This document shows, in pieces, positions 1-60,425 of a DNA stretch of 60,425 nt (positions are counted from its first letter, which is position 1; each line of letters begins with the position of its first letter). The notes under the pieces were generated by a model. The model ran no database searches, was not told the DNA's origin, and was given only the letters and a program-made list of their open reading frames with translations. Location of the stretch: contig SYJV01000454.1 in the NCBI GenBank assembly GCA_005798335.1, positions 1 to 60,425 on the forward strand, read 5' to 3'. Both the position numbers and the translations under genes were made by a program. The DNA comes from Planctomycetaceae bacterium. GTDB taxonomy: Bacteria; Planctomycetota; Planctomycetia; Pirellulales; Pirellulaceae.

Positions 1-36
1 GCCAGTTTGGCTTTTTTGGGAGACAAAACCAATGGG

Positions 37-66
37 AATTGGCTCGGCGGGAGCCTCGCCCTCCCG
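37..66 (+). repeat. Dispersed short repeat, copy 1
   Basis: A GC-rich hairpin-capable sequence (GGCTCGGCGGGAGCC core) lies downstream of the sulfatase gene. A second copy is at 10559-10589 in the opposite orientation, matching at about 28 of 31 positions. Nothing else was identified between 1 and 276. Confidence 0.5.
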
Positions 67-276
67 GTGCCGGTGACCAAGTTATGATCGACGCCTAATT
101 TTGTGATCTAACTCTAGCGAGATTCTGAGTTTGGTCAATGTCACGTTAACTATCCGTTGTAGAACGGTCGCACGTTCAATGCGATGATTTGCGGGGTTCC
201 GCCTGGCATGCAATTCGATGTAATTCCTGCCAATTTTGATTTTGACGCTCCGCGCACGAGATTCAGCTCGATCATT

Positions 277-1719
277 TTATCGCTGTGTTTCGCGCTGGTT
301 TGGAATAGGCAGTTCGCGGTACCATGCCAGCAGTCGCTCCTGGAGCTTGCTGGCCGCCTCCGGCTCAGTAGCGGCGAGGTCCTTGCTCTCGGCCAGATCG
401 CTGGCAAGATTGTGCAGAGCCCGACGATTGCCATTGGCATCGACCAGCAATTTCCAATCGTTCCAGCGAATCGCCAATTCGGGACATCGCGCGCCTCCGG
501 TCGGATGATACCAAAACATCGGTTCAGTGCGACGATAGCCCAGGCCAGTAAGTGCCGATACGACGTTGACTCCATCGCTAAGATATCCTGCTGGCATGTT
601 TGCGCCCGCAAGCTCACACAACGTGGGAACCAAGTCGCAAACATTCAACACTGAATCTGTATCGACCCGACCGACCGCAACTTTGCCCGGCCAACGCGCA
701 ATTAGAGGTACACGAATACCACCTTCGTACAGCGTCCACTTCTCGCCGCGCAGCGGCCCGTTATTAGCACCGCGATTCAACACACCGCCGTTATCACTGT
801 AAAAAATAACCAACGTCTTGGAGCGCATTTTCGAATCGTCGATTTTCGCGAGAATCCGACCTATCTGCGAATCCATATAAGTCACCATCGCACTGTGCGT
901 TTGCTGCGGATCAGGCAAATGTTTGTAGGGAGCGCGCATTTCCTCGGTGGGCCGCAATGGTGTGTGGGGATCGCTCAGCCAAACTTGAAGGTAGAACGGT
1001 TGAGTTGCCTCTTGTCGTGCGTGTTGGTCCAGAAATTCCAATGTCGAATCGCAAATCATTCGGCTCGACCAAGTCTGCCACTGGGGTTCGTCGTACGTAT
1101 AAGTATCGTGGGCACGCTCAACCGGCAGCCCGGATTTCCAAGTCGGACCGTTTCCCCAAGCGGATCGAGCGATATCGAAACCGTAACTGGTTACCAGCGG
1201 AGCTTCGGGATGATTGATGAATAACTTGCCATCCTTATAGGAACCGCTACCGCCTCCTAAATGCCACTTGCCAAAGTGCGCCGTTTTATATCCGGCCGCC
1301 TGCAACGCTTTGGGCATCGAGGGCGCAGAACTGTCCAGCCAATCGGGCATACCTCGCCTGCGATTGTCCTCCAGCGCCGCCAAGTGGCCGAAGATGCGCC
1401 AGCGAGCTGGCAACTGGCCCGTCAACGCTGAAACTCGTGTGGGTGAACACAACATGTGAACGTAAAACTGAGAGTATCTGGTCCCCTCGCGCGCCAGTGA
1501 ATCGATGTGCGGAGTCTTCGTATCGGGATGGCCGGTACATCCCAAGTCACCGTATCCAAGATCGTCGGCCAAAATCACCAAGATATTCGGACGCTCGTCG
1601 GTCTGAGTCAGCGCGGAATCGTCGCTCCCAGCCAAACTAACGTTCAACCAGATCAAGACAACAACGGCCAGCAATATCGACCGAAATTGTTGAACCCTCG
1701 CACTTGCTGAATCGACCAT
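277..1719 (-). CDS. Secreted arylsulfatase-type sulfatase
   Basis: Probable type I (formylglycine) sulfatase that hydrolyses sulfate esters, likely on polysaccharides, outside the cytoplasm. An N-terminal hydrophobic stretch (about residues 13-31) looks like a signal peptide. The metal-binding ADDLGYGD motif is at about 51-58, and the FGly signature C-S-P-T-R starts at Cys91, followed by the usual L-T-G. Further sulfatase motifs are GKWHLGG and FYSDNGG. At 480 residues the length is normal for the family. The gene starts 7 nt after the stop of the Nramp-like gene, so the two are probably co-transcribed. The substrate cannot be told from sequence. Conversion of Cys to formylglycine would need an FGE-type enzyme not present in this window. 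Confidence 0.93.
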   Translation of the reverse strand: MVDSASARVQQFRSILLAVVVLIWLNVSLAGSDDSALTQTDERPNILVILADDLGYGDLGCTGHPDTKTPHIDSLAREGTRYSQFYVHMLCSPTRVSALTGQLPARWRIFGHLAALEDNRRRGMPDWLDSSAPSMPKALQAAGYKTAHFGKWHLGGGSGSYKDGKLFINHPEAPLVTSYGFDIARSAWGNGPTWKSGLPVERAHDTYTYDEPQWQTWSSRMICDSTLEFLDQHARQEATQPFYLQVWLSDPHTPLRPTEEMRAPYKHLPDPQQTHSAMVTYMDSQIGRILAKIDDSKMRSKTLVIFYSDNGGVLNRGANNGPLRGEKWTLYEGGIRVPLIARWPGKVAVGRVDTDSVLNVCDLVPTLCELAGANMPAGYLSDGVNVVSALTGLGYRRTEPMFWYHPTGGARCPELAIRWNDWKLLVDANGNRRALHNLASDLAESKDLAATEPEAASKLQERLLAWYRELPIPNQRETQR

Positions 1720-1726
1720 GGGCTCC

Positions 1727-3322
1727 TCACGAATTGGAACTCAGGACACCGAAAAACATCAGTAGATCTTGTCCCTTAGTGACCAAGTTGTATGTTCCAA
1801 TCGCCAGCAACACTAGAAAACTGCCGACCAAAAAAAAGTCCCAGAGTTTTGACGGACGCAGCTCGGGAATACACTTCCAGTATCGAAAGTACAGCGCCGC
1901 CGCGCCGAGCATTGGCAACATGATCGCTTGAGTCATCGCGCTCAATAACACGAGAAAGACTGGCTTGGGAAAGATCATGTAGATCGCACAGCACAGCAAT
2001 GGAAAGAGAAAGCTGAGATACCGAACTAAGCGCGAAATAATTACAGGATCGCGCTTAAGAAATCCCATCACCACCAGCGCATCGGCAAACGTGCGCGCGT
2101 GGCTGGCGTTGGCAACAAAGTAGGTAGAATACAGTACCGCAAACGCGCCGAACATAAATAGAATGGGCGCATAACTTGAGAAAACTGGCTGATACATCGT
2201 CTGTAGAGTACGAATCAAATCGCTATCACCTGGAACGAGCTTGGATGGATGCAAGATAGCCGCGCCGAGAACATAAAATGCGATGGTGGCAACTGTGTAG
2301 ATGACCAGCGAGGTCCACGCATCAAACTGCATTACTTTTAACCAGCCCCGGGCGCGCTTGAGCCATGGCTGGCCAGCTTCGTATCGTCCGGTCCAGCGCG
2401 CGTACCCTTTTTCCAGCAGCCAGTAAGGATACTGTACCAACTCGGACGCCCCTACACCAATTATTCCCAGCGTCGCCATAGCCACCGTCAACGCTACCTT
2501 GGCATCGTTGCCTTCGGGCATGCTGGGAATTAGACCATTGATCCACTGCGTCGCCGTGAGCGACCACGACGGGTGATTCTGAATCGCAAACACGTTGCCC
2601 ACGGTGATCAAAGTAAAGACAGCGACAAGAATCGTCGAAACAGCTTGAATCAATCGATACCGTCCATACCACAATAGGAACGATGTCCCGATCGCCCAAG
2701 GAATTGTCCAGATCATGTCATCGCGTGGCAAAGATGCTGGGAACTTGCTTTCATATTCTGCCTGAAGCTGTTCCGATTCAACTTTCAATTGCGCGATCAA
2801 CTCGGCGGCGTTCGGTGCTGCTTCGGGTTTGGTGGCCAGCACTTGCTCGACCTGCAGCAGAGTCTTCTTCTCTGCCATGGCGTTATACAATTTGCCTTGC
2901 TCGGTGACCGGTATCATGATCGCGGTGGCTTGGCCAACACTGCCAACGATGCCGCCCAGTTGTCCGATACTGGCCATCCACATGATAAACCAATACCACA
3001 CCAACCAATTGCCACGTCCCTGAATGCGTGGGCCGGGCACGGAATCAAACGCCGACAGCGTTGGCAATCCGCTGATCATCGTGTAGCGCCCGATTTCGAT
3101 CTGAGCAAACACTTTGATCACGCAACCCAGGATGATCAACCACAGCAAGCTCATGCCTGCCCCCGCACCGGCCTTGGTCGTCGCGATCAATTCCCCAGAT
3201 CCAACGATCGAAGCTGCGATAATCAGGCCGGGCCCCAGCATGCGAAAGATATCGAATATCGCAGTGGGCGCGTCGCGAGTGCCATCACTGTTCTCCAAAA
3301 CTCGTTCTTCAGATGCGTTCAT
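1727..3322 (-). CDS. Nramp-like transporter with altered metal-site motifs
   Basis: Multi-pass inner-membrane protein (531 residues, 10 or more hydrophobic segments) with the overall layout of the Nramp/LeuT-fold metal transporters. The first segment reads MLGPGLIIAASIVGSGE, where canonical Nramps have GPG followed by the metal-binding DPGN; here that position is G-S-G-E (41-44). The sixth-helix motif, normally MPHN, appears as G-A-S-E (about 291-294). A polar insertion of about 50 residues (about 150-205) separates two early helices. The residues that coordinate Mn/Fe in classical Nramps are therefore missing, so the substrate is uncertain. It is the upstream member of a two-gene operon with the sulfatase. 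Confidence 0.85.
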   Translation of the reverse strand: MNASEERVLENSDGTRDAPTAIFDIFRMLGPGLIIAASIVGSGELIATTKAGAGAGMSLLWLIILGCVIKVFAQIEIGRYTMISGLPTLSAFDSVPGPRIQGRGNWLVWYWFIMWMASIGQLGGIVGSVGQATAIMIPVTEQGKLYNAMAEKKTLLQVEQVLATKPEAAPNAAELIAQLKVESEQLQAEYESKFPASLPRDDMIWTIPWAIGTSFLLWYGRYRLIQAVSTILVAVFTLITVGNVFAIQNHPSWSLTATQWINGLIPSMPEGNDAKVALTVAMATLGIIGVGASELVQYPYWLLEKGYARWTGRYEAGQPWLKRARGWLKVMQFDAWTSLVIYTVATIAFYVLGAAILHPSKLVPGDSDLIRTLQTMYQPVFSSYAPILFMFGAFAVLYSTYFVANASHARTFADALVVMGFLKRDPVIISRLVRYLSFLFPLLCCAIYMIFPKPVFLVLLSAMTQAIMLPMLGAAALYFRYWKCIPELRPSKLWDFFLVGSFLVLLAIGTYNLVTKGQDLLMFFGVLSSNS

Positions 3323-3429
3323 GTCAGTTGCGTTGCGAGAAGGCTATGGTAAGTCAAAACGGCTTATCAGAATAACCTCAACGCCGCGCCGAGTCGATGC
3401 AGTTGGTCAAAAACCACTCGGAGCCAATT

Positions 3430-3601
3430 TGTAGAACATTTCGTCTCAAATGTTCATGAGCCGGACTCACTATCCAGTTTGTCAACGGCCAATCGAGTTT
3501 GTGCAACGCGCGGGCGGTCTTTACCGGCGCCATGACAAGGCATTCGTCGCTGACTCAAACGTACTTCTGACTCATGAACATTCGGGACGAAGTGTTCTAC
3601 A
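3430..3601. repeat. Inverted-repeat element in 341-bp intergenic gap
   Basis: Two 31-bp arms (3430-3460 and 3571-3601) are reverse complements with about 3 mismatches, separated by 110 bp. The ends begin TGTAGAAC, like the palindrome at 41244-41304. No target duplication was seen. The rest of 3323-3663 holds nothing I can identify. Confidence 0.6.
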
Positions 3602-3663
3602 ATCTTGCGGCCCACTCCATGCATGCTGAAGCTCTATTAGCGACAAGCGGAATTTCTCAGCGA

Positions 3664-6600
3664 TTATTTCTTGCTCCGAAATCTCACGAATTCTTCAAGA
3701 GATACTAGGCCGTCGCCATTGGTGTCGGCGCCGGTTGGCTTGATGATCATAACTTTCGTTTCGTCGGACTGAAGGACGCCGTCTTTGTTTTTGTCGTACT
3801 TTGATAAAGTCCGCGTTGCCCATTCAATATCGCTCTGACGTATTTCGATTTCGCCTTTAAGCATGCTGGGGTCTTCTGGAGCTTTGGTCGCATTGTCGAT
3901 CAATTCATACACAACAAAGGCTTTCCAAGACTTCTGCGGAACGGTGCGAAGTTCGCTGGGCAACGTGGCTGAATCGCTCTCCCGGAAAGGCCAAGCAATT
4001 TTTGGTAGGTGGCTTTCAAGGTTGGCTTCCGCCAAGAGTTTGACAACCTCATCGTGCCCCGAGCGAATTTGCGTTTGAATCTCTTGGAATTCTCTGGACA
4101 GCTTTTCGACCAATGAATGTCGCTTGGCAAGCGCGAGCACAGCTAATATCTCTGCGGCGTCCTTCCATACATTCGCCTGAATGGGACTTTCATCGCGCGA
4201 GCCAACCGCGAATCCGATTGGAAAAACCACCCTGACGAACTGTTTGGGTATACTCGAAACTCTTAGGTCGATTATAGACGTACCGCTCTCATTGAATAAA
4301 TCCTCGTGCAATCGTTCTGGGTGTTTGCTCAGCCATTGCAGTCGCTTGCGAATCGATTCTTGCAAGTGCGAGACGTCGATCTCCGTTTTCGGAAACGTTG
4401 AAAGTGCGGTGCAGGCAATTGTCGCACTTAGCGGAGAAGCATTCAGGTCATCGATCAGCTCCATCGACAATTGGCGGATGCGATTCAGAGAGTCGCCGTC
4501 CCAAATCGTCGCACCGGATGTGCGCCAATCCGGCCTATCGAATGCCGACAAATACTGGCTAATCAAATGGGCCGGCCCGAGGTCAGGGTGGCGGAGCACG
4601 AAGTCGCCGATTTTTTTCCTTGCTGCGGCTGAAGTTCCCGGAGAGTTCAACACGTTGGCGATGAAAGTGCCGAGCTGATTGACCGTGTCCTTGGAATATT
4701 TCTGAGGAATGGGAGATTTTGCCAACCAATCTAAGACGGAGTCGAAGGCGACATTCATGTTCGGTTGTGTCATCGAAAAAGCCAATGCGGCAAAGATTCT
4801 CATTGCGAGTGCTTCGTTCGCTTCCATTTCTTTTGTCAACAGTTTACCAAACTTTTCATCGCCATTGACTTTGGCCAAAACAGCCAAAACCAGCGCATCA
4901 AAAACCAGATTTGTCGCTGTCGGCGAGCGCAGTATCTCGAGCATTTCACTGGACACACTTGGCGAAGCATCTCGTGCAACCAAAGCCCGCACAGCCTCTA
5001 TCGCAGCAAGGCGAGTCTTGCTGCTGCGCTCGTACTTGACAACATTCAACCATTCGGAAAACCGCTTTCCTTCATATGTCAACTCTGGTGCAGTTGATCG
5101 CGATTGGCTTGCAATCACACCGGACGACACTGGACCGGCAGAATTCTGATTCGATAGCTGAGAGGTGGAGTTTTGCAATGGGGTCTCTGGTGCTGATTCC
5201 TGTAGGCCAAGGACAAGAATATGAATTGCAAAGCCGAGAATCTCCCCAGGTGTAAACTCGGAAGCCACCGCAAACACCTTTTCATTTCCTGACGCCCCGC
5301 CGTGGGCACTGACTTCTGAGGTTTTTAGAACAGGCCATGCGACGACAAGACGGATGAGACTTGCTTTAACCCCTTTGAATACGTCAACAACGCGAGAATA
5401 TTCACTTGCGGTTGCTTCTGCGATCGATTTTGTTTGAATCTCTACAGCTTGGTTGGCAAATTGAGAACGCATCATCCTCGCGGCGAATTCTAGCAGCTCG
5501 ATTGTCTCCGAGCCAAACAAAGCAACGTTGGATGAGCGCGAGAACTCGAACTGATTGCTGAAATCCATTTCGAAGCCTTGTATTTTCAAGTGTCTTGGCA
5601 AAACGTGTCTTTGGAATCCACTCTCAACTTGTGACAGATTCAACAATCGAGCAGGGTCCTTGGCCAGCGCGACGAATCGAGCATTGATTGCTGCTGACAG
5701 TCTCTCACGACGTTCATCGTCAATTTTGAAAAAAAGAGCTGGAGGCAGTTGGGTGAGTATCATTGCGGCTTGAGCAACCAGCGCAGGTTGCGATTCCAGA
5801 TTGCAAAGCGTTTCCTCGGCTCGAAGGAGCACTTCCGTTCGATAGGCTGAGGACCAGGCGGTCAATTCTTCGGGTATAGGCTCAGACAACCAAATCTCGA
5901 TGCCTGCAGAACTCCATGCCTTGAGAATCTTCATGGGGTAATCGCAGAGTTCTCGATAATCTGCGATAGATTTATTCGCCGCGAGAATCCTGTCCATGTC
6001 CTTTGCCCAAACCGCCAGCACGGCAACTAATTCTCGTCTTGCCACGTCACTTAAGATTCTCTTACCTGGGAGGACGCTTTTTTCTAGCCACTCGAAAACA
6101 GGCTTCATGCGCGACAAGTCAGTGCCCAAACCGACTTTAATAACTCGCATGTGCATCGGTTTGCTATCTGAGTCCAGCAACTTCACCAAGAGTTCGCCAT
6201 ATCCATTGTCAGGATTGCTGGTGCGCAAAATTCCAAAGATCTTTGTGTCCATCGGTCGCCAGCCCCCTATGTCCGTGTCATTTTTTTCGTGGGGAACTAA
6301 GATCCCGCCGTTCAAATCGGGAAGCATGCCAATTAGCACATCGGTAACCAGCTTGTATGTTTGAGGCGAGACGAGCGAACGGATGGCCGCGAGCGAGTGG
6401 CCGATCGCTTCAGGACTTCGCTCGCGTTTCAACTGGGCTAGCCATTCGGTGAGCGTCTTGCCGTCGTAGAGCAATTCAGAATCAATGGCGGTTGGGCTGA
6501 GTTCAGCTTTCAATTTGCTTGATTGCAAGTTCTTTTGCTCAACTCCCGCGATGCCGATTTTGCTTGTGCGATTTTCAGTATTTGAATCACTGACGCCGCC

Positions 6601-9600
6601 ACCAAGTGACCGCACTGCTGCAGGAGAAATGCCTGCTGAGCCGGCAGGCGCTGTTCCCAACACTCTGTTTGGCGTGCTCTTGGGTAAATCTCGCCATGGA
6701 TCATCAAGTTTGCCGCCACCAAGCCCGGCAGCGCTAATGTGAATCAAAAAACCAAGAACCTCGTCCGTGGGCAATGTGCCAGTATTTATTTGGACAGAAT
6801 TGTTGCTATTTGCTGCGCTTACTCCCGTGACAGTAACCACGCTCACATTCGGCCAACCGATCCCCAAACTGCTCGGGCGCATCCCCATGTCCTTGATACG
6901 GTCGATGAAGCGACGAGATTGTGTTTGCGTTGTTCCGAGAAGAGACTTTTCGGCTGCCAAGAACAAATCTCCCGACTGATGAGCAATGTTCAATCGCTCC
7001 GCCGCTTCCAGGAAAACAATTGCTTCTGACACATACCCGTAGGCATTTTCATACTGAGGGGCAGTAGATTGAATAAAGCTAATTTTCACTGGCAGAGACC
7101 TTGACTTTGGGAAACTGTCAAAACCGTTCTGAGAATGCGGTTTCGTCAGACCTAACATTCGAGGTGGGTCTGTCGCGAGCGCGCCTAACCGATTGGCGAG
7201 TGCTACCTTCAATGAGTAAATCGTGGCGCTTCCAAGAGTCTCCACATCCTTGTCCGTGGTCGATCGGATAATCATCGCCGCTTGAACTACATATGCAGAA
7301 TTGGATGATTGATCTAGGATTGTCTGAGCCGCTTGCCGAATAACTTCTTCTCGGAATTTGGCTTTCAAACCATCTCCTCTTTCCAAATTCCTTGATAGCC
7401 AAAAATCACCATCAGCAACTTTCCACTGTCCCAGAATTCTGATCGCGTGTGCAGCTCGTTCCTCGATATCGATAGATGAACGATCGGATTGACAATACCT
7501 TCGCAAGACTTCAAGTAGTATCTGGTTCGCGTCGTTGCTTAATGTTCGACTGCCGCGTACTACATTCTCTTCAAGCCACTTGAGAACCGGTTGTACTTGA
7601 GCATACGGCAGGTCAAGTCCATAGGTAATTAATCGAGCTTGGAGTTGTGAATCCGAGGTTTCGAGAATTCTAGTGAGTAGTTCTCCATACGCAGATCCTG
7701 GATTGCAGGCGCTGAGACTCGAAAAAACACTGTAAAAAACTACGTCTCCTTTCAATTCGTGCAGCATTTCGACTAACAGATCGGTGATCTGTTTGGATGT
7801 TTTGGACGTGACCAGCGACTCAATCGCTGCGAGGGATTGGCCTAGGGCTTCAGGACTTCGCTCGCGTTTCACCTGGGCCAACCATTCAGTGAGCGTCTTG
7901 CCCTCGAAGACCAATTCAGAATCAATGGCCGATTGGTTGAGTTCAGCGTTCGATTTACCTGGCTGCAGGTTCTCGATCTTCTTTTGCTCAACTCGGGCGA
8001 TGATGGTTTCGCCTTTGCGAATTTCAAACTTGCCGTTCTCGAGAGTGATTGAATCGCTGGCGCCGGCGATAGTGACTTCGTATTTACCGGCGTAGAGTTT
8101 GGTTGTGGTATTACCTGGTTGTAGAGTGATCTCGCGATCCGGTCGACCGTCTTGATGAAGGGTGACTTGCACGTCCGCCACTTCGGAATCAATCACCAAC
8201 TGGCCCTTTTGCGTTTCCAGAACGACCAAGACTCCGGCGTAGACGAACAACGGCACGAATACTGCCGCGATCATCCATAACCGCCAACGAGATTTTGGAG
8301 GCTCGCGATTTTTGGAAATTGCACTTGGCGAAGAAGAAACCGAAACTAGTTGATTGGTCGCTGCCAGCCGCATTGGTTCGGAGGGACGTACCGCGGTTTT
8401 CTCCGCATTCGCCTGAGATTCCTTGCCGGCCCTGGCCAGCTCGACGAGGTCGGCACTTTCGGCAAGTGATGCCAAGCGCTCGGCTACGTGGGCTGCACTG
8501 GCGGGTCGATTGTCGATGGAACGAGCTAGCAAATCACCGACCAACTCGACCAACTCCGGTGGTGCATCGGGCCGAAGCGTGTCTAGGCGTGGCGGTTCAT
8601 GACTGGCCAGCAGACGAAGTTTTTCTAGTGGCGACAAGTTCGGCGAGGCGGCCAGCGGTGCGCGACCACACAACAATCGAAACAGCGTTGCACCCAGCGA
8701 ATACAAATCGGCTCGATAGTCGACCGATCCCGACCGCTCAGCCTGTTCCGGAGCCATGTAGTCGAGCGTCCCCATGAGTTGTCCGACGGTGGTCAATTCA
8801 GCAGACGCTTCGTCCCACAAACTGAGCTGTGCAAGCCCAAAGTCCAGAATCTTGGCGCGCCCGACCATGTCGAGCATCAAATTCGATGGCTTGATATCGC
8901 GATGGACGATACCCGCCGCGTGCGCGTGCGACAGCCCCAGAGCAACCTGGCGACACAGTTCACAAGCGTCCGCAATCTTCAGCGGACCAACCGTGCGAGC
9001 AAGCTGGCTGAGATCCAAGCCGTCGATGTACTCCATAACCAAATAATGCAAACCATCCAAATCACCTGCGTCAGTCGCCAGCACAATCGACGGATGATTC
9101 AAACAACCGGCAGCCCGTATCTCGCGCTGAAATCGCAGGGCCGGTTGTTGTTGGTTGCCAATCGTAGCCGGCAGGATCTTGATCGCGACCTGTTTACCGA
9201 GTTGGCGATGACGAGCCAGAAACACGGTCGCCATGCCACCACGTCCGAGTGGCTTGAGCAACTCGTACGAACCAAAGTCGCTCGACTGCGGCAACCAGCG
9301 GCTCAGCCGATCACGGCCACCTTCGTCGTTGGCAGAGTCGACGATCAGTTGCTTGGCATTATCGAATGCTCGCACAAATACACTCGGTTCGGGAATTGGC
9401 TCGGCAGGTTCACTCCCCTGAGAAACTTTCTTGTACCTGAGCAGTTCAAGAATCGTGTCCGACTCGTTCTCCAAGTCCACGATTGTTTGCTCGCACACAG
9501 GGCAGTCGGCCAAATGTTGTTCGATGTCAACGGCAAGAGAATCGTCCAATTCACCGACCAAGTAATTTTTCAACGATTCGGCTGGAAAGCAATTGTTTTC

Positions 9601-9606
9601 GGTCAT
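3664..9606 (-). CDS. Giant membrane Ser/Thr kinase with ZAS-like, repeat and EF-hand regions
   Basis: A 1980-residue protein with several regions. An N-terminal H-x3-C-x2-C zinc-finger motif (His31, Cys35, Cys38) resembles anti-sigma factors. A complete Hanks-type kinase domain (about 114-370) has GRGGMATVF, an AIK lysine, HRDIKPSN, DFG and APE, so it should be active. One membrane segment (about 442-464) is followed by a PEGA-like beta region (about 470-545). Three long repeats begin near residues 561, 1041 and 1506, each opening with a variant of EGKTLTEWL and continuing as alpha-helical, HEAT-like sequence. The C-terminus holds two EF-hand loops (DKNKDGVLQSDE and DTNGDGLVSLEE, about 1930-1980). 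The predicted topology puts the kinase inside and the repeats and EF-hands outside. It is divergent from the ECF sigma gene 65 bp away, so it may control that factor; this is inference. The repeats are not recognised beyond the HEAT-like appearance. Confidence 0.9.
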   Translation of the reverse strand: MTENNCFPAESLKNYLVGELDDSLAVDIEQHLADCPVCEQTIVDLENESDTILELLRYKKVSQGSEPAEPIPEPSVFVRAFDNAKQLIVDSANDEGGRDRLSRWLPQSSDFGSYELLKPLGRGGMATVFLARHRQLGKQVAIKILPATIGNQQQPALRFQREIRAAGCLNHPSIVLATDAGDLDGLHYLVMEYIDGLDLSQLARTVGPLKIADACELCRQVALGLSHAHAAGIVHRDIKPSNLMLDMVGRAKILDFGLAQLSLWDEASAELTTVGQLMGTLDYMAPEQAERSGSVDYRADLYSLGATLFRLLCGRAPLAASPNLSPLEKLRLLASHEPPRLDTLRPDAPPELVELVGDLLARSIDNRPASAAHVAERLASLAESADLVELARAGKESQANAEKTAVRPSEPMRLAATNQLVSVSSSPSAISKNREPPKSRWRLWMIAAVFVPLFVYAGVLVVLETQKGQLVIDSEVADVQVTLHQDGRPDREITLQPGNTTTKLYAGKYEVTIAGASDSITLENGKFEIRKGETIIARVEQKKIENLQPGKSNAELNQSAIDSELVFEGKTLTEWLAQVKRERSPEALGQSLAAIESLVTSKTSKQITDLLVEMLHELKGDVVFYSVFSSLSACNPGSAYGELLTRILETSDSQLQARLITYGLDLPYAQVQPVLKWLEENVVRGSRTLSNDANQILLEVLRRYCQSDRSSIDIEERAAHAIRILGQWKVADGDFWLSRNLERGDGLKAKFREEVIRQAAQTILDQSSNSAYVVQAAMIIRSTTDKDVETLGSATIYSLKVALANRLGALATDPPRMLGLTKPHSQNGFDSFPKSRSLPVKISFIQSTAPQYENAYGYVSEAIVFLEAAERLNIAHQSGDLFLAAEKSLLGTTQTQSRRFIDRIKDMGMRPSSLGIGWPNVSVVTVTGVSAANSNNSVQINTGTLPTDEVLGFLIHISAAGLGGGKLDDPWRDLPKSTPNRVLGTAPAGSAGISPAAVRSLGGGVSDSNTENRTSKIGIAGVEQKNLQSSKLKAELSPTAIDSELLYDGKTLTEWLAQLKRERSPEAIGHSLAAIRSLVSPQTYKLVTDVLIGMLPDLNGGILVPHEKNDTDIGGWRPMDTKIFGILRTSNPDNGYGELLVKLLDSDSKPMHMRVIKVGLGTDLSRMKPVFEWLEKSVLPGKRILSDVARRELVAVLAVWAKDMDRILAANKSIADYRELCDYPMKILKAWSSAGIEIWLSEPIPEELTAWSSAYRTEVLLRAEETLCNLESQPALVAQAAMILTQLPPALFFKIDDERRERLSAAINARFVALAKDPARLLNLSQVESGFQRHVLPRHLKIQGFEMDFSNQFEFSRSSNVALFGSETIELLEFAARMMRSQFANQAVEIQTKSIAEATASEYSRVVDVFKGVKASLIRLVVAWPVLKTSEVSAHGGASGNEKVFAVASEFTPGEILGFAIHILVLGLQESAPETPLQNSTSQLSNQNSAGPVSSGVIASQSRSTAPELTYEGKRFSEWLNVVKYERSSKTRLAAIEAVRALVARDASPSVSSEMLEILRSPTATNLVFDALVLAVLAKVNGDEKFGKLLTKEMEANEALAMRIFAALAFSMTQPNMNVAFDSVLDWLAKSPIPQKYSKDTVNQLGTFIANVLNSPGTSAAARKKIGDFVLRHPDLGPAHLISQYLSAFDRPDWRTSGATIWDGDSLNRIRQLSMELIDDLNASPLSATIACTALSTFPKTEIDVSHLQESIRKRLQWLSKHPERLHEDLFNESGTSIIDLRVSSIPKQFVRVVFPIGFAVGSRDESPIQANVWKDAAEILAVLALAKRHSLVEKLSREFQEIQTQIRSGHDEVVKLLAEANLESHLPKIAWPFRESDSATLPSELRTVPQKSWKAFVVYELIDNATKAPEDPSMLKGEIEIRQSDIEWATRTLSKYDKNKDGVLQSDETKVMIIKPTGADTNGDGLVSLEEFVRFRSKK

Positions 9607-9671
9607 GGTATTGCCACCCTGGTAAGACTACGATGATTGGACCACTGCAATATAAACGAAACCAGTGTGAC

Positions 9672-10274
9672 ATGATGACGACACAAACTTCACCGGCCGC
9701 CACCCGTTTGAGCCTTTTGACTCGCGCTCGACAGCGCGACGAGCAAGCGTGGCGAGAGCTGGTGGATCTGTACGGACCGTTGATGAAACACTGGTGTCTA
9801 CGTTGTGGGTTGGACGAGCACTCGGCGGCCGACTGCGTTCAAGAAGCGTTTGCGGCCGTATCGACTTCGATCGAGACCTATCGACCCAACGGCGCAGGTC
9901 ACGCGTTTCGCAACTGGCTATGGACGGTAACTCGCAACAAAGTTCGCGATCTAGTGCGCAAGGTCGCTAAGCAACCCAGAGCCATCGGAGGCGATGCAGC
10001 TCAACAGCATTGGAACCGTTTGGCGGACGAAGCATCGATTATCGAAGATGAGCCGTCGGATGCGGACCAACTTTCCCAACTGCTCCAGCGCGGATTGCGA
10101 CAAGTCCAGTCGGAATTCGAGACGAGATCTTGGCAAGCTTTCGTCCGCACCGCAATCGACGGCCAGCGAACGGATATCGTCGCCAAAGAGCTGAATCTCT
10201 CGCCAGCAGCGGTGCGCCAATGCCGCTCCCGCATTCTGCGCCGCCTCAAGCAGCAGCTTGGAGAAATCGAGTAA
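9672..10274 (+). CDS. RNA polymerase sigma factor, ECF/sigma-70 family
   Basis: ECF-type sigma factor of 200 residues that would direct RNA polymerase to a small regulon. Region 2 is recognisable (DLYGPLMKHWCLRCG, then DCVQEAFAAV and FRNWLWTVTRNKVRDLVRK). Region 4 ends in a helix-turn-helix (IVAKELNLSPAAVRQCRSRI). The start chosen is the ATG at 9672, because homology begins at once and upstream in-frame codons overlap the divergent kinase gene. A TATAAA sequence about 20 bp upstream is a possible -10. The adjacent divergent kinase carries an anti-sigma-like zinc motif, matching the known planctomycete association of ECF factors with Ser/Thr kinases. The stop codon lies at the edge of the palindromic element that follows. 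Confidence 0.92.
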   Translation: MMTTQTSPAATRLSLLTRARQRDEQAWRELVDLYGPLMKHWCLRCGLDEHSAADCVQEAFAAVSTSIETYRPNGAGHAFRNWLWTVTRNKVRDLVRKVAKQPRAIGGDAAQQHWNRLADEASIIEDEPSDADQLSQLLQRGLRQVQSEFETRSWQAFVRTAIDGQRTDIVAKELNLSPAAVRQCRSRILRRLKQQLGEIE

Positions 10275-10408
10275 GGCGAGTGGCAGATGGGAATTTACCA
10301 AGGCCTAAGCGAATACAAGCCCGAAGCGCAAGCGAGTGCGTCAATCCTGGCATACACTCGCTTGCGCTTCGGGCTTGCATTGGTAAGACACTATCTGCCG
10401 CTCGCCTA
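10273..10408. repeat. Long palindromic element A (degenerate copy at 55908)
   Basis: A perfect 23-bp stem (10316-10338 with 10355-10377, 16-nt loop) is enclosed by an outer 15-bp arm pair (10274-10288 with 10393-10407, one mismatch). It begins at the stop codon of the sigma gene and could also act as its terminator. Its core (AAGCCCGAAGCGC) also occurs in the nuoK-nuoL element. A diverged same-orientation copy is at 55908-56012. Confidence 0.75.
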
Positions 10409-10411
10409 AGG

Positions 10412-10536
10412 GCAATACCGTTCAACGAACGTGGGATAAGCTTCCAGCTTGTCAATATCTTGTGCAAGCAATGGCGAAACTCCGCTACAGGTTGACAAGG
10501 CTGGAAGCTTATCCCACGTTCGTTGAACGGTATTGC
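10412..10536. mobile_element. MITE-like element with 8-bp target duplication
   Basis: A 125-bp element bounded by long inverted arms. Positions 10414-10455 pair with 10492-10534 with a single indel, and the arms extend outward by the terminal GC. It is flanked directly by the 8-bp repeat GCCTAAGG at 10404-10411 and 10537-10544, the mark of transposition. The 36-bp interior encodes nothing, so the element is non-autonomous. It abuts or inserts into the edge of element A. Confidence 0.75.
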
Positions 10537-10558
10537 GCCTAAGGGCCCGTCGAGAAAA

Positions 10559-10589
10559 CGGGATGGCGAGGCTCCTGCCGAGCCGAATT
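10559..10589 (-). repeat. Dispersed short repeat, copy 2
   Basis: Reverse-orientation copy of the repeat at 37-66 (about 28 of 31 positions identical). It forms a GGCTC/GAGCC hairpin. The rest of 10590-10800 shows no gene. Confidence 0.5.
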
Positions 10590-10809
10590 TGCGTGAAATC
10601 AAGGCTCGACTGCCCTCCAGCTTTCCGGACAGGCGCTAATTGGACAGCGCCGCATGGGTGCTATGCAACCTGTGAATTGCTCGGCGGCATGGTTGATTTT
10701 CAGTGGTCGCAATGCTGCCTGTGTGATGGGAAGGATAATATCGTTTGAGTATGGGCAGTTTTTCAGTGCGAACGTGAAGCTCCTCGCGGCAGTGTATTAA
10801 GCTGCAAGT

Positions 10810-10840
10810 TTGAACGGCGAGAAGGAACTCTGTGTATAAT
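10810..10840 (+). promoter_or_regulatory. Candidate sigma-70 promoter of ABC exporter operon
   Basis: TTGAAC at 10810-10815 and a perfect TATAAT at 10835-10840 are separated by 19 bp. The ATG of the ABC ATPase is at 10848, only 7 bp after the -10, so the transcript would start at or next to the start codon. No Shine-Dalgarno sequence fits between them. Confidence 0.5.
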
Positions 10841-10847
10841 CGCAATT

Positions 10848-11603
10848 ATGAGTCACGATCGTCCTTCATCCATCGACTCGCCTTTTGCGTCCCATGGCCA
10901 AGAATTGGTATTTCGCGCGCGTGGAATAACGAAGATTTACCACATGGGCGAAGTGGATGTCCATGCGTTGCGCGGCATCGATTTGGATCTGTTTGCGCAT
11001 GAATTCGTAGTGTTGCTTGGCCCTTCTGGTAGCGGCAAATCGACGCTACTGAACATCTTGGGTGGCTTGGATGTACCTACCGCTGGTGAAGTTCTCTACT
11101 TGGATCACAACTTAACCGCGGCCGGCGAAAAGTCGCTGACCCAGTTTCGACGCGATCATGTGGGTTTTATTTTTCAGTTTTATAATTTGATTCCCAGTCT
11201 GACGGCGCGGGAAAACGTGGCTTTAGTTACCGAGATTTCGCCCAACCCGATGCCTCCCGACGAAGCTCTTGGTCTAGTTGGTTTGACCGAACGCATGGAT
11301 CATTTTCCAGCGCAACTTTCCGGCGGCGAACAACAGCGTGTTGCGATCGCGCGTGCTGTTGCCAAACAGCCTGATGTCCTACTGTGCGACGAACCTACCG
11401 GAGCATTGGACGTCATAACGGGCATTACCGTGCTGGAGGCAATTCAGCGCATCAATCGACAACTCGGCACAATGACGGCCGTGATTACCCATAACGCCAC
11501 GATTGCTAATATGGCCGACCGAATTATCTCGTTGCGGGACGGCAACATCGTCGACATTCGACGCAACGCGACCAAATTAGCGCCTCACGAACTGCAGTGG
11601 TGA
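10848..11603 (+). CDS. ABC transporter ATP-binding protein (MacB/LolD type)
   Basis: Cytoplasmic ATPase of 251 residues that energises the permease encoded 7 nt downstream. All nucleotide-binding motifs are present: Walker [11 protein letters not shown]-loop [14 protein letters not shown], signature [10 protein letters not shown], Walker [13 protein letters not shown], and the switch histidine in VITHNA. The LGGLD and EPTGALD wording is typical of the MacB/LolD/FtsE class, which works with FtsX-fold permeases in lipoprotein, antibiotic or peptide export. A nearly leaderless promoter lies directly upstream. The cargo is unknown. Confidence 0.93.
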
Positions 11604-11610
11604 TCCAAGC

Positions 11611-13974
11611 ATGCGATCGCTCGACCGAAAGATGCTTCGCGATCTGTGGCACTTAAGAACTCAGGTGCTGGCAATTGTTGTAGTCATGTCGTGTGGAGTC
11701 GCGACCTTCGTGATGTCCAACAGCATTCTCGAGTCGCTGGAACGCATCCGCGCATGGTACTATCGTGAATACGCCTTTGCAGACGTATTCGTGACCTTGA
11801 AACGGGCACCCGACGCTCTGGCAAGTCGCATCGGTGAAATCTCTGGGGTAAGCAAAGTCGATACGCGAGTGTTGACGGTCGTGCGGCTGGAGATTCCGAC
11901 GATGACCGAGCCAGCGACGGGACAGTTGATTTCGCTCCCATCGCGCGGAGAATCAGGACTGAATCGAGTCTTCCTCCGCGCCGGTAGACTCCCTGAACCA
12001 GGAGCCGACTCGGAAGTCGCCGTCAGTGAAGCCTTCGCAACCGCTCATCGTTTGCAATTGGGTGGTTCACTTGAGGCGATTATCAATGGCCATCGGCAAG
12101 CATTATTGGTCGTGGGCATTGCGCTCAGCCCCGAATACATCTACGAGATTCCCGTAGGTGGTTTGCTGCCTGACAACCGGACGTTTGGCGTGCTGTGGAT
12201 GGATCGACAAACGCTGGCAGCGGCGATGGACATGACTGGCGCGTTCAACAATGTCACGATAAAGTTAACCGGCCCGCGTGACGAAGCGAGCGTAATTCGC
12301 GACTTGGATGAATTGACGGCTCAATACGGCGGACTGGGAGCCTACGGACGAGCCGATCAGCAATCGCACAAGTTCATTCAGAACGAGCTGAATGAACTGC
12401 GAAATATGAGCGTCGTTGCGCCTACTATTTTTCTTTGCGTTGCCGCCTTTCTGCTCAATCTCGTGTTGTCGCGTTTAATCTCGACTCAGCGGGAGCAGAT
12501 CGCAGCGCTCAAGGCATTTGGTTACGAGAATCATGAAATTGCTTGGCACTACCTCAAAATGGCTTTGGCGGCTGCCGTTCTTGGATCGCTTGCAGGAACC
12601 GTTCTAGGTGTCTATCTCGGTCGTGGTATGACGCAAATGTATACCAAATTTTTTCACTTCCCTAGATTCGAATTTGAATTGCCATTGCGAGTCGTGGTAA
12701 TTGGATGGCTGATCAGTAGTCTGTTCGCTGCGCTAGCGGTCTGGACCAGCGTTCGCCGCGCGATGCTATTGCCACCCGCCGAAGCAATGCGTCCAGAGCC
12801 GCCGGCTTCATTCCGCAAGACTTGGCTGGAGAGCATCGGAGTCGTCCTAACACGCTCGTCGGCAACGAAAATGATCTTGCGTCAGATCAGTCGAACGCCG
12901 CGCCGCGCCATACTGTCGACACTGGGTATTTCGCTAGCAGTGGCCATCTTGATTTTGGGCAGTTTCATGCAAGACGCGGTGGACTATCTGTTCGACGCCA
13001 TGTTTCGCTTGTCCCAGCGCTATGACGTCAACGTGGCACTCGTAGAAGCAACGTCAGCGGATGCGGTGCATGAATTACAGCAGGTCCCAGGCGTACTTGC
13101 CTGCGAAGGATATCGCGCAGTAGCGGCGCGGATTCGGTTTGCACATCATCATCGATTGGTACCCGTCCAAGGATACGTCAGCCAACTCGACTTGCTTAAA
13201 TTAATCGACCGACAACGGAGAACGGTTGACGTTCCAGCCAGCGGTCTGATGATCTCCGCCGAGTTGGCCAAGATCCTTGGAGCGCGGCTCGGCGACGAAC
13301 TGACCGTCGAAGTGCTCGAAGGCAAACGACCGACGAAACGCATCCGGCTGACCAGCACGATCGATGACTTTGCCGGAACAACCGCTTATCTTCAGCAGCA
13401 AGAGCTGTGCGATCTACTCGATGAAGGGCTGTCGATTTCGGGCGCGTTCATAGCGATCGATCCCGGTGCTGAGAGTGAGGTTTACGGGCGGCTGAAAGAA
13501 ATGCCGGGCGTGGCGAAAGTCGTTATCAGCCGTTCGACACGCGACAGTTTTCGAAGGACGGTCGCCGAGACTATTCGGCGCATGCGGTTGATTAATCTGA
13601 TTTTTTCTTGCGTCATTTCCATTGGAGTCGTGTACAGCACCGCCCGCATATCGCTGGCAGAGCGCAGTCGCGACTTGGCTACGATGCGAGTTCTGGGTTT
13701 TACGAGGCATGAAGTTGCTTGGATGTTGTTCGCGGAACTGGGGCTGCTCACTTTGGCTGCGATTCCCATCGGGTCTGCTATTGGTTATGGGCTGGCGTGG
13801 ACGATGATCAAAGCGGCTGACCCAGAGCTATTTCGGTTGCCACTGGTCGTCGAATTCGATACCTATTTGTTTGCGGCTGGAGTTGTGCTGATGGCCACAT
13901 TTTTCGCGTGTGCCTTGTTACGCCACCACATCGATCGACTTAATTTGGTCGAAGTGCTTAAGAGCCGTGAGTAA
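11611..13974 (+). CDS. ABC transporter permease, two FtsX-like domains
   Basis: Inner-membrane permease of 787 residues, the partner of the preceding ATPase. An N-terminal membrane helix (about 14-33) is followed by a large extracytoplasmic domain (about 35-265). Next come three helices forming one FtsX-type core (about 270-390). A second copy follows, with a helix near 435, another soluble domain (about 465-650), and a final three-helix group ending near 780. The cytoplasmic loop sequences AALKAFGYENHEIAW and ATMRVLGFTRHEVAW occur at equivalent places in the two halves, supporting an internal duplication. The size fits duplicated DevC/MacB-like exporters. The HlyD-type adaptor downstream completes a probable tripartite exporter. 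Confidence 0.9.
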   Translation: MRSLDRKMLRDLWHLRTQVLAIVVVMSCGVATFVMSNSILESLERIRAWYYREYAFADVFVTLKRAPDALASRIGEISGVSKVDTRVLTVVRLEIPTMTEPATGQLISLPSRGESGLNRVFLRAGRLPEPGADSEVAVSEAFATAHRLQLGGSLEAIINGHRQALLVVGIALSPEYIYEIPVGGLLPDNRTFGVLWMDRQTLAAAMDMTGAFNNVTIKLTGPRDEASVIRDLDELTAQYGGLGAYGRADQQSHKFIQNELNELRNMSVVAPTIFLCVAAFLLNLVLSRLISTQREQIAALKAFGYENHEIAWHYLKMALAAAVLGSLAGTVLGVYLGRGMTQMYTKFFHFPRFEFELPLRVVVIGWLISSLFAALAVWTSVRRAMLLPPAEAMRPEPPASFRKTWLESIGVVLTRSSATKMILRQISRTPRRAILSTLGISLAVAILILGSFMQDAVDYLFDAMFRLSQRYDVNVALVEATSADAVHELQQVPGVLACEGYRAVAARIRFAHHHRLVPVQGYVSQLDLLKLIDRQRRTVDVPASGLMISAELAKILGARLGDELTVEVLEGKRPTKRIRLTSTIDDFAGTTAYLQQQELCDLLDEGLSISGAFIAIDPGAESEVYGRLKEMPGVAKVVISRSTRDSFRRTVAETIRRMRLINLIFSCVISIGVVYSTARISLAERSRDLATMRVLGFTRHEVAWMLFAELGLLTLAAIPIGSAIGYGLAWTMIKAADPELFRLPLVVEFDTYLFAAGVVLMATFFACALLRHHIDRLNLVEVLKSRE

Positions 13975-14070
13975 ATTGGAAGTTGGTTCTCGAGAACGAC
14001 ACATTCAAATGTTGGTTTGATAGAAGTGAGCGGAACAGCGCTTGGAGAGTACCTGTTATTCGTTAGCGAT

Positions 14071-14332
14071 GAAAGAGTCCCGGAGGGACAAGAGCGTTAA
14101 GCCGGTGGTGTGAACCACCGGGTGAGTGGCGAGTTAGAAGCGAAAGGCCCGAAAGGCCGACAGCATGCTGGGAGTGCAGGGAGATTAATGTCCAGGGAGA
14201 TTTCGTGTGTGTACTGAGGCATTGGACAATGAATGGGCTGTCGTCGCTTTGGGACTTTTTGCTTCTGGCTTGGTCCACACCCGGTGGTTGATACCACCTG
14301 CATTGGCGATTTCGTCCCTCCGGGACTCTTCA
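14071..14332. repeat. Compound palindromic element in 515-bp gap
   Basis: The outer arms GAGTCCCGGAGGGAC (14075-14089) and GTCCCTCCGGGACTC (14314-14328) are exact reverse complements. Inside them are two separate small palindromes (CCGGTGGT...ACCACC) at 14102-14122 and 14281-14300. It lies between the permease and adaptor genes, so it is probably transcribed. I see no gene in 13975-14489. Confidence 0.65.
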
Positions 14333-14489
14333 CCTTCCAACTTGTTCCCAACCGGTTGTGTCCTTTGGAGCGTCCGGGGCTTGCTTTCCAATCGACTTCT
14401 TCAACTCAATTGAAGAACAAAAGTTGCGCATTCGAATTTCATGTCAATAACGGCAGTCGCATCAATCGTTTCCAAAGAAATTTCGCAAC

Positions 14490-15722
14490 GTGAACACAAA
14501 TAAGAAAACTGCTCGCAAGAAATTGCCATGGCGTTTGCTGCTGCCGGCAACTGTTATGCTGGGTTTAGTGGGCTGGTTAGCTTCGAGTTGGATGTTTTCG
14601 ACGACTTTAGTTTCGGTGGGCAAGATACATCGGGGCTCGATGCAGGTCAGCGTCGAGGAAGACGGCAAGACGCGCATCCGAGAACGGTACGTCGTCTCCT
14701 CGCCTCTGATGGGAAAGCTGGTACGCATTGAACTGCAAGCGGGAGATGCGGTCGTTGCTCGTGAGTCGATCGTGGCCACCATCCAACCTCCTGCTCCGGC
14801 GATGTTAGATCCTCGGCAGTTGGCACAAGCTGAATCCGCCGCGCAGGCAGCTCGCTTGGCGGTAGATCAAGCCAAATTCAAAGAGCACGAGCAGCGCGAG
14901 CAACAATCGTTGGCCGAGAAAACGCTTGATCGATTGCAGCGCTTGGGCTCCACGGTTGCTCAGCAAGATTTGGAATCTGCCGAAACCGATTATAGATCGT
15001 ATGTGGCTACTGTTTCTGCCGCGTGTCTGGCGACACAGATCGCCGATTTCCAGTGGCAACAGGCTCAGGCGGCACTACTTCACTTGCGGTCCGACGAGGC
15101 GACACGGACGAACTACGGTTCAGGCCTGTTCCAGGTTCAGTCGCCGGTCAGTGGCAAAGTCTTGCGAGTCATGCAGGAGAGTTCGTCTGTCGTGCAAGCA
15201 GGAACTCCGCTGTTGGAATTGGGGAATCCTGCGGACTTGGAAATCGAAGTCGATGTGCTATCCAGTCAAGCGGTGCGCATCGCGGTCGGTAACCAAGTCA
15301 TCATAGAGCATTGGGGCGGCGACGTGCCGCTGCACGGAGTTGTTCGTCGAGTGGAACCGGCTGGGTTCACTAAGATCTCAGCTCTGGGAGTTGAAGAACA
15401 ACGCGTGAATGTCATCATCGACTTTGTTGAGCCCTTCGCACAGCGCGCTACGCTCGGCGATGCCTATCGCGTCGAAGCGAGTATCGTGGTGTGGAGCGCT
15501 GAAGACGTATTGCAAGTTCCGACCGGTGCCCTGTTTCGCACTCAAGATCAATGGTCGGTATTCGCTATCGTCAACGGAATTTTGCAACTGCGCGAGATAC
15601 AAATCGGCCAGCGCAATCGTCACTCCGCGCAAGTGCTGCGTGGTTTGAACGAAAACGAAAACGTGGTCCTGCATCCAACCGACCAACTCCAACCAGGCAT
15701 ACGTGTTCGTGAGCAACCGTGA
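14490..15722 (+). CDS. HlyD-family membrane fusion protein
   Basis: Periplasmic adaptor of 410 residues, anchored by one N-terminal helix (about 13-35). The order is standard: a first biotinyl/lipoyl-like half (SSPLMGKLVRIELQAGDAV, about 70-90), a coiled-coil hairpin rich in Ala, Gln and Glu (about 110-205), the second lipoyl half (VQSPVSGKVLRVMQESSSVV), then beta-barrel and membrane-proximal domains. The start is the GTG at 14490, with no clear Shine-Dalgarno. It follows the ATPase and permease genes in the same direction, although separated by a 515-bp repeat-bearing gap. It would couple the ABC pump to an outer-membrane channel; no TolC-like gene is in the window. Confidence 0.88.
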   Translation: MNTNKKTARKKLPWRLLLPATVMLGLVGWLASSWMFSTTLVSVGKIHRGSMQVSVEEDGKTRIRERYVVSSPLMGKLVRIELQAGDAVVARESIVATIQPPAPAMLDPRQLAQAESAAQAARLAVDQAKFKEHEQREQQSLAEKTLDRLQRLGSTVAQQDLESAETDYRSYVATVSAACLATQIADFQWQQAQAALLHLRSDEATRTNYGSGLFQVQSPVSGKVLRVMQESSSVVQAGTPLLELGNPADLEIEVDVLSSQAVRIAVGNQVIIEHWGGDVPLHGVVRRVEPAGFTKISALGVEEQRVNVIIDFVEPFAQRATLGDAYRVEASIVVWSAEDVLQVPTGALFRTQDQWSVFAIVNGILQLREIQIGQRNRHSAQVLRGLNENENVVLHPTDQLQPGIRVREQP

Positions 15723-16529
15723 TGTGCGCGTTACTCGACGGGATGAGCCACAGCCCAGAGGCGGACTGGAGTGTAGATGTACAAAGCCAAGGCAGACTAG
15801 CGCCCCAAAATACTCAATGGGGTGTGTCGAGATTGGCGGATTTGGGTGGATTGCGAAGTGGAGGGTGCGCAGCGATCGGAGCGAAGCACCCCACCCAAAC
15901 CCGGCGCGGCGGGTGTGGACAATCCCTGCAAGCTACTTTGTCGTCGCTTTGCAAGCGTTGGCTTTGCGCCACGGATGTGTGGCGGCTGGCTCTTGGCCTT
16001 GGTTGGATAAAATCAGCTTGCTTGGCGCTGATCGAGGCAATCGAGCGGTACTCGGTTCGGTGTGAGTCGTCTTGTATCTCAGCTCGCGGTCGCCGACGAA
16101 TAACCTTAGGCGACCCTCAACTGCGCCATCACCAAGACGCTTTGTTTGAGTTCCACGCCAGTGTCATGGCTCAACTGAAAGAACGCATTGTGCCAACGCA
16201 CGGTCCTGTCGTTCCGTACCACACGCTCTTCGTGCACAACTGGAGTCCGCGGCAAGTCATGCTCGGCAGTCACTGGGCGATGCATGTCGGTCGATCGCGC
16301 GGCGGTCTAGGCGAAGTGAATGCAGCGATACAAAGATCGGCCGATGATTCACCGATTGGTCGACGCCCATTTCGAGCGGAATCGAGATCGATCAACGGAT
16401 GATCGCGTCCGTTCTTGGCTGCGCGATCTCGTAAAACTCATGGGTGTGCACCTATCCACTGCACGCTAATTTAATGCAGATCACCGCATTTGGGGGCTAA
16501 CTTTCTTTTCGAAATATATATAATACCGT
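15723..16529. other. Gene-poor stretch without assignable gene
   Basis: One open frame (15719-16402, plus strand, up to 227 codons) runs through part of this region. Its first half is low-complexity repeat-like sequence (GGGTGCGCAGCG...GCACCC, self-complementary), and its second half (about 16130-16400) resembles nothing I recognise. It may be a decayed gene. An AT-rich stretch with TATAAT at 16519-16524 ends the region, just before the riboswitch. Confidence 0.4.
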
Positions 16530-16703
16530 AATCGCGCCGCCTAATCGCACTTTTCTCGTAAAGGTACGAGCGGGGGAACCAATTGGCATGTCGACCGTGT
16601 TCGGTCGCTGTGCTACGGGGCTCAGGTTTAAGAACCGGAGAGTATTCCAATCTCTAGCCCGTCAGCTAACCTCGTCGGCCGATTGCGGGATGGTCTCGCA
16701 ATC
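16530..16703 (+). promoter_or_regulatory. ydaO-type cyclic di-AMP riboswitch with possible expression platform
   Basis: The conserved landmarks of the ydaO/yuaA aptamer appear in order. They are GCCTAAT at 16539, a hairpin closing on AAAGGTACGAG (16560-16570), the invariant GGGGGAACC (16572-16580), GGGGCT near 16617, an AGAG...CTCT hairpin (16640-16655), and AGCCCGTCAGCTAACCTCG (16656-16674). P1 can form between 16530-16539 and 16676-16684 (AATCG/CGATT and GCCG/CGGC, one bulge). A second hairpin, GATTGCG...CGCAATC (16681-16703), re-uses the 3' strand of P1, so the two are mutually exclusive. A TATAAT lies just upstream (16519-16524). The next gene, an SPFH protein, starts about 345 nt downstream. 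Ligand identity follows from the family, not from data here. Confidence 0.85.
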
Positions 16704-17047
16704 ACGGAAAGCAGCTCATGAGCTGTCTGGCGCAATTCTTTTTGGGTTGCTCAAAATATTCATGTTAGTGAATTCACTCAGTTAAGTTTGTTTCGTTCTG
16801 GCTTTGACGCAGCGCTCTTGTGTAACACCGGGCCGGTAGACGCTCGGCGTACGTTGCTCCATTACAGGCCGTCGCGGACTTTTATTGTGAAAGTCTCGAC
16901 ACTGCCGGCGATGGGGCGACGGTAGAACATCCGCGCGATGCTGGTCTGTGTCGTTCAGTACCGTTAATGTCTCTGCCGGATGCTTACATACATACTTTTC
17001 TGAAGAATTTTCGAACACATTGCGGCAGCCCAAGTTGGAGGTCGACG

Positions 17048-18367
17048 ATGGATTATTTGAATCGATTGGTCGTGATTGCTGGCCTGGGAACTTGTGGAGC
17101 ACTTTTCAGTTTCCAATCCGCGGAGAAGCTTCAGAGATTAGATGTTGCCGATTCGATGCGACAGTTAGATCTTATGGCAGATAGCGGTGAAGTTCGCGCT
17201 CGATTGATGGAACAGCATCACCGCCGGAGCCACTGGCGATTGGGCTGGGGAGTGGTACTAATAGGAGCTGCCCTCGGTTTCATGTTCGAGTCGATCATAG
17301 CCGTGGCTCGTCGCTGTGGTCTGATCGGGCTGGTCCTGCTGCTGGTCACGTCCAGTGGATGCTGGCGACCGTTCGAGCCTGTGAAATTGGAAGTCATCCA
17401 GCCCAATGAGGAGGCCTTTCTTTTGCCGTTCACCGAATCCGTGGATAAGCAGCAGTCGACGCACACGGAGGAATACTTGCGTAGAAATTTGGTACATACC
17501 CAACAAGTGAAAATTCCGCAGCAATGGGTTCCGAAAGGATACGAAACGGTCTTCTCAAACGGTCAATGGCGAGATGCGGCGATTCTCGTTCGAGTGGACA
17601 AATCCCCGGTTACTCGCGAATGGACTGCTGATCCCAACAGCGGTACCAGCACGAAGAACGAGGCGATTTGGGTGATGACCAGCGATCAAGTAGAGTTCTC
17701 AACCGGATGGACATGCACCGCGCGAATCGCCTCGCGCGACGACGCGGTGAAGTTCTTGCATAACTATCCCAACGGCGCACTGACGCAAGTGATGGATCAG
17801 GAAATCCGAGCCAAACTACAAAGCTCCTTTGGTATCGAGGTCACCGACCTGCCGATGGAAGAACTTCGTCTGAAGGCGACTCCTCACATTCAGTCGGTGG
17901 TCGCCGGAGTCACCGAGTTCTTTTCGGAGCGCGGAATCACCATCACCAACCTGGGAATTAGCGGCGGCTTTGTCTACAAGGATCCTTCCATCATCAAGAT
18001 GCTGGTCGAGGTCTTCAACGCAGAGCAAAAGAAGGCCATCGCCATGGCCGAAACTTCCGCGCAAATCGAGAAGAACAAGACGATCCAGTTGGAAGCCGAT
18101 TCTCGCGCCAAAGCACTTTTGACAGAACGTGAAGCTGAGGCGGAAGGCATTCGCCTGGTTGCCGACGCCAAAGGATATGAGATTGAAAAAGCCGCCGAGG
18201 ACTCCCAAGTCTATCTCGACCTCAAGCGTATTGAGTTGGAAAAAGCCAAGCTAGAAAAATGGGACGGACGATTCCCAACTTATTTCATGGGAGGAGCGAA
18301 TGGTTCGCTCGATATGCTGCTGCAAGCTCCAGCTATAGCAGAACATCGAGCCGAATCGCTCAAGTAA
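17048..18367 (+). CDS. SPFH/band-7 domain membrane protein
   Basis: Prohibitin/flotillin-like protein of 439 residues. Two hydrophobic segments (about 5-22 and 65-80) precede a third (about 90-103) that ends in a lipobox-like S-S-G-C (Cys105). The band-7 region follows (about 108-300), with VKLEVIQPNEEAFLLP at its start. Then comes a long charged helix rich in Ala, Glu and Lys (about 310-410; AEQKKAIAMAETSAQIEKNK, EREAEAEGIRLVADAKG) typical of the SPFH coiled coil. The start at 17048 has a good Shine-Dalgarno (TTGGAGG). An internal ATG at 17282 would give a plain lipoprotein signal peptide, and AGGAGC lies about 12 nt before it. It is the first gene downstream of the ydaO-type riboswitch, so it may be regulated by it. 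Confidence 0.85.
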   Translation: MDYLNRLVVIAGLGTCGALFSFQSAEKLQRLDVADSMRQLDLMADSGEVRARLMEQHHRRSHWRLGWGVVLIGAALGFMFESIIAVARRCGLIGLVLLLVTSSGCWRPFEPVKLEVIQPNEEAFLLPFTESVDKQQSTHTEEYLRRNLVHTQQVKIPQQWVPKGYETVFSNGQWRDAAILVRVDKSPVTREWTADPNSGTSTKNEAIWVMTSDQVEFSTGWTCTARIASRDDAVKFLHNYPNGALTQVMDQEIRAKLQSSFGIEVTDLPMEELRLKATPHIQSVVAGVTEFFSERGITITNLGISGGFVYKDPSIIKMLVEVFNAEQKKAIAMAETSAQIEKNKTIQLEADSRAKALLTEREAEAEGIRLVADAKGYEIEKAAEDSQVYLDLKRIELEKAKLEKWDGRFPTYFMGGANGSLDMLLQAPAIAEHRAESLK

Positions 18368-18478
18368 ACAGTTCAGATTGCTTCATCGATACGAACTTAT
18401 CCCGAGGTGTTGTTCGCTGTATGCCTTAATTCGCTGTCGAAACTTTCGGCGAGTTCCGCTACGATCGAGACTTCAATT

Positions 18479-19106
18479 GTGAACTTGGAGAATATTAGCG
18501 GAACGATTCACGTGGTGAACGAGCATGGGGATACGCGTTTGGCCTTGTTATACCCCACATCTTTCTTGACATAAGAATGATCGAATTCCTAACCTTCAAT
18601 TCCCTCGAATCAAGGTCGATTTGGATACTTTTCTTGAGATCCTTACATCGATTTTCTTTGCTAGCGAGGTAACGTTGGGGAATTTAGGAAAACTGGTCAT
18701 TGGTCAACTTATGTCAAAAAAGATGTGGGGTATAACAAGGCGTTTGGCCCATGATGCTCCGTTGGCAGACGCTGCACATTGAATTACGACCCAATCGGGA
18801 CCGATCGATGTCGAATTGAGCGAAGCCGCTTGGCAATCGCTGCCAGTGCTGGCTGTCACGAACCATGGTGGAGCGAGCACGAATCTCGACAGAAAAGACT
18901 TTGATGATCTTCGCCTCTCAGGCCAAGACAAACGCGATCATATACGCCGAGACTGGAGAGGTTTTCGCAAAGTTGCAGCCAACGAAGATCGACTCGCGGT
19001 CTTCCAGCTGATTGACCGATTCACAGCTATTACGGAAAATCGCCAGCGCACCGCCGGGCTGGACCTGCTGTCCCGAAGCGGGACTGTGGTTGTGCTTCGC
19101 AAGTGA
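18479..19106 (+). pseudogene. Decayed gene, possibly DUF4097-like, split by a MITE
   Basis: Removing the inserted element and one target duplication (205 bp) joins two open stretches in the same frame. The left part reads NLENISGTIHVVNEHGDTRLA, and the right part ends at 19106 with LLSRSGTVVVLRK. A TGA lies in frame 13 codons after the junction. The G-x-I-x-V and S-G-x-I-x-V spacing resembles the beta-helical DUF4097 family, but this is a weak match. The 5' end is not defined; the frame is open back past 18420 without a clear start. The gene is non-functional as it stands. Confidence 0.45.
18544..18739. mobile_element. MITE with 32-bp terminal inverted repeats and 9-bp target duplication
   Basis: A 196-bp element. 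The terminal arms 18544-18575 and 18708-18739 are reverse complements at 31 of 32 positions (outer end CTTGTTATACCCC). It is flanked by the direct repeat GCGTTTGGC at 18535-18543 and 18740-18748. It carries no coding capacity and interrupts the reading frame described for 18479-19106. Nine-bp duplications are produced by several IS families, so the autonomous partner cannot be named. Confidence 0.85.
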
Positions 19107-19248
19107 CCAACAGGCCTTTCGCAACGAAATAGTGAGTTCGGACGGTTTGGACCGAACACAGTAATTTGTTGCTCGTTTATGCAAGCCTGTGGCGATTGAG
19201 TTAAACTGTCCAACATCTATGCTGGACCTCAATTCTTGGAGCCGCTGT

Positions 19249-20379
19249 ATGTGTCGCCAATTTCCTGTCGTATGTGCCTTGTCGCCTCTTGTTCGTTGCT
19301 CGCTGCAGGCAACCCTGGTAGCCGTGAGTTTGCTGGGCAGTTCGGCTTTGGCGCAGACGCGAAAGACGGAAGTCTCAATTCGCGGTGATACGTTTTTGAT
19401 CAATGGAAAACTCACCTACGAAGGCCGATTCTGGCAGGGGCAGCGGATCGAGGGCCTGCTGATGAACTCGCGCATGGTGCAGGCAACCTTTGATGACTTA
19501 AATCCCAAGACGGTCTCAATGTGGGCCTATCCCGATACCAAGAAATACGATGCGGATCGCAATACGCGCGAGTTTGTTGCCGCATTGCCGGAGTATCGCC
19601 GGCATGGTTTGTTGGCTTTTACGATAAATTTGCAAGGTGGTAGTCCACAAGGATATTCCCGAGTCCAACCTTGGCACAATTCCGCAATCACACAAACCGG
19701 CGAACTGCGTCCGGAGTACATGCAACGCTTCAGCTTGATTCTCGACCAAGCGGACCAGCTCGGCATGGTGGCGATCCTCGGCATCTTCTATTTTGGCCAG
19801 GATGAAAGACTCAAAGATGAAGAGGCCGTCAAGCAAGCCGTCGATAATACGGTTCGCTGGGTGTTGGAACGTGGCTATCGTAATGTCTTGCTCGAAATCA
19901 ACAATGAAAGCAACGTGCGCTACGACCATCCCATTCTCAAACCCGATCGAGTTCACGAGCTGATCGAGCGTGCGAAATCAATTTCGCGCGACGGCCGAAG
20001 GTTGTTGGTTTCGACCAGTTATGGTGGCGGTACCGTTCCGAAAGAGAATGTGGTTCGCGCCGCGGACTTTCTGCTGATTCATGGCAACGGTCAAGACAAG
20101 CCAGAGAAAATAACCGAACTAGTGAAAGCCACGCGCAGTGTGCCCGGTTATCGACCTATGCCCATCGTCAACAACGAAGACGATCACTTCGATTTTGATC
20201 GGCCCGACAACAATTTCGTCGCATCGATCCGCCAATATTGCTCGTGGGGATTCTTCGACTATCGCATGAAGGACGAAGCATTCGACTCGGGCTACCAAAG
20301 TGTGCCGGTCAATTGGGGCATCTCCAGTGATCGGAAGCGCGCGTTCTTTGAAAAGTTGAAAGAAATCACGGGAAACTAA
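19249..20379 (+). CDS. Secreted glycoside-hydrolase-like protein
   Basis: Exported protein of 376 residues. The start at 19249 has a GGAG Shine-Dalgarno 7 nt upstream and gives a signal peptide ending near SSALAQ (about residue 36); an ATG at 19219 is also possible. The mature part resembles a (beta/alpha)8 glycosidase of the GH5-like clan. LLEINNESN is typical of the acid/base Asn-Glu motif at the end of strand 4, and IVNNEDDH could carry the second glutamate near strand 7. No family number or substrate can be assigned by eye. It stands alone, convergent with the large minus-strand esterase-like gene. Confidence 0.65.
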   Translation: MCRQFPVVCALSPLVRCSLQATLVAVSLLGSSALAQTRKTEVSIRGDTFLINGKLTYEGRFWQGQRIEGLLMNSRMVQATFDDLNPKTVSMWAYPDTKKYDADRNTREFVAALPEYRRHGLLAFTINLQGGSPQGYSRVQPWHNSAITQTGELRPEYMQRFSLILDQADQLGMVAILGIFYFGQDERLKDEEAVKQAVDNTVRWVLERGYRNVLLEINNESNVRYDHPILKPDRVHELIERAKSISRDGRRLLVSTSYGGGTVPKENVVRAADFLLIHGNGQDKPEKITELVKATRSVPGYRPMPIVNNEDDHFDFDRPDNNFVASIRQYCSWGFFDYRMKDEAFDSGYQSVPVNWGISSDRKRAFFEKLKEITGN

Positions 20380-20472
20380 AGACCGGCGTGCGAATCCCAC
20401 CGGCTTGCCCGGTGGGATTTACATACTTGGTTCCTCAGCCGCATTTCGACGCCGATGCGCACGCAACAACTT

Positions 20473-23400
20473 TCATGGAGACAGCGACTTGCTGGCCGGC
20501 CAATTCAAGTGATGATGCAGAAACTCGAAAGTTTCGACACCGTTGATGCTGTGGCCACCTTGAAAGAATTCGATTGCCGTTCGATCCTGCAATCCAAACT
20601 GGGCGTAAAGCCATCGGACCTTGGCGTACTCGTGAGCTACCCACTGATCGCGCCCGACCAGGTCATTATGCCCACGCTCGACCATGAATGGGCGCGGGAA
20701 GATCAAGTAAGCCATCTCGGCGTAGTCAAACGTCTGACCTAGATTCCAGTAGGGCATTTCCCATTCAATCGTGTTCATGAAGCTGAACGGTTGGTCGGTA
20801 GCGGCGACCTTGCGCGTCCACTGATTGAAATCGCCTGAACAGATCGACAAGCAGTACTTCTCAAGTATCGATGGAACGCGCACGGCGGTTTCACCGCCGT
20901 AACTCAATCCGTAAAATGCGATGCGCTGCGGATCGACCATTGGTTGTGCGCTAAGCCACTGAAGAATCTGATCGTGGGAAGCGATGATGAATGAGAACAG
21001 CGTACATCCGATCGCGTTGGCCTTGCGATCGAGCCAACGGTATTCATCTTCGCCGCGATATAGATTGTGGGGCGCGAACGTAATGAAACCTCGATTGGCC
21101 AATTCGGCGGCAAAATTGTTGTAAGCCGGATTGTTGGCATCGATCGTATCGCGAGGAATTCCTTGACGGCCATGTTGGCAGACCACTACGGGGCGTCGTT
21201 CCTCAGCGCTAATCCCTTTGGGCACCAGCAACGTGCCCCAAGCAATCAGCGGCGGATGCACGTCCAGCACGACATCAAATGCGGTCCACTTGTCGGTTTC
21301 CAATATCTTGCGAGTGCGCGGATTCGGCGGCGCCAATGGAGACTCGAACTTGCCCATCGCTTGTCGGTAGAATCGATCGCGAAACTCATTGGCGGCGTGG
21401 ATGAATTTTTCTGGACCAGCGGTATCATGTCGCCGCGCAGTGCTCCAACGCTGCTGTGTGAACTCCGGCATGATCTTATATAGAAAGCTGTCATCGCGAA
21501 CATGTTCCGAGCGTTGTACCAATTCCTGCACATGTTGCTCAAGCTGTTCGATGCTCCGTTGTTTCCGCGCGGCAATCTCCGCGACAGGATCTTTTCTCGC
21601 ATCGACCAGTTGGATTGCTTTGCTCGAAGTTACTTCGTCCACTCCAAATTGTTTCACAAAGCCCCCGACGGCCAGTTCCGACCATGGCCCCACCAGAACG
21701 TCTTTCTCGCCGACCACCAGGACTGGTGCGGGTGCGCCGGCTATTTTGCGAATGAGGTTAAATTCGCGGCGCACGCGATCGATGTCCGGCGTTGCTATCT
21801 CCCCTTTGTGTCCCGTAACGCTTGGGAATTGACTGTGTTCAATCGCCAAGCTGCGCGGTAGGACCAGCGAAGCGACTTCGGCGTTGCCGTGAGCCAACGA
21901 ACGTCGCCAAACGTTGCGGTAGATTGGTTCGGCCCACGCCCGCTCGGTCGAGTCGAAATAGCCGCTGACCAGCGTCGCGGCAATCCTCTCATCCAAAGCC
22001 GCGGCATGCATCGCGACCAAGCCGCCTTCGCCGTAACCCGCCACGCTGATCTTGCTCTCCTTGGAACCTCGGCTGGAAAACCAATCGACTGCCGCCAAAA
22101 CGCGCTGAATTTCGTAGCCAATAATGTGCCGACCCATGTGAAACGATTGGCGATAGATCCACTCCCGGTTGGTCATCTCGGCGCGCCGACGTCGCTGGTC
22201 TTCGGTGACCAGCAGATCGCGACCGACAATGGTTGGAATCACCAAGTCAAAACCAGCGGCCGCGAATCGATTGGCGATCTGTTGGGAAGGCTCTATACCC
22301 TCAGCCAATCCCATTAATTGCTCGGGCGTTTGCGTGGCATCGGGAACGACCACGCACGAGCCGATCGCCTGCCCCATCTGTCGCACGTACAATCCTTCGC
22401 CCCAGACGTTGGCGATCACTGGCCAGCGCACTTGGTATACCTCAAAGCGGTCCGTGTGTGCGACCAGTGCAGGATTAGTGTCATCGCCATATCGTTCTAG
22501 CCTGGGAGGCAAGCGAGTCTCCACGACACCAGTGATTTCGCTCAAGGAGGCTCTGGCCGCCTGGCGCTGCGCATCGTCGGCTAAGCGGAGTTGATGCCGA
22601 GCTTTATCGGCGCGTTCGATTTCGCGTTCAACGAATCGATGAGCTCCAAACATCAACCGTCCGGAAAGATCCTGTTCGGGCCAATCGATCGGTTTGGTAC
22701 CGGCAAGAGTCTCGATCCTTGGCGGGTCGCGCGGCGGTAACGCCATCAACAGACACAGCGTCGCCCAACTGCTGGCCGCGGTTGATATGAATTGGTCCTT
22801 GCCATGAGGAAAGCCCGATTCGAAATAAGTCTGGAATGGTTTGCTGCGACTGGCGACATGCCACGAGCCGTCCGTCTGTTGTTTACCGAGTAGAAAGCTC
22901 AGCCCCTTCCGCCACGCAGGGTCATCGATCGACATGCCCCAGCGATGAAGAGCATACATGACCGTCCCGGTAGCGTACGCGTCGCTTTCGAGCGAATCCA
23001 ACTGGGACCAGCCTCCGTCGTTGCGTTGGGCGCCAGTCAGGGTCGCGGCCATCGAATCCACGGTCTCCTTGGTCAAGTCGACGTATTGAGTCGCCAGCAG
23101 CCGAAATACTCGGTCTTCGGTGTCGACTGGCTGGGTCTGGGCCAACCAACGCACCGCTTGAGCCTTGGCTTGCTGGATGCGCGCAGCATCCTCGTCGCGG
23201 CCGAACGCGGTCATCGCGCGCAAGGCTAAGTAGGTTGTCGTGAAACTGCTGGCCTCCGAAGGAGGACGATTGCTGGTGTGCTTCCAAAAGCCTTCATCGT
23301 TCTGTTTCTGGAGGATATAGTCGACGACCGTCTGAGTGACTTCGTCGGACTTGCGCATCCCGTCCTCCAGCGTCCACAGCGCGTAACCAGCGGTATCGAC

Positions 23401-23742
23401 TGCGCCTCCCTGCCCTTTGCCTTCTTTGTAACCGGTCATTCCTCGCTTCAGATGTGCGTATGTGTGTTCGACCTGACGCTGGACATTGGCGACATCAGTA
23501 TGAAAGCCGCGAATCCTTGCTTCCACCAGCGCAAATACCGGCAAAGCTTGGTTGTGGCAGGTGAAGCACACACGCTGGTCCGCAGATCCGGCCGAAGCGC
23601 GTTCCAGCAGCGGCAACGAACGCTCAACGCCGCTTCTCAAAGCCTCCTCGCTGATCTTTTGCGGTTCGGTGGCACGCAAACTGGCAATGGCGGGCAGTAC
23701 GAATGCCAGGACTATTGCTGTACAAAATAGCTTCGCAATCAT
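20473..23742 (-). CDS. Secreted fusion: prenyltransferase-like barrel plus two alpha/beta-hydrolase domains
   Basis: A 1089-residue exported protein (signal peptide about 1-24). Near the N-terminus is a CFTCH motif (Cys59, Cys62, His63), the pattern used to attach c-type haem. It is followed by alpha/alpha-barrel repeats of the squalene-cyclase/prenyltransferase type (about 100-320; NDEGFWK, NDGGWSQ, TDGSWH). Two hydrolase-like domains follow. In the first (about 430-720) the nucleophile elbow reads G-Y-G-E-G (about 569), with Gly in place of Ser, so it is probably inactive. In the second (about 800-1080) the elbow is G-L-S-Y-G (about 945), with Ser present, as in acetyl-xylan esterase/dienelactone-hydrolase relatives. 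Carbohydrate-ester or peptide cleavage is plausible for the second domain. The overall function is unknown. Confidence 0.8.
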   Translation of the reverse strand: MIAKLFCTAIVLAFVLPAIASLRATEPQKISEEALRSGVERSLPLLERASAGSADQRVCFTCHNQALPVFALVEARIRGFHTDVANVQRQVEHTYAHLKRGMTGYKEGKGQGGAVDTAGYALWTLEDGMRKSDEVTQTVVDYILQKQNDEGFWKHTSNRPPSEASSFTTTYLALRAMTAFGRDEDAARIQQAKAQAVRWLAQTQPVDTEDRVFRLLATQYVDLTKETVDSMAATLTGAQRNDGGWSQLDSLESDAYATGTVMYALHRWGMSIDDPAWRKGLSFLLGKQQTDGSWHVASRSKPFQTYFESGFPHGKDQFISTAASSWATLCLLMALPPRDPPRIETLAGTKPIDWPEQDLSGRLMFGAHRFVEREIERADKARHQLRLADDAQRQAARASLSEITGVVETRLPPRLERYGDDTNPALVAHTDRFEVYQVRWPVIANVWGEGLYVRQMGQAIGSCVVVPDATQTPEQLMGLAEGIEPSQQIANRFAAAGFDLVIPTIVGRDLLVTEDQRRRRAEMTNREWIYRQSFHMGRHIIGYEIQRVLAAVDWFSSRGSKESKISVAGYGEGGLVAMHAAALDERIAATLVSGYFDSTERAWAEPIYRNVWRRSLAHGNAEVASLVLPRSLAIEHSQFPSVTGHKGEIATPDIDRVRREFNLIRKIAGAPAPVLVVGEKDVLVGPWSELAVGGFVKQFGVDEVTSSKAIQLVDARKDPVAEIAARKQRSIEQLEQHVQELVQRSEHVRDDSFLYKIMPEFTQQRWSTARRHDTAGPEKFIHAANEFRDRFYRQAMGKFESPLAPPNPRTRKILETDKWTAFDVVLDVHPPLIAWGTLLVPKGISAEERRPVVVCQHGRQGIPRDTIDANNPAYNNFAAELANRGFITFAPHNLYRGEDEYRWLDRKANAIGCTLFSFIIASHDQILQWLSAQPMVDPQRIAFYGLSYGGETAVRVPSILEKYCLSICSGDFNQWTRKVAATDQPFSFMNTIEWEMPYWNLGQTFDYAEMAYLIFPRPFMVERGHNDLVGRDQWVAHEYAKVRWLYAQFGLQDRTAIEFFQGGHSINGVETFEFLHHHLNWPASKSLSP

Positions 23743-24029
23743 GATTCGCTCCTGAGTGGATTTGTCTTACTCTCAAGATATCAGGTCCATATCGTTGGCG
23801 AAATCCGATCCGCTCGATCGCGCGCCCAAATGCGGCGGGCTTTGCGGCAACTCCACAACATCTGTCAGCACTGGGACTTGAATCAATCACCGGAGGCACG
23901 ACAATGGACGCGGATTTATCGATGGTCGCGAAAATCGTATTTCACGAACTCGAGCTTCCTCCGCATGGCTTGATTGATTCTGAGAATGGTGGCCGGTGAT
24001 CCGAACAGGGTAAGATAGGAACAAAGAAG

Positions 24030-25547
24030 GTGCTTCATTTTTACAAATATTGCCTGATCGCGATTTGTTTACTCGGAATCGAGTATGGCTATTGCCTTGG
24101 ACAACAGGTTACATCAGGGGAGACTCCATCTTCCAAGCAGCCGAATGTCCTTGTTGTGTTGTGCGATGACCTTCGATGGAATGCGCTGTCGTGCGCTGGA
24201 CATCCGCATGTGCGCACGCCGAACATCGATCGATTGGCTGCAGAAGGCTTGCTCGTGCGCAACGCGTTTTGCACGACCAGTCTTTGCTCGCCGTGCCGCG
24301 CTTCGATTCTCAGCGGACTGTATGCACACGCTCATGGAGTAACGAATAATTTCACAGAATACCCAGTCGACCTGCCCAGTTTTCCTCGCCAGTTACAGTC
24401 GGCGGGCTACGAAACTGCTTACCTGGGTAAGTGGCACATGGGCGAAGAGAATGATAATCCGCGTCCAGGCTTCGACTGGTTTGTAACTCACAAAGGACAA
24501 GGCAAGTACTTTGATACCGAGTTCAACTTTCACGGTCGGGAGCGCCGCGTGGTTCCAGGTTATTACACCACCGCAGTTACCGATATGGCCGCCGACTGGA
24601 TCAACCAACGAACGAAAGATCGGCCGTGGTTACTAATGTTGGGCCAAAAGGCTCCACACAGTTTCTACTTTCCGGAACCAAAATTCGAGCATGCGTTTGA
24701 TCACGTCGAGGTCAACTATCCTCATTCCGCATTTCGACTCGACGGTAAACCCGACTGGATCAAGCAGCGATTGAGTACATGGCACGGCATTTATGGTCCG
24801 CTGTTCGACTGGCGTAAAGAGTTTCCCAATACCACTGCGGCAGGAGTAGCCGATTTCGCAAAAATGGTGCGCGCTTATTGGGGAACCATACTCAGCATCG
24901 ATGACAGTGTCGGTCGACTGGTCGAACTACTGCGCAATCGCGGCGAACTCGACAATACTGTCGTTATTTTCATGGGCGATAACGGATTGCTGGAAGGGGA
25001 GCATGGCATGGTCGACAAACGAACCATGCATGAGGCCAGCATTCGCATACCACTGATCGTGCGATATCCCAAGCTGACGCCGTCAGGCCCGCGACCCATA
25101 ACCGAACAAATTCTCACGGTCGATATCGCCCCTTCGATTCTGGAACTGTGCGGAGCGAAGGCGCTGCCCAACATTCATGGACGATCCTTCGTCAAGCTTG
25201 CCAGAGGCGAAGACCCATCCTGGCGCAGCGCTTGGTTTTATCACTACAATTATGAAAAACAATTTCCTTACACACCAAACGTACGCGGCATCAGGACGCA
25301 GCGATGGAAGTATATCCACTACCCGCACGGCGATGGTAAACCAGATCGGCACAAGCGAGAATTGAACGACTTGCTTGCAGATCCACTTGAATTAAATAAC
25401 CTGATCAATCAACCAGACCAACGCGCTCGTATCGAGCAGCTTTCCGATCAGCTCGCTCAATTGATGGCACAATCCGGATTAACGAAGGACACGATGCCGC
25501 TGGATGAAGGCGTTAAAAATCAATTGCCAGACAAAGCGATTCGATAA
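24030..25547 (+). CDS. Secreted sulfatase, second copy
   Basis: FGly-type sulfatase of 505 residues. The hydrophobic N-terminus (about 5-22) is a probable signal peptide. Motifs are CDDLRW (metal site), C-S-P-C-R at 86-90 followed by [13 protein letters not shown], and [13 protein letters not shown]. The region after the core ([19 protein letters not shown]) is typical of N-sulfoglucosamine sulfohydrolase or iduronate-sulfatase-like members. The start used is a GTG at 24030 with purine-rich sequence (AGAAGG) immediately before it; an in-frame ATG at 24085 would remove the signal peptide. It is clearly different in sequence from the sulfatase at 277-1719, so not a recent duplicate. Confidence 0.93.
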
Positions 25548-25615
25548 TTGCGGCAACAGGCGGCATGGTCGGAAAGTCGGAGGCCAACACTCGATCCAAG
25601 TGATTTCGCGCGCAA

Positions 25616-25906
25616 TTACAACAACAGTTCGGCGATCCGATTGTAACTCCACCATACGATCAGTGCGGTAATGGCGATCAATATGATCGTATACACAGTG
25701 ATTACGACCGACCATAACCACTTTTCCGATCGCGTAAACGCAGGACTGATCCACAACAGCGGCAAGCCGAGGGCTGCGGTCACAAAAAAAAGCAAGCTGA
25801 GAATGGCCCAACGATTCGCAAGGATGCCGTTATATTTACTGGCAGGAAGATGTTGGCTTTCATCTGCCAGATCAGAACGTTGATCAAATTGGTTGGAGGC
25901 TGCCAT
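25616..25906 (-). CDS. Small two-helix membrane protein
   Basis: A protein of 96 residues with a polar N-terminus (about 1-30) and two strong membrane segments (about 33-53 and 65-85) separated by a short charged turn. I do not recognise the family. The reading frame is convincing because the hydrophobic periodicity is clean, and because it sits 30 bp downstream of the DUF255 gene on the same strand and may share its transcript. Its 3' end faces the sulfatase gene. Confidence 0.6.
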   Translation of the reverse strand: MAASNQFDQRSDLADESQHLPASKYNGILANRWAILSLLFFVTAALGLPLLWISPAFTRSEKWLWSVVITVYTIILIAITALIVWWSYNRIAELLL

Positions 25907-25936
25907 TCTTATGGAGTTTCCTGGCTGCGAAGATTT

Positions 25937-28003
25937 CTACAAGGATTGGAGTCGTTGCTGTATGGTGTTCAGACCCACGCACGGCGGTTCGCAAGTTTGA
26001 TCGCGACAAACGTAGAGCGTCACTTGGTTTTGGATCGGCAGTCGCATATGAAACAATTGGTTCAACGGATCTGACTGGGCATCGGGACTGCGTTCACTTT
26101 CAAGTCTTGCAGCAACTAGTGCATGCGGCCAATAGGATCTGTGGCATAGTTCAATAGCTCGCGTCCATTCATCATTGGGGTGCTCGCCAACGAGGATCAA
26201 GGTAGTCGGCTTGTTGAGCAATCGATTGAGCACTCGCAGCGACTGCCCTGCCGCTTGTGGCGAATCTTGCATCAAAATAGCCGCAGATCGAAGAGCATTT
26301 TCGGCAATCTGATAGAGATCATTTCGATTGGTTAGCATCGCCAACCCTAGGAAACCGCTGGCGGCCATCGCATTGCCGCTGGGCACACTGTGATCGGCCA
26401 CATCTTTATTGCGAGCGATCAGTTGCTCTGCGTCGTCGGCAGTGAACATAAATCCACCTGGCGTATCTTGAAAGTGCTCAACTAAACAAGCCGCCAATTC
26501 CAACGCCCATGCGATCCATTTTGTTTGCCAATCCGCTTGATACAACTCGACCAATGCTTCGATCAAGTAACTGTAGTCATCCAAATAAGCGTCATGATTA
26601 GTCTGGCCGCCGCGCCAGCTATGCCACAATCGCCCGTTGCTGCGGCGCATGTTATGGTAGAAGAACTCGGCTATGGCTTGAGCGCTAGAGAGCATCCCAA
26701 CGTCCCCAGACGCTCGATATCCTTTGGCGTAGGCGATGATCGCGAGCGCATTCCAGCTCGCAAGTACTTTGTCGTCCAGGCCCGGTCGAATTCGCAATTT
26801 GCGATGTTCGAACAGTCTCACTCGGTCTGCGGCAAACTGTAACTGCAGTGCTGGTAGGTCTAGATTGCGTAGTCGAGCAAACTGTTCCAGCGACTTTGGC
26901 AAGTTGAGAACATTCTGGCCTTCGAAATTGCCAACTTCGGTAATGTCATAGGCTTCGCAAAAAGGTGCAGCTCGATCGACGCCCAGTACGTTGCTAATTT
27001 CACTAGCCGACCAAACATAAAACTTGCCTTCTTCACCCTCACTGTCCGCGTCTTCAGCGCTGTAGATTCCTCCACGAGTATCCGTCATGTCGCGAGTCAG
27101 GTATCCGAGCGTCTCGCGCACGACGTGGAGATACGATGCATCACCGAAGGTGCGATACGCATCAGCATATAGGCTGGCCAGTAGCGCGTTATCGTAGAGC
27201 ATCTTTTCAAAGTGAGGAACCAACCATCGCTCATCCACGCTGTAGCGCGCAAATCCGCCGCCGAGGTGATCATAGATTCCGCCGGCCGCCATCTTGTCCA
27301 GCGATGTTCGAACAACGTTGGCGCGTTCTGCTTGCGGATGCGAACAGTGGAGGTCGAGCATCAACCCCAAATCCATCGTATGCGGAAACTTGGGTGCTCC
27401 GCCAAAGCCGCCAAACGTCGCGTCAAAGTGCCGCTTTAGCCATCGGTCAGCCTTTTCGATCCATGTTTGGTCCAAATCCGATTCCACGCTTTCAGGACCT
27501 CGGCAAGCCTGGACAAGCTGCGATGTAATTTGTTCGCTCTGCTCCTCGATTTGCGATCGTTTGCTTTTCCAAGCATCAATGACCGCGGACAGCACGTGCG
27601 CAAATCCCGGCCTGCCCCAACGGTTCTCTGGAGGCCAATAGGTGCCGCCGAAAAACGGCTTGCAGTCGGGTGTGAGGAAAACGCTCATCGGCCAGCCGCC
27701 ACTACCGGTGAGCATCTGAACCGTGTGCATGTAAATCTGATCCAAGTCGGGACGTTCTTCGCGGTCGACTTTGATCGACACGAAGCTCTGATTCAGAATC
27801 GCTGCGATCTGCTCGTTTTCGAAACTCTCATGCTCCATAACGTGGCACCAATGGCACGCTGAATAGCCAATCGACAAGAAAATTGGCCTGTCTTGGGCGC
27901 GAGCTTTTTCTAGAGCTTCTTGGCACCACGGATACCAATCAACGGGATTGTTCTGATGCTGCAAGAGGTAAGGGCTGGAGGTCTTCGCCAAGCGATTTGG
28001 CAT
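25937..28003 (-). CDS. Thioredoxin-domain protein of the DUF255/YyaL (SPATA20) family
   Basis: A 688-residue cytoplasmic protein. It opens with the family signature [20 protein letters not shown] and DWYPW. A thioredoxin-fold domain with C-H-W-C-H (about 48-52) runs to [10 protein letters not shown]. An (alpha/alpha) barrel of the glycosyl-hydrolase/epimerase type fills the rest, with [57 protein letters not shown] and [11 protein letters not shown]. The start at 28003 is chosen because the conserved N-terminus begins there; upstream in-frame sequence is not conserved-looking. The biochemical role of the family is not established. The C-terminus ([12 protein letters not shown]) is intact. Confidence 0.93.
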
Positions 28004-28328
28004 GTGCAGTTTCCGGTCACAAAGAGCTGTCTTTGCAAAAAAGGCGCCGCGACGATTGCCGAGCAAAATACGCTCAGCAGCGTTCAGTGCAATTGCAAAT
28101 GTTACCCCAGACCAGGATTTATGTCTCCCGACCAGTCCGAAATCAGTGGGATGGCAAGCGAATAAATGAAGACTGCCGGCATGATTGTGCACAGCAGGCG
28201 AGAGCAGCTTCAGTGGAGCTTGGCATTAGATCGCGAAATCTCGCTGGGGTTCCATTGAGCTTATTGCGAATGCTGCACGAATTAAGCGATCGAGCCAAAT
28301 GTTGCTGCACACTGCGACCGATCCATTC
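28004..28328. other. Intergenic, no gene seen
   Basis: This 325-bp stretch lies between the DUF255 and phosphofructokinase genes. Open frames here are extensions or antisense of the neighbours, and I see no hairpin or repeat of note. It should contain the promoter of the DUF255 gene. Confidence 0.4.
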
Positions 28329-29549
28329 TCAAAATACCAGCGAAGTTGGCAGATAGGGAGCATTTACCAGTTCGGGCATAACCACGGGGACATTGATCGA
28401 TGGCGGGATTTTAGCATGCGGCAGGCCAAACGCTTCCTCGCTGAGTACGTCATCGCCGAAGCTGACTCCCAGTCCGCGCGCGGCTTGAATGGCTGAGCAA
28501 AATCGATCTACTTTGTTTAACTGCCCAATTGCGTCGGCAATGCTGACATCGGATATCGCGGGAGCTTGGTAACAAATCATCTGCCCGAATTGCCCCGCTG
28601 CGACTAGTCGCACCGCGTGAACACCAAACTGCGTCGCCAAAAATCGATCGAATGCAGTTGGGGTCCCACCGCGCTGCAAGTGCCCCAGCACTACGCATCG
28701 CGTTTCAATTTTCAACCGCGATTGCAATTCGGCTGAGACAACGTTGCCAACGCCACCCAGCCGAATCTGCCGATCCTCGGCGCGACGTTCACGTGCAACG
28801 AATTGGCCGTCGGGCAATGCGGCTCCTTCGGCGACCACGACCGTCGTAAACAGTTTTCCCTGTTCGCGCCGCGTGAGTATTTTCTCGCTTACCTTCTCAA
28901 AACTCCAGGGGATTTCCGGTAACAGAATCGCATCGGCACCTCCGGCAATTCCGCAATGCAAGGCGATCCAACCCGTATGACGCCCCATGACTTCTAATAC
29001 CATGATGCGCTCGTGGCTGGCCGCGGTGGTATGCAATCGATCCAATGCGTCCGTGGCACAAGTAACGGCTGAGTCAAATCCAAACGAAAAGACGGTACAC
29101 GAAAGATCGTTGTCAATGGTCTTGGGGACGCCGACAACGGGAATCCCATGTTCGTGAAATTGCTGCGCGACTGCCAGGGAACCGTCGCCGCCTACGCAGA
29201 CGATGGCCTCCAAATTTAATTGCTCTACGGTGCGAGAAACTGAATTCAGCAAGTCGCGAGGCAATTCGACGCGCGTGCTTTCGTCCTTGATCGCGACGAA
29301 TCGCCCGTGATTGGTCGAGCCGAGAATCGTACCGCCTCGGACCAGGATTCCCGATGTGGTACGATCGTCCAGCGTAATAAACTGTACTGGATCAACCAAC
29401 CCTTCATAGCCGCGATGGAACCCGATAGTTTCGTAACCTAGCTGTTGCCCGCATTTGACGACGCCACGAATAACCGCATTCAGCCCAGGGCAGTCACCTC
29501 CGCTGGTGAGTATCCCAATTCGTTTCTTTTTCCCGCTTGTATTGGACAT
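28329..29549 (-). CDS. pfkA: 6-phosphofructokinase
   Basis: Phosphorylates fructose 6-phosphate to the 1,6-bisphosphate in glycolysis; 406 residues. Family motifs are present: GGDCPGLNAVIRG at the nucleotide site, CVGGDGS, the catalytic PKTIDNDL, and MGRHTGWIAL. The GGDGS form is that of ATP users (PPi users have GGDD), while the Lys in PKTIDND is shared with PPi users and with the group III ATP enzymes of actinomycetes, so the substrate needs testing. The start at 29549 has AGGAAAACGC upstream with good spacing. It is divergent from the methyltransferase gene. Confidence 0.94.
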   Translation of the reverse strand: MSNTSGKKKRIGILTSGGDCPGLNAVIRGVVKCGQQLGYETIGFHRGYEGLVDPVQFITLDDRTTSGILVRGGTILGSTNHGRFVAIKDESTRVELPRDLLNSVSRTVEQLNLEAIVCVGGDGSLAVAQQFHEHGIPVVGVPKTIDNDLSCTVFSFGFDSAVTCATDALDRLHTTAASHERIMVLEVMGRHTGWIALHCGIAGGADAILLPEIPWSFEKVSEKILTRREQGKLFTTVVVAEGAALPDGQFVARERRAEDRQIRLGGVGNVVSAELQSRLKIETRCVVLGHLQRGGTPTAFDRFLATQFGVHAVRLVAAGQFGQMICYQAPAISDVSIADAIGQLNKVDRFCSAIQAARGLGVSFGDDVLSEEAFGLPHAKIPPSINVPVVMPELVNAPYLPTSLVF

Positions 29550-29951
29550 GCGTTTTCCTGCGTTTTTCGCCACGAAAGCTCTGTTAATGCAATAGTCAAG
29601 CGTACATTGCGAAACACAACAAGATGCCGCCCATATCGCGTTTGGCGAGTTATTTAATTCGGGTTGTATGGATTGCAAGACCTGTAAGACTCAACGAGAG
29701 TAAAACGATTGTCCTCAATCGTTTCCTGAGCGTTCCCCCAACGGTTTTCTCATCATTTTCTCGTCGTTTCAACTGACCATAAGACGGCTCTCCTCCCCAT
29801 ACCAGTCACTCTTGACCATGCGTGGTATATCGTTAGTCTACGCAAATCCAAGTTACACTCTAACGCACGTCGGCCTGGTCCATAATTCATTGCAGCATGA
29901 CATCTGCTGAGACTTGAATGTCGATGAATAACGATTGGCCGGCCGCACTGA
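29550..29951. other. Divergent intergenic region with short hairpin
   Basis: 402 bp between the starts of the phosphofructokinase and methyltransferase genes, so promoters for both should lie here. A perfect 9-bp hairpin (AAACGATTG, loop TCCT, CAATCGTTT) is at 29703-29724. No coding sequence was found. Confidence 0.4.
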
Positions 29952-30650
29952 ATGGACTGCGCAGTGAATCGTTCGAAAAAATGGTATCAACTGAAGGCGC
30001 GAATCGAACGATCTGTCACGCTGGAGTCGGCTACTTTGGATTTGGGTGGGCGGCTGGTTGAATGGCTGCGCGTAGTAGACCCGGATCGGTTACTAGAAGC
30101 TGCGCTAGTACGCCAAGACAAACGTGCGGACGAGATCGATCCATTTTGGGCAGCGACTTGGCGCGCGGCCCGCGGACTCGACCAGTTTTTAGCGCACATC
30201 GATCTGCAAAAGCAACTAGTTCTAGAACTGGGCTGTGGATCGGGGCAAGCGGGAATTGGTGCGGCAGCTCGGGGAGCACTGGTGACGCTAACAGATGCTG
30301 TTGGGCTGGCGCTACTCGTGGCGCGTTTGAATAGCACCTCTGTTGAAGATCGAGTCTCATTTCGAAGACTGCGCTGGGACAGCGATACGCTGATGGACCA
30401 GCGATTTCCCATCATTATTGGCTCAGATATCGTTTACGACCCAAGACTCTTTCCATTGATCGATGCCTGTGCGCGACGGCATCTGCTGCCAAGCGGCCAT
30501 TTGTACCTAAGCGAGCCTCATCGACACACGGGAGATCACTTTGCCAAGTGGATCGTCGAAGCGGGTTGGCAAACGTGCGAATCTGACATGCTCATCGATC
30601 ACGGTCGAGTACCCATTCGAATCTTCGATTGCTGGTTGCCTCAGTGTTGA
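29952..30650 (+). CDS. SAM-dependent methyltransferase (Methyltransf_16-like)
   Basis: Probable class I methyltransferase of 232 residues. The SAM-binding motif I is LELGCGSGQAGIGAAARGA (about 95-113), followed by an acidic post-I position in LTDAV. The IIGSDIVYDPRLFPLI stretch (about 155-170) is typical of the METTL/ETFB-lysine-methyltransferase group, which modifies protein lysines. The substrate is unknown. The upstream region has no strong Shine-Dalgarno, so the start is tentative; conserved-looking sequence begins around residue 20. The gene lies alone, convergent with the flippase-like gene. Confidence 0.8.
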   Translation: MDCAVNRSKKWYQLKARIERSVTLESATLDLGGRLVEWLRVVDPDRLLEAALVRQDKRADEIDPFWAATWRAARGLDQFLAHIDLQKQLVLELGCGSGQAGIGAAARGALVTLTDAVGLALLVARLNSTSVEDRVSFRRLRWDSDTLMDQRFPIIIGSDIVYDPRLFPLIDACARRHLLPSGHLYLSEPHRHTGDHFAKWIVEAGWQTCESDMLIDHGRVPIRIFDCWLPQC

Positions 30651-30710
30651 GTATCTTGGCGGAATACTGCCCCCTTGGGAATCTTATGGAAAATCGCAAG
30701 GATCGTGAAA

Positions 30711-31763
30711 TCATTTTACCTGCCGCTCTGATCTCATTTCCTCAATTAAGTACAGGACGAGAGCCACAATTCCTGGGACGATATAGTAGATCACACGGAA
30801 CAGCAGGATTCCGCAAGTGACTGCCACTGGAAGGTTGGTATCTGGCTGTGCCGCATCCTTGGTGAGCAGTTCAAGCACTATTAATTCCAGAACACCGAAC
30901 CCACCTGGAACGTGCAATATGACGGTCACGATCATGGCTGCCAAATAACTTACGAGGACTGTGCCGTAAGTGGCCGTGTTGTGTGGCAGCAGCAAGTACA
31001 GAACTAGAGACGCTAGCGCAAAATCTGCTGCTGAAACGCTCAGTTGTACCAGCGACAGTCTCGGCGGCGGAAATGCGAAGTACTGCGTTCCAATTCGTAT
31101 CGGCTTGCGAATCCAAATAGTGGCACACAGGTAGGCCCCCACGCAAATCAAAAAGAAATATCCATACAGCCTTGGCGAAAAGTGTAGATGTTCCATGTAC
31201 TCATCGGGGAGTTGAACTGGAAGTAGAACGAAAGCTACGCCGGCCAGCATGAACATTCCCAACCAAAACGTCACCGAGAGAATGGAAATGAATGCCAGGA
31301 CTTCCACAAAGCTGAATCCCCATCGACTGTAAAGTCGATATCGCACTGCGGTACCACCGAGCATCCAGCCTACGATATTGCTGAACGCGTAGCCAATGAT
31401 GGCACCAACCATGATTTTCCGCAGTGGAAGTTGCTTCTTCAAATAGTGAACGGCGATCCAATCGTATCCGGTAAGGACTACGAAATTGATTGTCGTCACT
31501 GCCAGCGCAATCGCAATTTGTTGCGGAGGGACATTTGCCAGCCCCTCGGTGATTTGCTCCCATGTAATGTGCCCAAGTTTCTTACGGATTACATTGATAC
31601 AAATCGCCACAATTACAATAACCGCCGAGTACTTTGCAAACTCCCCAGCGATTCCCCAATTGGGTTTCTTGGCGCCGTCAGGTGGAGATTCGTCGGTTAT
31701 TTCCGTGCCGCTTCCGCTAGCCGTTTTCGAGCCACCGGACTCACTCGTTGTCGGAGGTATCAT
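30711..31763 (-). CDS. Lysylphosphatidylglycerol synthase TM-region/UPF0104 membrane protein
   Basis: Polytopic inner-membrane protein of 350 residues with about eight hydrophobic segments after a polar N-terminal 40 residues. Features of the family include GYAFSNIVGWMLGGTAVRYRLYSRWG and the late HVPGGFGVLELIVLELL motif, which is characteristic. Only the membrane (flippase-like) part is present, with no aminoacyl-transferase domain, so it more likely moves or handles a lipid than synthesises lysyl-PG. It lies downstream of the RND/MMPL genes on the same strand, 239 bp away. Confidence 0.85.
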   Translation of the reverse strand: MIPPTTSESGGSKTASGSGTEITDESPPDGAKKPNWGIAGEFAKYSAVIVIVAICINVIRKKLGHITWEQITEGLANVPPQQIAIALAVTTINFVVLTGYDWIAVHYLKKQLPLRKIMVGAIIGYAFSNIVGWMLGGTAVRYRLYSRWGFSFVEVLAFISILSVTFWLGMFMLAGVAFVLLPVQLPDEYMEHLHFSPRLYGYFFLICVGAYLCATIWIRKPIRIGTQYFAFPPPRLSLVQLSVSAADFALASLVLYLLLPHNTATYGTVLVSYLAAMIVTVILHVPGGFGVLELIVLELLTKDAAQPDTNLPVAVTCGILLFRVIYYIVPGIVALVLYLIEEMRSERQVK

Positions 31764-32002
31764 CGTGTTCGCACCAAACCAAATCGTAACATCGCCTATT
31801 GAAGATCCTCTTTATATCTGAGTGCCACAGGAACTCCACGAAGAAAGGCTTGTAACCAAGGACAGCCTTGATCGATTTCCAATTGGAAAACTCACTACGC
31901 ACATCCTTGAGTGATGCGTATTGGATGCTCAAACGTGATCACCTAGTAACTCAATGTAATACAATCACCACGCAGGAAAACTATTACAGATTCTGCTGAT
32001 TT

Positions 32003-33361
32003 CTAAAGGGTTTTCGACGTGCTACAAACAGTAAGCGGCCCGTCACGGTATTCGACTAACTTAGTTTTCACACCAAGCCACTTTTTTGAGCGTACCACGA
32101 AGAACTTTCCCAACGGACTGGCCAGTATGGCTGGCAATAAAACCAGTTCGGCAACCACACCTGCAAACAATATGCTGAGCATCAGCCAGCCAAATCGCTG
32201 AGTGGGTGCAAACGTACTGAACGCGAAAACAGACAACCCTAGTCCGCTCACCAGTGCTGCCTGAAGCGTCGGTATGGCGCAATGACAGTATGCTTCGACA
32301 ATCGCCTCACGAACATCGTAGCGATGCTCGAGTTCCTCGCAGTACCTTGCAAGAAAATGAATAGTGTCGTCGACGGCTACTCCCAACGCAATGGACGCAG
32401 TCATCAATGATCCAATATCGATAGCGATTCCCAACCAACCCATACCTCCAAATACGAGCAGAATTGGCAACAGATTAGGAATCATAGCCACACAACCACC
32501 TATAAAACTCCTGGAAACAATCATCATGATGGGAGTGATTGTCAAAAAGGAATAAAGCGTGCTGTCAGTCAAACTACTTAGAAGCATGCGTTGCGCCTGG
32601 TAGACGATCGGTACAATTCCTGTAAACACACCGGTAATGGGATGTGTGGAAGATCCCAGGCTGAGCGAGTTGGTGCCATTCGATTCGATCGTCCGTACTC
32701 TGCCATCGATAATATTGGGCACGACTGATCTGATTAGCTGAAAATCATTGTCTGAAATATCACCGGATGCCAACACAGCGTCGAAGTTTCCCATCGAATC
32801 GATGTTGAAAATCGGCGTCTGCGCCGGACTTTCGCTTACAACGACAACTTCCAGTCCAATTTTTTTCAATTGCTCATCAAGCAGCCCAAAAACTCTTTGC
32901 AGGTGTGTACGAGTTTCTTGGTCATCGCTATGCCCCCACAACAAGACGCGTTTTCCATTTTCAATTCCGAGCTCTGTTCTCTCAGCAAGTGTTTGTTCGA
33001 TTCTTGCCTGGATGTAGCACGCATCGAATAGCGGTTGTGAAATATTCTGTAATTTCCGCGTAAAGTTGCCAAAGTCAACATCACTAAACGCCGCAGCTCT
33101 TAGGCTGACTCTCCACAATTCGCACTGGTTGGCCGGATCAACCCGCAGGAAGCCTGAATCGACTAGGGCTTGTCGCTCGCTGCTCATGCGCTTGTTGATT
33201 GCAGTTCGCTGAATGATGGAGCGCAAGCCCGATCTTTCCGAAGTAAACTTCGGCGCAAAGGCGGTTGCCGACAAGCTCTTGTCAACAATGTTTTCGCCGC
33301 GAATACCGAATTGCTGTTCAATCAGCCATTGTAAACGCGCTACAACTTCAAGCCTCTGCAA
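32003..33361 (-). CDS. MMPL/RND exporter, C-terminal part after in-frame stop
   Basis: The C-terminal 452 codons of an RND-superfamily exporter whose N-terminal part is at 33416-34918. The two lie in the same frame, separated only by TAG at 33416-33418 and 18 sense codons. This part holds the second extracytoplasmic domain and the last six helices, including SIALGVAVDDTIHFLARY with the acidic pair expected for proton coupling. The 33361 start is a TTG without Shine-Dalgarno and is probably not a true start. The gene looks freshly broken or read through, because no other lesion is visible. Confidence 0.75.
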   Translation of the reverse strand: MQRLEVVARLQWLIEQQFGIRGENIVDKSLSATAFAPKFTSERSGLRSIIQRTAINKRMSSERQALVDSGFLRVDPANQCELWRVSLRAAAFSDVDFGNFTRKLQNISQPLFDACYIQARIEQTLAERTELGIENGKRVLLWGHSDDQETRTHLQRVFGLLDEQLKKIGLEVVVVSESPAQTPIFNIDSMGNFDAVLASGDISDNDFQLIRSVVPNIIDGRVRTIESNGTNSLSLGSSTHPITGVFTGIVPIVYQAQRMLLSSLTDSTLYSFLTITPIMMIVSRSFIGGCVAMIPNLLPILLVFGGMGWLGIAIDIGSLMTASIALGVAVDDTIHFLARYCEELEHRYDVREAIVEAYCHCAIPTLQAALVSGLGLSVFAFSTFAPTQRFGWLMLSILFAGVVAELVLLPAILASPLGKFFVVRSKKWLGVKTKLVEYRDGPLTVCSTSKTL

Positions 33362-33415
33362 GAATGTCAGTCCTGCAATGTCCAGGTCCCTCTGATTCTC
33401 GATTTCCTTTTGCCA

Positions 33416-34918
33416 CTACGGGGGAAACTGCAGGACGATTTCCAAAGGAATCAGTTTACCGAGATGTTCTTCCAGCCAACGATAATCCTGCAAAATTCTC
33501 GCTCGACTATCGAAGAGTTTTAACAAGTCGATGCTGGAGCGAGCATGAAATATGCCGCTGCCGATGCCAGCCGATATTAACACGCATATAGCACCGACCC
33601 AACCGTAGTGTCGAATCGTAAACTCGGCCAACCAACGCCAGATCCTGGTAGAATCAGAACCCGAAGCGATAGTTGCATGCTCGCGGTTTCTGTTTGCGGA
33701 CCTCGCCCACCTCTTACCGACGCCACTATACTGCAATGCTGCCGGCATCACCGCGTAAACGATGAAAATCAGCGCCATCACTCCTGCCGCCGAGTACACG
33801 CCGAACTTCTTGATAGGGACTAACTCACTGACGAACAGCGAGAGTAGGCCCACTGCCGTAGTTACCGAACATAGGAACGCGGGTTTCCAAGCCAAACCTA
33901 CCGCTCGTTCCGCAGCACCGTCGAAGCCGCCCGAGACAACCGCTTCGCGATAGTAGCTGACCAAATGGATTGCCCCCGATATCGCCAGCACGTAAACAAG
34001 AGACGGCATCGACATCAAGATTGCATCAAGGTTCTGCCCCGTTAACCAAACAATAGCAAGCGAAGTTGCGCCGCTTAAAACTGCGCACAGGAAGACGATC
34101 GAAGTCAATAGGACGCTCCGCAGGGACCACCAGGCCAGCCCGATTCCTAGCAGTCCGGAATAGCCGGCTAATCGAATTAGCGTTCTTTCTCCTTCCTCAT
34201 CGATCGCACAGTTGTCGACCGGCGGGCCTCCCATATGTAGGTCATCCTGCTGAACACCGGCCTTGCTGACTAGACGTCGTATCAGCCCAGGCGGCTGGTC
34301 GGCCCCGATCACACTTCGTCGGCCATTGCCGAGCACCTCTTTTAACTCGGATATAGCCTCCGAACGCAGAGTTACGATTAAACACGTTTGCGTTTCGTTG
34401 GGGCCGATCATCGATCCCTGAAGTCGCTGAATTGCATCGGTCTCACTCAGATTCAACGATCCGTACATCATTCGATCAAGAACCGAGCGTCCAGTTTCCA
34501 CAGACTTGATGTACTTGCGAACTAATGCAGCGTCTTGTGCGCTCAGTTCGTCAGCGCTGAGAGCTCCTTCACTATCGTTACCATCTTCACTTGAATTGGC
34601 AGGGGTCAAATAGTCTGCAAGCTTGGCGATACGTGGATCGTCTTCCTTATCTGCCCCAAGCCCCAGTTCGCAGCCTCTCCAGCTAACAATTACAAATTGG
34701 TCGGCGGCAAAATGTTGTCGAAACCAAACCAGCCTCTGCGTCTGATCGAATGACTTTGGCAGCCAGTCTTCGACACGATTTTCATTGCTACTTATTGCTT
34801 TTCCAGCACTATAAAACACCAGCGGAATGGACAGCAGAGTAATGGACAGAATTACTCCGCTCCAATTCTGATAGAAGGTTGGCTTTCTGCTGACGCTTTT
34901 AGTTGATTCTTGTTTCAC
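33416..34918 (-). CDS. MMPL/RND exporter, N-terminal part ending at in-frame TAG
   Basis: The N-terminal 500 codons of an RND-superfamily (MMPL/HpnN-like) exporter. It has a first helix (about 20-40), a periplasmic domain (about 45-250), helices with the SSD-like arrangement (about 250-400), and a further helix near 425-445. It starts with GTG at 34918, overlapping the TGA of the upstream AcrB-type gene (GTGA). Translation stops at TAG (33416), but the same frame continues uninterrupted to 32003, giving a normal 971-residue protein if the stop is read as sense. The RND adaptor and pump genes upstream are probably in the same operon. Proteins of this class export lipids or hydrophobic molecules. 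Confidence 0.8.
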   Translation of the reverse strand: MKQESTKSVSRKPTFYQNWSGVILSITLLSIPLVFYSAGKAISSNENRVEDWLPKSFDQTQRLVWFRQHFAADQFVIVSWRGCELGLGADKEDDPRIAKLADYLTPANSSEDGNDSEGALSADELSAQDAALVRKYIKSVETGRSVLDRMMYGSLNLSETDAIQRLQGSMIGPNETQTCLIVTLRSEAISELKEVLGNGRRSVIGADQPPGLIRRLVSKAGVQQDDLHMGGPPVDNCAIDEEGERTLIRLAGYSGLLGIGLAWWSLRSVLLTSIVFLCAVLSGATSLAIVWLTGQNLDAILMSMPSLVYVLAISGAIHLVSYYREAVVSGGFDGAAERAVGLAWKPAFLCSVTTAVGLLSLFVSELVPIKKFGVYSAAGVMALIFIVYAVMPAALQYSGVGKRWARSANRNREHATIASGSDSTRIWRWLAEFTIRHYGWVGAICVLISAGIGSGIFHARSSIDLLKLFDSRARILQDYRWLEEHLGKLIPLEIVLQFPP

Positions 34919-37900
34919 CGAGCCTCCATTCGCTCATCGACGTACCGCTTGTCTTTTGTAAGGTATTGCTTGAAATCGTCAATAAGAGAGTACGTGACCG
35001 GAGTGGCCAGCAGGCTCAGCAACAGCGAAAGGGCTTGGCCGCCGATAATGACCTTGGCCATACTGGCTCGCGCGCTGGCACCGGGGCCTTGACCAAGCGC
35101 AATGGGAATCATAGCGGCGATCAGCATTACGGTCGTCATCAAAATTGGTCGCAATCGTGTATAATTGGCCTCCATGATCGCATCATATTTGTTCATGGAC
35201 ATGCGCAATTCGTTTGTCTTGTCAACTTGAAGAATGCCGTTCTTCTTGACTATGCCAATCAGCATGAAAATCCCGAACATCCCGTACAGATCCAGCGGCG
35301 TGCGAAACAACAACAACGACAATAGCCCGAACGGAATCGTCACCGGCAGAGCCGACAAAATGCTGATCGGATGTATCCAACTTTCAAACTGAGCCGCGAG
35401 AATCAGAAACATAAAAGTCACGCTCAGTCCCAGCGCAACAAGAAAATAGTAGGCTGTTTCATTCAGCATGTCAGCCTGGCCGCCATAAACGATGCCATAT
35501 TCGGGCGGCAAGTTCATTTCCGCCACGCATTGATTCGCATAGCGAACCGCATCGTTCAGCGAAACTTCGTCGGGGTGAGCCATGATTGTCACGGTTCGCT
35601 GACGATTGAGCCGGTCGATTTGACTGGGGCCTTGCTTCTCCTGAATCGTGGCCATGCTCCCCAGTTCGATCGAGCCGGACTTCGGCGACTGAATCGACAG
35701 TGAAAGGAGATCCTTCGAGTCGGTGCGAAAACGCTTGTCGGCGCGCAACCAAACGTCGTATTGCTCCGTGTTCTCGTTGTAGGTCGAAACGATCTGACCA
35801 CCCACCAGTACGTTCAGCGAATTAGCAATCGTTTGCACCGGTACGCCCAAATCCATCGCCCGTTCTCGATCGATCACCACTTGCAGTTCCGGCTTTCTCA
35901 TCGACAGCGTCGAATCGATATCGACCAGCCCCGGAAGTTCTTGAAGCCGCTGTCGCAACTCGTCCGCGTACTGGGCCAACTTCGCAACCTCAGGGCCTTG
36001 GAGGCTGAGCTGAAAGATGCGAGTATCGCCGTTCGGGCCACTGCCGATGGCCGATACGTCCGAGACTGCGGTGCGCAGGTCAGGATACTCCTTCAGGATC
36101 TCGCGAGCCAAACGCATCACATCAAATTGACTGTACGAGCGATCTTCGAGGTCGACCAACCGCAAGTAGATCGAGCCACGCGTCACGTCTCCTTGCCCTT
36201 TGGCGCCGGACTGTCCTATTGAGACAAAGCGATGCACCACTCCCGGGAGATTCGCGAGCCGACTCTCGATTTCGTCGACCACCTGCTTGGTCCGCTCAAG
36301 CGTATAGCCTTCGGGAGTAATGAAACTGACCTGCATTTCGCTTTGGTCGTCGCGCGGAACCATATTTGCGCCCAAGTTCATGGCGATGGGAATTGACGAC
36401 GCCACCGTCAGCAACGAGATCAGCACCGTCAGCCATCGATGGCGCAACGACCAACGCAATGACATGCCGTAGATTCCTTCAACGGCTTGATAAATCCAAC
36501 CCGACTTGGAATGGACTTGCCCCGAAACACTTTTCTCAAGTTTAAGAAACCTCGAACACAGCATCGGCGTCAATGTAAATGAGACAAACAGGCTGGTCAT
36601 GATTGCGAAGGCCACGGTCAACCCAAAGCTGCTGAAGAATCGCCCGACGATGCCTCCCATGAACGCGATCGGCACAAAGATCACGACCAGTGAAAGACTG
36701 GTCGCCAACACGGCCAGCGAAATCTCGCGCGTGCCGATGCTGGACGCCGTCATGGGATCCAATCCGTTCTCTTCGATATGCCGAAATATGTTCTCGTGAA
36801 CCACGACCGCGTCATCGATCACGATACCGATGGCCAAGATCAACCCCAGCATCGTGATGTTATTCAGCGTAAAACCCATGTACTGCATAAACAAAAAAGT
36901 CGGAATGATGGACGTCGGAATCGCGAGCGTCGCGATAATGGTCGTTCGCCAATCTCGAATGAATAGCAAAATGGTAGCGCCCACGAGAATGGCCGCCAGC
37001 AGAAAGTGGAATCGGACCTCTTCCATCGACTGGCGAATGAACCGCGACTGATCTTGAGTCAGCTCGATCTGTATATCCGGCGGCAGTGTTTTGCGAATGC
37101 GTTCCAAGCGAGCTTGAACGGCGTCTGAGATCGCGACCGTATTTGTCCCGGATTGTTTCTGAACGAATAAGCTGACCGCATTCCGTCCATCCAACCTGCT
37201 CTCGCCCCTTGGCTCCTCGACGGAGTCTTCTGCGGAACCGATGTCTCTGATTCGAATCGGGTACCCGCTCCGATTGGCCACTATCAGGTCATTGAATTTC
37301 GCCGAAGTTGGAATGCGTCCCAGCGTTCGCACAACCATCTCGCGCGGTCCTTGATCGACGATGCCGCCGGGCAACTCCAAGTTTTGAGCCGCCAAGGCTT
37401 GGCGCACTTCCTCCACGGAAATCCCGTACGACTTCAGGCGATCGATATCGACGCGGACGTTAATCGCGCGCCTTCTGCCGCCCGTGAGAAAAACATTGCC
37501 GACGCCAGCGACGTTCTGCAATTGTTCGAGTACCTGTCGTCGAGCAATCTCGGTGACCTCGCGAATGTCTCGGTTGCCCGAAACTCCGATCGTGATGATC
37601 GGGGCCGCATCCAAATCAAACTTGTTTACTAGCGGTGTTTCAATGTCCTCTGGCAACGAGCGCAAGACCGACGAGATCTTGTCGCGCGCCTCCTGAGCAC
37701 CTACGTCGCCGCTCTTTTCAAGGACGAAGCGCATGATGATGGTCGAGCTGCCTTCGCGCGTTATCGATCGGATCTCGTCAACGCCGGAGATCGTGTTCAG
37801 GACTTCTTCGAGCGGCTTCGTGACCGTGCGTTCCATTTCCTCAGCACTAGCGCCCGGCAACATCGATGAAACGGAGATGATTGGAAAGTCGATTTTTGGA

Positions 37901-38013
37901 AATAAGTCGACTCCCAACTCAAAGTACGAGACCATGCCGAGAACGACAGGAATCACCACCAGTACCCATGTGAACACTGGGCGTCGAATGCAGATATCGG
38001 AGATACTCATCAA
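34915..38013 (-). CDS. RND efflux pump, AcrB/HAE1-type inner-membrane subunit
   Basis: Proton-driven exporter of 1032 residues. It has the usual twelve helices and two large periplasmic loops. Helix 4 carries the paired aspartates (GIVIDDAVVV, about 405), and helix 10 the lysine (GIVKKNGIL), as in AcrB. It overlaps the adaptor stop by 4 nt (ATGA) and is overlapped by the MMPL start, so the three are translationally linked. The substrate is not deducible; the family exports drugs, dyes or lipids. An outer-membrane channel gene is not nearby. Confidence 0.95.
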   Translation of the reverse strand: MMSISDICIRRPVFTWVLVVIPVVLGMVSYFELGVDLFPKIDFPIISVSSMLPGASAEEMERTVTKPLEEVLNTISGVDEIRSITREGSSTIIMRFVLEKSGDVGAQEARDKISSVLRSLPEDIETPLVNKFDLDAAPIITIGVSGNRDIREVTEIARRQVLEQLQNVAGVGNVFLTGGRRRAINVRVDIDRLKSYGISVEEVRQALAAQNLELPGGIVDQGPREMVVRTLGRIPTSAKFNDLIVANRSGYPIRIRDIGSAEDSVEEPRGESRLDGRNAVSLFVQKQSGTNTVAISDAVQARLERIRKTLPPDIQIELTQDQSRFIRQSMEEVRFHFLLAAILVGATILLFIRDWRTTIIATLAIPTSIIPTFLFMQYMGFTLNNITMLGLILAIGIVIDDAVVVHENIFRHIEENGLDPMTASSIGTREISLAVLATSLSLVVIFVPIAFMGGIVGRFFSSFGLTVAFAIMTSLFVSFTLTPMLCSRFLKLEKSVSGQVHSKSGWIYQAVEGIYGMSLRWSLRHRWLTVLISLLTVASSIPIAMNLGANMVPRDDQSEMQVSFITPEGYTLERTKQVVDEIESRLANLPGVVHRFVSIGQSGAKGQGDVTRGSIYLRLVDLEDRSYSQFDVMRLAREILKEYPDLRTAVSDVSAIGSGPNGDTRIFQLSLQGPEVAKLAQYADELRQRLQELPGLVDIDSTLSMRKPELQVVIDRERAMDLGVPVQTIANSLNVLVGGQIVSTYNENTEQYDVWLRADKRFRTDSKDLLSLSIQSPKSGSIELGSMATIQEKQGPSQIDRLNRQRTVTIMAHPDEVSLNDAVRYANQCVAEMNLPPEYGIVYGGQADMLNETAYYFLVALGLSVTFMFLILAAQFESWIHPISILSALPVTIPFGLLSLLLFRTPLDLYGMFGIFMLIGIVKKNGILQVDKTNELRMSMNKYDAIMEANYTRLRPILMTTVMLIAAMIPIALGQGPGASARASMAKVIIGGQALSLLLSLLATPVTYSLIDDFKQYLTKDKRYVDERMEAR

Positions 38014-39494
38014 CGAGCCTCGACGGTTTCAGTCGCGTCGGCAGCCTTCGAGCCTCCAGCCTGCGTCGCGCTCGCGGTCGGCGCTCGTTCGACGACGGCG
38101 ATACCTTGCGACAGCATGCGCTGGCCGCTGGTGACTACTTGCAATTTTGGGTCAATAGAATTCGACAAGACTTCAACCCATTCGCTCGTTTGGTCTCCCA
38201 ATTCGACCTTGTGCTCTTGCGCCCGACCACTGTCGATCAGGAAGATCTTGTTGATTCCAGCCAGCGAATAGAGCCCCGACAGCGGTATCGTAATCGCGTT
38301 TTCCTGGTGCCCGACGACGATATTCGCGCGAGCGAAACTTCCCGGTTTAAGTTGCTGATGTTCATTGGTGATTTCGACTTCAACTGCGAAGGTACGCGTG
38401 GATCGATCGATCGCGGGACTTACTTTGGCCACTTTGCCCGTAACAGGCTCGGCTGCTGCGTCAGTCGTCACGACTACGGATTGGCCTACTTTGACCAGCT
38501 TCGCGTGAATTTCTGGAATCGCGAGTTTTAGCTTTAGACTGCTTCCTAGAAACAGACGAAAGAGTTCCGCACCGACGCGCACAAAGGCACCTTCCGAAAC
38601 CATGCGCTCACTGATCGTATAGACGGGATCCGTCGCACTGTCCACGATGGTGGGAACCGGAACGCGAATCTCGCAATCCAGCAAGCGTTGTTTGGCAACT
38701 GCCAATTCCGCGCTCCGCAACCGCGCCACCGCCGCTGCTGATTTCGCTTGCAGCAACTGATTGTTCCATTCGCTGTCCAGCACCTGGGCCTCAGATTGGG
38801 CATGCTCAAGGTCCTCTTCGCTGATCGCGTTCGTGACGCGTAAACGCAACATGCGATTCAATCGAGACGTCGCCAATTCAAAGCGCAAGCGGGCCGAGAC
38901 GACAGGCGGCAAACGGCTGAGATCCTCCGTCGGCGATGGGACACTGTCGAATCCCCACCTAGCCAACTCAGTTTGGACGCTACGTTCGGATTGGTCGACA
39001 GTCAGCTTCGCGTCCGTGGCGTCCAGCTCCAACAGCAGTTCGCCCGGACGCACGAAGTTGGACAAGTCATGATGGATGCGGACGACTCGTCCCTCCACTT
39101 TGGAACTGACAGCCACTTCCTCAAAGCCGTGCAATGTCCCCACGGCACTGACCGTTCGCTGCAATGCGCGAATCGTGATTGGCTCACTGGTGACAAAGAC
39201 GGATGCGTGTTGCGTAGAAGGTGAAGTATCTTTTTTGTCGATTACGACTGGCGAGCCCTCACCCGATCCGCCGGGAACAAGAACTCGTCCCGCAACGAAC
39301 GCCAAGCCAAGCGATGAAAGCCACAGTGCTCCGACCAGCCAAGGGTTTTGTGTTATGGATGAAGCAATCTGTAGTTGCGAAACGTCTGTGGCAATCCTGC
39401 CAAGTTGCATAATATCCGCGTCAGATCCAGGATCTTTCAGATGGTGTGAACCATGCTTCTCGTCTTTCGGTTTGTGCATCAACGGGAGATTCAT
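38010..39494 (-). CDS. RND efflux periplasmic adaptor (HlyD/AcrA family)
   Basis: Membrane-fusion partner of the pump encoded immediately downstream. It has an N-terminal polar segment, a helix (about 50-68), the first lipoyl half (VSSKVEGRVVRIHHDLSNFVRPGE), a coiled-coil hairpin (about 170-260), and a beta-barrel with GKVAKVSPAIDRSTRTFAVEVEI and GSFARANI. The frame is open up to 39557, but the extra 21 codons (with GCPYGTK) are read from the palindromic repeat array, so I place the start at ATG 39494; ATG 39479 is also possible. No convincing Shine-Dalgarno is visible at any of them. The stop overlaps the pump start by 4 nt. Confidence 0.85.
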   Translation of the reverse strand: MNLPLMHKPKDEKHGSHHLKDPGSDADIMQLGRIATDVSQLQIASSITQNPWLVGALWLSSLGLAFVAGRVLVPGGSGEGSPVVIDKKDTSPSTQHASVFVTSEPITIRALQRTVSAVGTLHGFEEVAVSSKVEGRVVRIHHDLSNFVRPGELLLELDATDAKLTVDQSERSVQTELARWGFDSVPSPTEDLSRLPPVVSARLRFELATSRLNRMLRLRVTNAISEEDLEHAQSEAQVLDSEWNNQLLQAKSAAAVARLRSAELAVAKQRLLDCEIRVPVPTIVDSATDPVYTISERMVSEGAFVRVGAELFRLFLGSSLKLKLAIPEIHAKLVKVGQSVVVTTDAAAEPVTGKVAKVSPAIDRSTRTFAVEVEITNEHQQLKPGSFARANIVVGHQENAITIPLSGLYSLAGINKIFLIDSGRAQEHKVELGDQTSEWVEVLSNSIDPKLQVVTSGQRMLSQGIAVVERAPTASATQAGGSKAADATETVEAR

Positions 39495-39500
39495 TAGTAA

Positions 39501-39760
39501 GATGCTTTTTGTCCCGTAGGGACAACCTGTTGGTAGAGAAATGATTGCGGAATGCATGTTGTCCCGTAGGGACAGGCTGTCGGGAGAACAACGTCTGCGT
39601 TATAAATCTCGTTGGCCATTCCTAATTCTTGCCATATTGTGTTCCCATGGCACGGTTGGTTGAAATCGATCATCGCGTTCTACCAACATGCTGTCCCTAC
39701 GGGACAAAAATTGCGTTATGCGATCGTCTTTCTACCAACATGCTGTCCCTACGGGACGCA
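39501..39760. repeat. Array of four TGTCCCTACGGGACA palindromes, head-to-head
   Basis: Four copies of a 15-bp palindrome with conserved left flank (TACCAACA[TG]G) occur at 39510-39524, 39560-39574, 39692-39706 and 39744-39757. The first two units point one way and the last two the other, so the array is itself an inverted repeat. It lies between the nuoN 3' end and the adaptor gene start and runs into the latter's open frame. It fits a REP-like dispersed family. Confidence 0.7.
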
Positions 39761-39768
39761 GCAGCCGT

Positions 39769-41220
39769 TCACATCCATGTGGGTACTATAAACCAAACTA
39801 GAGTCATGCAAGCGCAAAAAACGCAAGTTACTATCGCTGGCTTGTCCGTAAGAGTTGTTAACGACACGTTTTTCCAAGCCGTCGTTGACGAATTAAGCCG
39901 GATCAAAATATCAACGTAGTAGATCGCCCCAATCGCCGCATTGATTGCCATGAATACCGCAGCAAATAACAAAAGTCTGTCTCCCGGTGTCAGCAGGCCT
40001 CGAAAGATCTCAAACTTGGCCCAGAATCCGGCGGTAATGGGAATGCCAATCAAACTCAACACACAAATCGACAGCGAAATTCCAAGCCACAAATTGGTAC
40101 TTGTCAAACCGTTGAGATCATTCAGTTCGACATCCTGATCGGTTCGAGCTCGCAGGGTCGAAATGCCTGCGAAAAAGCCAATCGTCATGATCACGTAGGC
40201 GGCCAAATAGACTAACACGGCCCTCGACGAAGCTCCTTGAACCAGCAACGCGGCTAGACCAAGCATGATGTAGCCGGAGTGCGCGATGCTGGAATAAGCC
40301 AACAGCTTGCGGCATTGCGACTGAACAAGAGCTAGACAATTTCCCAAGGTCATCGTCGCGAGTGCAAGCAATATCAACGTCGTCAATGCCACTGGCACAA
40401 GCGCGGCATTCAGTGTTGGACCACCCAGCAGCTTGATCATGGCAACAAAGCCCGCAATTTTCGGAATCGTCGAGAGCATGGCCGCCATGGGTAGTGAGCT
40501 GCCGGAGAAAACGTCTGAAGCATAGAAGTGAAACGGAACTGCGGTCACTCGGAAAGCTAAACCCGCTATGACCAATACGAATCCGATGTACGCCATCGTC
40601 GACGAGTTCGCACCAATCGCGCGCACCAGGCCATCGATCGACGTTGTGCCCGCCAACCCGAACAAGTACGACGCACCCATCAAGAAAATGGCTGACGAAA
40701 ACGCGCTCAAGGCGAAGTATTTGAGAGTGGCTTCGCGCCCCGCATTGTCGCGTCGACTGATCGACAGCAAGAGCACGGTCGGAATGCTGATCAATTCCAA
40801 ACTCAAATACAACGAGGTCAAGTTGGACGACGCGGTAACTAGAGCGAGTCCCGCAATGAGGAACAACAGGCAACTGTGAAACTCACACGCATGCCGCGAT
40901 GGAGCCTTGTTGATTGTCAGCGCGGTGATTAGACAGCCTGCCAGCAACGCCAAATGCGTACCGCTACGACTCAAGAGGTCTGTCCGGAAGAGAGACGATG
41001 CGTATTCGACTTGAGTGCTACTGAATAACCAACTGCCCCAAATCACAAGCAACACGGCCAAACTGCCCCATGCCCAACCGTGTCCGTGCGATTCGTTGGC
41101 AGCCTGAGGACTCGGAGCTTGAAACAGTCCAATCGCCAGCAGGATACAACCGGCGGCGATCAGTCCGAGCGCCGGAAAAACTGGAATCAGATTGTTTAGC
41201 ATTTCTTGTGTGATGATCAT
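39769..41220 (-). CDS. nuoN: NADH-quinone oxidoreductase subunit N
   Basis: Antiporter-like proton-pumping membrane subunit of complex I (483 residues, about 14 helices). The family motif region has LLAYSSIAHSGYIMLGLAAL, and conserved lysines for proton transfer are visible in SMLSTIPKIAGFVAMIK. The start ATG overlaps the nuoM stop by 4 nt. It is the last gene of the 14-gene nuo operon. Its 3' end runs into the palindromic array, which may serve as transcript end. Confidence 0.95.
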   Translation of the reverse strand: MIITQEMLNNLIPVFPALGLIAAGCILLAIGLFQAPSPQAANESHGHGWAWGSLAVLLVIWGSWLFSSTQVEYASSLFRTDLLSRSGTHLALLAGCLITALTINKAPSRHACEFHSCLLFLIAGLALVTASSNLTSLYLSLELISIPTVLLLSISRRDNAGREATLKYFALSAFSSAIFLMGASYLFGLAGTTSIDGLVRAIGANSSTMAYIGFVLVIAGLAFRVTAVPFHFYASDVFSGSSLPMAAMLSTIPKIAGFVAMIKLLGGPTLNAALVPVALTTLILLALATMTLGNCLALVQSQCRKLLAYSSIAHSGYIMLGLAALLVQGASSRAVLVYLAAYVIMTIGFFAGISTLRARTDQDVELNDLNGLTSTNLWLGISLSICVLSLIGIPITAGFWAKFEIFRGLLTPGDRLLLFAAVFMAINAAIGAIYYVDILIRLNSSTTAWKNVSLTTLTDKPAIVTCVFCACMTLVWFIVPTWM

Positions 41221-42917
41221 CGCAAATCCTGCTGAGTCGAATTTGTAGAACGGGCACTCTTGCCCGTTGCAGCAAAATTGACGGGCAAGAGTGCCCGTCC
41301 TACAACATTTATCGACGTGTCGGTCCTTGCGACCGAGCTAGTGGAGCGACTGATAGGAACACCTGCTTTGATGAAGTCGATCGCGGGCTGAGGAAAACAG
41401 CCAATGGCTAAACACAATGTGGCAAAGACAGTAAGAGTCGCCGTCTCTCGCGTGGCCAGATCGGACGAGACAGACACTTTGCGTGCAACCTTGGTTTGCG
41501 TTTCGGTCGCGAACAACAGATTACGAGCCATCAGCAAGGCGTACCATGCACCCAGAATAATCCCAGACGTGCCAACTACCGTTAGAATCGGATGGCGGGT
41601 CATCATGCCACTGAGCGCCATCAGCTCGCCAACGAAATTGTTCAACCCGGGTAAACCAGCACCTGCGAATGTAAAAAACAAGAACAACACAGCTAGTCTT
41701 GGATAATTGTCCGCGATCCCGTTCCCAGAAGATTTGATATCTGCCGAACCAAGTCGCGTTATGATGCAACCGGCAAGCAGAAACATCGCGGCCGTCGTGA
41801 TGCCATGATTGAACATCTGCAGCGCGGCGCCCGTCAAGCCCTCTTCGCTGAGCGAAAACATTCCCAGGCTGATAAAACCCGCGTGGCTGAGACTGCTGTA
41901 CGCGAGGATGAGGCGGATGTCCGTTTGAGCCAAAGCCGCTAATGCGCCGTAGACGATCGCGATAGCTCCCAGCGTGCCCAGGATGCTCGAAGCGTAAGCC
42001 TCCGAAGCAAGCGGTGTCAGGGGCAACGCGATCCGCAGAAAGCCGAAGAAACCAAGCTTGAGCACGACAGCCGCTAGCAGGCAGGTCGTCGTCGGATGTG
42101 CTGAGCGGTAAGTGGTCGGCAGCCAGGTATGCAGTGGAAGCAAGGCTACTTTGATTCCAAGGCCAATCGCGAGCAGCGCAAATATCCAAGTCTCACCAGC
42201 AAGTGTGGCAGTGGCTCGCATTTCGCTGGCGCGTTGAGACAACTCTTCCAAGAGTACCGTCGGACCATGTGCGGTGGGATAAAGGTAAACTATTCCAATC
42301 AATGCGAGCACCATCGGAATGCTTCCCGACAGCGTATACAGTACAAATCGTTGAGCAACTTGCCGACGGTCGTCGTCGCCCCAACCGGAGATCAGGACCA
42401 GCAGTGGCAGCAGCGCCAACTCGAAACCAATGTAGAAGAGAACGAGATCCATCGACAAAAAAACCGTTTGCAGTCCAGCTTGGCTGAGAAGTATCCAACC
42501 GGCGTACGACACGAAATGTTGCTCGATACTCGAAAGAGCAAACACTATCACCGCGAACGTTACCAAGGCGGTAAGCAACACCATCGCTGCCCCTAGACCG
42601 TCGGCGCCTAGCGCCAATTGCAGCCGCAGACCGCTGTCCGGTTGAAAGGACAACCAAGTCGGTTGGAACTTGATCGTGGGGCTCACCACAGCGCCCGTGA
42701 AACCAGGCTTTTCCAGACCCTGGGTAACGGACGGAACGCTGTTACCCTGCGCGGCCACCACCACTACCAACATCAAACTGAGCAACAAACTCAGCGCAGC
42801 CAGCACGATGGCCGCTTGCCTCGGCAGCGCCGAATGTACGTTCTGCCGAGCAGCCACTAACAGCCAGGTTCCTCCAATTAGAGGAACAAGAATCAACATC
42901 GGAATCATGCCGCTCAT
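41217..42917 (-). CDS. nuoM: NADH-quinone oxidoreductase subunit M
   Basis: Antiporter-like membrane subunit of complex I (566 residues). It has the expected sequence core: IGFELALLPLLVLISGWG with the conserved Glu, LLPLHTWLPTTYRSAHP, ILAYSSLSHAGFISLG and LPGLNNFVGE. Beyond the family end (about residue 525), a tail of about 35 residues includes VGRALLPVNFAATGKSA, which is the translation of the palindromic repeat at 41244-41304. The start at 42917 follows the nuoL stop by 43 nt. Confidence 0.95.
   Translation of the reverse strand: MSGMIPMLILVPLIGGTWLLVAARQNVHSALPRQAAIVLAALSLLLSLMLVVVVAAQGNSVPSVTQGLEKPGFTGAVVSPTIKFQPTWLSFQPDSGLRLQLALGADGLGAAMVLLTALVTFAVIVFALSSIEQHFVSYAGWILLSQAGLQTVFLSMDLVLFYIGFELALLPLLVLISGWGDDDRRQVAQRFVLYTLSGSIPMVLALIGIVYLYPTAHGPTVLLEELSQRASEMRATATLAGETWIFALLAIGLGIKVALLPLHTWLPTTYRSAHPTTTCLLAAVVLKLGFFGFLRIALPLTPLASEAYASSILGTLGAIAIVYGALAALAQTDIRLILAYSSLSHAGFISLGMFSLSEEGLTGAALQMFNHGITTAAMFLLAGCIITRLGSADIKSSGNGIADNYPRLAVLFLFFTFAGAGLPGLNNFVGELMALSGMMTRHPILTVVGTSGIILGAWYALLMARNLLFATETQTKVARKVSVSSDLATRETATLTVFATLCLAIGCFPQPAIDFIKAGVPISRSTSSVARTDTSINVVGRALLPVNFAATGKSARSTNSTQQDLR
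41244..41304. repeat. Palindrome inside 3' end of nuoM
   Basis: Arms 41244-41267 and 41281-41304 are reverse complements at 23 of 24 positions (TGTAGAACGGGCACTCTTGC outer part). It is read through in frame and forms most of the NuoM C-terminal tail. Confidence 0.75.
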
Positions 42918-42928
42918 ATCGTTTTGTC

Positions 42929-42977
42929 TTAGCCCCGAAAAACGTTAGCCCCGAAAAACGCTAGCCTCGTAAAAACG
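42929..42977. repeat. 16-17 bp tandem repeat at nuoL stop
   Basis: TTAGCCCCGAAAAACG occurs twice (42929-42944, 42945-42960). A related third unit (42961-42977) is the end of the nuoL coding sequence itself, so the last codons and stop of nuoL have been tandemly copied downstream. Confidence 0.7.
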
Positions 42978-44919
42978 CCAAAGCCACCAAGGCGACGATT
43001 CCCAATGCCATCGTCAAAGCATAGTTGGGCAATACGCCCGTCTGATAGGTACGCAACCTGCCGCCAATCGCTGACGGAATCGTCGCACCACGGCGAATTA
43101 CACGGTCGATGAACTGCGAATCGAAAATCCCAACCATTTTGGACAAGTGTTGAGTTGGTGCAACAAGGCAGAAGTAGAACACTTCATCCAAATAAAAGCG
43201 GTTGGAAGTTAGCTCTGCAAATCGCGCGGGCACGCCACTGCGTTTGGCCGCTACGCCGCTGGTCGAAATTGAATAGTAAGCGATCGTCGCACCCGCCATC
43301 ACTAAACCAACCGAAGCGATCACCAACCACCAACCCGCGTGCGGATGAGCATGCGGGTCAGTCAAAAATGGAATCGGTAGCACGAACTCGGCGAGTGCAC
43401 CGGTCGAGGCGATCACAAGTCCGATCAGCGCGCTGCCCACTGCGAGAATGTACAGAGGAGCCAGCATCATGGCCGTTGCTTCATGAGGGTGCGCCCCGGC
43501 CTGAGCCGGCAATTTCACATCACCCCAAAACGTGCGCAGGTAAGCTCGAAAAGTGTAGATGGCGGTCAACAGCGTCGACAGCAATCCCATGAAAAGCCAA
43601 ATCGCAAAAACAGAACCATATTGTGGATTGCCAATCTCAAGCGTCAGTAAACCAAGTATGCCCTCTTTACTCCAAAATCCCGCCAACGGTGGCGCTCCCA
43701 CGAGTGCCAAAGCGCCAATCAAAAACAGAATGTGCGTCGAGGGGAGAACTTTGCGAAGGCCGCCAAATTTACGCATGTCGATACAATCGCCCATCGCATG
43801 CATCACGTTTCCAGCCGTGAGAAATAGCAATGCCTTAAAGAACGCGTGCGTGATCAAATGAAACATGGCCGCGACGACCGCCAGTGGCAACAACTCTCCA
43901 TTGACTCCAGCGCCAAAGGCCAAAAATAGCAGACCGAGTTGGCTGACGGTCGAGTAGGCGAGCACTCGCTTGAGATCATCTTGAAAGAGCGCGATCAAAC
44001 CGCCCAACACAGCCGTAATTGCCCCCAACCAGCCCGCGATCAGTAACACGTCTGGAGTCAATAATAACAATGGCGACATGCGCGCGAGCAAATAAACTCC
44101 TGCGGTGACCATCGTCGTGGCGTGAATCAGCGCGCTCACCGGTGTTGGTCCTTCCATCGCATCGGGCAGCCATACATGGAATGGAAACTGAGCCGACTTG
44201 CCGATCGCTCCAATCAACAGCAACAATCCAACCCACCACAAAAGATCTGGCTGCCGCTGGGCCAGCGCAGGGACCGCATCAAAGATCACGTCAAAGTCAA
44301 GTCTACCCACGGTCGCAAGATTCTCAGCTCCAACCAAACCTATTCCATGCCACAACAACAAGATGCCAACCAGGAAGGCACAGTCGGCCAATCGATTCAC
44401 CAAGAACGCTTTCATCGCCGCTTTGGCAGCGCTCGGACGCCGGTACCAATGGCCGATTAAGAGATAGCTGCACAGGCCCACGCCTTCCCAAAACGCATAC
44501 AACACGAACAAATTCCCGACCAGCACCAGCATCACCATCGCAAACACGAAGGCGCTGATAATTGCAAAAAAACGAGCGTAGCCAGGATCGCCCAACATAT
44601 AACCGCGCGCGTAAACGGCCACCAACAGCGAAATGCACGTGACGACATTCAACTGAATCAAGCCGATTCCATCCAGCCGTGCTGTAATCGGAACATGCAT
44701 GCCACCCAGGCTCAACCATGTGTAACCTTCAGTAATTGCAACATGCACGCCACCCTGACTGGTAAAGAGCAAGATCAGAGAAACCGCTGACGAGATAGAC
44801 AGCCCGACAATGGTGGGCACATGCGCCAGCTCTGCACCTTTGCGAAAAAGGCAAATCAACACACCGGCCAACAACGCCAACATCAGTACCAGTGGTATCA
44901 ACCAAACTAAGTTCAACAT
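42961..44919 (-). CDS. nuoL: NADH-quinone oxidoreductase subunit L
   Basis: Largest antiporter-like subunit of complex I (652 residues from ATG 44919), including the C-terminal lateral helix region that runs along the membrane arm. Core motifs include FAFWEGVGLCSYLLIGHWY, HVWLPDAMEGPTPVSALIHATTMVTAG, VLAYSTVSQLGLL, and HAFFKALLFLTAGNVMHA. The frame also allows a TTG start at 44946 next to the palindrome; the ATG is preferred because the usual hydrophobic N-terminus begins there and GGGA lies just upstream. Confidence 0.95.
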   Translation of the reverse strand: MLNLVWLIPLVLMLALLAGVLICLFRKGAELAHVPTIVGLSISSAVSLILLFTSQGGVHVAITEGYTWLSLGGMHVPITARLDGIGLIQLNVVTCISLLVAVYARGYMLGDPGYARFFAIISAFVFAMVMLVLVGNLFVLYAFWEGVGLCSYLLIGHWYRRPSAAKAAMKAFLVNRLADCAFLVGILLLWHGIGLVGAENLATVGRLDFDVIFDAVPALAQRQPDLLWWVGLLLLIGAIGKSAQFPFHVWLPDAMEGPTPVSALIHATTMVTAGVYLLARMSPLLLLTPDVLLIAGWLGAITAVLGGLIALFQDDLKRVLAYSTVSQLGLLFLAFGAGVNGELLPLAVVAAMFHLITHAFFKALLFLTAGNVMHAMGDCIDMRKFGGLRKVLPSTHILFLIGALALVGAPPLAGFWSKEGILGLLTLEIGNPQYGSVFAIWLFMGLLSTLLTAIYTFRAYLRTFWGDVKLPAQAGAHPHEATAMMLAPLYILAVGSALIGLVIASTGALAEFVLPIPFLTDPHAHPHAGWWLVIASVGLVMAGATIAYYSISTSGVAAKRSGVPARFAELTSNRFYLDEVFYFCLVAPTQHLSKMVGIFDSQFIDRVIRRGATIPSAIGGRLRTYQTGVLPNYALTMALGIVALVALAFLRG

Positions 44920-44946
44920 GTATCCCAGACTTTTCGTAAGTTCCAA

Positions 44947-45033
44947 GTACCAGCCCGAAGCGCCAGCGAGTGAATTCGGCGCACGGCATTCCCACGATTA
45001 ACCAATTCACTCGCTGGCGCTTCGGGCTAGTAC
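44947..45033. repeat. Palindromic element between nuoK and nuoL
   Basis: Arms 44947-44976 and 45004-45033 are reverse complements at 29 of 30 positions, with a 27-nt loop. The core CCCGAAGCGCCAGCGAGTG is closely related to the stem of element A (10316-10338). It would form a strong hairpin in the nuo mRNA. Confidence 0.8.
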
Positions 45034-45035
45034 TG

Positions 45036-45485
45036 TCATGCTTTCAATGTGTCAAGCGCTCCGTCCTTCGAAACCCTAACTGGATTCACCAGCGGATCGG
45101 TGCCCGCTGGAGTTAACACAGGGTAGGATTCGATCGGTTCGTTTTGCTCAACGGGGACTTCCACGTTTGCCTCGCGGTCCGTTTCCCGCAGGTCGCTCCA
45201 AGCCGCAATGTCCAAGGTGGCCTTGCGTTTGAACAGCGAGACGACCAGCGCCAAACCGATGGCGGCTTCACACGAAGCAATCGTCAGGATCAAAACGGCG
45301 AACAATTGTCCTTGATAGTTTTGATAATGGGCTCCAAACGCGATGAAGTTCATCGCCACTGCAGCCAACATGAGTTCGACGGACAAGAACATCAAGATCA
45401 TGTTCTTGCGAGATAGAAACCCAACTATGCCGATCGCGAACAGCGTGGCAGCAAGCATCAATGTCTGAAAAGTCGCGGGGTTCAT
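45036..45485 (-). CDS. nuoK: NADH-quinone oxidoreductase subunit K
   Basis: Small membrane subunit of complex I. Three helices occupy residues 1-90, with the conserved glutamates in FLSVELML and ASCEAAIGLALV that form the proton path. At 149 residues it is longer than the usual 100, because it has a polar C-terminal tail of about 50 residues (EANVEVPVEQNEPIESYP). It overlaps nuoJ by 4 nt (ATGA). Confidence 0.94.
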   Translation of the reverse strand: MNPATFQTLMLAATLFAIGIVGFLSRKNMILMFLSVELMLAAVAMNFIAFGAHYQNYQGQLFAVLILTIASCEAAIGLALVVSLFKRKATLDIAAWSDLRETDREANVEVPVEQNEPIESYPVLTPAGTDPLVNPVRVSKDGALDTLKA

Positions 45486-46078
45486 CGATTACCTCCAGGG
45501 CGTGCCGAGGCAACGCGCTTGGCAGTTTGTGCCGATGCGGAAGGGACAGGTACCAATGCGGGACTAACGTTTATGCCAGACTCTGTTTTTTCGGCGGGAT
45601 CGTTCTGCGCGTCCTGGGCAATGACAATCGCGGCTATCGTGGCGACCAGCAACAGCAATCCGACTATCTCGACCGTCCAGATGAAATCGGTAAACATCAG
45701 TTTGCCGAGTTCTGCGACTTGGGATGGGACGTGCGGCGCGGGAGGTTCGATAGAAATTTCCCGAATAGCTGCGAACAAGAAACTGAACAGCAGCATGCCT
45801 ATCACGATCGACCATACCGGAGCATTGCGACTGAGGTCGTAGAGTTGCAGACGACTACGTTGAGCGAACATCAACACGAACAGGAAGACGATAATCGTGG
45901 CGCCGGTGTAGACGATCATCGTCGCGGCAGCCAGATACGGGGCGTCGTTCATTACGAAGACGCCGCACGTGGCTAAGACAACTGCCGCAAAGCTTAGCGC
46001 CGAATAAATCGGCTGACGAAAAGCGAGGAATCCAACGCCCGCAAACACAGCTAGACAACTGTAGAAAAATAGTAACAT
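45482..46078 (-). CDS. nuoJ: NADH-quinone oxidoreductase subunit J
   Basis: Five-helix membrane subunit of complex I (198 residues), with the conserved LAAATMIVYTGATIIVFLFVLM (about 50-70) that contains the pi-bulge region of helix 3. A polar C-terminal tail of about 40 residues follows the last helix. It is one nucleotide from nuoI upstream and overlaps nuoK. Confidence 0.93.
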   Translation of the reverse strand: MLLFFYSCLAVFAGVGFLAFRQPIYSALSFAAVVLATCGVFVMNDAPYLAAATMIVYTGATIIVFLFVLMFAQRSRLQLYDLSRNAPVWSIVIGMLLFSFLFAAIREISIEPPAPHVPSQVAELGKLMFTDFIWTVEIVGLLLLVATIAAIVIAQDAQNDPAEKTESGINVSPALVPVPSASAQTAKRVASARPGGNR

Positions 46079-46079
46079 C

Positions 46080-46748
46080 TCAACTCCGTAACTGCGTGGC
46101 CTGTGGCTCGACGAATTCCGAGGCTGGGCCCAGTTTGCCGCTAGTCGTACGCACAGGGTCCTTGCCGGTAGTACTTGTAATGTCGAAAACCTCCAGCAGC
46201 TTTTCCTTGTCGAACATCATTTCTTCGCGGGTAGCGCCGGTTAGATCATAAATGCTCGTCAATTCAATCGCGTCGACGGGGCACGCTTGTTCGCACATGC
46301 CGCAATAAATACAACGCAGTTCATCGATTTCGAATTTCTCCGGAAACTTGTCACGATCTTGCCAAGCCGGATCGTCCTTCGGTGCTGCTGCGGCTTCGAT
46401 GGAAATGCAATTAGCCGGACAAGCTGTTTGGCACAGAAAACAAGCCACGCACTTGACGCGACCCTGACTGTCGCGATTCAAGCGATGCACACCGCGGTAA
46501 TTGGCGGGCATGATCGGCTCGACTTCAGGATACTGCCGCGTTTCATTGCGGACAAACATTCTGCGGATAGTCGTGCCAATGCCGGACGCGATGGCTGGCA
46601 AATACAAAGTCTCCATCAAGCCCAGCGTTGGGGACTCGGCCCATTTGACATTCTTTTTCGCGCCAGGTTGCTCGGCATTCGCCGCACGTCGCGTTTCGCC
46701 ACTGGTTTGTGGTTGAGCGCCATTAGTTTGCGTTTGAGCGTCAGTCAT
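46080..46748 (-). CDS. nuoI: NADH-quinone oxidoreductase subunit I
   Basis: Peripheral-arm subunit carrying the N6a and N6b [4Fe-4S] clusters. Two ferredoxin motifs are complete: CVACFLCQTACPANC (about 100-114) and CIYCGMCEQACPVDA (about 145-160). The 222-residue length includes an N-terminal extension of about 30 polar residues (Gln, Thr and Ala rich) not usual in short NuoI proteins. Its start overlaps the nuoH 3' end by 8 nt. Confidence 0.95.
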   Translation of the reverse strand: MTDAQTQTNGAQPQTSGETRRAANAEQPGAKKNVKWAESPTLGLMETLYLPAIASGIGTTIRRMFVRNETRQYPEVEPIMPANYRGVHRLNRDSQGRVKCVACFLCQTACPANCISIEAAAAPKDDPAWQDRDKFPEKFEIDELRCIYCGMCEQACPVDAIELTSIYDLTGATREEMMFDKEKLLEVFDITSTTGKDPVRTTSGKLGPASEFVEPQATQLRS

Positions 46749-47580
46749 GACTCAGCCCCCGGCGATAATAGAAACCGAATCGTCTTTCGACGGGAATCGT
46801 CGTAGAAGTCCGCTGCGATGCCTTTTTCGGAGACATTTTTGCAATGCCAAACGACAGCAAGATGAGTACGGAAATCGCCGCCATCCACCACCGACTCAAA
46901 TCCATGGTCAAGACAATCACCAACCCCGTGAGATTGCACAAACCCATCGGGACCAATCCAGTCCACGCGACGGCCATTAGTTGATCGAAACGAAATCGAG
47001 GCAGCGTCCAGCGCAGTTGCATGATCAAACCGATAACCAGCGCAACTTTTGCTAGTAAGACCAACCAGCGCACTAGGTACCCGGTCAATGATCCATCGAC
47101 TGGTCCAGTCAAACCCGGGAAATGCCAGCCACCTAGGAACAGCAGGGCGGTCAGAAAACTGATCGTGACCACGTGTGTGTACTCGGCAAGGAAGAACAAC
47201 ACGAATTTTATTCCGCTGTACTCCGTGTGAAATCCGCCCACTAATTCCTGCTCACATTCCGGCAAGTCAAATGGCAAACGATTCGTTTCCGCCAGTGCGG
47301 CAGTGAAAAAGATGATGGCCGCCAGCGGTTGCCACCAGACGTTCCAGTTGGCCAATCCGACTCCTTGAGCTTCAACGATGCGTTCGATATTCAAACTTCC
47401 CGCGATGGCGATAACACCGATCAGCGACAGCCCCAGAGGAATCTCATAGCTGATGAACTGGGCGCACGATCGGACCGCTCCATACAGACTGTATTTATTG
47501 TTCGACGCCCAGCCTCCCAAGATGATGCCGTAGGCGGATAAGCTAGAAATCGCCAACAGGTACAACAAGCCACTGTCCAC
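46741..47580 (-). CDS. nuoH: NADH-quinone oxidoreductase subunit H, C-terminal part after in-frame stop
   Basis: The C-terminal 279 codons of NuoH, the quinone-site membrane subunit. It includes GLLYLLAISSLSAYGIILGGWASNNKYS, the loop with ETNRLPFDLPECEQELVGGFHTEYSG (acidic residues of the E-channel and quinone site), and helices to the C-terminus. It is in the same frame as the N-terminal part at 47608-47928; only a TAA and 9 sense codons lie between. The nominal start at 47580 is a GTG with no Shine-Dalgarno. All other nuo genes are intact, which argues against general decay of the operon. Confidence 0.8.
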   Translation of the reverse strand: MDSGLLYLLAISSLSAYGIILGGWASNNKYSLYGAVRSCAQFISYEIPLGLSLIGVIAIAGSLNIERIVEAQGVGLANWNVWWQPLAAIIFFTAALAETNRLPFDLPECEQELVGGFHTEYSGIKFVLFFLAEYTHVVTISFLTALLFLGGWHFPGLTGPVDGSLTGYLVRWLVLLAKVALVIGLIMQLRWTLPRFRFDQLMAVAWTGLVPMGLCNLTGLVIVLTMDLSRWWMAAISVLILLSFGIAKMSPKKASQRTSTTIPVERRFGFYYRRGLSHD

Positions 47581-47607
47581 GCTGGGCGCGATGATCGCCC
47601 GAAAGCC

Positions 47608-47928
47608 TTAAGCCGGCTGCGATGACGCTGGTCCAAACGGAACGACGGCGATGGCCATCATGGCACAGATAAGTCCGATGGTTGGAGCGATCAGATATAC
47701 CGGCTTCAGGACGTGCTGAGGGATGACTTGCTCTTTGAGGAAGATCTTGATTCCATCCGCCACAGCCTGCAACAACCCCGCTGGTCCGACGCGATTAGGG
47801 CCGATGCGATTTTGAATCAGCGCCGCCAGCTTGCGTTCGATAAAGGTCAAGTACAATCCCGCCAGGGGAATCACCACCAATACGATATTGATTGCCACCA
47901 GCAGCGGCCACAACTGTCCCCAACTCAT
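47608..47928 (-). CDS. nuoH: NADH-quinone oxidoreductase subunit H, N-terminal part ending at in-frame TAA
   Basis: The first 106 codons of NuoH: helix 1, then FIERKLAALIQNRIGPNRVGP (the conserved amphipathic region at the quinone entry), LLQAVADGIKIFLKE, and helix 2. It ends at TAA (47608-47610) in the loop before helix 3, after VVPFGPASSQPA. Reading the stop as sense restores a normal protein of about 395 residues continuing to 46741. A single base change from TAT or TAC would produce this TAA. The ATG shares one base with the nuoG stop. Confidence 0.85.
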   Translation of the reverse strand: MSWGQLWPLLVAINIVLVVIPLAGLYLTFIERKLAALIQNRIGPNRVGPAGLLQAVADGIKIFLKEQVIPQHVLKPVYLIAPTIGLICAMMAIAVVPFGPASSQPA

Positions 47929-49697
47929 TACAGCACCTGTACCCCTTCCTCACCGATTTCGCCGTTGCCCAATTTCGCGAACTTCGGGATCTGCTTCGCC
48001 AATTCAGCGCGCAGGGATTGCGAATGGTACAGGCCCTTGCGTCCAGCCAACTCCATCAAGATTCTCCCATCGCCTCTGGCATCTCCTGGCGGACGAATGG
48101 CAACGCGCTGCAACTGAGCCAACCCTCCATGATTGATCACGATTCCTTCGCGTTCGGCAAACGAAGCGCCTGCCAACACGAAATCCGCCGAGTCGCTCAC
48201 AGGGCTGCGCACCATGTCCAGAACCACTAACAGTTTCAAACTTGCAAGTACCGCGACTGTGTTCGCATCAGTCCAGCCATCCGGATAGCCACCGACAACG
48301 AAGGCACCTCCGTAAGTTCCGTTGCGAATACCATTCAGGCAGCCATCGAAATCCAAGATGCGATCTTGGAAACGATCGACGATCGCTGCCACGCCGCGAT
48401 AATTGGGACATTTCTCCGCGCGAATCGTGAAGCGAACTTTGTCTCGGCTGGGCGGTTCTCCCTTGGGGCTCTTCGGGTAACAGTCATCTTGGCCTTGGCG
48501 AGGCACAGGCCCCATTGCAAAAGCGATCTTCGCGTCGACGCCGCGCAGGTAGGTGCATAGCAAGTAAGCTTCTTCACAGGCCATGAAGGGAGACAATACT
48601 GCCACGAATTTCCCTGAGTTTGATTTCGCGAATTTCGCGATGGCCGAGCGGGCATTCAGCAGGATGTCAGGCCAAGGGTCCACCGATGCCAAGTCAGCTT
48701 GATTCGCCTGAACACCGTTACCGTTGCTGGAGTGCATCTTCGCATTGCCGTTCGACTCGCCGAGCGCGCGCCCCTGGCGCGGTCCTGTCAAGCGTTGTTC
48801 ACCGTGGATATACTTCCAGCCGAATCGTCCGTCGTCGCACATGAACGAGCCTTGTGCTTGTGGATTTTCGCGAGGCCGAATGCGATACACTTGGTCTTTA
48901 TTCTGGTCGACGTGAATGCTGCAACCGGTGCTACAGCCTGGGCACACACTCTCGACACTTTTCAGCCACCAGACTCTCTTTTTGTAAAGAAAATCCTTGC
49001 TGCACAACGCGCCGACGGGACACAAATCGACCACGTTTCCGGCGAGCTTGTTATTGCACGGCTGGCCTGGAAAGACGTCGATCTCTTCCACGCTGCCGCG
49101 ACTGATGACTTGCAACTCGGCCGTACCACTGACTTCGCGAGTAAAGCGAACACAGCGGGTACACATCACGCAGCGGTCGGTAAAGAGCGCGATCTGATCG
49201 CCGATGTGGTCCTTGTCTTGCCGCTGTACTTTGGGTTCGTGCAGGCGGCTATGCGGCCGACCGAATTTGTAAGAATAGTCTTGCAAGTAGCATTCGCCCG
49301 CTTGATCGCAAATGGAACAATCGAGCGGATGATTGAGCAGCAGGAACTCAAGCGTCTGTTGTTGAGCTTGCTTGACTTTCTCAGTATTGGTTTTGATGAC
49401 CGTTCCAGGATTCGCCAGAGTTTGGCAGGCCGGAACGAGCCTAGGAAGCATCGTCACTTCGCCACTGGCCGACTTCGTCCCCATTTCAACCAAACACATT
49501 CGGCAACTCGCCACAACGGATAAATCCGGATGCCAACAGTAGTGCGGTATTTCCACACCTGCTTTCTCGGCTGCCTGGACCAGATTGCATTTTGCGTCGA
49601 TCTCGATTTCGATATTGTCTATAAACACGGTCTTCGGCGCCTGCGCTACCGAGGATTTGGACTCTGGCTTGTCGATTAACTTCGTGTTAGTTGTCAC
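47928..49697 (-). CDS. nuoG: NADH-quinone oxidoreductase subunit G
   Basis: Iron-sulfur subunit of the NADH arm (589 residues, shorter than the roughly 900 of E. coli). It has the N-terminal [2Fe-2S] domain (HYCWHPDLSVVASCRMCLVEMG), the His-liganded [4Fe-4S] segment (NHPLDCSICDQAGECYLQ), a further cluster (CVMCTRCVRFTREVSG, CPVGALCSK), and CPGCSTGCS, which matches the optional N7 cluster. The following molybdopterin-oxidoreductase-like region is abbreviated and cofactor-free in this family. It lies 17 nt after nuoF. Confidence 0.94.
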   Translation of the reverse strand: MTTNTKLIDKPESKSSVAQAPKTVFIDNIEIEIDAKCNLVQAAEKAGVEIPHYCWHPDLSVVASCRMCLVEMGTKSASGEVTMLPRLVPACQTLANPGTVIKTNTEKVKQAQQQTLEFLLLNHPLDCSICDQAGECYLQDYSYKFGRPHSRLHEPKVQRQDKDHIGDQIALFTDRCVMCTRCVRFTREVSGTAELQVISRGSVEEIDVFPGQPCNNKLAGNVVDLCPVGALCSKDFLYKKRVWWLKSVESVCPGCSTGCSIHVDQNKDQVYRIRPRENPQAQGSFMCDDGRFGWKYIHGEQRLTGPRQGRALGESNGNAKMHSSNGNGVQANQADLASVDPWPDILLNARSAIAKFAKSNSGKFVAVLSPFMACEEAYLLCTYLRGVDAKIAFAMGPVPRQGQDDCYPKSPKGEPPSRDKVRFTIRAEKCPNYRGVAAIVDRFQDRILDFDGCLNGIRNGTYGGAFVVGGYPDGWTDANTVAVLASLKLLVVLDMVRSPVSDSADFVLAGASFAEREGIVINHGGLAQLQRVAIRPPGDARGDGRILMELAGRKGLYHSQSLRAELAKQIPKFAKLGNGEIGEEGVQVL

Positions 49698-49714
49698 TTA
49701 ATCTGTACCGTGCT

Positions 49715-51046
49715 TTAGTGTGCGATTGCCAATTCTCGAGATTCGCTCTTTTGTCCGCTGTTGATGTACTCTTCGAACTCGGGCCGAAATTTCTTCAAGG
49801 CGTTCTTAATCGGCCAAGCTGCTCCGTCAGCTAATCCACAAATCGTTGTACCGGGTATCGTGCCCATCGATTTGGAAATATCTTCCAACGTTGTGAGATC
49901 GTCCATCGTTCCATGGCCTTGGCGAATGCGTTGCAGGATCTTGGACGACCAGGCGGTACCCTCGCGACAAGGCGTACATTGACCGCATGATTCGTGGGCA
50001 AAGAATCGGCAAGTGTTGTACAGGACATCGATCATGCTCGTCGCGTCGTCGATCACGATTACCGCGGCTGTCCCCAGTCCTAAACAGCCAGCTCTTCCCG
50101 GTCCGTTGAAGTCCAGAGGAGTATCGAGTTCCGACGCGGATAGAAATCCCATGCTGATGCCACCGGGCACAATTGCCTTGGCCGCGCGTCCTTTCCAAAC
50201 TCCACCTGCGTGTTTGTCAATCAACTCGCGAGCCGTCACGCCGAGAGGCAATTCAACTAAGCCCGGTTTGTTCACATGACCGCTGATGCAATAAAGTTTG
50301 GGGCCGTAACTGCCCGCATCTCGTGGATTGTTGGGGTCTCTGGGAATCCCAATCGACTTGAACCAGGCAATTCCCTTGTCCATGATGTGTGTGACGCACG
50401 CCATCGTTTCGACGTTGTTCACGACCGTTGGACGTCGGAAGGCACCTTCGACTGCGGGGAACGGAGGCTTGATCCGAGGCCAAGCTCGCTTGCCCTCCAG
50501 GCTCTCGATCAAACCGGTTTCTTCGCCGCAGATGTAGGCACCGGCTCCCCGATGCAAGTAGATGTCCAACGCATAACCCGACCCGAGAATGTTCTTGCCC
50601 AGCAAGTTGTTGGCGTACATTTCCTGGATGGCTTTTTCGAGCGTGCGATAGCAGCGTCCGTATTCGTAGCGCAGATAGAAATACGCGGTGGTCGCTTTGG
50701 TCGCGTAGCTCGTGATGACGATCCCTTCCAGAATCTGATGGGGATCCTCTTCGATCAACACTCGATTGTTGAACGTGCCTGGTTCGCTTTCATCGCCGTT
50801 AACGCACAAGTAAATCGGGCCTGTGTTATTTTTCGGTAAGAATGACCACTTCATACCCGCGAGGAAGCCCGCACCACCTCGCCCGCGCAGAGCCGATTCG
50901 ATCATCAATTGAACGATCTCCTCGGGCTTTTTCGCAATGGCATTGCGCAGGCCGACGTAGCCACCATCCGCCAGATACGATTTCAAACTCGTACTGTCTG
51001 GCCGACCGACGCGGCGAAGCAAAACTGGTTGGTAGGACTCGCTCAT
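49715..51046 (-). CDS. nuoF: NADH-quinone oxidoreductase subunit F
   Basis: NADH-oxidising subunit (443 residues). The Gly-rich NADH/FMN region is RGRGGAGFLAGMKWSF (about 54-69), followed by CVNGDESEPGTFNNR and GAGAYICGEETGLIESLEG. The [4Fe-4S] cluster N3 motif is CGQCTPCREG with the distal Cys in TTICGLADGAAWP. It receives electrons from NADH and passes them to NuoG. The start overlaps nuoE by 4 nt. Confidence 0.96.
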   Translation of the reverse strand: MSESYQPVLLRRVGRPDSTSLKSYLADGGYVGLRNAIAKKPEEIVQLMIESALRGRGGAGFLAGMKWSFLPKNNTGPIYLCVNGDESEPGTFNNRVLIEEDPHQILEGIVITSYATKATTAYFYLRYEYGRCYRTLEKAIQEMYANNLLGKNILGSGYALDIYLHRGAGAYICGEETGLIESLEGKRAWPRIKPPFPAVEGAFRRPTVVNNVETMACVTHIMDKGIAWFKSIGIPRDPNNPRDAGSYGPKLYCISGHVNKPGLVELPLGVTARELIDKHAGGVWKGRAAKAIVPGGISMGFLSASELDTPLDFNGPGRAGCLGLGTAAVIVIDDATSMIDVLYNTCRFFAHESCGQCTPCREGTAWSSKILQRIRQGHGTMDDLTTLEDISKSMGTIPGTTICGLADGAAWPIKNALKKFRPEFEEYINSGQKSESRELAIAH

Positions 51047-51519
51047 GAATTCCCTTCCGCCAACTGAACGATCTGGTCCGCGTCGACGTTCAACAACAAT
51101 TCATCGTCAACCAACATGCACGGAGCGCCTTCGCACGCACCCAAACATTCGGCAACTTCCAGGGTCATCTCGCCGTTGTCGGTCGTATCACCCGGGCTGA
51201 GATGCAGTCGCTGGCAAACTTCGGTCAAAAGTTCTTCGGAACCACGCAACATGCAGGGCAGACTGCGGCAGATCCACACTCGCTTGCGGCCCAGCGGCCG
51301 GTCTTCGTCGCGAAAGAATCCGTAGAACGACAGAGTGTCGTGAATCTGCGATGGCGCCAGGTCTAGCATTTCGGCGATCTCGACCATCGCGGCGCGCGAC
51401 ACGCATCGCGACTCTTGCTGCACCAAGTGGCAGATTGGCAACGTCAACGCTTGCTTGTGCGGGTAGCGTTTCGCAAGTTCGCTGACTTGATGTTTAATGG
51501 AATCCGGTAAAACGCTCAT
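51043..51519 (-). CDS. nuoE: NADH-quinone oxidoreductase subunit E
   Basis: Thioredoxin-fold [2Fe-2S] subunit (158 residues). The cluster N1a ligands are in CRSLPC (Cys-x4-Cys) and CLGAC (Cys-x3-Cys), with GAPCMLVDDELL following as usual. It pairs with NuoF. It overlaps both nuoD and nuoF by 4 nt, so translation is probably coupled. Confidence 0.95.
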   Translation of the reverse strand: MSVLPDSIKHQVSELAKRYPHKQALTLPICHLVQQESRCVSRAAMVEIAEMLDLAPSQIHDTLSFYGFFRDEDRPLGRKRVWICRSLPCMLRGSEELLTEVCQRLHLSPGDTTDNGEMTLEVAECLGACEGAPCMLVDDELLLNVDADQIVQLAEGNS

Positions 51520-52736
51520 CGGTCAAGCTCCGCCGCGATGATATTCAAACTTCCCAGCACGGCCACGACATCGCTGAGCATGCAACCGCGAATCAACTGT
51601 GGAAATAACGCAAAGTGGACTAACGACGGCGGTCGCGTGCGCGCTCGATATGGGCGAAAGGTCCCATTGGATACGAGGAAAAATCCCAGTTCGCCGTTCG
51701 GTGACTCGGTTGCCGCGTACAAACTGCCAGGTTCGCACGGCATTTGACGATTAGGCATGATCGATTCGAAGTGATGGATCAGTCCCTCGATGCTTTGGTA
51801 GACCTCGCGCTTTTCGGGCATGAATTCTTTACCTGTTCCATCGGCGAAGATTGGGCCACTGGGAAGTTTCTCCAAAGCCTGCTGGATAATCTTGACCGAT
51901 TCCAGCATTTCCAACATGCGCACCGAGTATCGCGAAAAACAATCCCCTTCACGACTGCAAACAATGTCGAAATCCAGATCCGCGTACGCCAAGTACGGTT
52001 CGTCCCGGCGCAAATCGCGAACTACTCCACTGGCTCGAGCCACCGGTCCCGTAGCGCCGCCGGAAATTGCCGCTTCCTTAGATAGAACTCCGACTCCGCG
52101 CGTGCGTTCGACGAAAATGCGATTGCGAGTTATCAACTTATCCATATCGGCGAAGGTCTTATCGAAGCCTTGCACGAATTCGCGGAGCATGGCGATCGCG
52201 TCGTCGTTCACATCGAACAACAAACCGCCGACGCGCGTGTAACTGGTATGAAAGCGCTGGCCAGTGACCCGTTCGCATATTTCAAAGATGCGTTCACGCT
52301 CGTTGTTGGCGTACATGAATGCGGAGATGCCTCCCAAGTCGAGAATGCAAGCTCCAACGCACAACAAGTGATCGTGAATCCGCATCAACTCCGCGAAGAT
52401 CGTGCGCAGATATTTGCAGCGCGGAGTGAGTTCGATATCCAATAGCTTTTCGACTGCGTGATGCCACGCGATTTCATTGGCCATCGGAGAAACGTAGTTC
52501 ATCCGATCGACGATCGTGACGTACTGGTTAAAGTCCAGTACCTCAGCCAGCTTTTCAAAACCACTGTGGAGAAATCCGATATCCGGCTCCGCGTCCACGA
52601 CCTCTTCGCCATCGACCGTCAACAACAGCCGAAGCGTCGTATGTGTCGCGGGGTGCTGCGGACCGAAGTTCAACGTCCACAAGCCTTCCCGTCGACCATA
52701 TTCGTCGACTTCGTCTTCAGTCAGATGCATGGGCAT
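51516..52736 (-). CDS. nuoD: NADH-quinone oxidoreductase subunit D
   Basis: 49-kDa-type subunit that forms the quinone pocket with NuoB (406 residues). Motifs include FGPQHPATHTTLRLLL (with the His near the quinone head), IGFLHSGFEKLAE, RMNYVSPMANE, and PSLVHFALFPQLIRGCMLSDVVAVLGSLN near the end. It is separate from nuoC, not fused as in E. coli. It is followed directly by nuoE with a 4-nt overlap. Confidence 0.96.
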   Translation of the reverse strand: MPMHLTEDEVDEYGRREGLWTLNFGPQHPATHTTLRLLLTVDGEEVVDAEPDIGFLHSGFEKLAEVLDFNQYVTIVDRMNYVSPMANEIAWHHAVEKLLDIELTPRCKYLRTIFAELMRIHDHLLCVGACILDLGGISAFMYANNERERIFEICERVTGQRFHTSYTRVGGLLFDVNDDAIAMLREFVQGFDKTFADMDKLITRNRIFVERTRGVGVLSKEAAISGGATGPVARASGVVRDLRRDEPYLAYADLDFDIVCSREGDCFSRYSVRMLEMLESVKIIQQALEKLPSGPIFADGTGKEFMPEKREVYQSIEGLIHHFESIMPNRQMPCEPGSLYAATESPNGELGFFLVSNGTFRPYRARTRPPSLVHFALFPQLIRGCMLSDVVAVLGSLNIIAAELDR

Positions 52737-52754
52737 AAGGATCCAATCCCACCT

Positions 52755-53252
52755 CTAGCTTGAGGCTCGTGTTATAACCGGAAAATTGTGCCGCTCGCCG
52801 CGTCCTTGCACTGGATAATCTTTTCGAAGTGGATGAGCTGCGAACTGTTCCGGCAGCAATAGGCGTTTCATGTTCGGATGGCCGCGAAAGCGAATGCCGA
52901 ACATGTCGAAGACTTCACGCTCCAGCCAATCCGCCGACTTCCAAAGCGAATATACTGAATCGATCTCAAGTTCCGGCTCGTTCAAAAAAACCGACGCAAT
53001 CAAGCGCTGGGACGTGTCTACATTCAGCAGAAAATAGACCACTTCAAAGCGATCCTTGGCACCTTCGTACTCCAGTCGATCGACTGCGGTAACGTCCACC
53101 AACATGTTCATGTGGAGCGAATCGCGCAGAACGCGCATCGTTGGGAGCAGGTCCTCGCGGACCATGGTCAGATGCCGCTGGCCGCGAAACTCGGACCACT
53201 CACGGCACCTTCCAGGCAGCAGTTCATTCACGCGTTCTTCACAAGAAAACAT
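52755..53252 (-). CDS. nuoC: NADH-quinone oxidoreductase subunit C
   Basis: 30-kDa-type peripheral subunit (165 residues) ending with the family signature WLEREVFDMFGIRFRGHPNMKRLLLPE and HPLRKDYP. Its ATG follows the nuoB stop with no gap, and nuoD begins 18 nt downstream. It is structural and binds no cofactor. Confidence 0.95.
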   Translation of the reverse strand: MFSCEERVNELLPGRCREWSEFRGQRHLTMVREDLLPTMRVLRDSLHMNMLVDVTAVDRLEYEGAKDRFEVVYFLLNVDTSQRLIASVFLNEPELEIDSVYSLWKSADWLEREVFDMFGIRFRGHPNMKRLLLPEQFAAHPLRKDYPVQGRGERHNFPVITRASS

Positions 53253-53852
53253 CTAGTGCCTTGGGTTGTAAATGGGAAGCTTGAGCGCCAGCCGATCGCG
53301 CAGGCGAATTCGGCCAAGCTCATCAGAATCAAAACGATCGGGACCTTTGGGAGTTGTCTGCTGTAAGAACTCGCTGGCATTTAACGTGCCCGTCGACTGT
53401 ATCTTCTCTTGAAGATCGATGACCGCGCGGATCAATTGTTCGGGGCGTGGCGGACAGCCAGGAATGTAAACATCGACTGGCATGAAACGGTCGACACCTT
53501 GAACGACTGCGTAGGTATCGAAAACGCCGCCCGTACAAGCGCACGCCCCCATCGAAATGCACCATTTGGGTTCCGGCATTTGCAACCAAATCCTTTGCAG
53601 CACCGGCAGCATCTTCATCACTACTCGTCCGGCGACAATCATTAAGTCGCATTGCCGAGGTGTGAATCGCATGACTTCGGAACCAAAGCGCGACAGATCG
53701 TGACGACTGGCCGACGCCGCCATCAACTCGATGCCACAGCAGGCGGTCGCAAATGGCATTGGCCACAGACTGTTCTTGCGCGCCCAATTAGCTGCCGCAT
53801 CCAGCTTGGTCCACAAGATGCTGTCGCCGCGCTCGCTCAGTTGCTTCGCCAT
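53253..53852 (-). CDS. nuoB: NADH-quinone oxidoreductase subunit B
   Basis: Carries the terminal [4Fe-4S] cluster N2 that reduces quinone (199 residues). The ligands are in ACCGIELM (the tandem Cys), [10 protein letters not shown] and PGCPPRPE. The ATG at 53852 is preferred over further upstream codons, because GGAAAGG lies at good Shine-Dalgarno distance and the conserved N-terminus starts here. It therefore overlaps the nuoA 3' end by 16 nt. Confidence 0.95.
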
Positions 53853-54217
53853 CGAAAAACGCCTTTCCGCCACGCATACAAATAGGCCAGCGCCACTGAG
53901 CCTATCAACGACAGCATGACGATGAGCACACTTAATCGCGCCGAGTCCGGTAGTCCCGTATTGGACTTTAGAACCACAGCCCAAAGATAGATGTAAAGCA
54001 ATTCGACATCGAAGACGATGAACAGAATCGCAATCAGGTAGAACTTGATGCTCAGCGGGCTGCGCGTGTCGCCAATCGGATCCATGCCTGATTCGTAAGG
54101 CATGTCCTTGACCGGCGTTGGCTTTCGCGGGGCAATCAGATGCGGTGCCACCAGAGTAAAACTGGCGAACCCGAGAACCGCCAACGCATAAATGAAAATT
54201 GGCAAAAACTCAGACAA
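53837..54217 (-). CDS. nuoA: NADH-quinone oxidoreductase subunit A
   Basis: Three-helix membrane subunit (126 residues) with the conserved loop [13 protein letters not shown] (about 39-51), which contains the Cys-free Ser variant of the usual ECG motif, and [24 protein letters not shown]. It is the first gene of the nuo operon. The start is a TTG at 54217 with GAGG about 13 nt upstream. A CRP-like palindrome lies 30-47 bp upstream. Confidence 0.93.
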
Positions 54218-54246
54218 GATTTACTGCCTCGCGGCGCAATTACAAC

Positions 54247-54264
54247 TTGTGAAGTATTTCACAA
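54247..54264. promoter_or_regulatory. CRP/FNR-family-like palindrome upstream of nuoA
   Basis: TGTGA-N6-TCACA, a perfect match to the E. coli CRP half-sites, extended by T and A on each side. It lies 29 bp before the nuoA start codon. Its position close to or after the expected transcription start would fit repression or a promoter-proximal activator; no firm -10 or -35 was identified. Confidence 0.5.
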
Positions 54265-54344
54265 ACTATGATCTCAGTAATCTTATCGGCAGAATCCCAT
54301 TTGCAACATCGGCGAGACGGCTGCAAGTTGAGTGAAATCATCAC

Positions 54345-54438
54345 TATACCAATGACGGCCAAGAGTGGCCGTCTTACATTTTGGCTGCTGCAAGGGCCGT
54401 CCAGTGTAAGACGGCCACTTTTGCCGTCATTTGGTATA
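54345..54438. repeat. Palindromic element upstream of nuo operon
   Basis: Arms 54345-54378 and 54405-54438 are near-exact reverse complements (TATACCAATGACGGC outer part, then AGTGGCCGTCTTACA). The 27-nt loop has an unrelated sequence. Nothing else was identified in 54439-54630. Confidence 0.7.
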
Positions 54439-54630
54439 TATGCCAAACTTCCGCAGCAACGGCATGTGCCAATACCCTTTTTCGTAATTAAGGGTATCGG
54501 TTATGCCATAAATCAAAAATGCAACTAGTATTAATTCCAACTTAGAGTCTTTCCGGAAACTGGTCTAATGGGTGGGATTTCTATGCGGGTTTCATGGATG
54601 GCAAGTCTACGCCGGCGACTGGCGGTGGAT

Positions 54631-54659
54631 TTGGCGTTGATCCGTCACGACGGTATACT
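54631..54659 (+). promoter_or_regulatory. Candidate sigma-70 promoter of hicBA
   Basis: TTGGCG (54631-54636) and TATACT (54654-54659) with an exact 17-bp spacer, 41 bp upstream of the hicB ATG. Confidence 0.55.
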
Positions 54660-54699
54660 TGGAGTGCAGCCAATTGACAGGAAATAATTAGGGGTGCCC

Positions 54700-54987
54700 A
54701 TGTTACGATATAAGGCCGGTTACAAATTTGTTGGTGGCGGCGTGCATGCGCAGATCGTGGACTTTCCCGCGGTCATTACTTGTGCGAACGACCTCAGCGA
54801 GGCGCGTCGCTTGCTAACGTCTGCGCTGCTCGACGTGTCGGAAACGCGGTTGGAACTCGGACAGCCGCTGCCAACTCCGAATCCAAAAATTACCGATCCT
54901 GCGATGGATTTCGAGGAACCCATCTACCTCCACATATGCGCAAGCAGCGAGGTCGAGCACGTACCGGCGGGAGAAGTCGCGACGTGA
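54700..54987 (+). CDS. hicB: HicB-family antitoxin
   Basis: Probable antitoxin of a type II toxin-antitoxin pair (95 residues). The HicB fold is seen in YKAGYKFVGGGVHAQIVDFPAVITCANDLSEARRLLTSALLD, the partial RNase-H-like domain typical of the family. No C-terminal DNA-binding helix-turn-helix is evident, as in short HicB forms. The start ATG at 54700 has AGGGG six nt upstream; GTG at 54694 is less likely. The hicA start overlaps its stop by 4 nt (GTGA), with the antitoxin gene first. Confidence 0.85.
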   Translation: MLRYKAGYKFVGGGVHAQIVDFPAVITCANDLSEARRLLTSALLDVSETRLELGQPLPTPNPKITDPAMDFEEPIYLHICASSEVEHVPAGEVAT

Positions 54988-55163
54988 AGCGAAAGGATCT
55001 CGCGAAGCATTTGCACCAGCACGGTTGTGAACTGTTGCGCGAAGGGCGCACTCACTCGGTGAATCCCGTCAACGAGCAGCAAGCCTCCATACCAAGGCAT
55101 CGCGAGATTAACGAGTACACCGCTCGCGGAATTTGTCGGCAACTCAGCATTCCCGAGCCATGA
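54984..55163 (+). CDS. hicA: HicA-family mRNA interferase toxin
   Basis: Short protein of 59 residues with the HicA double-stranded-RNA-binding-like fold: KRKDLAKHLHQHGCELLREG, then THSVNP with the likely catalytic histidine, then SIPRHREINEYTARGICRQLSIP. The spacing of these parts is as in known HicA toxins. It starts with GTG overlapping the hicB stop, which suggests translational coupling. It would cleave mRNA when free of HicB. Confidence 0.85.
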   Translation: MKRKDLAKHLHQHGCELLREGRTHSVNPVNEQQASIPRHREINEYTARGICRQLSIPEP

Positions 55164-55468
55164 TCGCCGACGCGAGTCTCGGTCTGGGGACAGTCCGTCT
55201 GGATCTTAAGTATGCGATGCAGTTCGCCAGGCCCACCATCAAGTAGATTGCGAAGCTTTCCGTCGCGACGTTTGACAACGGTTGGCCGACTTCACGAAGA
55301 AATCGTATGAAGCGCGAGAATTCTTGCAGCTTTGTCTAAAAATCGATTTGACTGCTGGTATTAAGGACTACTAGAATGCTCCCACCAAAAACGCTGAATT
55401 TGTTCCAATTTTTTGAAAAAGTTAAACACTTCCTCATTTTGATAAGCTGATTCCTGGAGAATTGTGCA
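55164..55468. other. Intergenic, no gene seen
   Basis: 305 bp between hicA and the CBS-domain gene. AT-rich from about 55370, where TTGAAA (55413-55418) and TTTGAT (55438-55443, 19-bp spacer) could form a weak promoter for the following gene. Confidence 0.35.
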
Positions 55469-55894
55469 ATGTTACTTAAGGAGATTCTTGCCACAAAGGG
55501 TCCAGCGGTCCACACGATTTCCCCATCCGATTCGATCATGGACACAGTACGCAAGATGGTTGAGCACAATTGCGGCTCACTGGTTGTCTGCAAAGGAGAA
55601 GAAATGGTTGGCATTATCTCGGAGCGCGACATCCTGCGCACGATCGCTGGATCGAGTGACCGTCTCGAAGAGATCTCGGTTGAGTCGCGGATGACGAAGA
55701 ACGTCTACAGCGGTTCTGCCAACGACAACATTAACGACACCAATGGTTTGATGTCCAAGCACCGTATCCGCCATCTGCCCGTTCTGGAAAACGGAAAATT
55801 GTGCGGCCTGATTTCGATCGGCGACCTGGTCAATGCCCAGCATCAAATGCTGTCGATGGAAAACCATATGCTAATGAGTTACATTCAAAGCTGA
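55469..55894 (+). CDS. CBS-domain pair protein
   Basis: Cytoplasmic protein of 141 residues made of two CBS motifs (about 10-65 and 80-135). Typical features are NCGSLVVCKGEEMVGIISERDILR and MSKHRIRHLPVLENGKLCGLISIGDLV. Tandem CBS domains bind adenine nucleotides and act as energy or ligand sensors. GGAG lies ahead of the start. It stands alone, followed by the element-A-like repeat. Confidence 0.93.
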   Translation: MLLKEILATKGPAVHTISPSDSIMDTVRKMVEHNCGSLVVCKGEEMVGIISERDILRTIAGSSDRLEEISVESRMTKNVYSGSANDNINDTNGLMSKHRIRHLPVLENGKLCGLISIGDLVNAQHQMLSMENHMLMSYIQS

Positions 55895-55907
55895 CAACAT
55901 AGGCTAT

Positions 55908-56012
55908 CGGAAATAACGAATACAAGCCCCATGCGTAAACGAACGCGTCAATCCGGGCACGGACACTGTCGTGTGCGTCGCGATTGTATTGGTACGAGCC
56001 CATCTGCCGCTC
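55908..56012 (+). repeat. Diverged copy of palindromic element A
   Basis: Matches 10303-10403 in the same orientation, with shared blocks CGAATACAAGCCC, GCGTCAATCC, TTGGTA and ATCTGCCGCTCG. The stem has lost most of its complementarity, so this is a decayed copy. Confidence 0.6.
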
Positions 56013-56060
56013 GAAACTAAAGCACCCACACATTCGCGATAACAACAACCGTGATCACCC

Positions 56061-56792
56061 AACAAATCAGGTCCAGGATTAGGTGCGGATTTTTCCGACG
56101 ATGCGTATCGCGAAACTGGTGTGGTGGTGGAAGACTCGGTCGCGATTTGGACGACTTCGGACTTGATTCTAAAGGTCCGGTCCCCGATAACTTCGGAAGT
56201 CGCTCTGCTGAAAACAGGCGCTTGGTTGATCAGCTTCATTTGGCCTGCTCAACAACCAGATCTGCTAGCGCAGTTTGCGGGCCATGGCTGCACTGTGCTG
56301 GCGATGGATTGCGTGCCGCGCATTTCGCGCGCACAAAAAATGGACGCGCTCAGCTCCATGGCTAACATAGCCGGGTACCGAGCGGTCATCGAGGCCGCGA
56401 ATCACTTCGGTCGTTTTTTTTCCGGACAGGTTACAGCCGCTGGGAAGATTTCTCCGGCGAATGTATTTGTTATTTGAGCAGGAGTCGCGGGACTGGCCTC
56501 GATCGGAGTCGCGACGGGACTGGGTGCGATCGTGCGCGCCAATGATACTCGGCCCGATGTCGCCAACCAGATTCGTTCGCTTGGGGCGGAGTTCGTACCC
56601 GTGCATTTCGACGAACAGGGCATTGGCGAAGGTGGTTACGCGAAATTGATGAGCGAGGGTTTTCAGAAGGCGCAGCGAGACGTCTTTGCTCGACAAGCGA
56701 TGGACGTGGACATCATCGTGACAACCGCCCAAATTCCAGGACGTCCGGCTCCTAAGTTGATCACCGCAGGGATGGTCGAATCCATGAAGCCG
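56061..56792 (+). pseudogene. pntAA: Remnant of NAD(P) transhydrogenase subunit alpha
   Basis: Translation in one frame gives GLGADFSDDAYRETG, DLILKVRSP, LLKTGAWLISFIWPAQQPD, VPRISRAQKMDALSSMANIAGYRAVIEAANHFGRFFSGQVTAAGKI, then TGA at 56475-56477 where the family has Gly of the GAGVAGL nucleotide motif. The same frame continues through LGAIVRANDTRP and VDIIVTTAQIPGRPAPKLITAGMVESMKPG to about 56792, where similarity stops. The N-terminal third and the rest of the Rossmann domain are missing, and pntAB and pntB are absent. Confidence 0.85.
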
Positions 56793-57010
56793 GGAATTGC
56801 TACTTCGGCGACGACTGGGTTGGTCGATTCGATGCCACCGGACAGGTACAATCGACCGTCAGAGATGCCGGTGCTGTGCGACGCGGTTTGCCCAAATAAT
56901 CGTGCGCGCTCGCTACAATTGTGGCTAGCTGTGCAAAGGCACCAGCACCCAAGACGCCGCTGGCGATTGGCACCGTCGGCAAAATGGTCACCGGAAGGTA
57001 ACTGACGAGC

Positions 57011-58069
57011 ATGCAAGATCGATCGTTTGATGCCATTCGGCTGGATGCTATTTCTGTATCGATCGGTCCTGCTAGCATTTTGCATCAGATCTCGCTGGCG
57101 GTAGCCGAAGGCGAGCGGTTGGTCCTGCTTGGAAGGAGTGGCTCTGGCAAAACAACGTTGCTGCGCGTGATCGCTGGTCTAGAAAATCCAACCCGCGGTC
57201 AGATTTGGATCAACGGAGTCGATGGAGCCTCGCTGGCCGCGTCCCGGCGCGGCATTTCGATGGTATTCCAGGACTATGCCGTTTATCCTCAGTTAACCGT
57301 CGTCGAAAATCTACGCGCCTCGCTGGGATCGCGCAAGCTGGCACGGCGCGAACAATCCCAGCGCATCGAGGAAATGCTTGCCTGGCTGCAAATCGAGGAT
57401 CTCGCTCAACGCACACCGGCGGAACTGTCGGGCGGCCAATTACAGCGAGTGGCGCTAGCGAAAGCGATTGTCAATCGCCCGCGAATTCTGTTGCTTGATG
57501 AACCATTCAGCCAAGTAGACTCTCCGCTGCGCGACGAATTACGCGAGCTGGTTTTGCGAACCCACCGACAATTTCCGATGACGATGGTGGTGGTAACCCA
57601 CGATGCTCTCGATGCAATGCGGTTGGGCAATCGCGTTGCAATTCTCGATCATGGTTCCATCCTCGAACGCGGCTGCTTGGAAGAAGTGTACGCTCGTCCT
57701 CAATACCGATTGACAGCAGAACTACTCAGTCCAATTGGTTTTAACAGGATTCGAATTGGCGCTAACGACTTATCTTCACAGTTACTTTGGGAACAATTCC
57801 AAGGTGATGTGCCGCGCGATGCGATTGAGCTGGGGTTCCGCCCAGAATCAGTGCGACTACAGGACCAGTTGGAAATCGATCCTGAGTTTCGCGGCTTGCG
57901 TTTGTCGGGCGAGCTGAGTGAAACGACTTCCGTCGGCTTTGCCAAGTTGGTAACGATTCTTGTTGGCCAGCAGCAGATTCGTGCACTAGTAGACCGGAAT
58001 TCCCAGCCAATTAAACCATCAATCGTATTAACGGTGGATGCTGCCGATTTGCTGATGTTTGACAAATAG
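57011..58069 (+). CDS. ABC transporter ATP-binding protein, MalK/UgpC-like
   Basis: A 352-residue ATPase. The ATPase core has Walker A GRSGSGKTT, Q-loop FQDYAVYPQLTV, signature LSGGQLQRVALAKA, Walker B ILLLDEPFSQVD and switch VVTHD. The C-terminal TOBE/MOBE-like domain (about 235-345; GFRPESVRL, VGFAKLVTI) is typical of importers of sugars, glycerol phosphate, or iron/polyamine. No permease or binding-protein gene is adjacent, so it may serve transporters encoded elsewhere. The start ATG at 57011 follows the pntAA remnant. Confidence 0.9.
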   Translation: MQDRSFDAIRLDAISVSIGPASILHQISLAVAEGERLVLLGRSGSGKTTLLRVIAGLENPTRGQIWINGVDGASLAASRRGISMVFQDYAVYPQLTVVENLRASLGSRKLARREQSQRIEEMLAWLQIEDLAQRTPAELSGGQLQRVALAKAIVNRPRILLLDEPFSQVDSPLRDELRELVLRTHRQFPMTMVVVTHDALDAMRLGNRVAILDHGSILERGCLEEVYARPQYRLTAELLSPIGFNRIRIGANDLSSQLLWEQFQGDVPRDAIELGFRPESVRLQDQLEIDPEFRGLRLSGELSETTSVGFAKLVTILVGQQQIRALVDRNSQPIKPSIVLTVDAADLLMFDK

Positions 58070-58163
58070 AAAATGTCCTCCGTTTTTGAACCACGCCGCC
58101 ATTTCCTCGGTAACTTTTGACGTTACGATTCATTTTCAGGTTAGGATTGAAGCAAATTTGTGG

Positions 58164-58227
58164 AAACTAGCGCTGCGAACGAACGGCTCAACGCGAGCGG
58201 ACTAACTTACTTTCGCAGCGATAGTTT
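58164..58227. repeat. Inverted repeat upstream of mnmA
   Basis: Arms 58164-58179 and 58212-58227 match at about 15 of 16 positions (AAACTAGCGCTGCGAA), with a 32-nt loop. Could be a leader hairpin or a small repeat relic. The rest of 58070-58266 is featureless. Confidence 0.4.
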
Positions 58228-58266
58228 GCCGAAGCTAATCAAAGAAGGTTTAGGTGTGTCATCACG

Positions 58267-59376
58267 GTGAAACGAGTTGTCTTGGCGATGAGCGGTGGCG
58301 TCGATAGTTCGGCTGCAGCGCATTTGCTGTTGGAGCAAGGTTACGATGTGGTCGGTGTATTCATGCGTCACGGCGAGGAATCGGCTGAAGCATGTAATTT
58401 GACATCGGGAGGCCCCAATCCGTTGCTGCCGATCTTGCAGGGGCGGATGGATCACAAGCAAGGTTGTTGCAGTGCCTCCGATGCGCTCGACGCGCGACGA
58501 GTCGCGGACAAACTGGGAATTCCTTTCTATGCGTTAGACCTGCAAGCAGATTTCTCGCGAATCGTCGATTATTTTGTCGATGAATATTCGCGTGGACGTA
58601 CTCCCAACCCGTGTGTTCAATGCAATAACTGGATCAAATTCGGGAGGTTGTTTGATTACGCCAACAGCATTGACGCCCAGTACGTCGCGACCGGCCATTA
58701 CGCTCAACTCATCGAACATGACGGTGAGCTCGCGTTGGTTCGAGGCGTCGACTCGACGAAAGACCAATCGTATGTTTTGGCTGGAATTGATCGCCAGTAC
58801 TTGCCCAGAATGCTGCTGCCGGTCGGCGGTTATCACAAGTCGGAGATTCGGCAAATCGCCGCCAAGGTTGGCTTGCGCGTCGCCAACAAACGCGATAGCC
58901 AGGAAATTTGCTTCGTTACCAGCGGTCATCATGGCGACTTCATCCGCGCTCGTCAGGCCGGCACAGGCACAGGCGAGATCGTCACCATCGACGGGGAAAT
59001 TGTCGGCCACCACGAAGGAATCGAAAGTTATACCATCGGCCAGCGCAAAGGATTGGGCATTGCCATGGGAGAACCCTATTTCGTAGTCCGCATCGAGCCA
59101 GATAGCCGGCGAGTCGTCATTGGACCAAGAGCAGCGTTACAGGAAAGAAACCTGACCGCGACGAAAGTCAACTGGCTGGTCCAACCTACCAACGAAAGGT
59201 TCTCTGCCAATGCGCAGATTCGTTACAACAGTGAAGCGCATCCGGCCGAAATCGAGCTTCATGACCGCAACACTATCCAAGTAACTTTTCATCAACCCAT
59301 TCTCGGCGTCACCCCAGGGCAGCTATGTGTAGTCTACGCAGATAATCGAGTGCTCGGCGGCGGTTGGATATCGTAG
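58267..59376 (+). CDS. mnmA: tRNA-specific 2-thiouridylase MnmA
   Basis: Installs the 2-thio group on U34 of tRNA-Glu, -Gln and -Lys (369 residues, family size). The P-loop is MSGGVDSS (about 8-15). The active-site cysteines are in TPNPCVQCN (about 116) and EICFVTSGHHGDF (about 215). Other family motifs are SKDQSYVLAGI-like STKDQSYVL and HHEGIESYTIGQRKGLGI. An insert (SGGPNPLLPILQGRMDHKQG, about 45-64) precedes GCCSASDA. The start is a GTG at 58267. A lone gene. Confidence 0.96.
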   Translation: MKRVVLAMSGGVDSSAAAHLLLEQGYDVVGVFMRHGEESAEACNLTSGGPNPLLPILQGRMDHKQGCCSASDALDARRVADKLGIPFYALDLQADFSRIVDYFVDEYSRGRTPNPCVQCNNWIKFGRLFDYANSIDAQYVATGHYAQLIEHDGELALVRGVDSTKDQSYVLAGIDRQYLPRMLLPVGGYHKSEIRQIAAKVGLRVANKRDSQEICFVTSGHHGDFIRARQAGTGTGEIVTIDGEIVGHHEGIESYTIGQRKGLGIAMGEPYFVVRIEPDSRRVVIGPRAALQERNLTATKVNWLVQPTNERFSANAQIRYNSEAHPAEIELHDRNTIQVTFHQPILGVTPGQLCVVYADNRVLGGGWIS

Positions 59377-59397
59377 TGATGCTATATGTATTGCACA

Positions 59398-59512
59398 AAC
59401 TGACCCAGACCGCAACTGGTTCCTCATGAGCACCGGTTATCACAAGTTACGCTGAACCAATACAAGGACTTGCTAACGTCGGACTTGGAGCAACTGCGGT
59501 CTGGATCAGTTG
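59398..59512. repeat. Degenerate inverted repeat between mnmA and thioredoxin gene
   Basis: Arms 59398-59423 and 59487-59512 share AACTGA-CCAGACCGCA in inverted orientation with several mismatches and about 63 bp between them. A probable decayed palindromic element. The rest of 59377-59587 shows nothing. Confidence 0.5.
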
Positions 59513-59587
59513 AGCCGACGGCCAGTCAGTGCGAGCCGTTTCGCTGATCCTGCCAAATTCATTTTTTGTTATTTAGAAGACTGAATC

Positions 59588-60226
59588 ATGTCGAACACTG
59601 AAGATCAGCGGATCCGTTCAACGTCGCTCTGGGCGTTGATGCTGGTGGCCATCACATTCGGCCTCGTCGTTTGCGTGGCTTTCATGTTTCTCTTCGTTCA
59701 TCCGGTACCACCCCTGGACGCAGCTACGGCAGAACGCATGAAACTATCCGAGGATAACCTCGAAGCGATGGTTGGTCATCCTGCTCCGGAGTTTCGAGGG
59801 GGAGAATGGATTGCTGGAGGAAAGCCTGATGTCGCTGGCAAACCATATCTGCTCTTCTTCTGGGCCACCTGGTGTTCAGCTTGTGATCGATATCAGGACG
59901 ATCTGAATGAGCTCGCTGCCAACGGCGCGATTGTTATAGGAATGCATCCCGGTGGAACAGAGGCCAGCGACGTACAAATCGCCATCGAAGAAATGCAGCT
60001 CTCTTATCCAACATTCCTGTCAACGGATGCTAGTGGCCCATCGGCGCCGGTCTCCGGATACCCTGTCGCCCTTTTTCCTTACTCAATTGTTGTCGATGCT
60101 AATGGTTTCGTGGTCGAGCGCGGTGAAGGCCTGAAAGAGTCGAAAAAGAAACTCCTTGAACTGATGCAACAATCTTCGGCGTCGAAAAAGCGGTCGAATT
60201 CTGATGGCCACAGTACAACGGAATGA
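59588..60226 (+). CDS. Membrane-anchored TlpA-like thioredoxin
   Basis: A 212-residue protein with one N-terminal helix (about 13-37) and a periplasmic thioredoxin-like domain. The redox motif is WATWCSACDRY (Cys about 98 and 101), and the cis-proline region is in ALFPYSIVVDANG. A disordered polar C-terminus follows. It resembles TlpA/ResA reductases that act on cytochrome or other exported thiols; the partner is unknown. No gene is evident in 60227-60425, apart from weak open frames on the other strand. Confidence 0.88.
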   Translation: MSNTEDQRIRSTSLWALMLVAITFGLVVCVAFMFLFVHPVPPLDAATAERMKLSEDNLEAMVGHPAPEFRGGEWIAGGKPDVAGKPYLLFFWATWCSACDRYQDDLNELAANGAIVIGMHPGGTEASDVQIAIEEMQLSYPTFLSTDASGPSAPVSGYPVALFPYSIVVDANGFVVERGEGLKESKKKLLELMQQSSASKKRSNSDGHSTTE

Positions 60227-60425
60227 ACGAAAGTCGCGTTGGTCCGTCCACTTTGCTAATTGTCATCTCACGCGACTTCGTTATTCCAACCGTTCGGAGC
60301 TTACAGTCGTTTTGCTCTGTGCTTTGAGGGTGCTGGCGAATCATTTCGAATTGTGTGGTGACATCTTCGGCTATGGCAATTGATGGATGGCTCTAATTTG
60401 GCCCAAGGATTTCGCTCTACTGCAA

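Follow-up and report, generated by a model that had tools for sequence, protein, structure and literature searches.

A bacterium of the Pirellulaceae carries, in a stretch of 60,425 nucleotides analysed here as a whole (the window), an element of the c-di-AMP (ydaO/yuaA) riboswitch class in the leader of a gene for an SPFH (Band 7) membrane protein, and we judge it likely that a c-di-AMP riboswitch at this position makes SPFH scaffolds part of the K+/turgor regulon. A riboswitch of this class with an SPFH target had been proposed in a sequence-only reading of the same DNA; the proposal is supported by the analyses below, in which the pairing turned out to be recurrent.

The aptamer and the SPFH gene behind it

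Compared with Rfam by Infernal (cmscan), as the sequence-only reading had suggested, the window matched RF00379 with a score above, and not below, the gathering score of 38 bits (E 5.3e-8). The match extended over the full model length (model positions 1-134). At gathering thresholds the 60-kb window gave no other Rfam match, and a search of the entire genome (8.46 Mb in 558 contigs, completeness 97.5%) yielded no second RF00379 copy. The covariance score of the window aptamer is modest, the 14 members found in the family spanning 41.3-60.4 bits. The ydaO landmarks had been described beforehand as lying in order with P1 closed, and both the RF00379 alignment and the sequence bear this out: the core blocks follow the consensus order (GCCTAAT from 16539, then the GGGGGAACC block, then CAGCTAACCTCG at 16663-16674), and GCC 16539-16541 pairs with GGC 16677-16679. 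The folding signal of the leader taken alone was weak, with z at -1.66 and 9 of 200 shuffles equally stable. By computation the element is a genuine member of the known c-di-AMP riboswitch class, for which ligand binding is predicted. The genome encodes one diadenylate cyclase domain (PF02457, 78.4 bits, a domain match), and the riboswitch was found in two of the 15 genomes of the window's genus.

Table 1. Features of the riboswitch leader and its gene in the window
Feature	Position	Strand	Basis
TATAAT, candidate -10 element for the riboswitch transcript	16519..16524	+	seen in sequence
c-di-AMP (ydaO/yuaA) riboswitch aptamer	16528..16696	+	RF00379, 47.7 bits; single copy in genome
Outer helix P0, 5' strand (GCGCC)	16534..16538	+	partner-swap tests
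Hairpin PA (10 bp, 3-nt loop), immediately 3' of P1	16681..16703	+	covariation
Purine segment GGAAAG, between PA and PB	16706-16711	+	
Second hairpin PB	16711..16726	+	minimum-energy folds; covariation not counted
Outer helix P0, 3' strand (GGCGC), followed by AATTCTTTTT	16729..16733	+	partner-swap tests, folds, sequence
GGAGG, likely ribosome-binding site	17037..17041	+	seen in sequence
Gene for the SPFH (Band 7) membrane protein (439 aa)	17048..18367	+	via relatives; no direct Pfam match

The aptamer occupies a predicted 5' leader position, with the SPFH gene downstream on the same strand. The most likely start of this gene is the ATG at 17048, the first good start on the riboswitch strand and preceded by the GGAGG motif; it lies 345 nt past 16703, in agreement with the distance of about 345 nt given earlier, and 315 nt beyond the outer helix P0. 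The next frame of more than 100 aa on the same strand starts at 19189, 0.8 kb past the SPFH gene, which therefore probably stands alone as a single-gene transcription unit. Just upstream of the riboswitch, a 227-aa open frame (15719-16402) showed no Pfam match and is possibly not a gene. Elsewhere, the window encodes an RND-type (AcrB family) efflux transporter accompanied by a HlyD-type partner (34918-39557) and, on the minus strand, a long cluster of nuo-type genes for respiratory complex I (39772-53984).

In the window protein, the N-terminal ~100 residues look membrane-spanning and are followed by a C-terminal domain; Gly-Cys at residues 104-105 is invariant. Searched by sequence, the protein itself matched nothing significantly in Pfam, NCBIfam or the PDB, and gave no direct Band_7 match. 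Band_7 was matched by four of the seven members of its family alignment (best E 1.2e-7) and by L114 alone against Pfam (E 1.9e-7); L114 belongs to the four relatives L112-L115, which share 35-37% identity with the window protein. The ortholog of Pirellulaceae bacterium Prado172, listed as both L020 and L127 with equal contig and coordinates, is 58% identical and likewise lies behind a riboswitch. The SPFH/band-7 label given in the sequence-only reading thus holds through relatives and not through a direct profile match to the window protein; judged by sequence, it is well supported but indirect. In a further locus (L146 967-2577, genome G366), the window-type protein, which is one frame in the window, appears split over two consecutive frames: a 145-aa ORF, judged by eye to resemble the N-terminal membrane part, is followed by the SPFH part as a protein of 350 aa whose start is lipoprotein-like.

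Riboswitch targets in the family and the phylum

RF00379 was found in 13 of 149 family genomes with 14 matches, counts that are a lower bound owing to the strict filters of the search. Nine of the 14 targets were SPFH genes, comprising seven flotillin-like ones of 722-845 aa (L017, L018, L021, L022, L024, L025 and L028) and two of the window type (the window and L020), and the remaining five were K+ transporter genes (four Kup, one TrkH). The phylum survey added 50 new riboswitches (51 matches in 46 of 392 genomes, with scores up to 99.9 bits), whose targets were sorted by tblastn with 21 query proteins, nine of them being Pfam-scanned together with that of the window. All 64 riboswitches taken together, 48 went with K+ transport, 12 with SPFH genes and four were left without assignment (L065, which lies at a contig end, L081, L088 and L105). 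The K+ targets consisted of TrkH (21, plus L109), KimA-like permeases (20, falling into a group of 14 and one of 6, from each of which one representative matched KimA in the PDB, with E 3.3e-59 and 1.1e-13) and Kup (6). The SPFH targets were flotillin-like in ten cases and of the window type in two, and SPFH was the only non-K+ target class seen more than once. Three SPFH cases (L060, L075 and L090) lay in two families other than that of the window, so that SPFH genes behind riboswitches are of two types and occur in three families. A one-off SPFH placement was ruled out by the two surveys. Among the ten flotillin-like proteins, which share 44-75% identity with L022, Band_7 was confirmed by Pfam in two (L022, E 2.9e-12; L060, E 5.6e-18). 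At L109 (G335), a riboswitch of 38.1 bits precedes PTS IIA-like, TrkH-like and TrkA-like frames, an assignment partly judged by eye.

A window-type SPFH gene was present in six and a flotillin-like gene in nine of the 149 family genomes. Riboswitch and SPFH gene occurred together in nine genomes, where about 1.3 were expected, and the riboswitch preceded the gene each time (Fisher p 3.9e-8, kinship uncorrected). Over the same genomes and likewise uncorrected for kinship, the association was significant for the flotillin-like genes alone (p 2.0e-7) and not for the window-type genes alone (two of six genomes, p 0.087). A diadenylate cyclase domain was detected in 143 of the 149 family genomes as against the riboswitch in 13, and most of the family must therefore use c-di-AMP through other effectors. 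The window genome contains two TrkH genes, with no RF00379 match in their 1.5-kb flanks, and Kup was not found in it.

In the stretches scanned, RF00379 was absent near six other family SPFH genes (four window-type, two flotillin-like), and also at L125, L126 and L146-L148. The same held for nine flotillin-like loci of the phylum (L129, L132 and L134-L140; L133, which overlaps L140, was left out), a set that includes remote homologues and loci truncated at contig ends, which puts the riboswitch in three of the 12 genomes of that comparison. Riboswitch-less family SPFH genes of both types (L112-L115, L123 and L124) are divergent from a neighbouring gene, and a sigma-54 interaction domain was detected in all four neighbours scanned (L112, L114, L123 and L124), with those of L113 and L115 showing by eye the same N-terminal sequence. 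As a side observation from sequence, these sigma-54-activator neighbours suggest an alternative control of SPFH function. Sigma-54 control of the riboswitch-less SPFH genes was rejected nevertheless, since promoter matches upstream of the gene were obtained at L123 (one mismatch) and L124 (two mismatches) only; the two-mismatch matches of L113 and L114 fall inside listed reading frames, L112 and L115 gave none in the promoter scan, and 3-6% of shuffles give a match.

An RNA alignment and tree were built from 12 of the 14 family RNAs, leaving out L016 and L028. The window RNA is nearest to that of L021, which precedes a congener's flotillin-like gene (68%), and then to L022 (67%), whereas the L020 RNA is nearest to that of the flotillin-like L017 (69%) and shares 46% with the window RNA. 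In the tree L017 and L020 were joined with a support of 96, the placement of the window being weak (49 and 38). Profile-profile comparison of the window-type and flotillin-like protein families revealed no usable similarity (probability 7.1 and 5.4%), and a PDB sequence search found no flotillin-like chain; the two SPFH types are dissimilar by sequence and may still have a common fold. In a flotillin tree of 19 rows, riboswitch-bearing genes appeared in several lineages among bare ones, the deeper joins being unsure. Two dissimilar SPFH types behind related RNAs suggest that the regulated quantity is SPFH function itself.

The extension around the aptamer

A hairpin of the PA type is possible directly 3' of P1 in 13 of the 14 family riboswitches, L016 being the one without it. 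Covariation was assessed in the seven hairpin-bearing members with equal spacing (L017, L018, L019, L020, L025 and L028 were left out), in which 98.6% of cells were paired and five of the ten pairs had changed on both sides, a count reached by three of 500 shuffles; the covariation score was reached by none of 500. P0 was spotted by eye and then tested by exchanging partner strands between sequences. With all 14 sequences, own partners had a mean of -7.54 kcal/mol and swapped partners one of -5.29 kcal/mol, and none of 20,000 permutations was as good. When the helix was restricted to its expected place and L027, a near-copy of L026, was left out (n=13), the values were -6.55 and -3.48 kcal/mol with none of 100,000 permutations as good, P0 being poorly formed in L016, L020 and L028. 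Outside the family P0 is weak at best (-5.13 against -4.53 kcal/mol, 480 of 20,000 permutations as good), as judged from 48 of the 50 sequences; L079 and L107, in which the flanking motif could not be located, were skipped.

The family order 3' of P1 is PA, the purine segment, often PB, and a strand pairing just 5' of P1. In minimum-energy folds with the aptamer collapsed to a loop, the P0-P1-PA-PB junction was obtained for the window, L019, L021, L023, L024, L026 and L027, and a longer variant of it for L018 and L025; PB-like hairpins were seen in several relatives. For L017 and L020, the folds placed P1, PA and a further hairpin within another or interrupted outer helix, L028 had an outer helix and PA without PB, and L022 folded otherwise. 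Relative to shuffles the folds had a mean z of -2.0 (range -3.5 to 0.1). As the extension (PA, mostly P0, often PB) occurs with both Kup and SPFH targets, the leaders sharing it probably follow the same regulatory logic. Outside the family, L105 (G253), which has no recognised target gene, shows a PA-like hairpin after P1.

Within ~20 nt before the aptamer, 13 of the 14 family members have TA-N3-T, and four of them (the window, L018, L025 and L028) an exact TATAAT. A two-hexamer promoter scan was empty at the TATAAT site of the window, with no -35 match. An expression platform built on an intrinsic terminator is typical of Firmicutes and is not needed for membership of the class. No such terminator was found in the window by a standard scan, so the typical platform was not encountered there; a looser scan gave weak candidates in seven of the 14 family members, the window included, and neither scan produced a convincing one. 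The relatives do not share the U-rich stretch (AATTCTTTTT) that follows P0 in the window.

Proposed regulation and relation to known systems

Transcription may start just after the TATAAT. Binding of c-di-AMP would fold the core and stabilise P1, beside which the P0/PA/PB junction would assemble, and the folded junction would change expression of the SPFH gene, with termination, Rho, translation or RNA stability as the possible last step. Characterised riboswitches of the class exert OFF control over K+ transporters, and an OFF switch is likely here by analogy with most of them (PMC6488665, PMC9960051): like the K+ importers, the SPFH protein would be made at low c-di-AMP and low internal K+, and would act as a membrane scaffold or quality-control factor through which the membrane adapts as K+ and turgor change. 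The sequence-only reading took the SPFH target to suggest a different use of the signal. This is borne out in so far as the SPFH target recurs, but not beyond this, since the same RNA type with its 3' extension precedes Kup in the family; the simplest reading is that SPFH proteins joined the usual K+/turgor regulon, possibly with the same direction of switching. A bolder version is tentative and in our estimate somewhat doubtful: planctomycete SPFH scaffolds would be a core c-di-AMP output after the K+ importers, with two unrelated types interchanging behind the same RNA and the family-specific P0/PA/PB junction serving as a new, terminator-free kind of platform for the class.

The riboswitch could be real and the SPFH gene an incidental neighbour, a K+ transporter once served having since been lost. 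The preponderance of K+ transport targets in the phylum (48 of 64) would fit this, as would the lack of Kup and the two TrkH genes without a detected riboswitch in the window genome; we regard it as unlikely, however, because SPFH genes of two types follow 12 of the 64 riboswitches in three families, the co-occurrence is strong (p 3.9e-8, kinship uncorrected) and the gene lies directly downstream on the same strand. Clearly less probable still is a decaying relic that has lost switching. Its score of 47.7 bits against a family best of 60.4, its presence in only two of 15 genomes of the genus and the lack of a clear expression platform might be expected of a relic, but the core blocks are intact and the flanking stems have been kept by compensatory changes.

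Intact blocks that match the consensus also speak against a change of ligand, by which the family aptamers would sense another nucleotide. The lower family scores, compared with up to 99.9 bits in the phylum, and the extended architecture would agree with such a change, to which we give very little weight given that K+ transporters make up five of the 14 targets in the family and that the cyclase domain is present in 143 of 149 genomes. A chance covariance-model match without any riboswitch, which the modest score and the weak folding signal of the leader alone might have suggested, was ruled out for practical purposes by the E-value (5.3e-8), the same arrangement at the L127 ortholog and the covarying flanks. 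The reading preferred here is that of a c-di-AMP riboswitch acting on an SPFH gene within the K+/turgor regulon.

To our knowledge, a clear physiological signal is still missing for bacterial flotillins and SPFH proteins. A conserved c-di-AMP sensor before SPFH genes, in bacteria that otherwise have this sensor chiefly before K+ transport genes, leads to the hypothesis that membrane scaffolding is tuned in step with K+ and turgor. Such a sensor would also extend c-di-AMP riboswitches to planctomycetes, and the RNA extension offers a target for probing. In the literature searched, which excluded the original 2010/2013 target lists, there was no report of c-di-AMP riboswitches in planctomycetes and no paper tying a ydaO-type riboswitch to SPFH, of which those lists may hold an earlier mention; titles and abstract openings of the c-di-AMP literature with Planctomycetes or flotillin likewise contained no riboswitch-SPFH link. 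The SPFH target class is recurrent and apparently unreported before. Surveyed targets of the class are described as ion, osmolyte and amino-acid transporters in Bacillales/Clostridia and as cell-wall genes in Actinobacteria (PMC9960051). In salt-stressed B. subtilis undergoing outgrowth, floT and floA were raised by sigma-W, and ktrAB is named as a riboswitch target (PMC5052260). YuaG belongs to the stress-responsive sigma-W regulon, and its deletion in B. subtilis left growth in high salt unimpaired according to unpublished data cited in PMC2636767, where a planctomycete SPFH subfamily with a poorly conserved domain is also described.

Compared with B. subtilis YuaG/FloT and E. coli YqiK (PMC2636767), the flotillin-like targets share Band_7/SPFH and the window protein does so via its relatives. 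Unlike these proteins as described there, the window gene sits behind a c-di-AMP riboswitch, and no NfeD-type partner was recognised beside it by a Pfam scan of its neighbours. With members of the ydaO/yuaA (kimA) class such as B. subtilis ydaO/kimA and B. thuringiensis kdpFABC (PMC6488665), the window element has in common the conserved core and the position in a 5' leader, and in the phylum, too, RF00379 mainly neighbours K+ transporters (KimA, TrkH and Kup kinds). It differs from these systems in its SPFH target and in the extra PA, P0 and, in the window's family, often PB; the kdp leader, moreover, is described as having an intrinsic terminator (PMC6488665), whereas the window has no clear one. 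Another member of the same class, the C. glutamicum nlpC riboswitch, resembles the window element in having a non-transporter target, in that case a cell-wall peptidase gene, and in a control that probably works independently of a terminator, which for nlpC is translational (PMC9960051).
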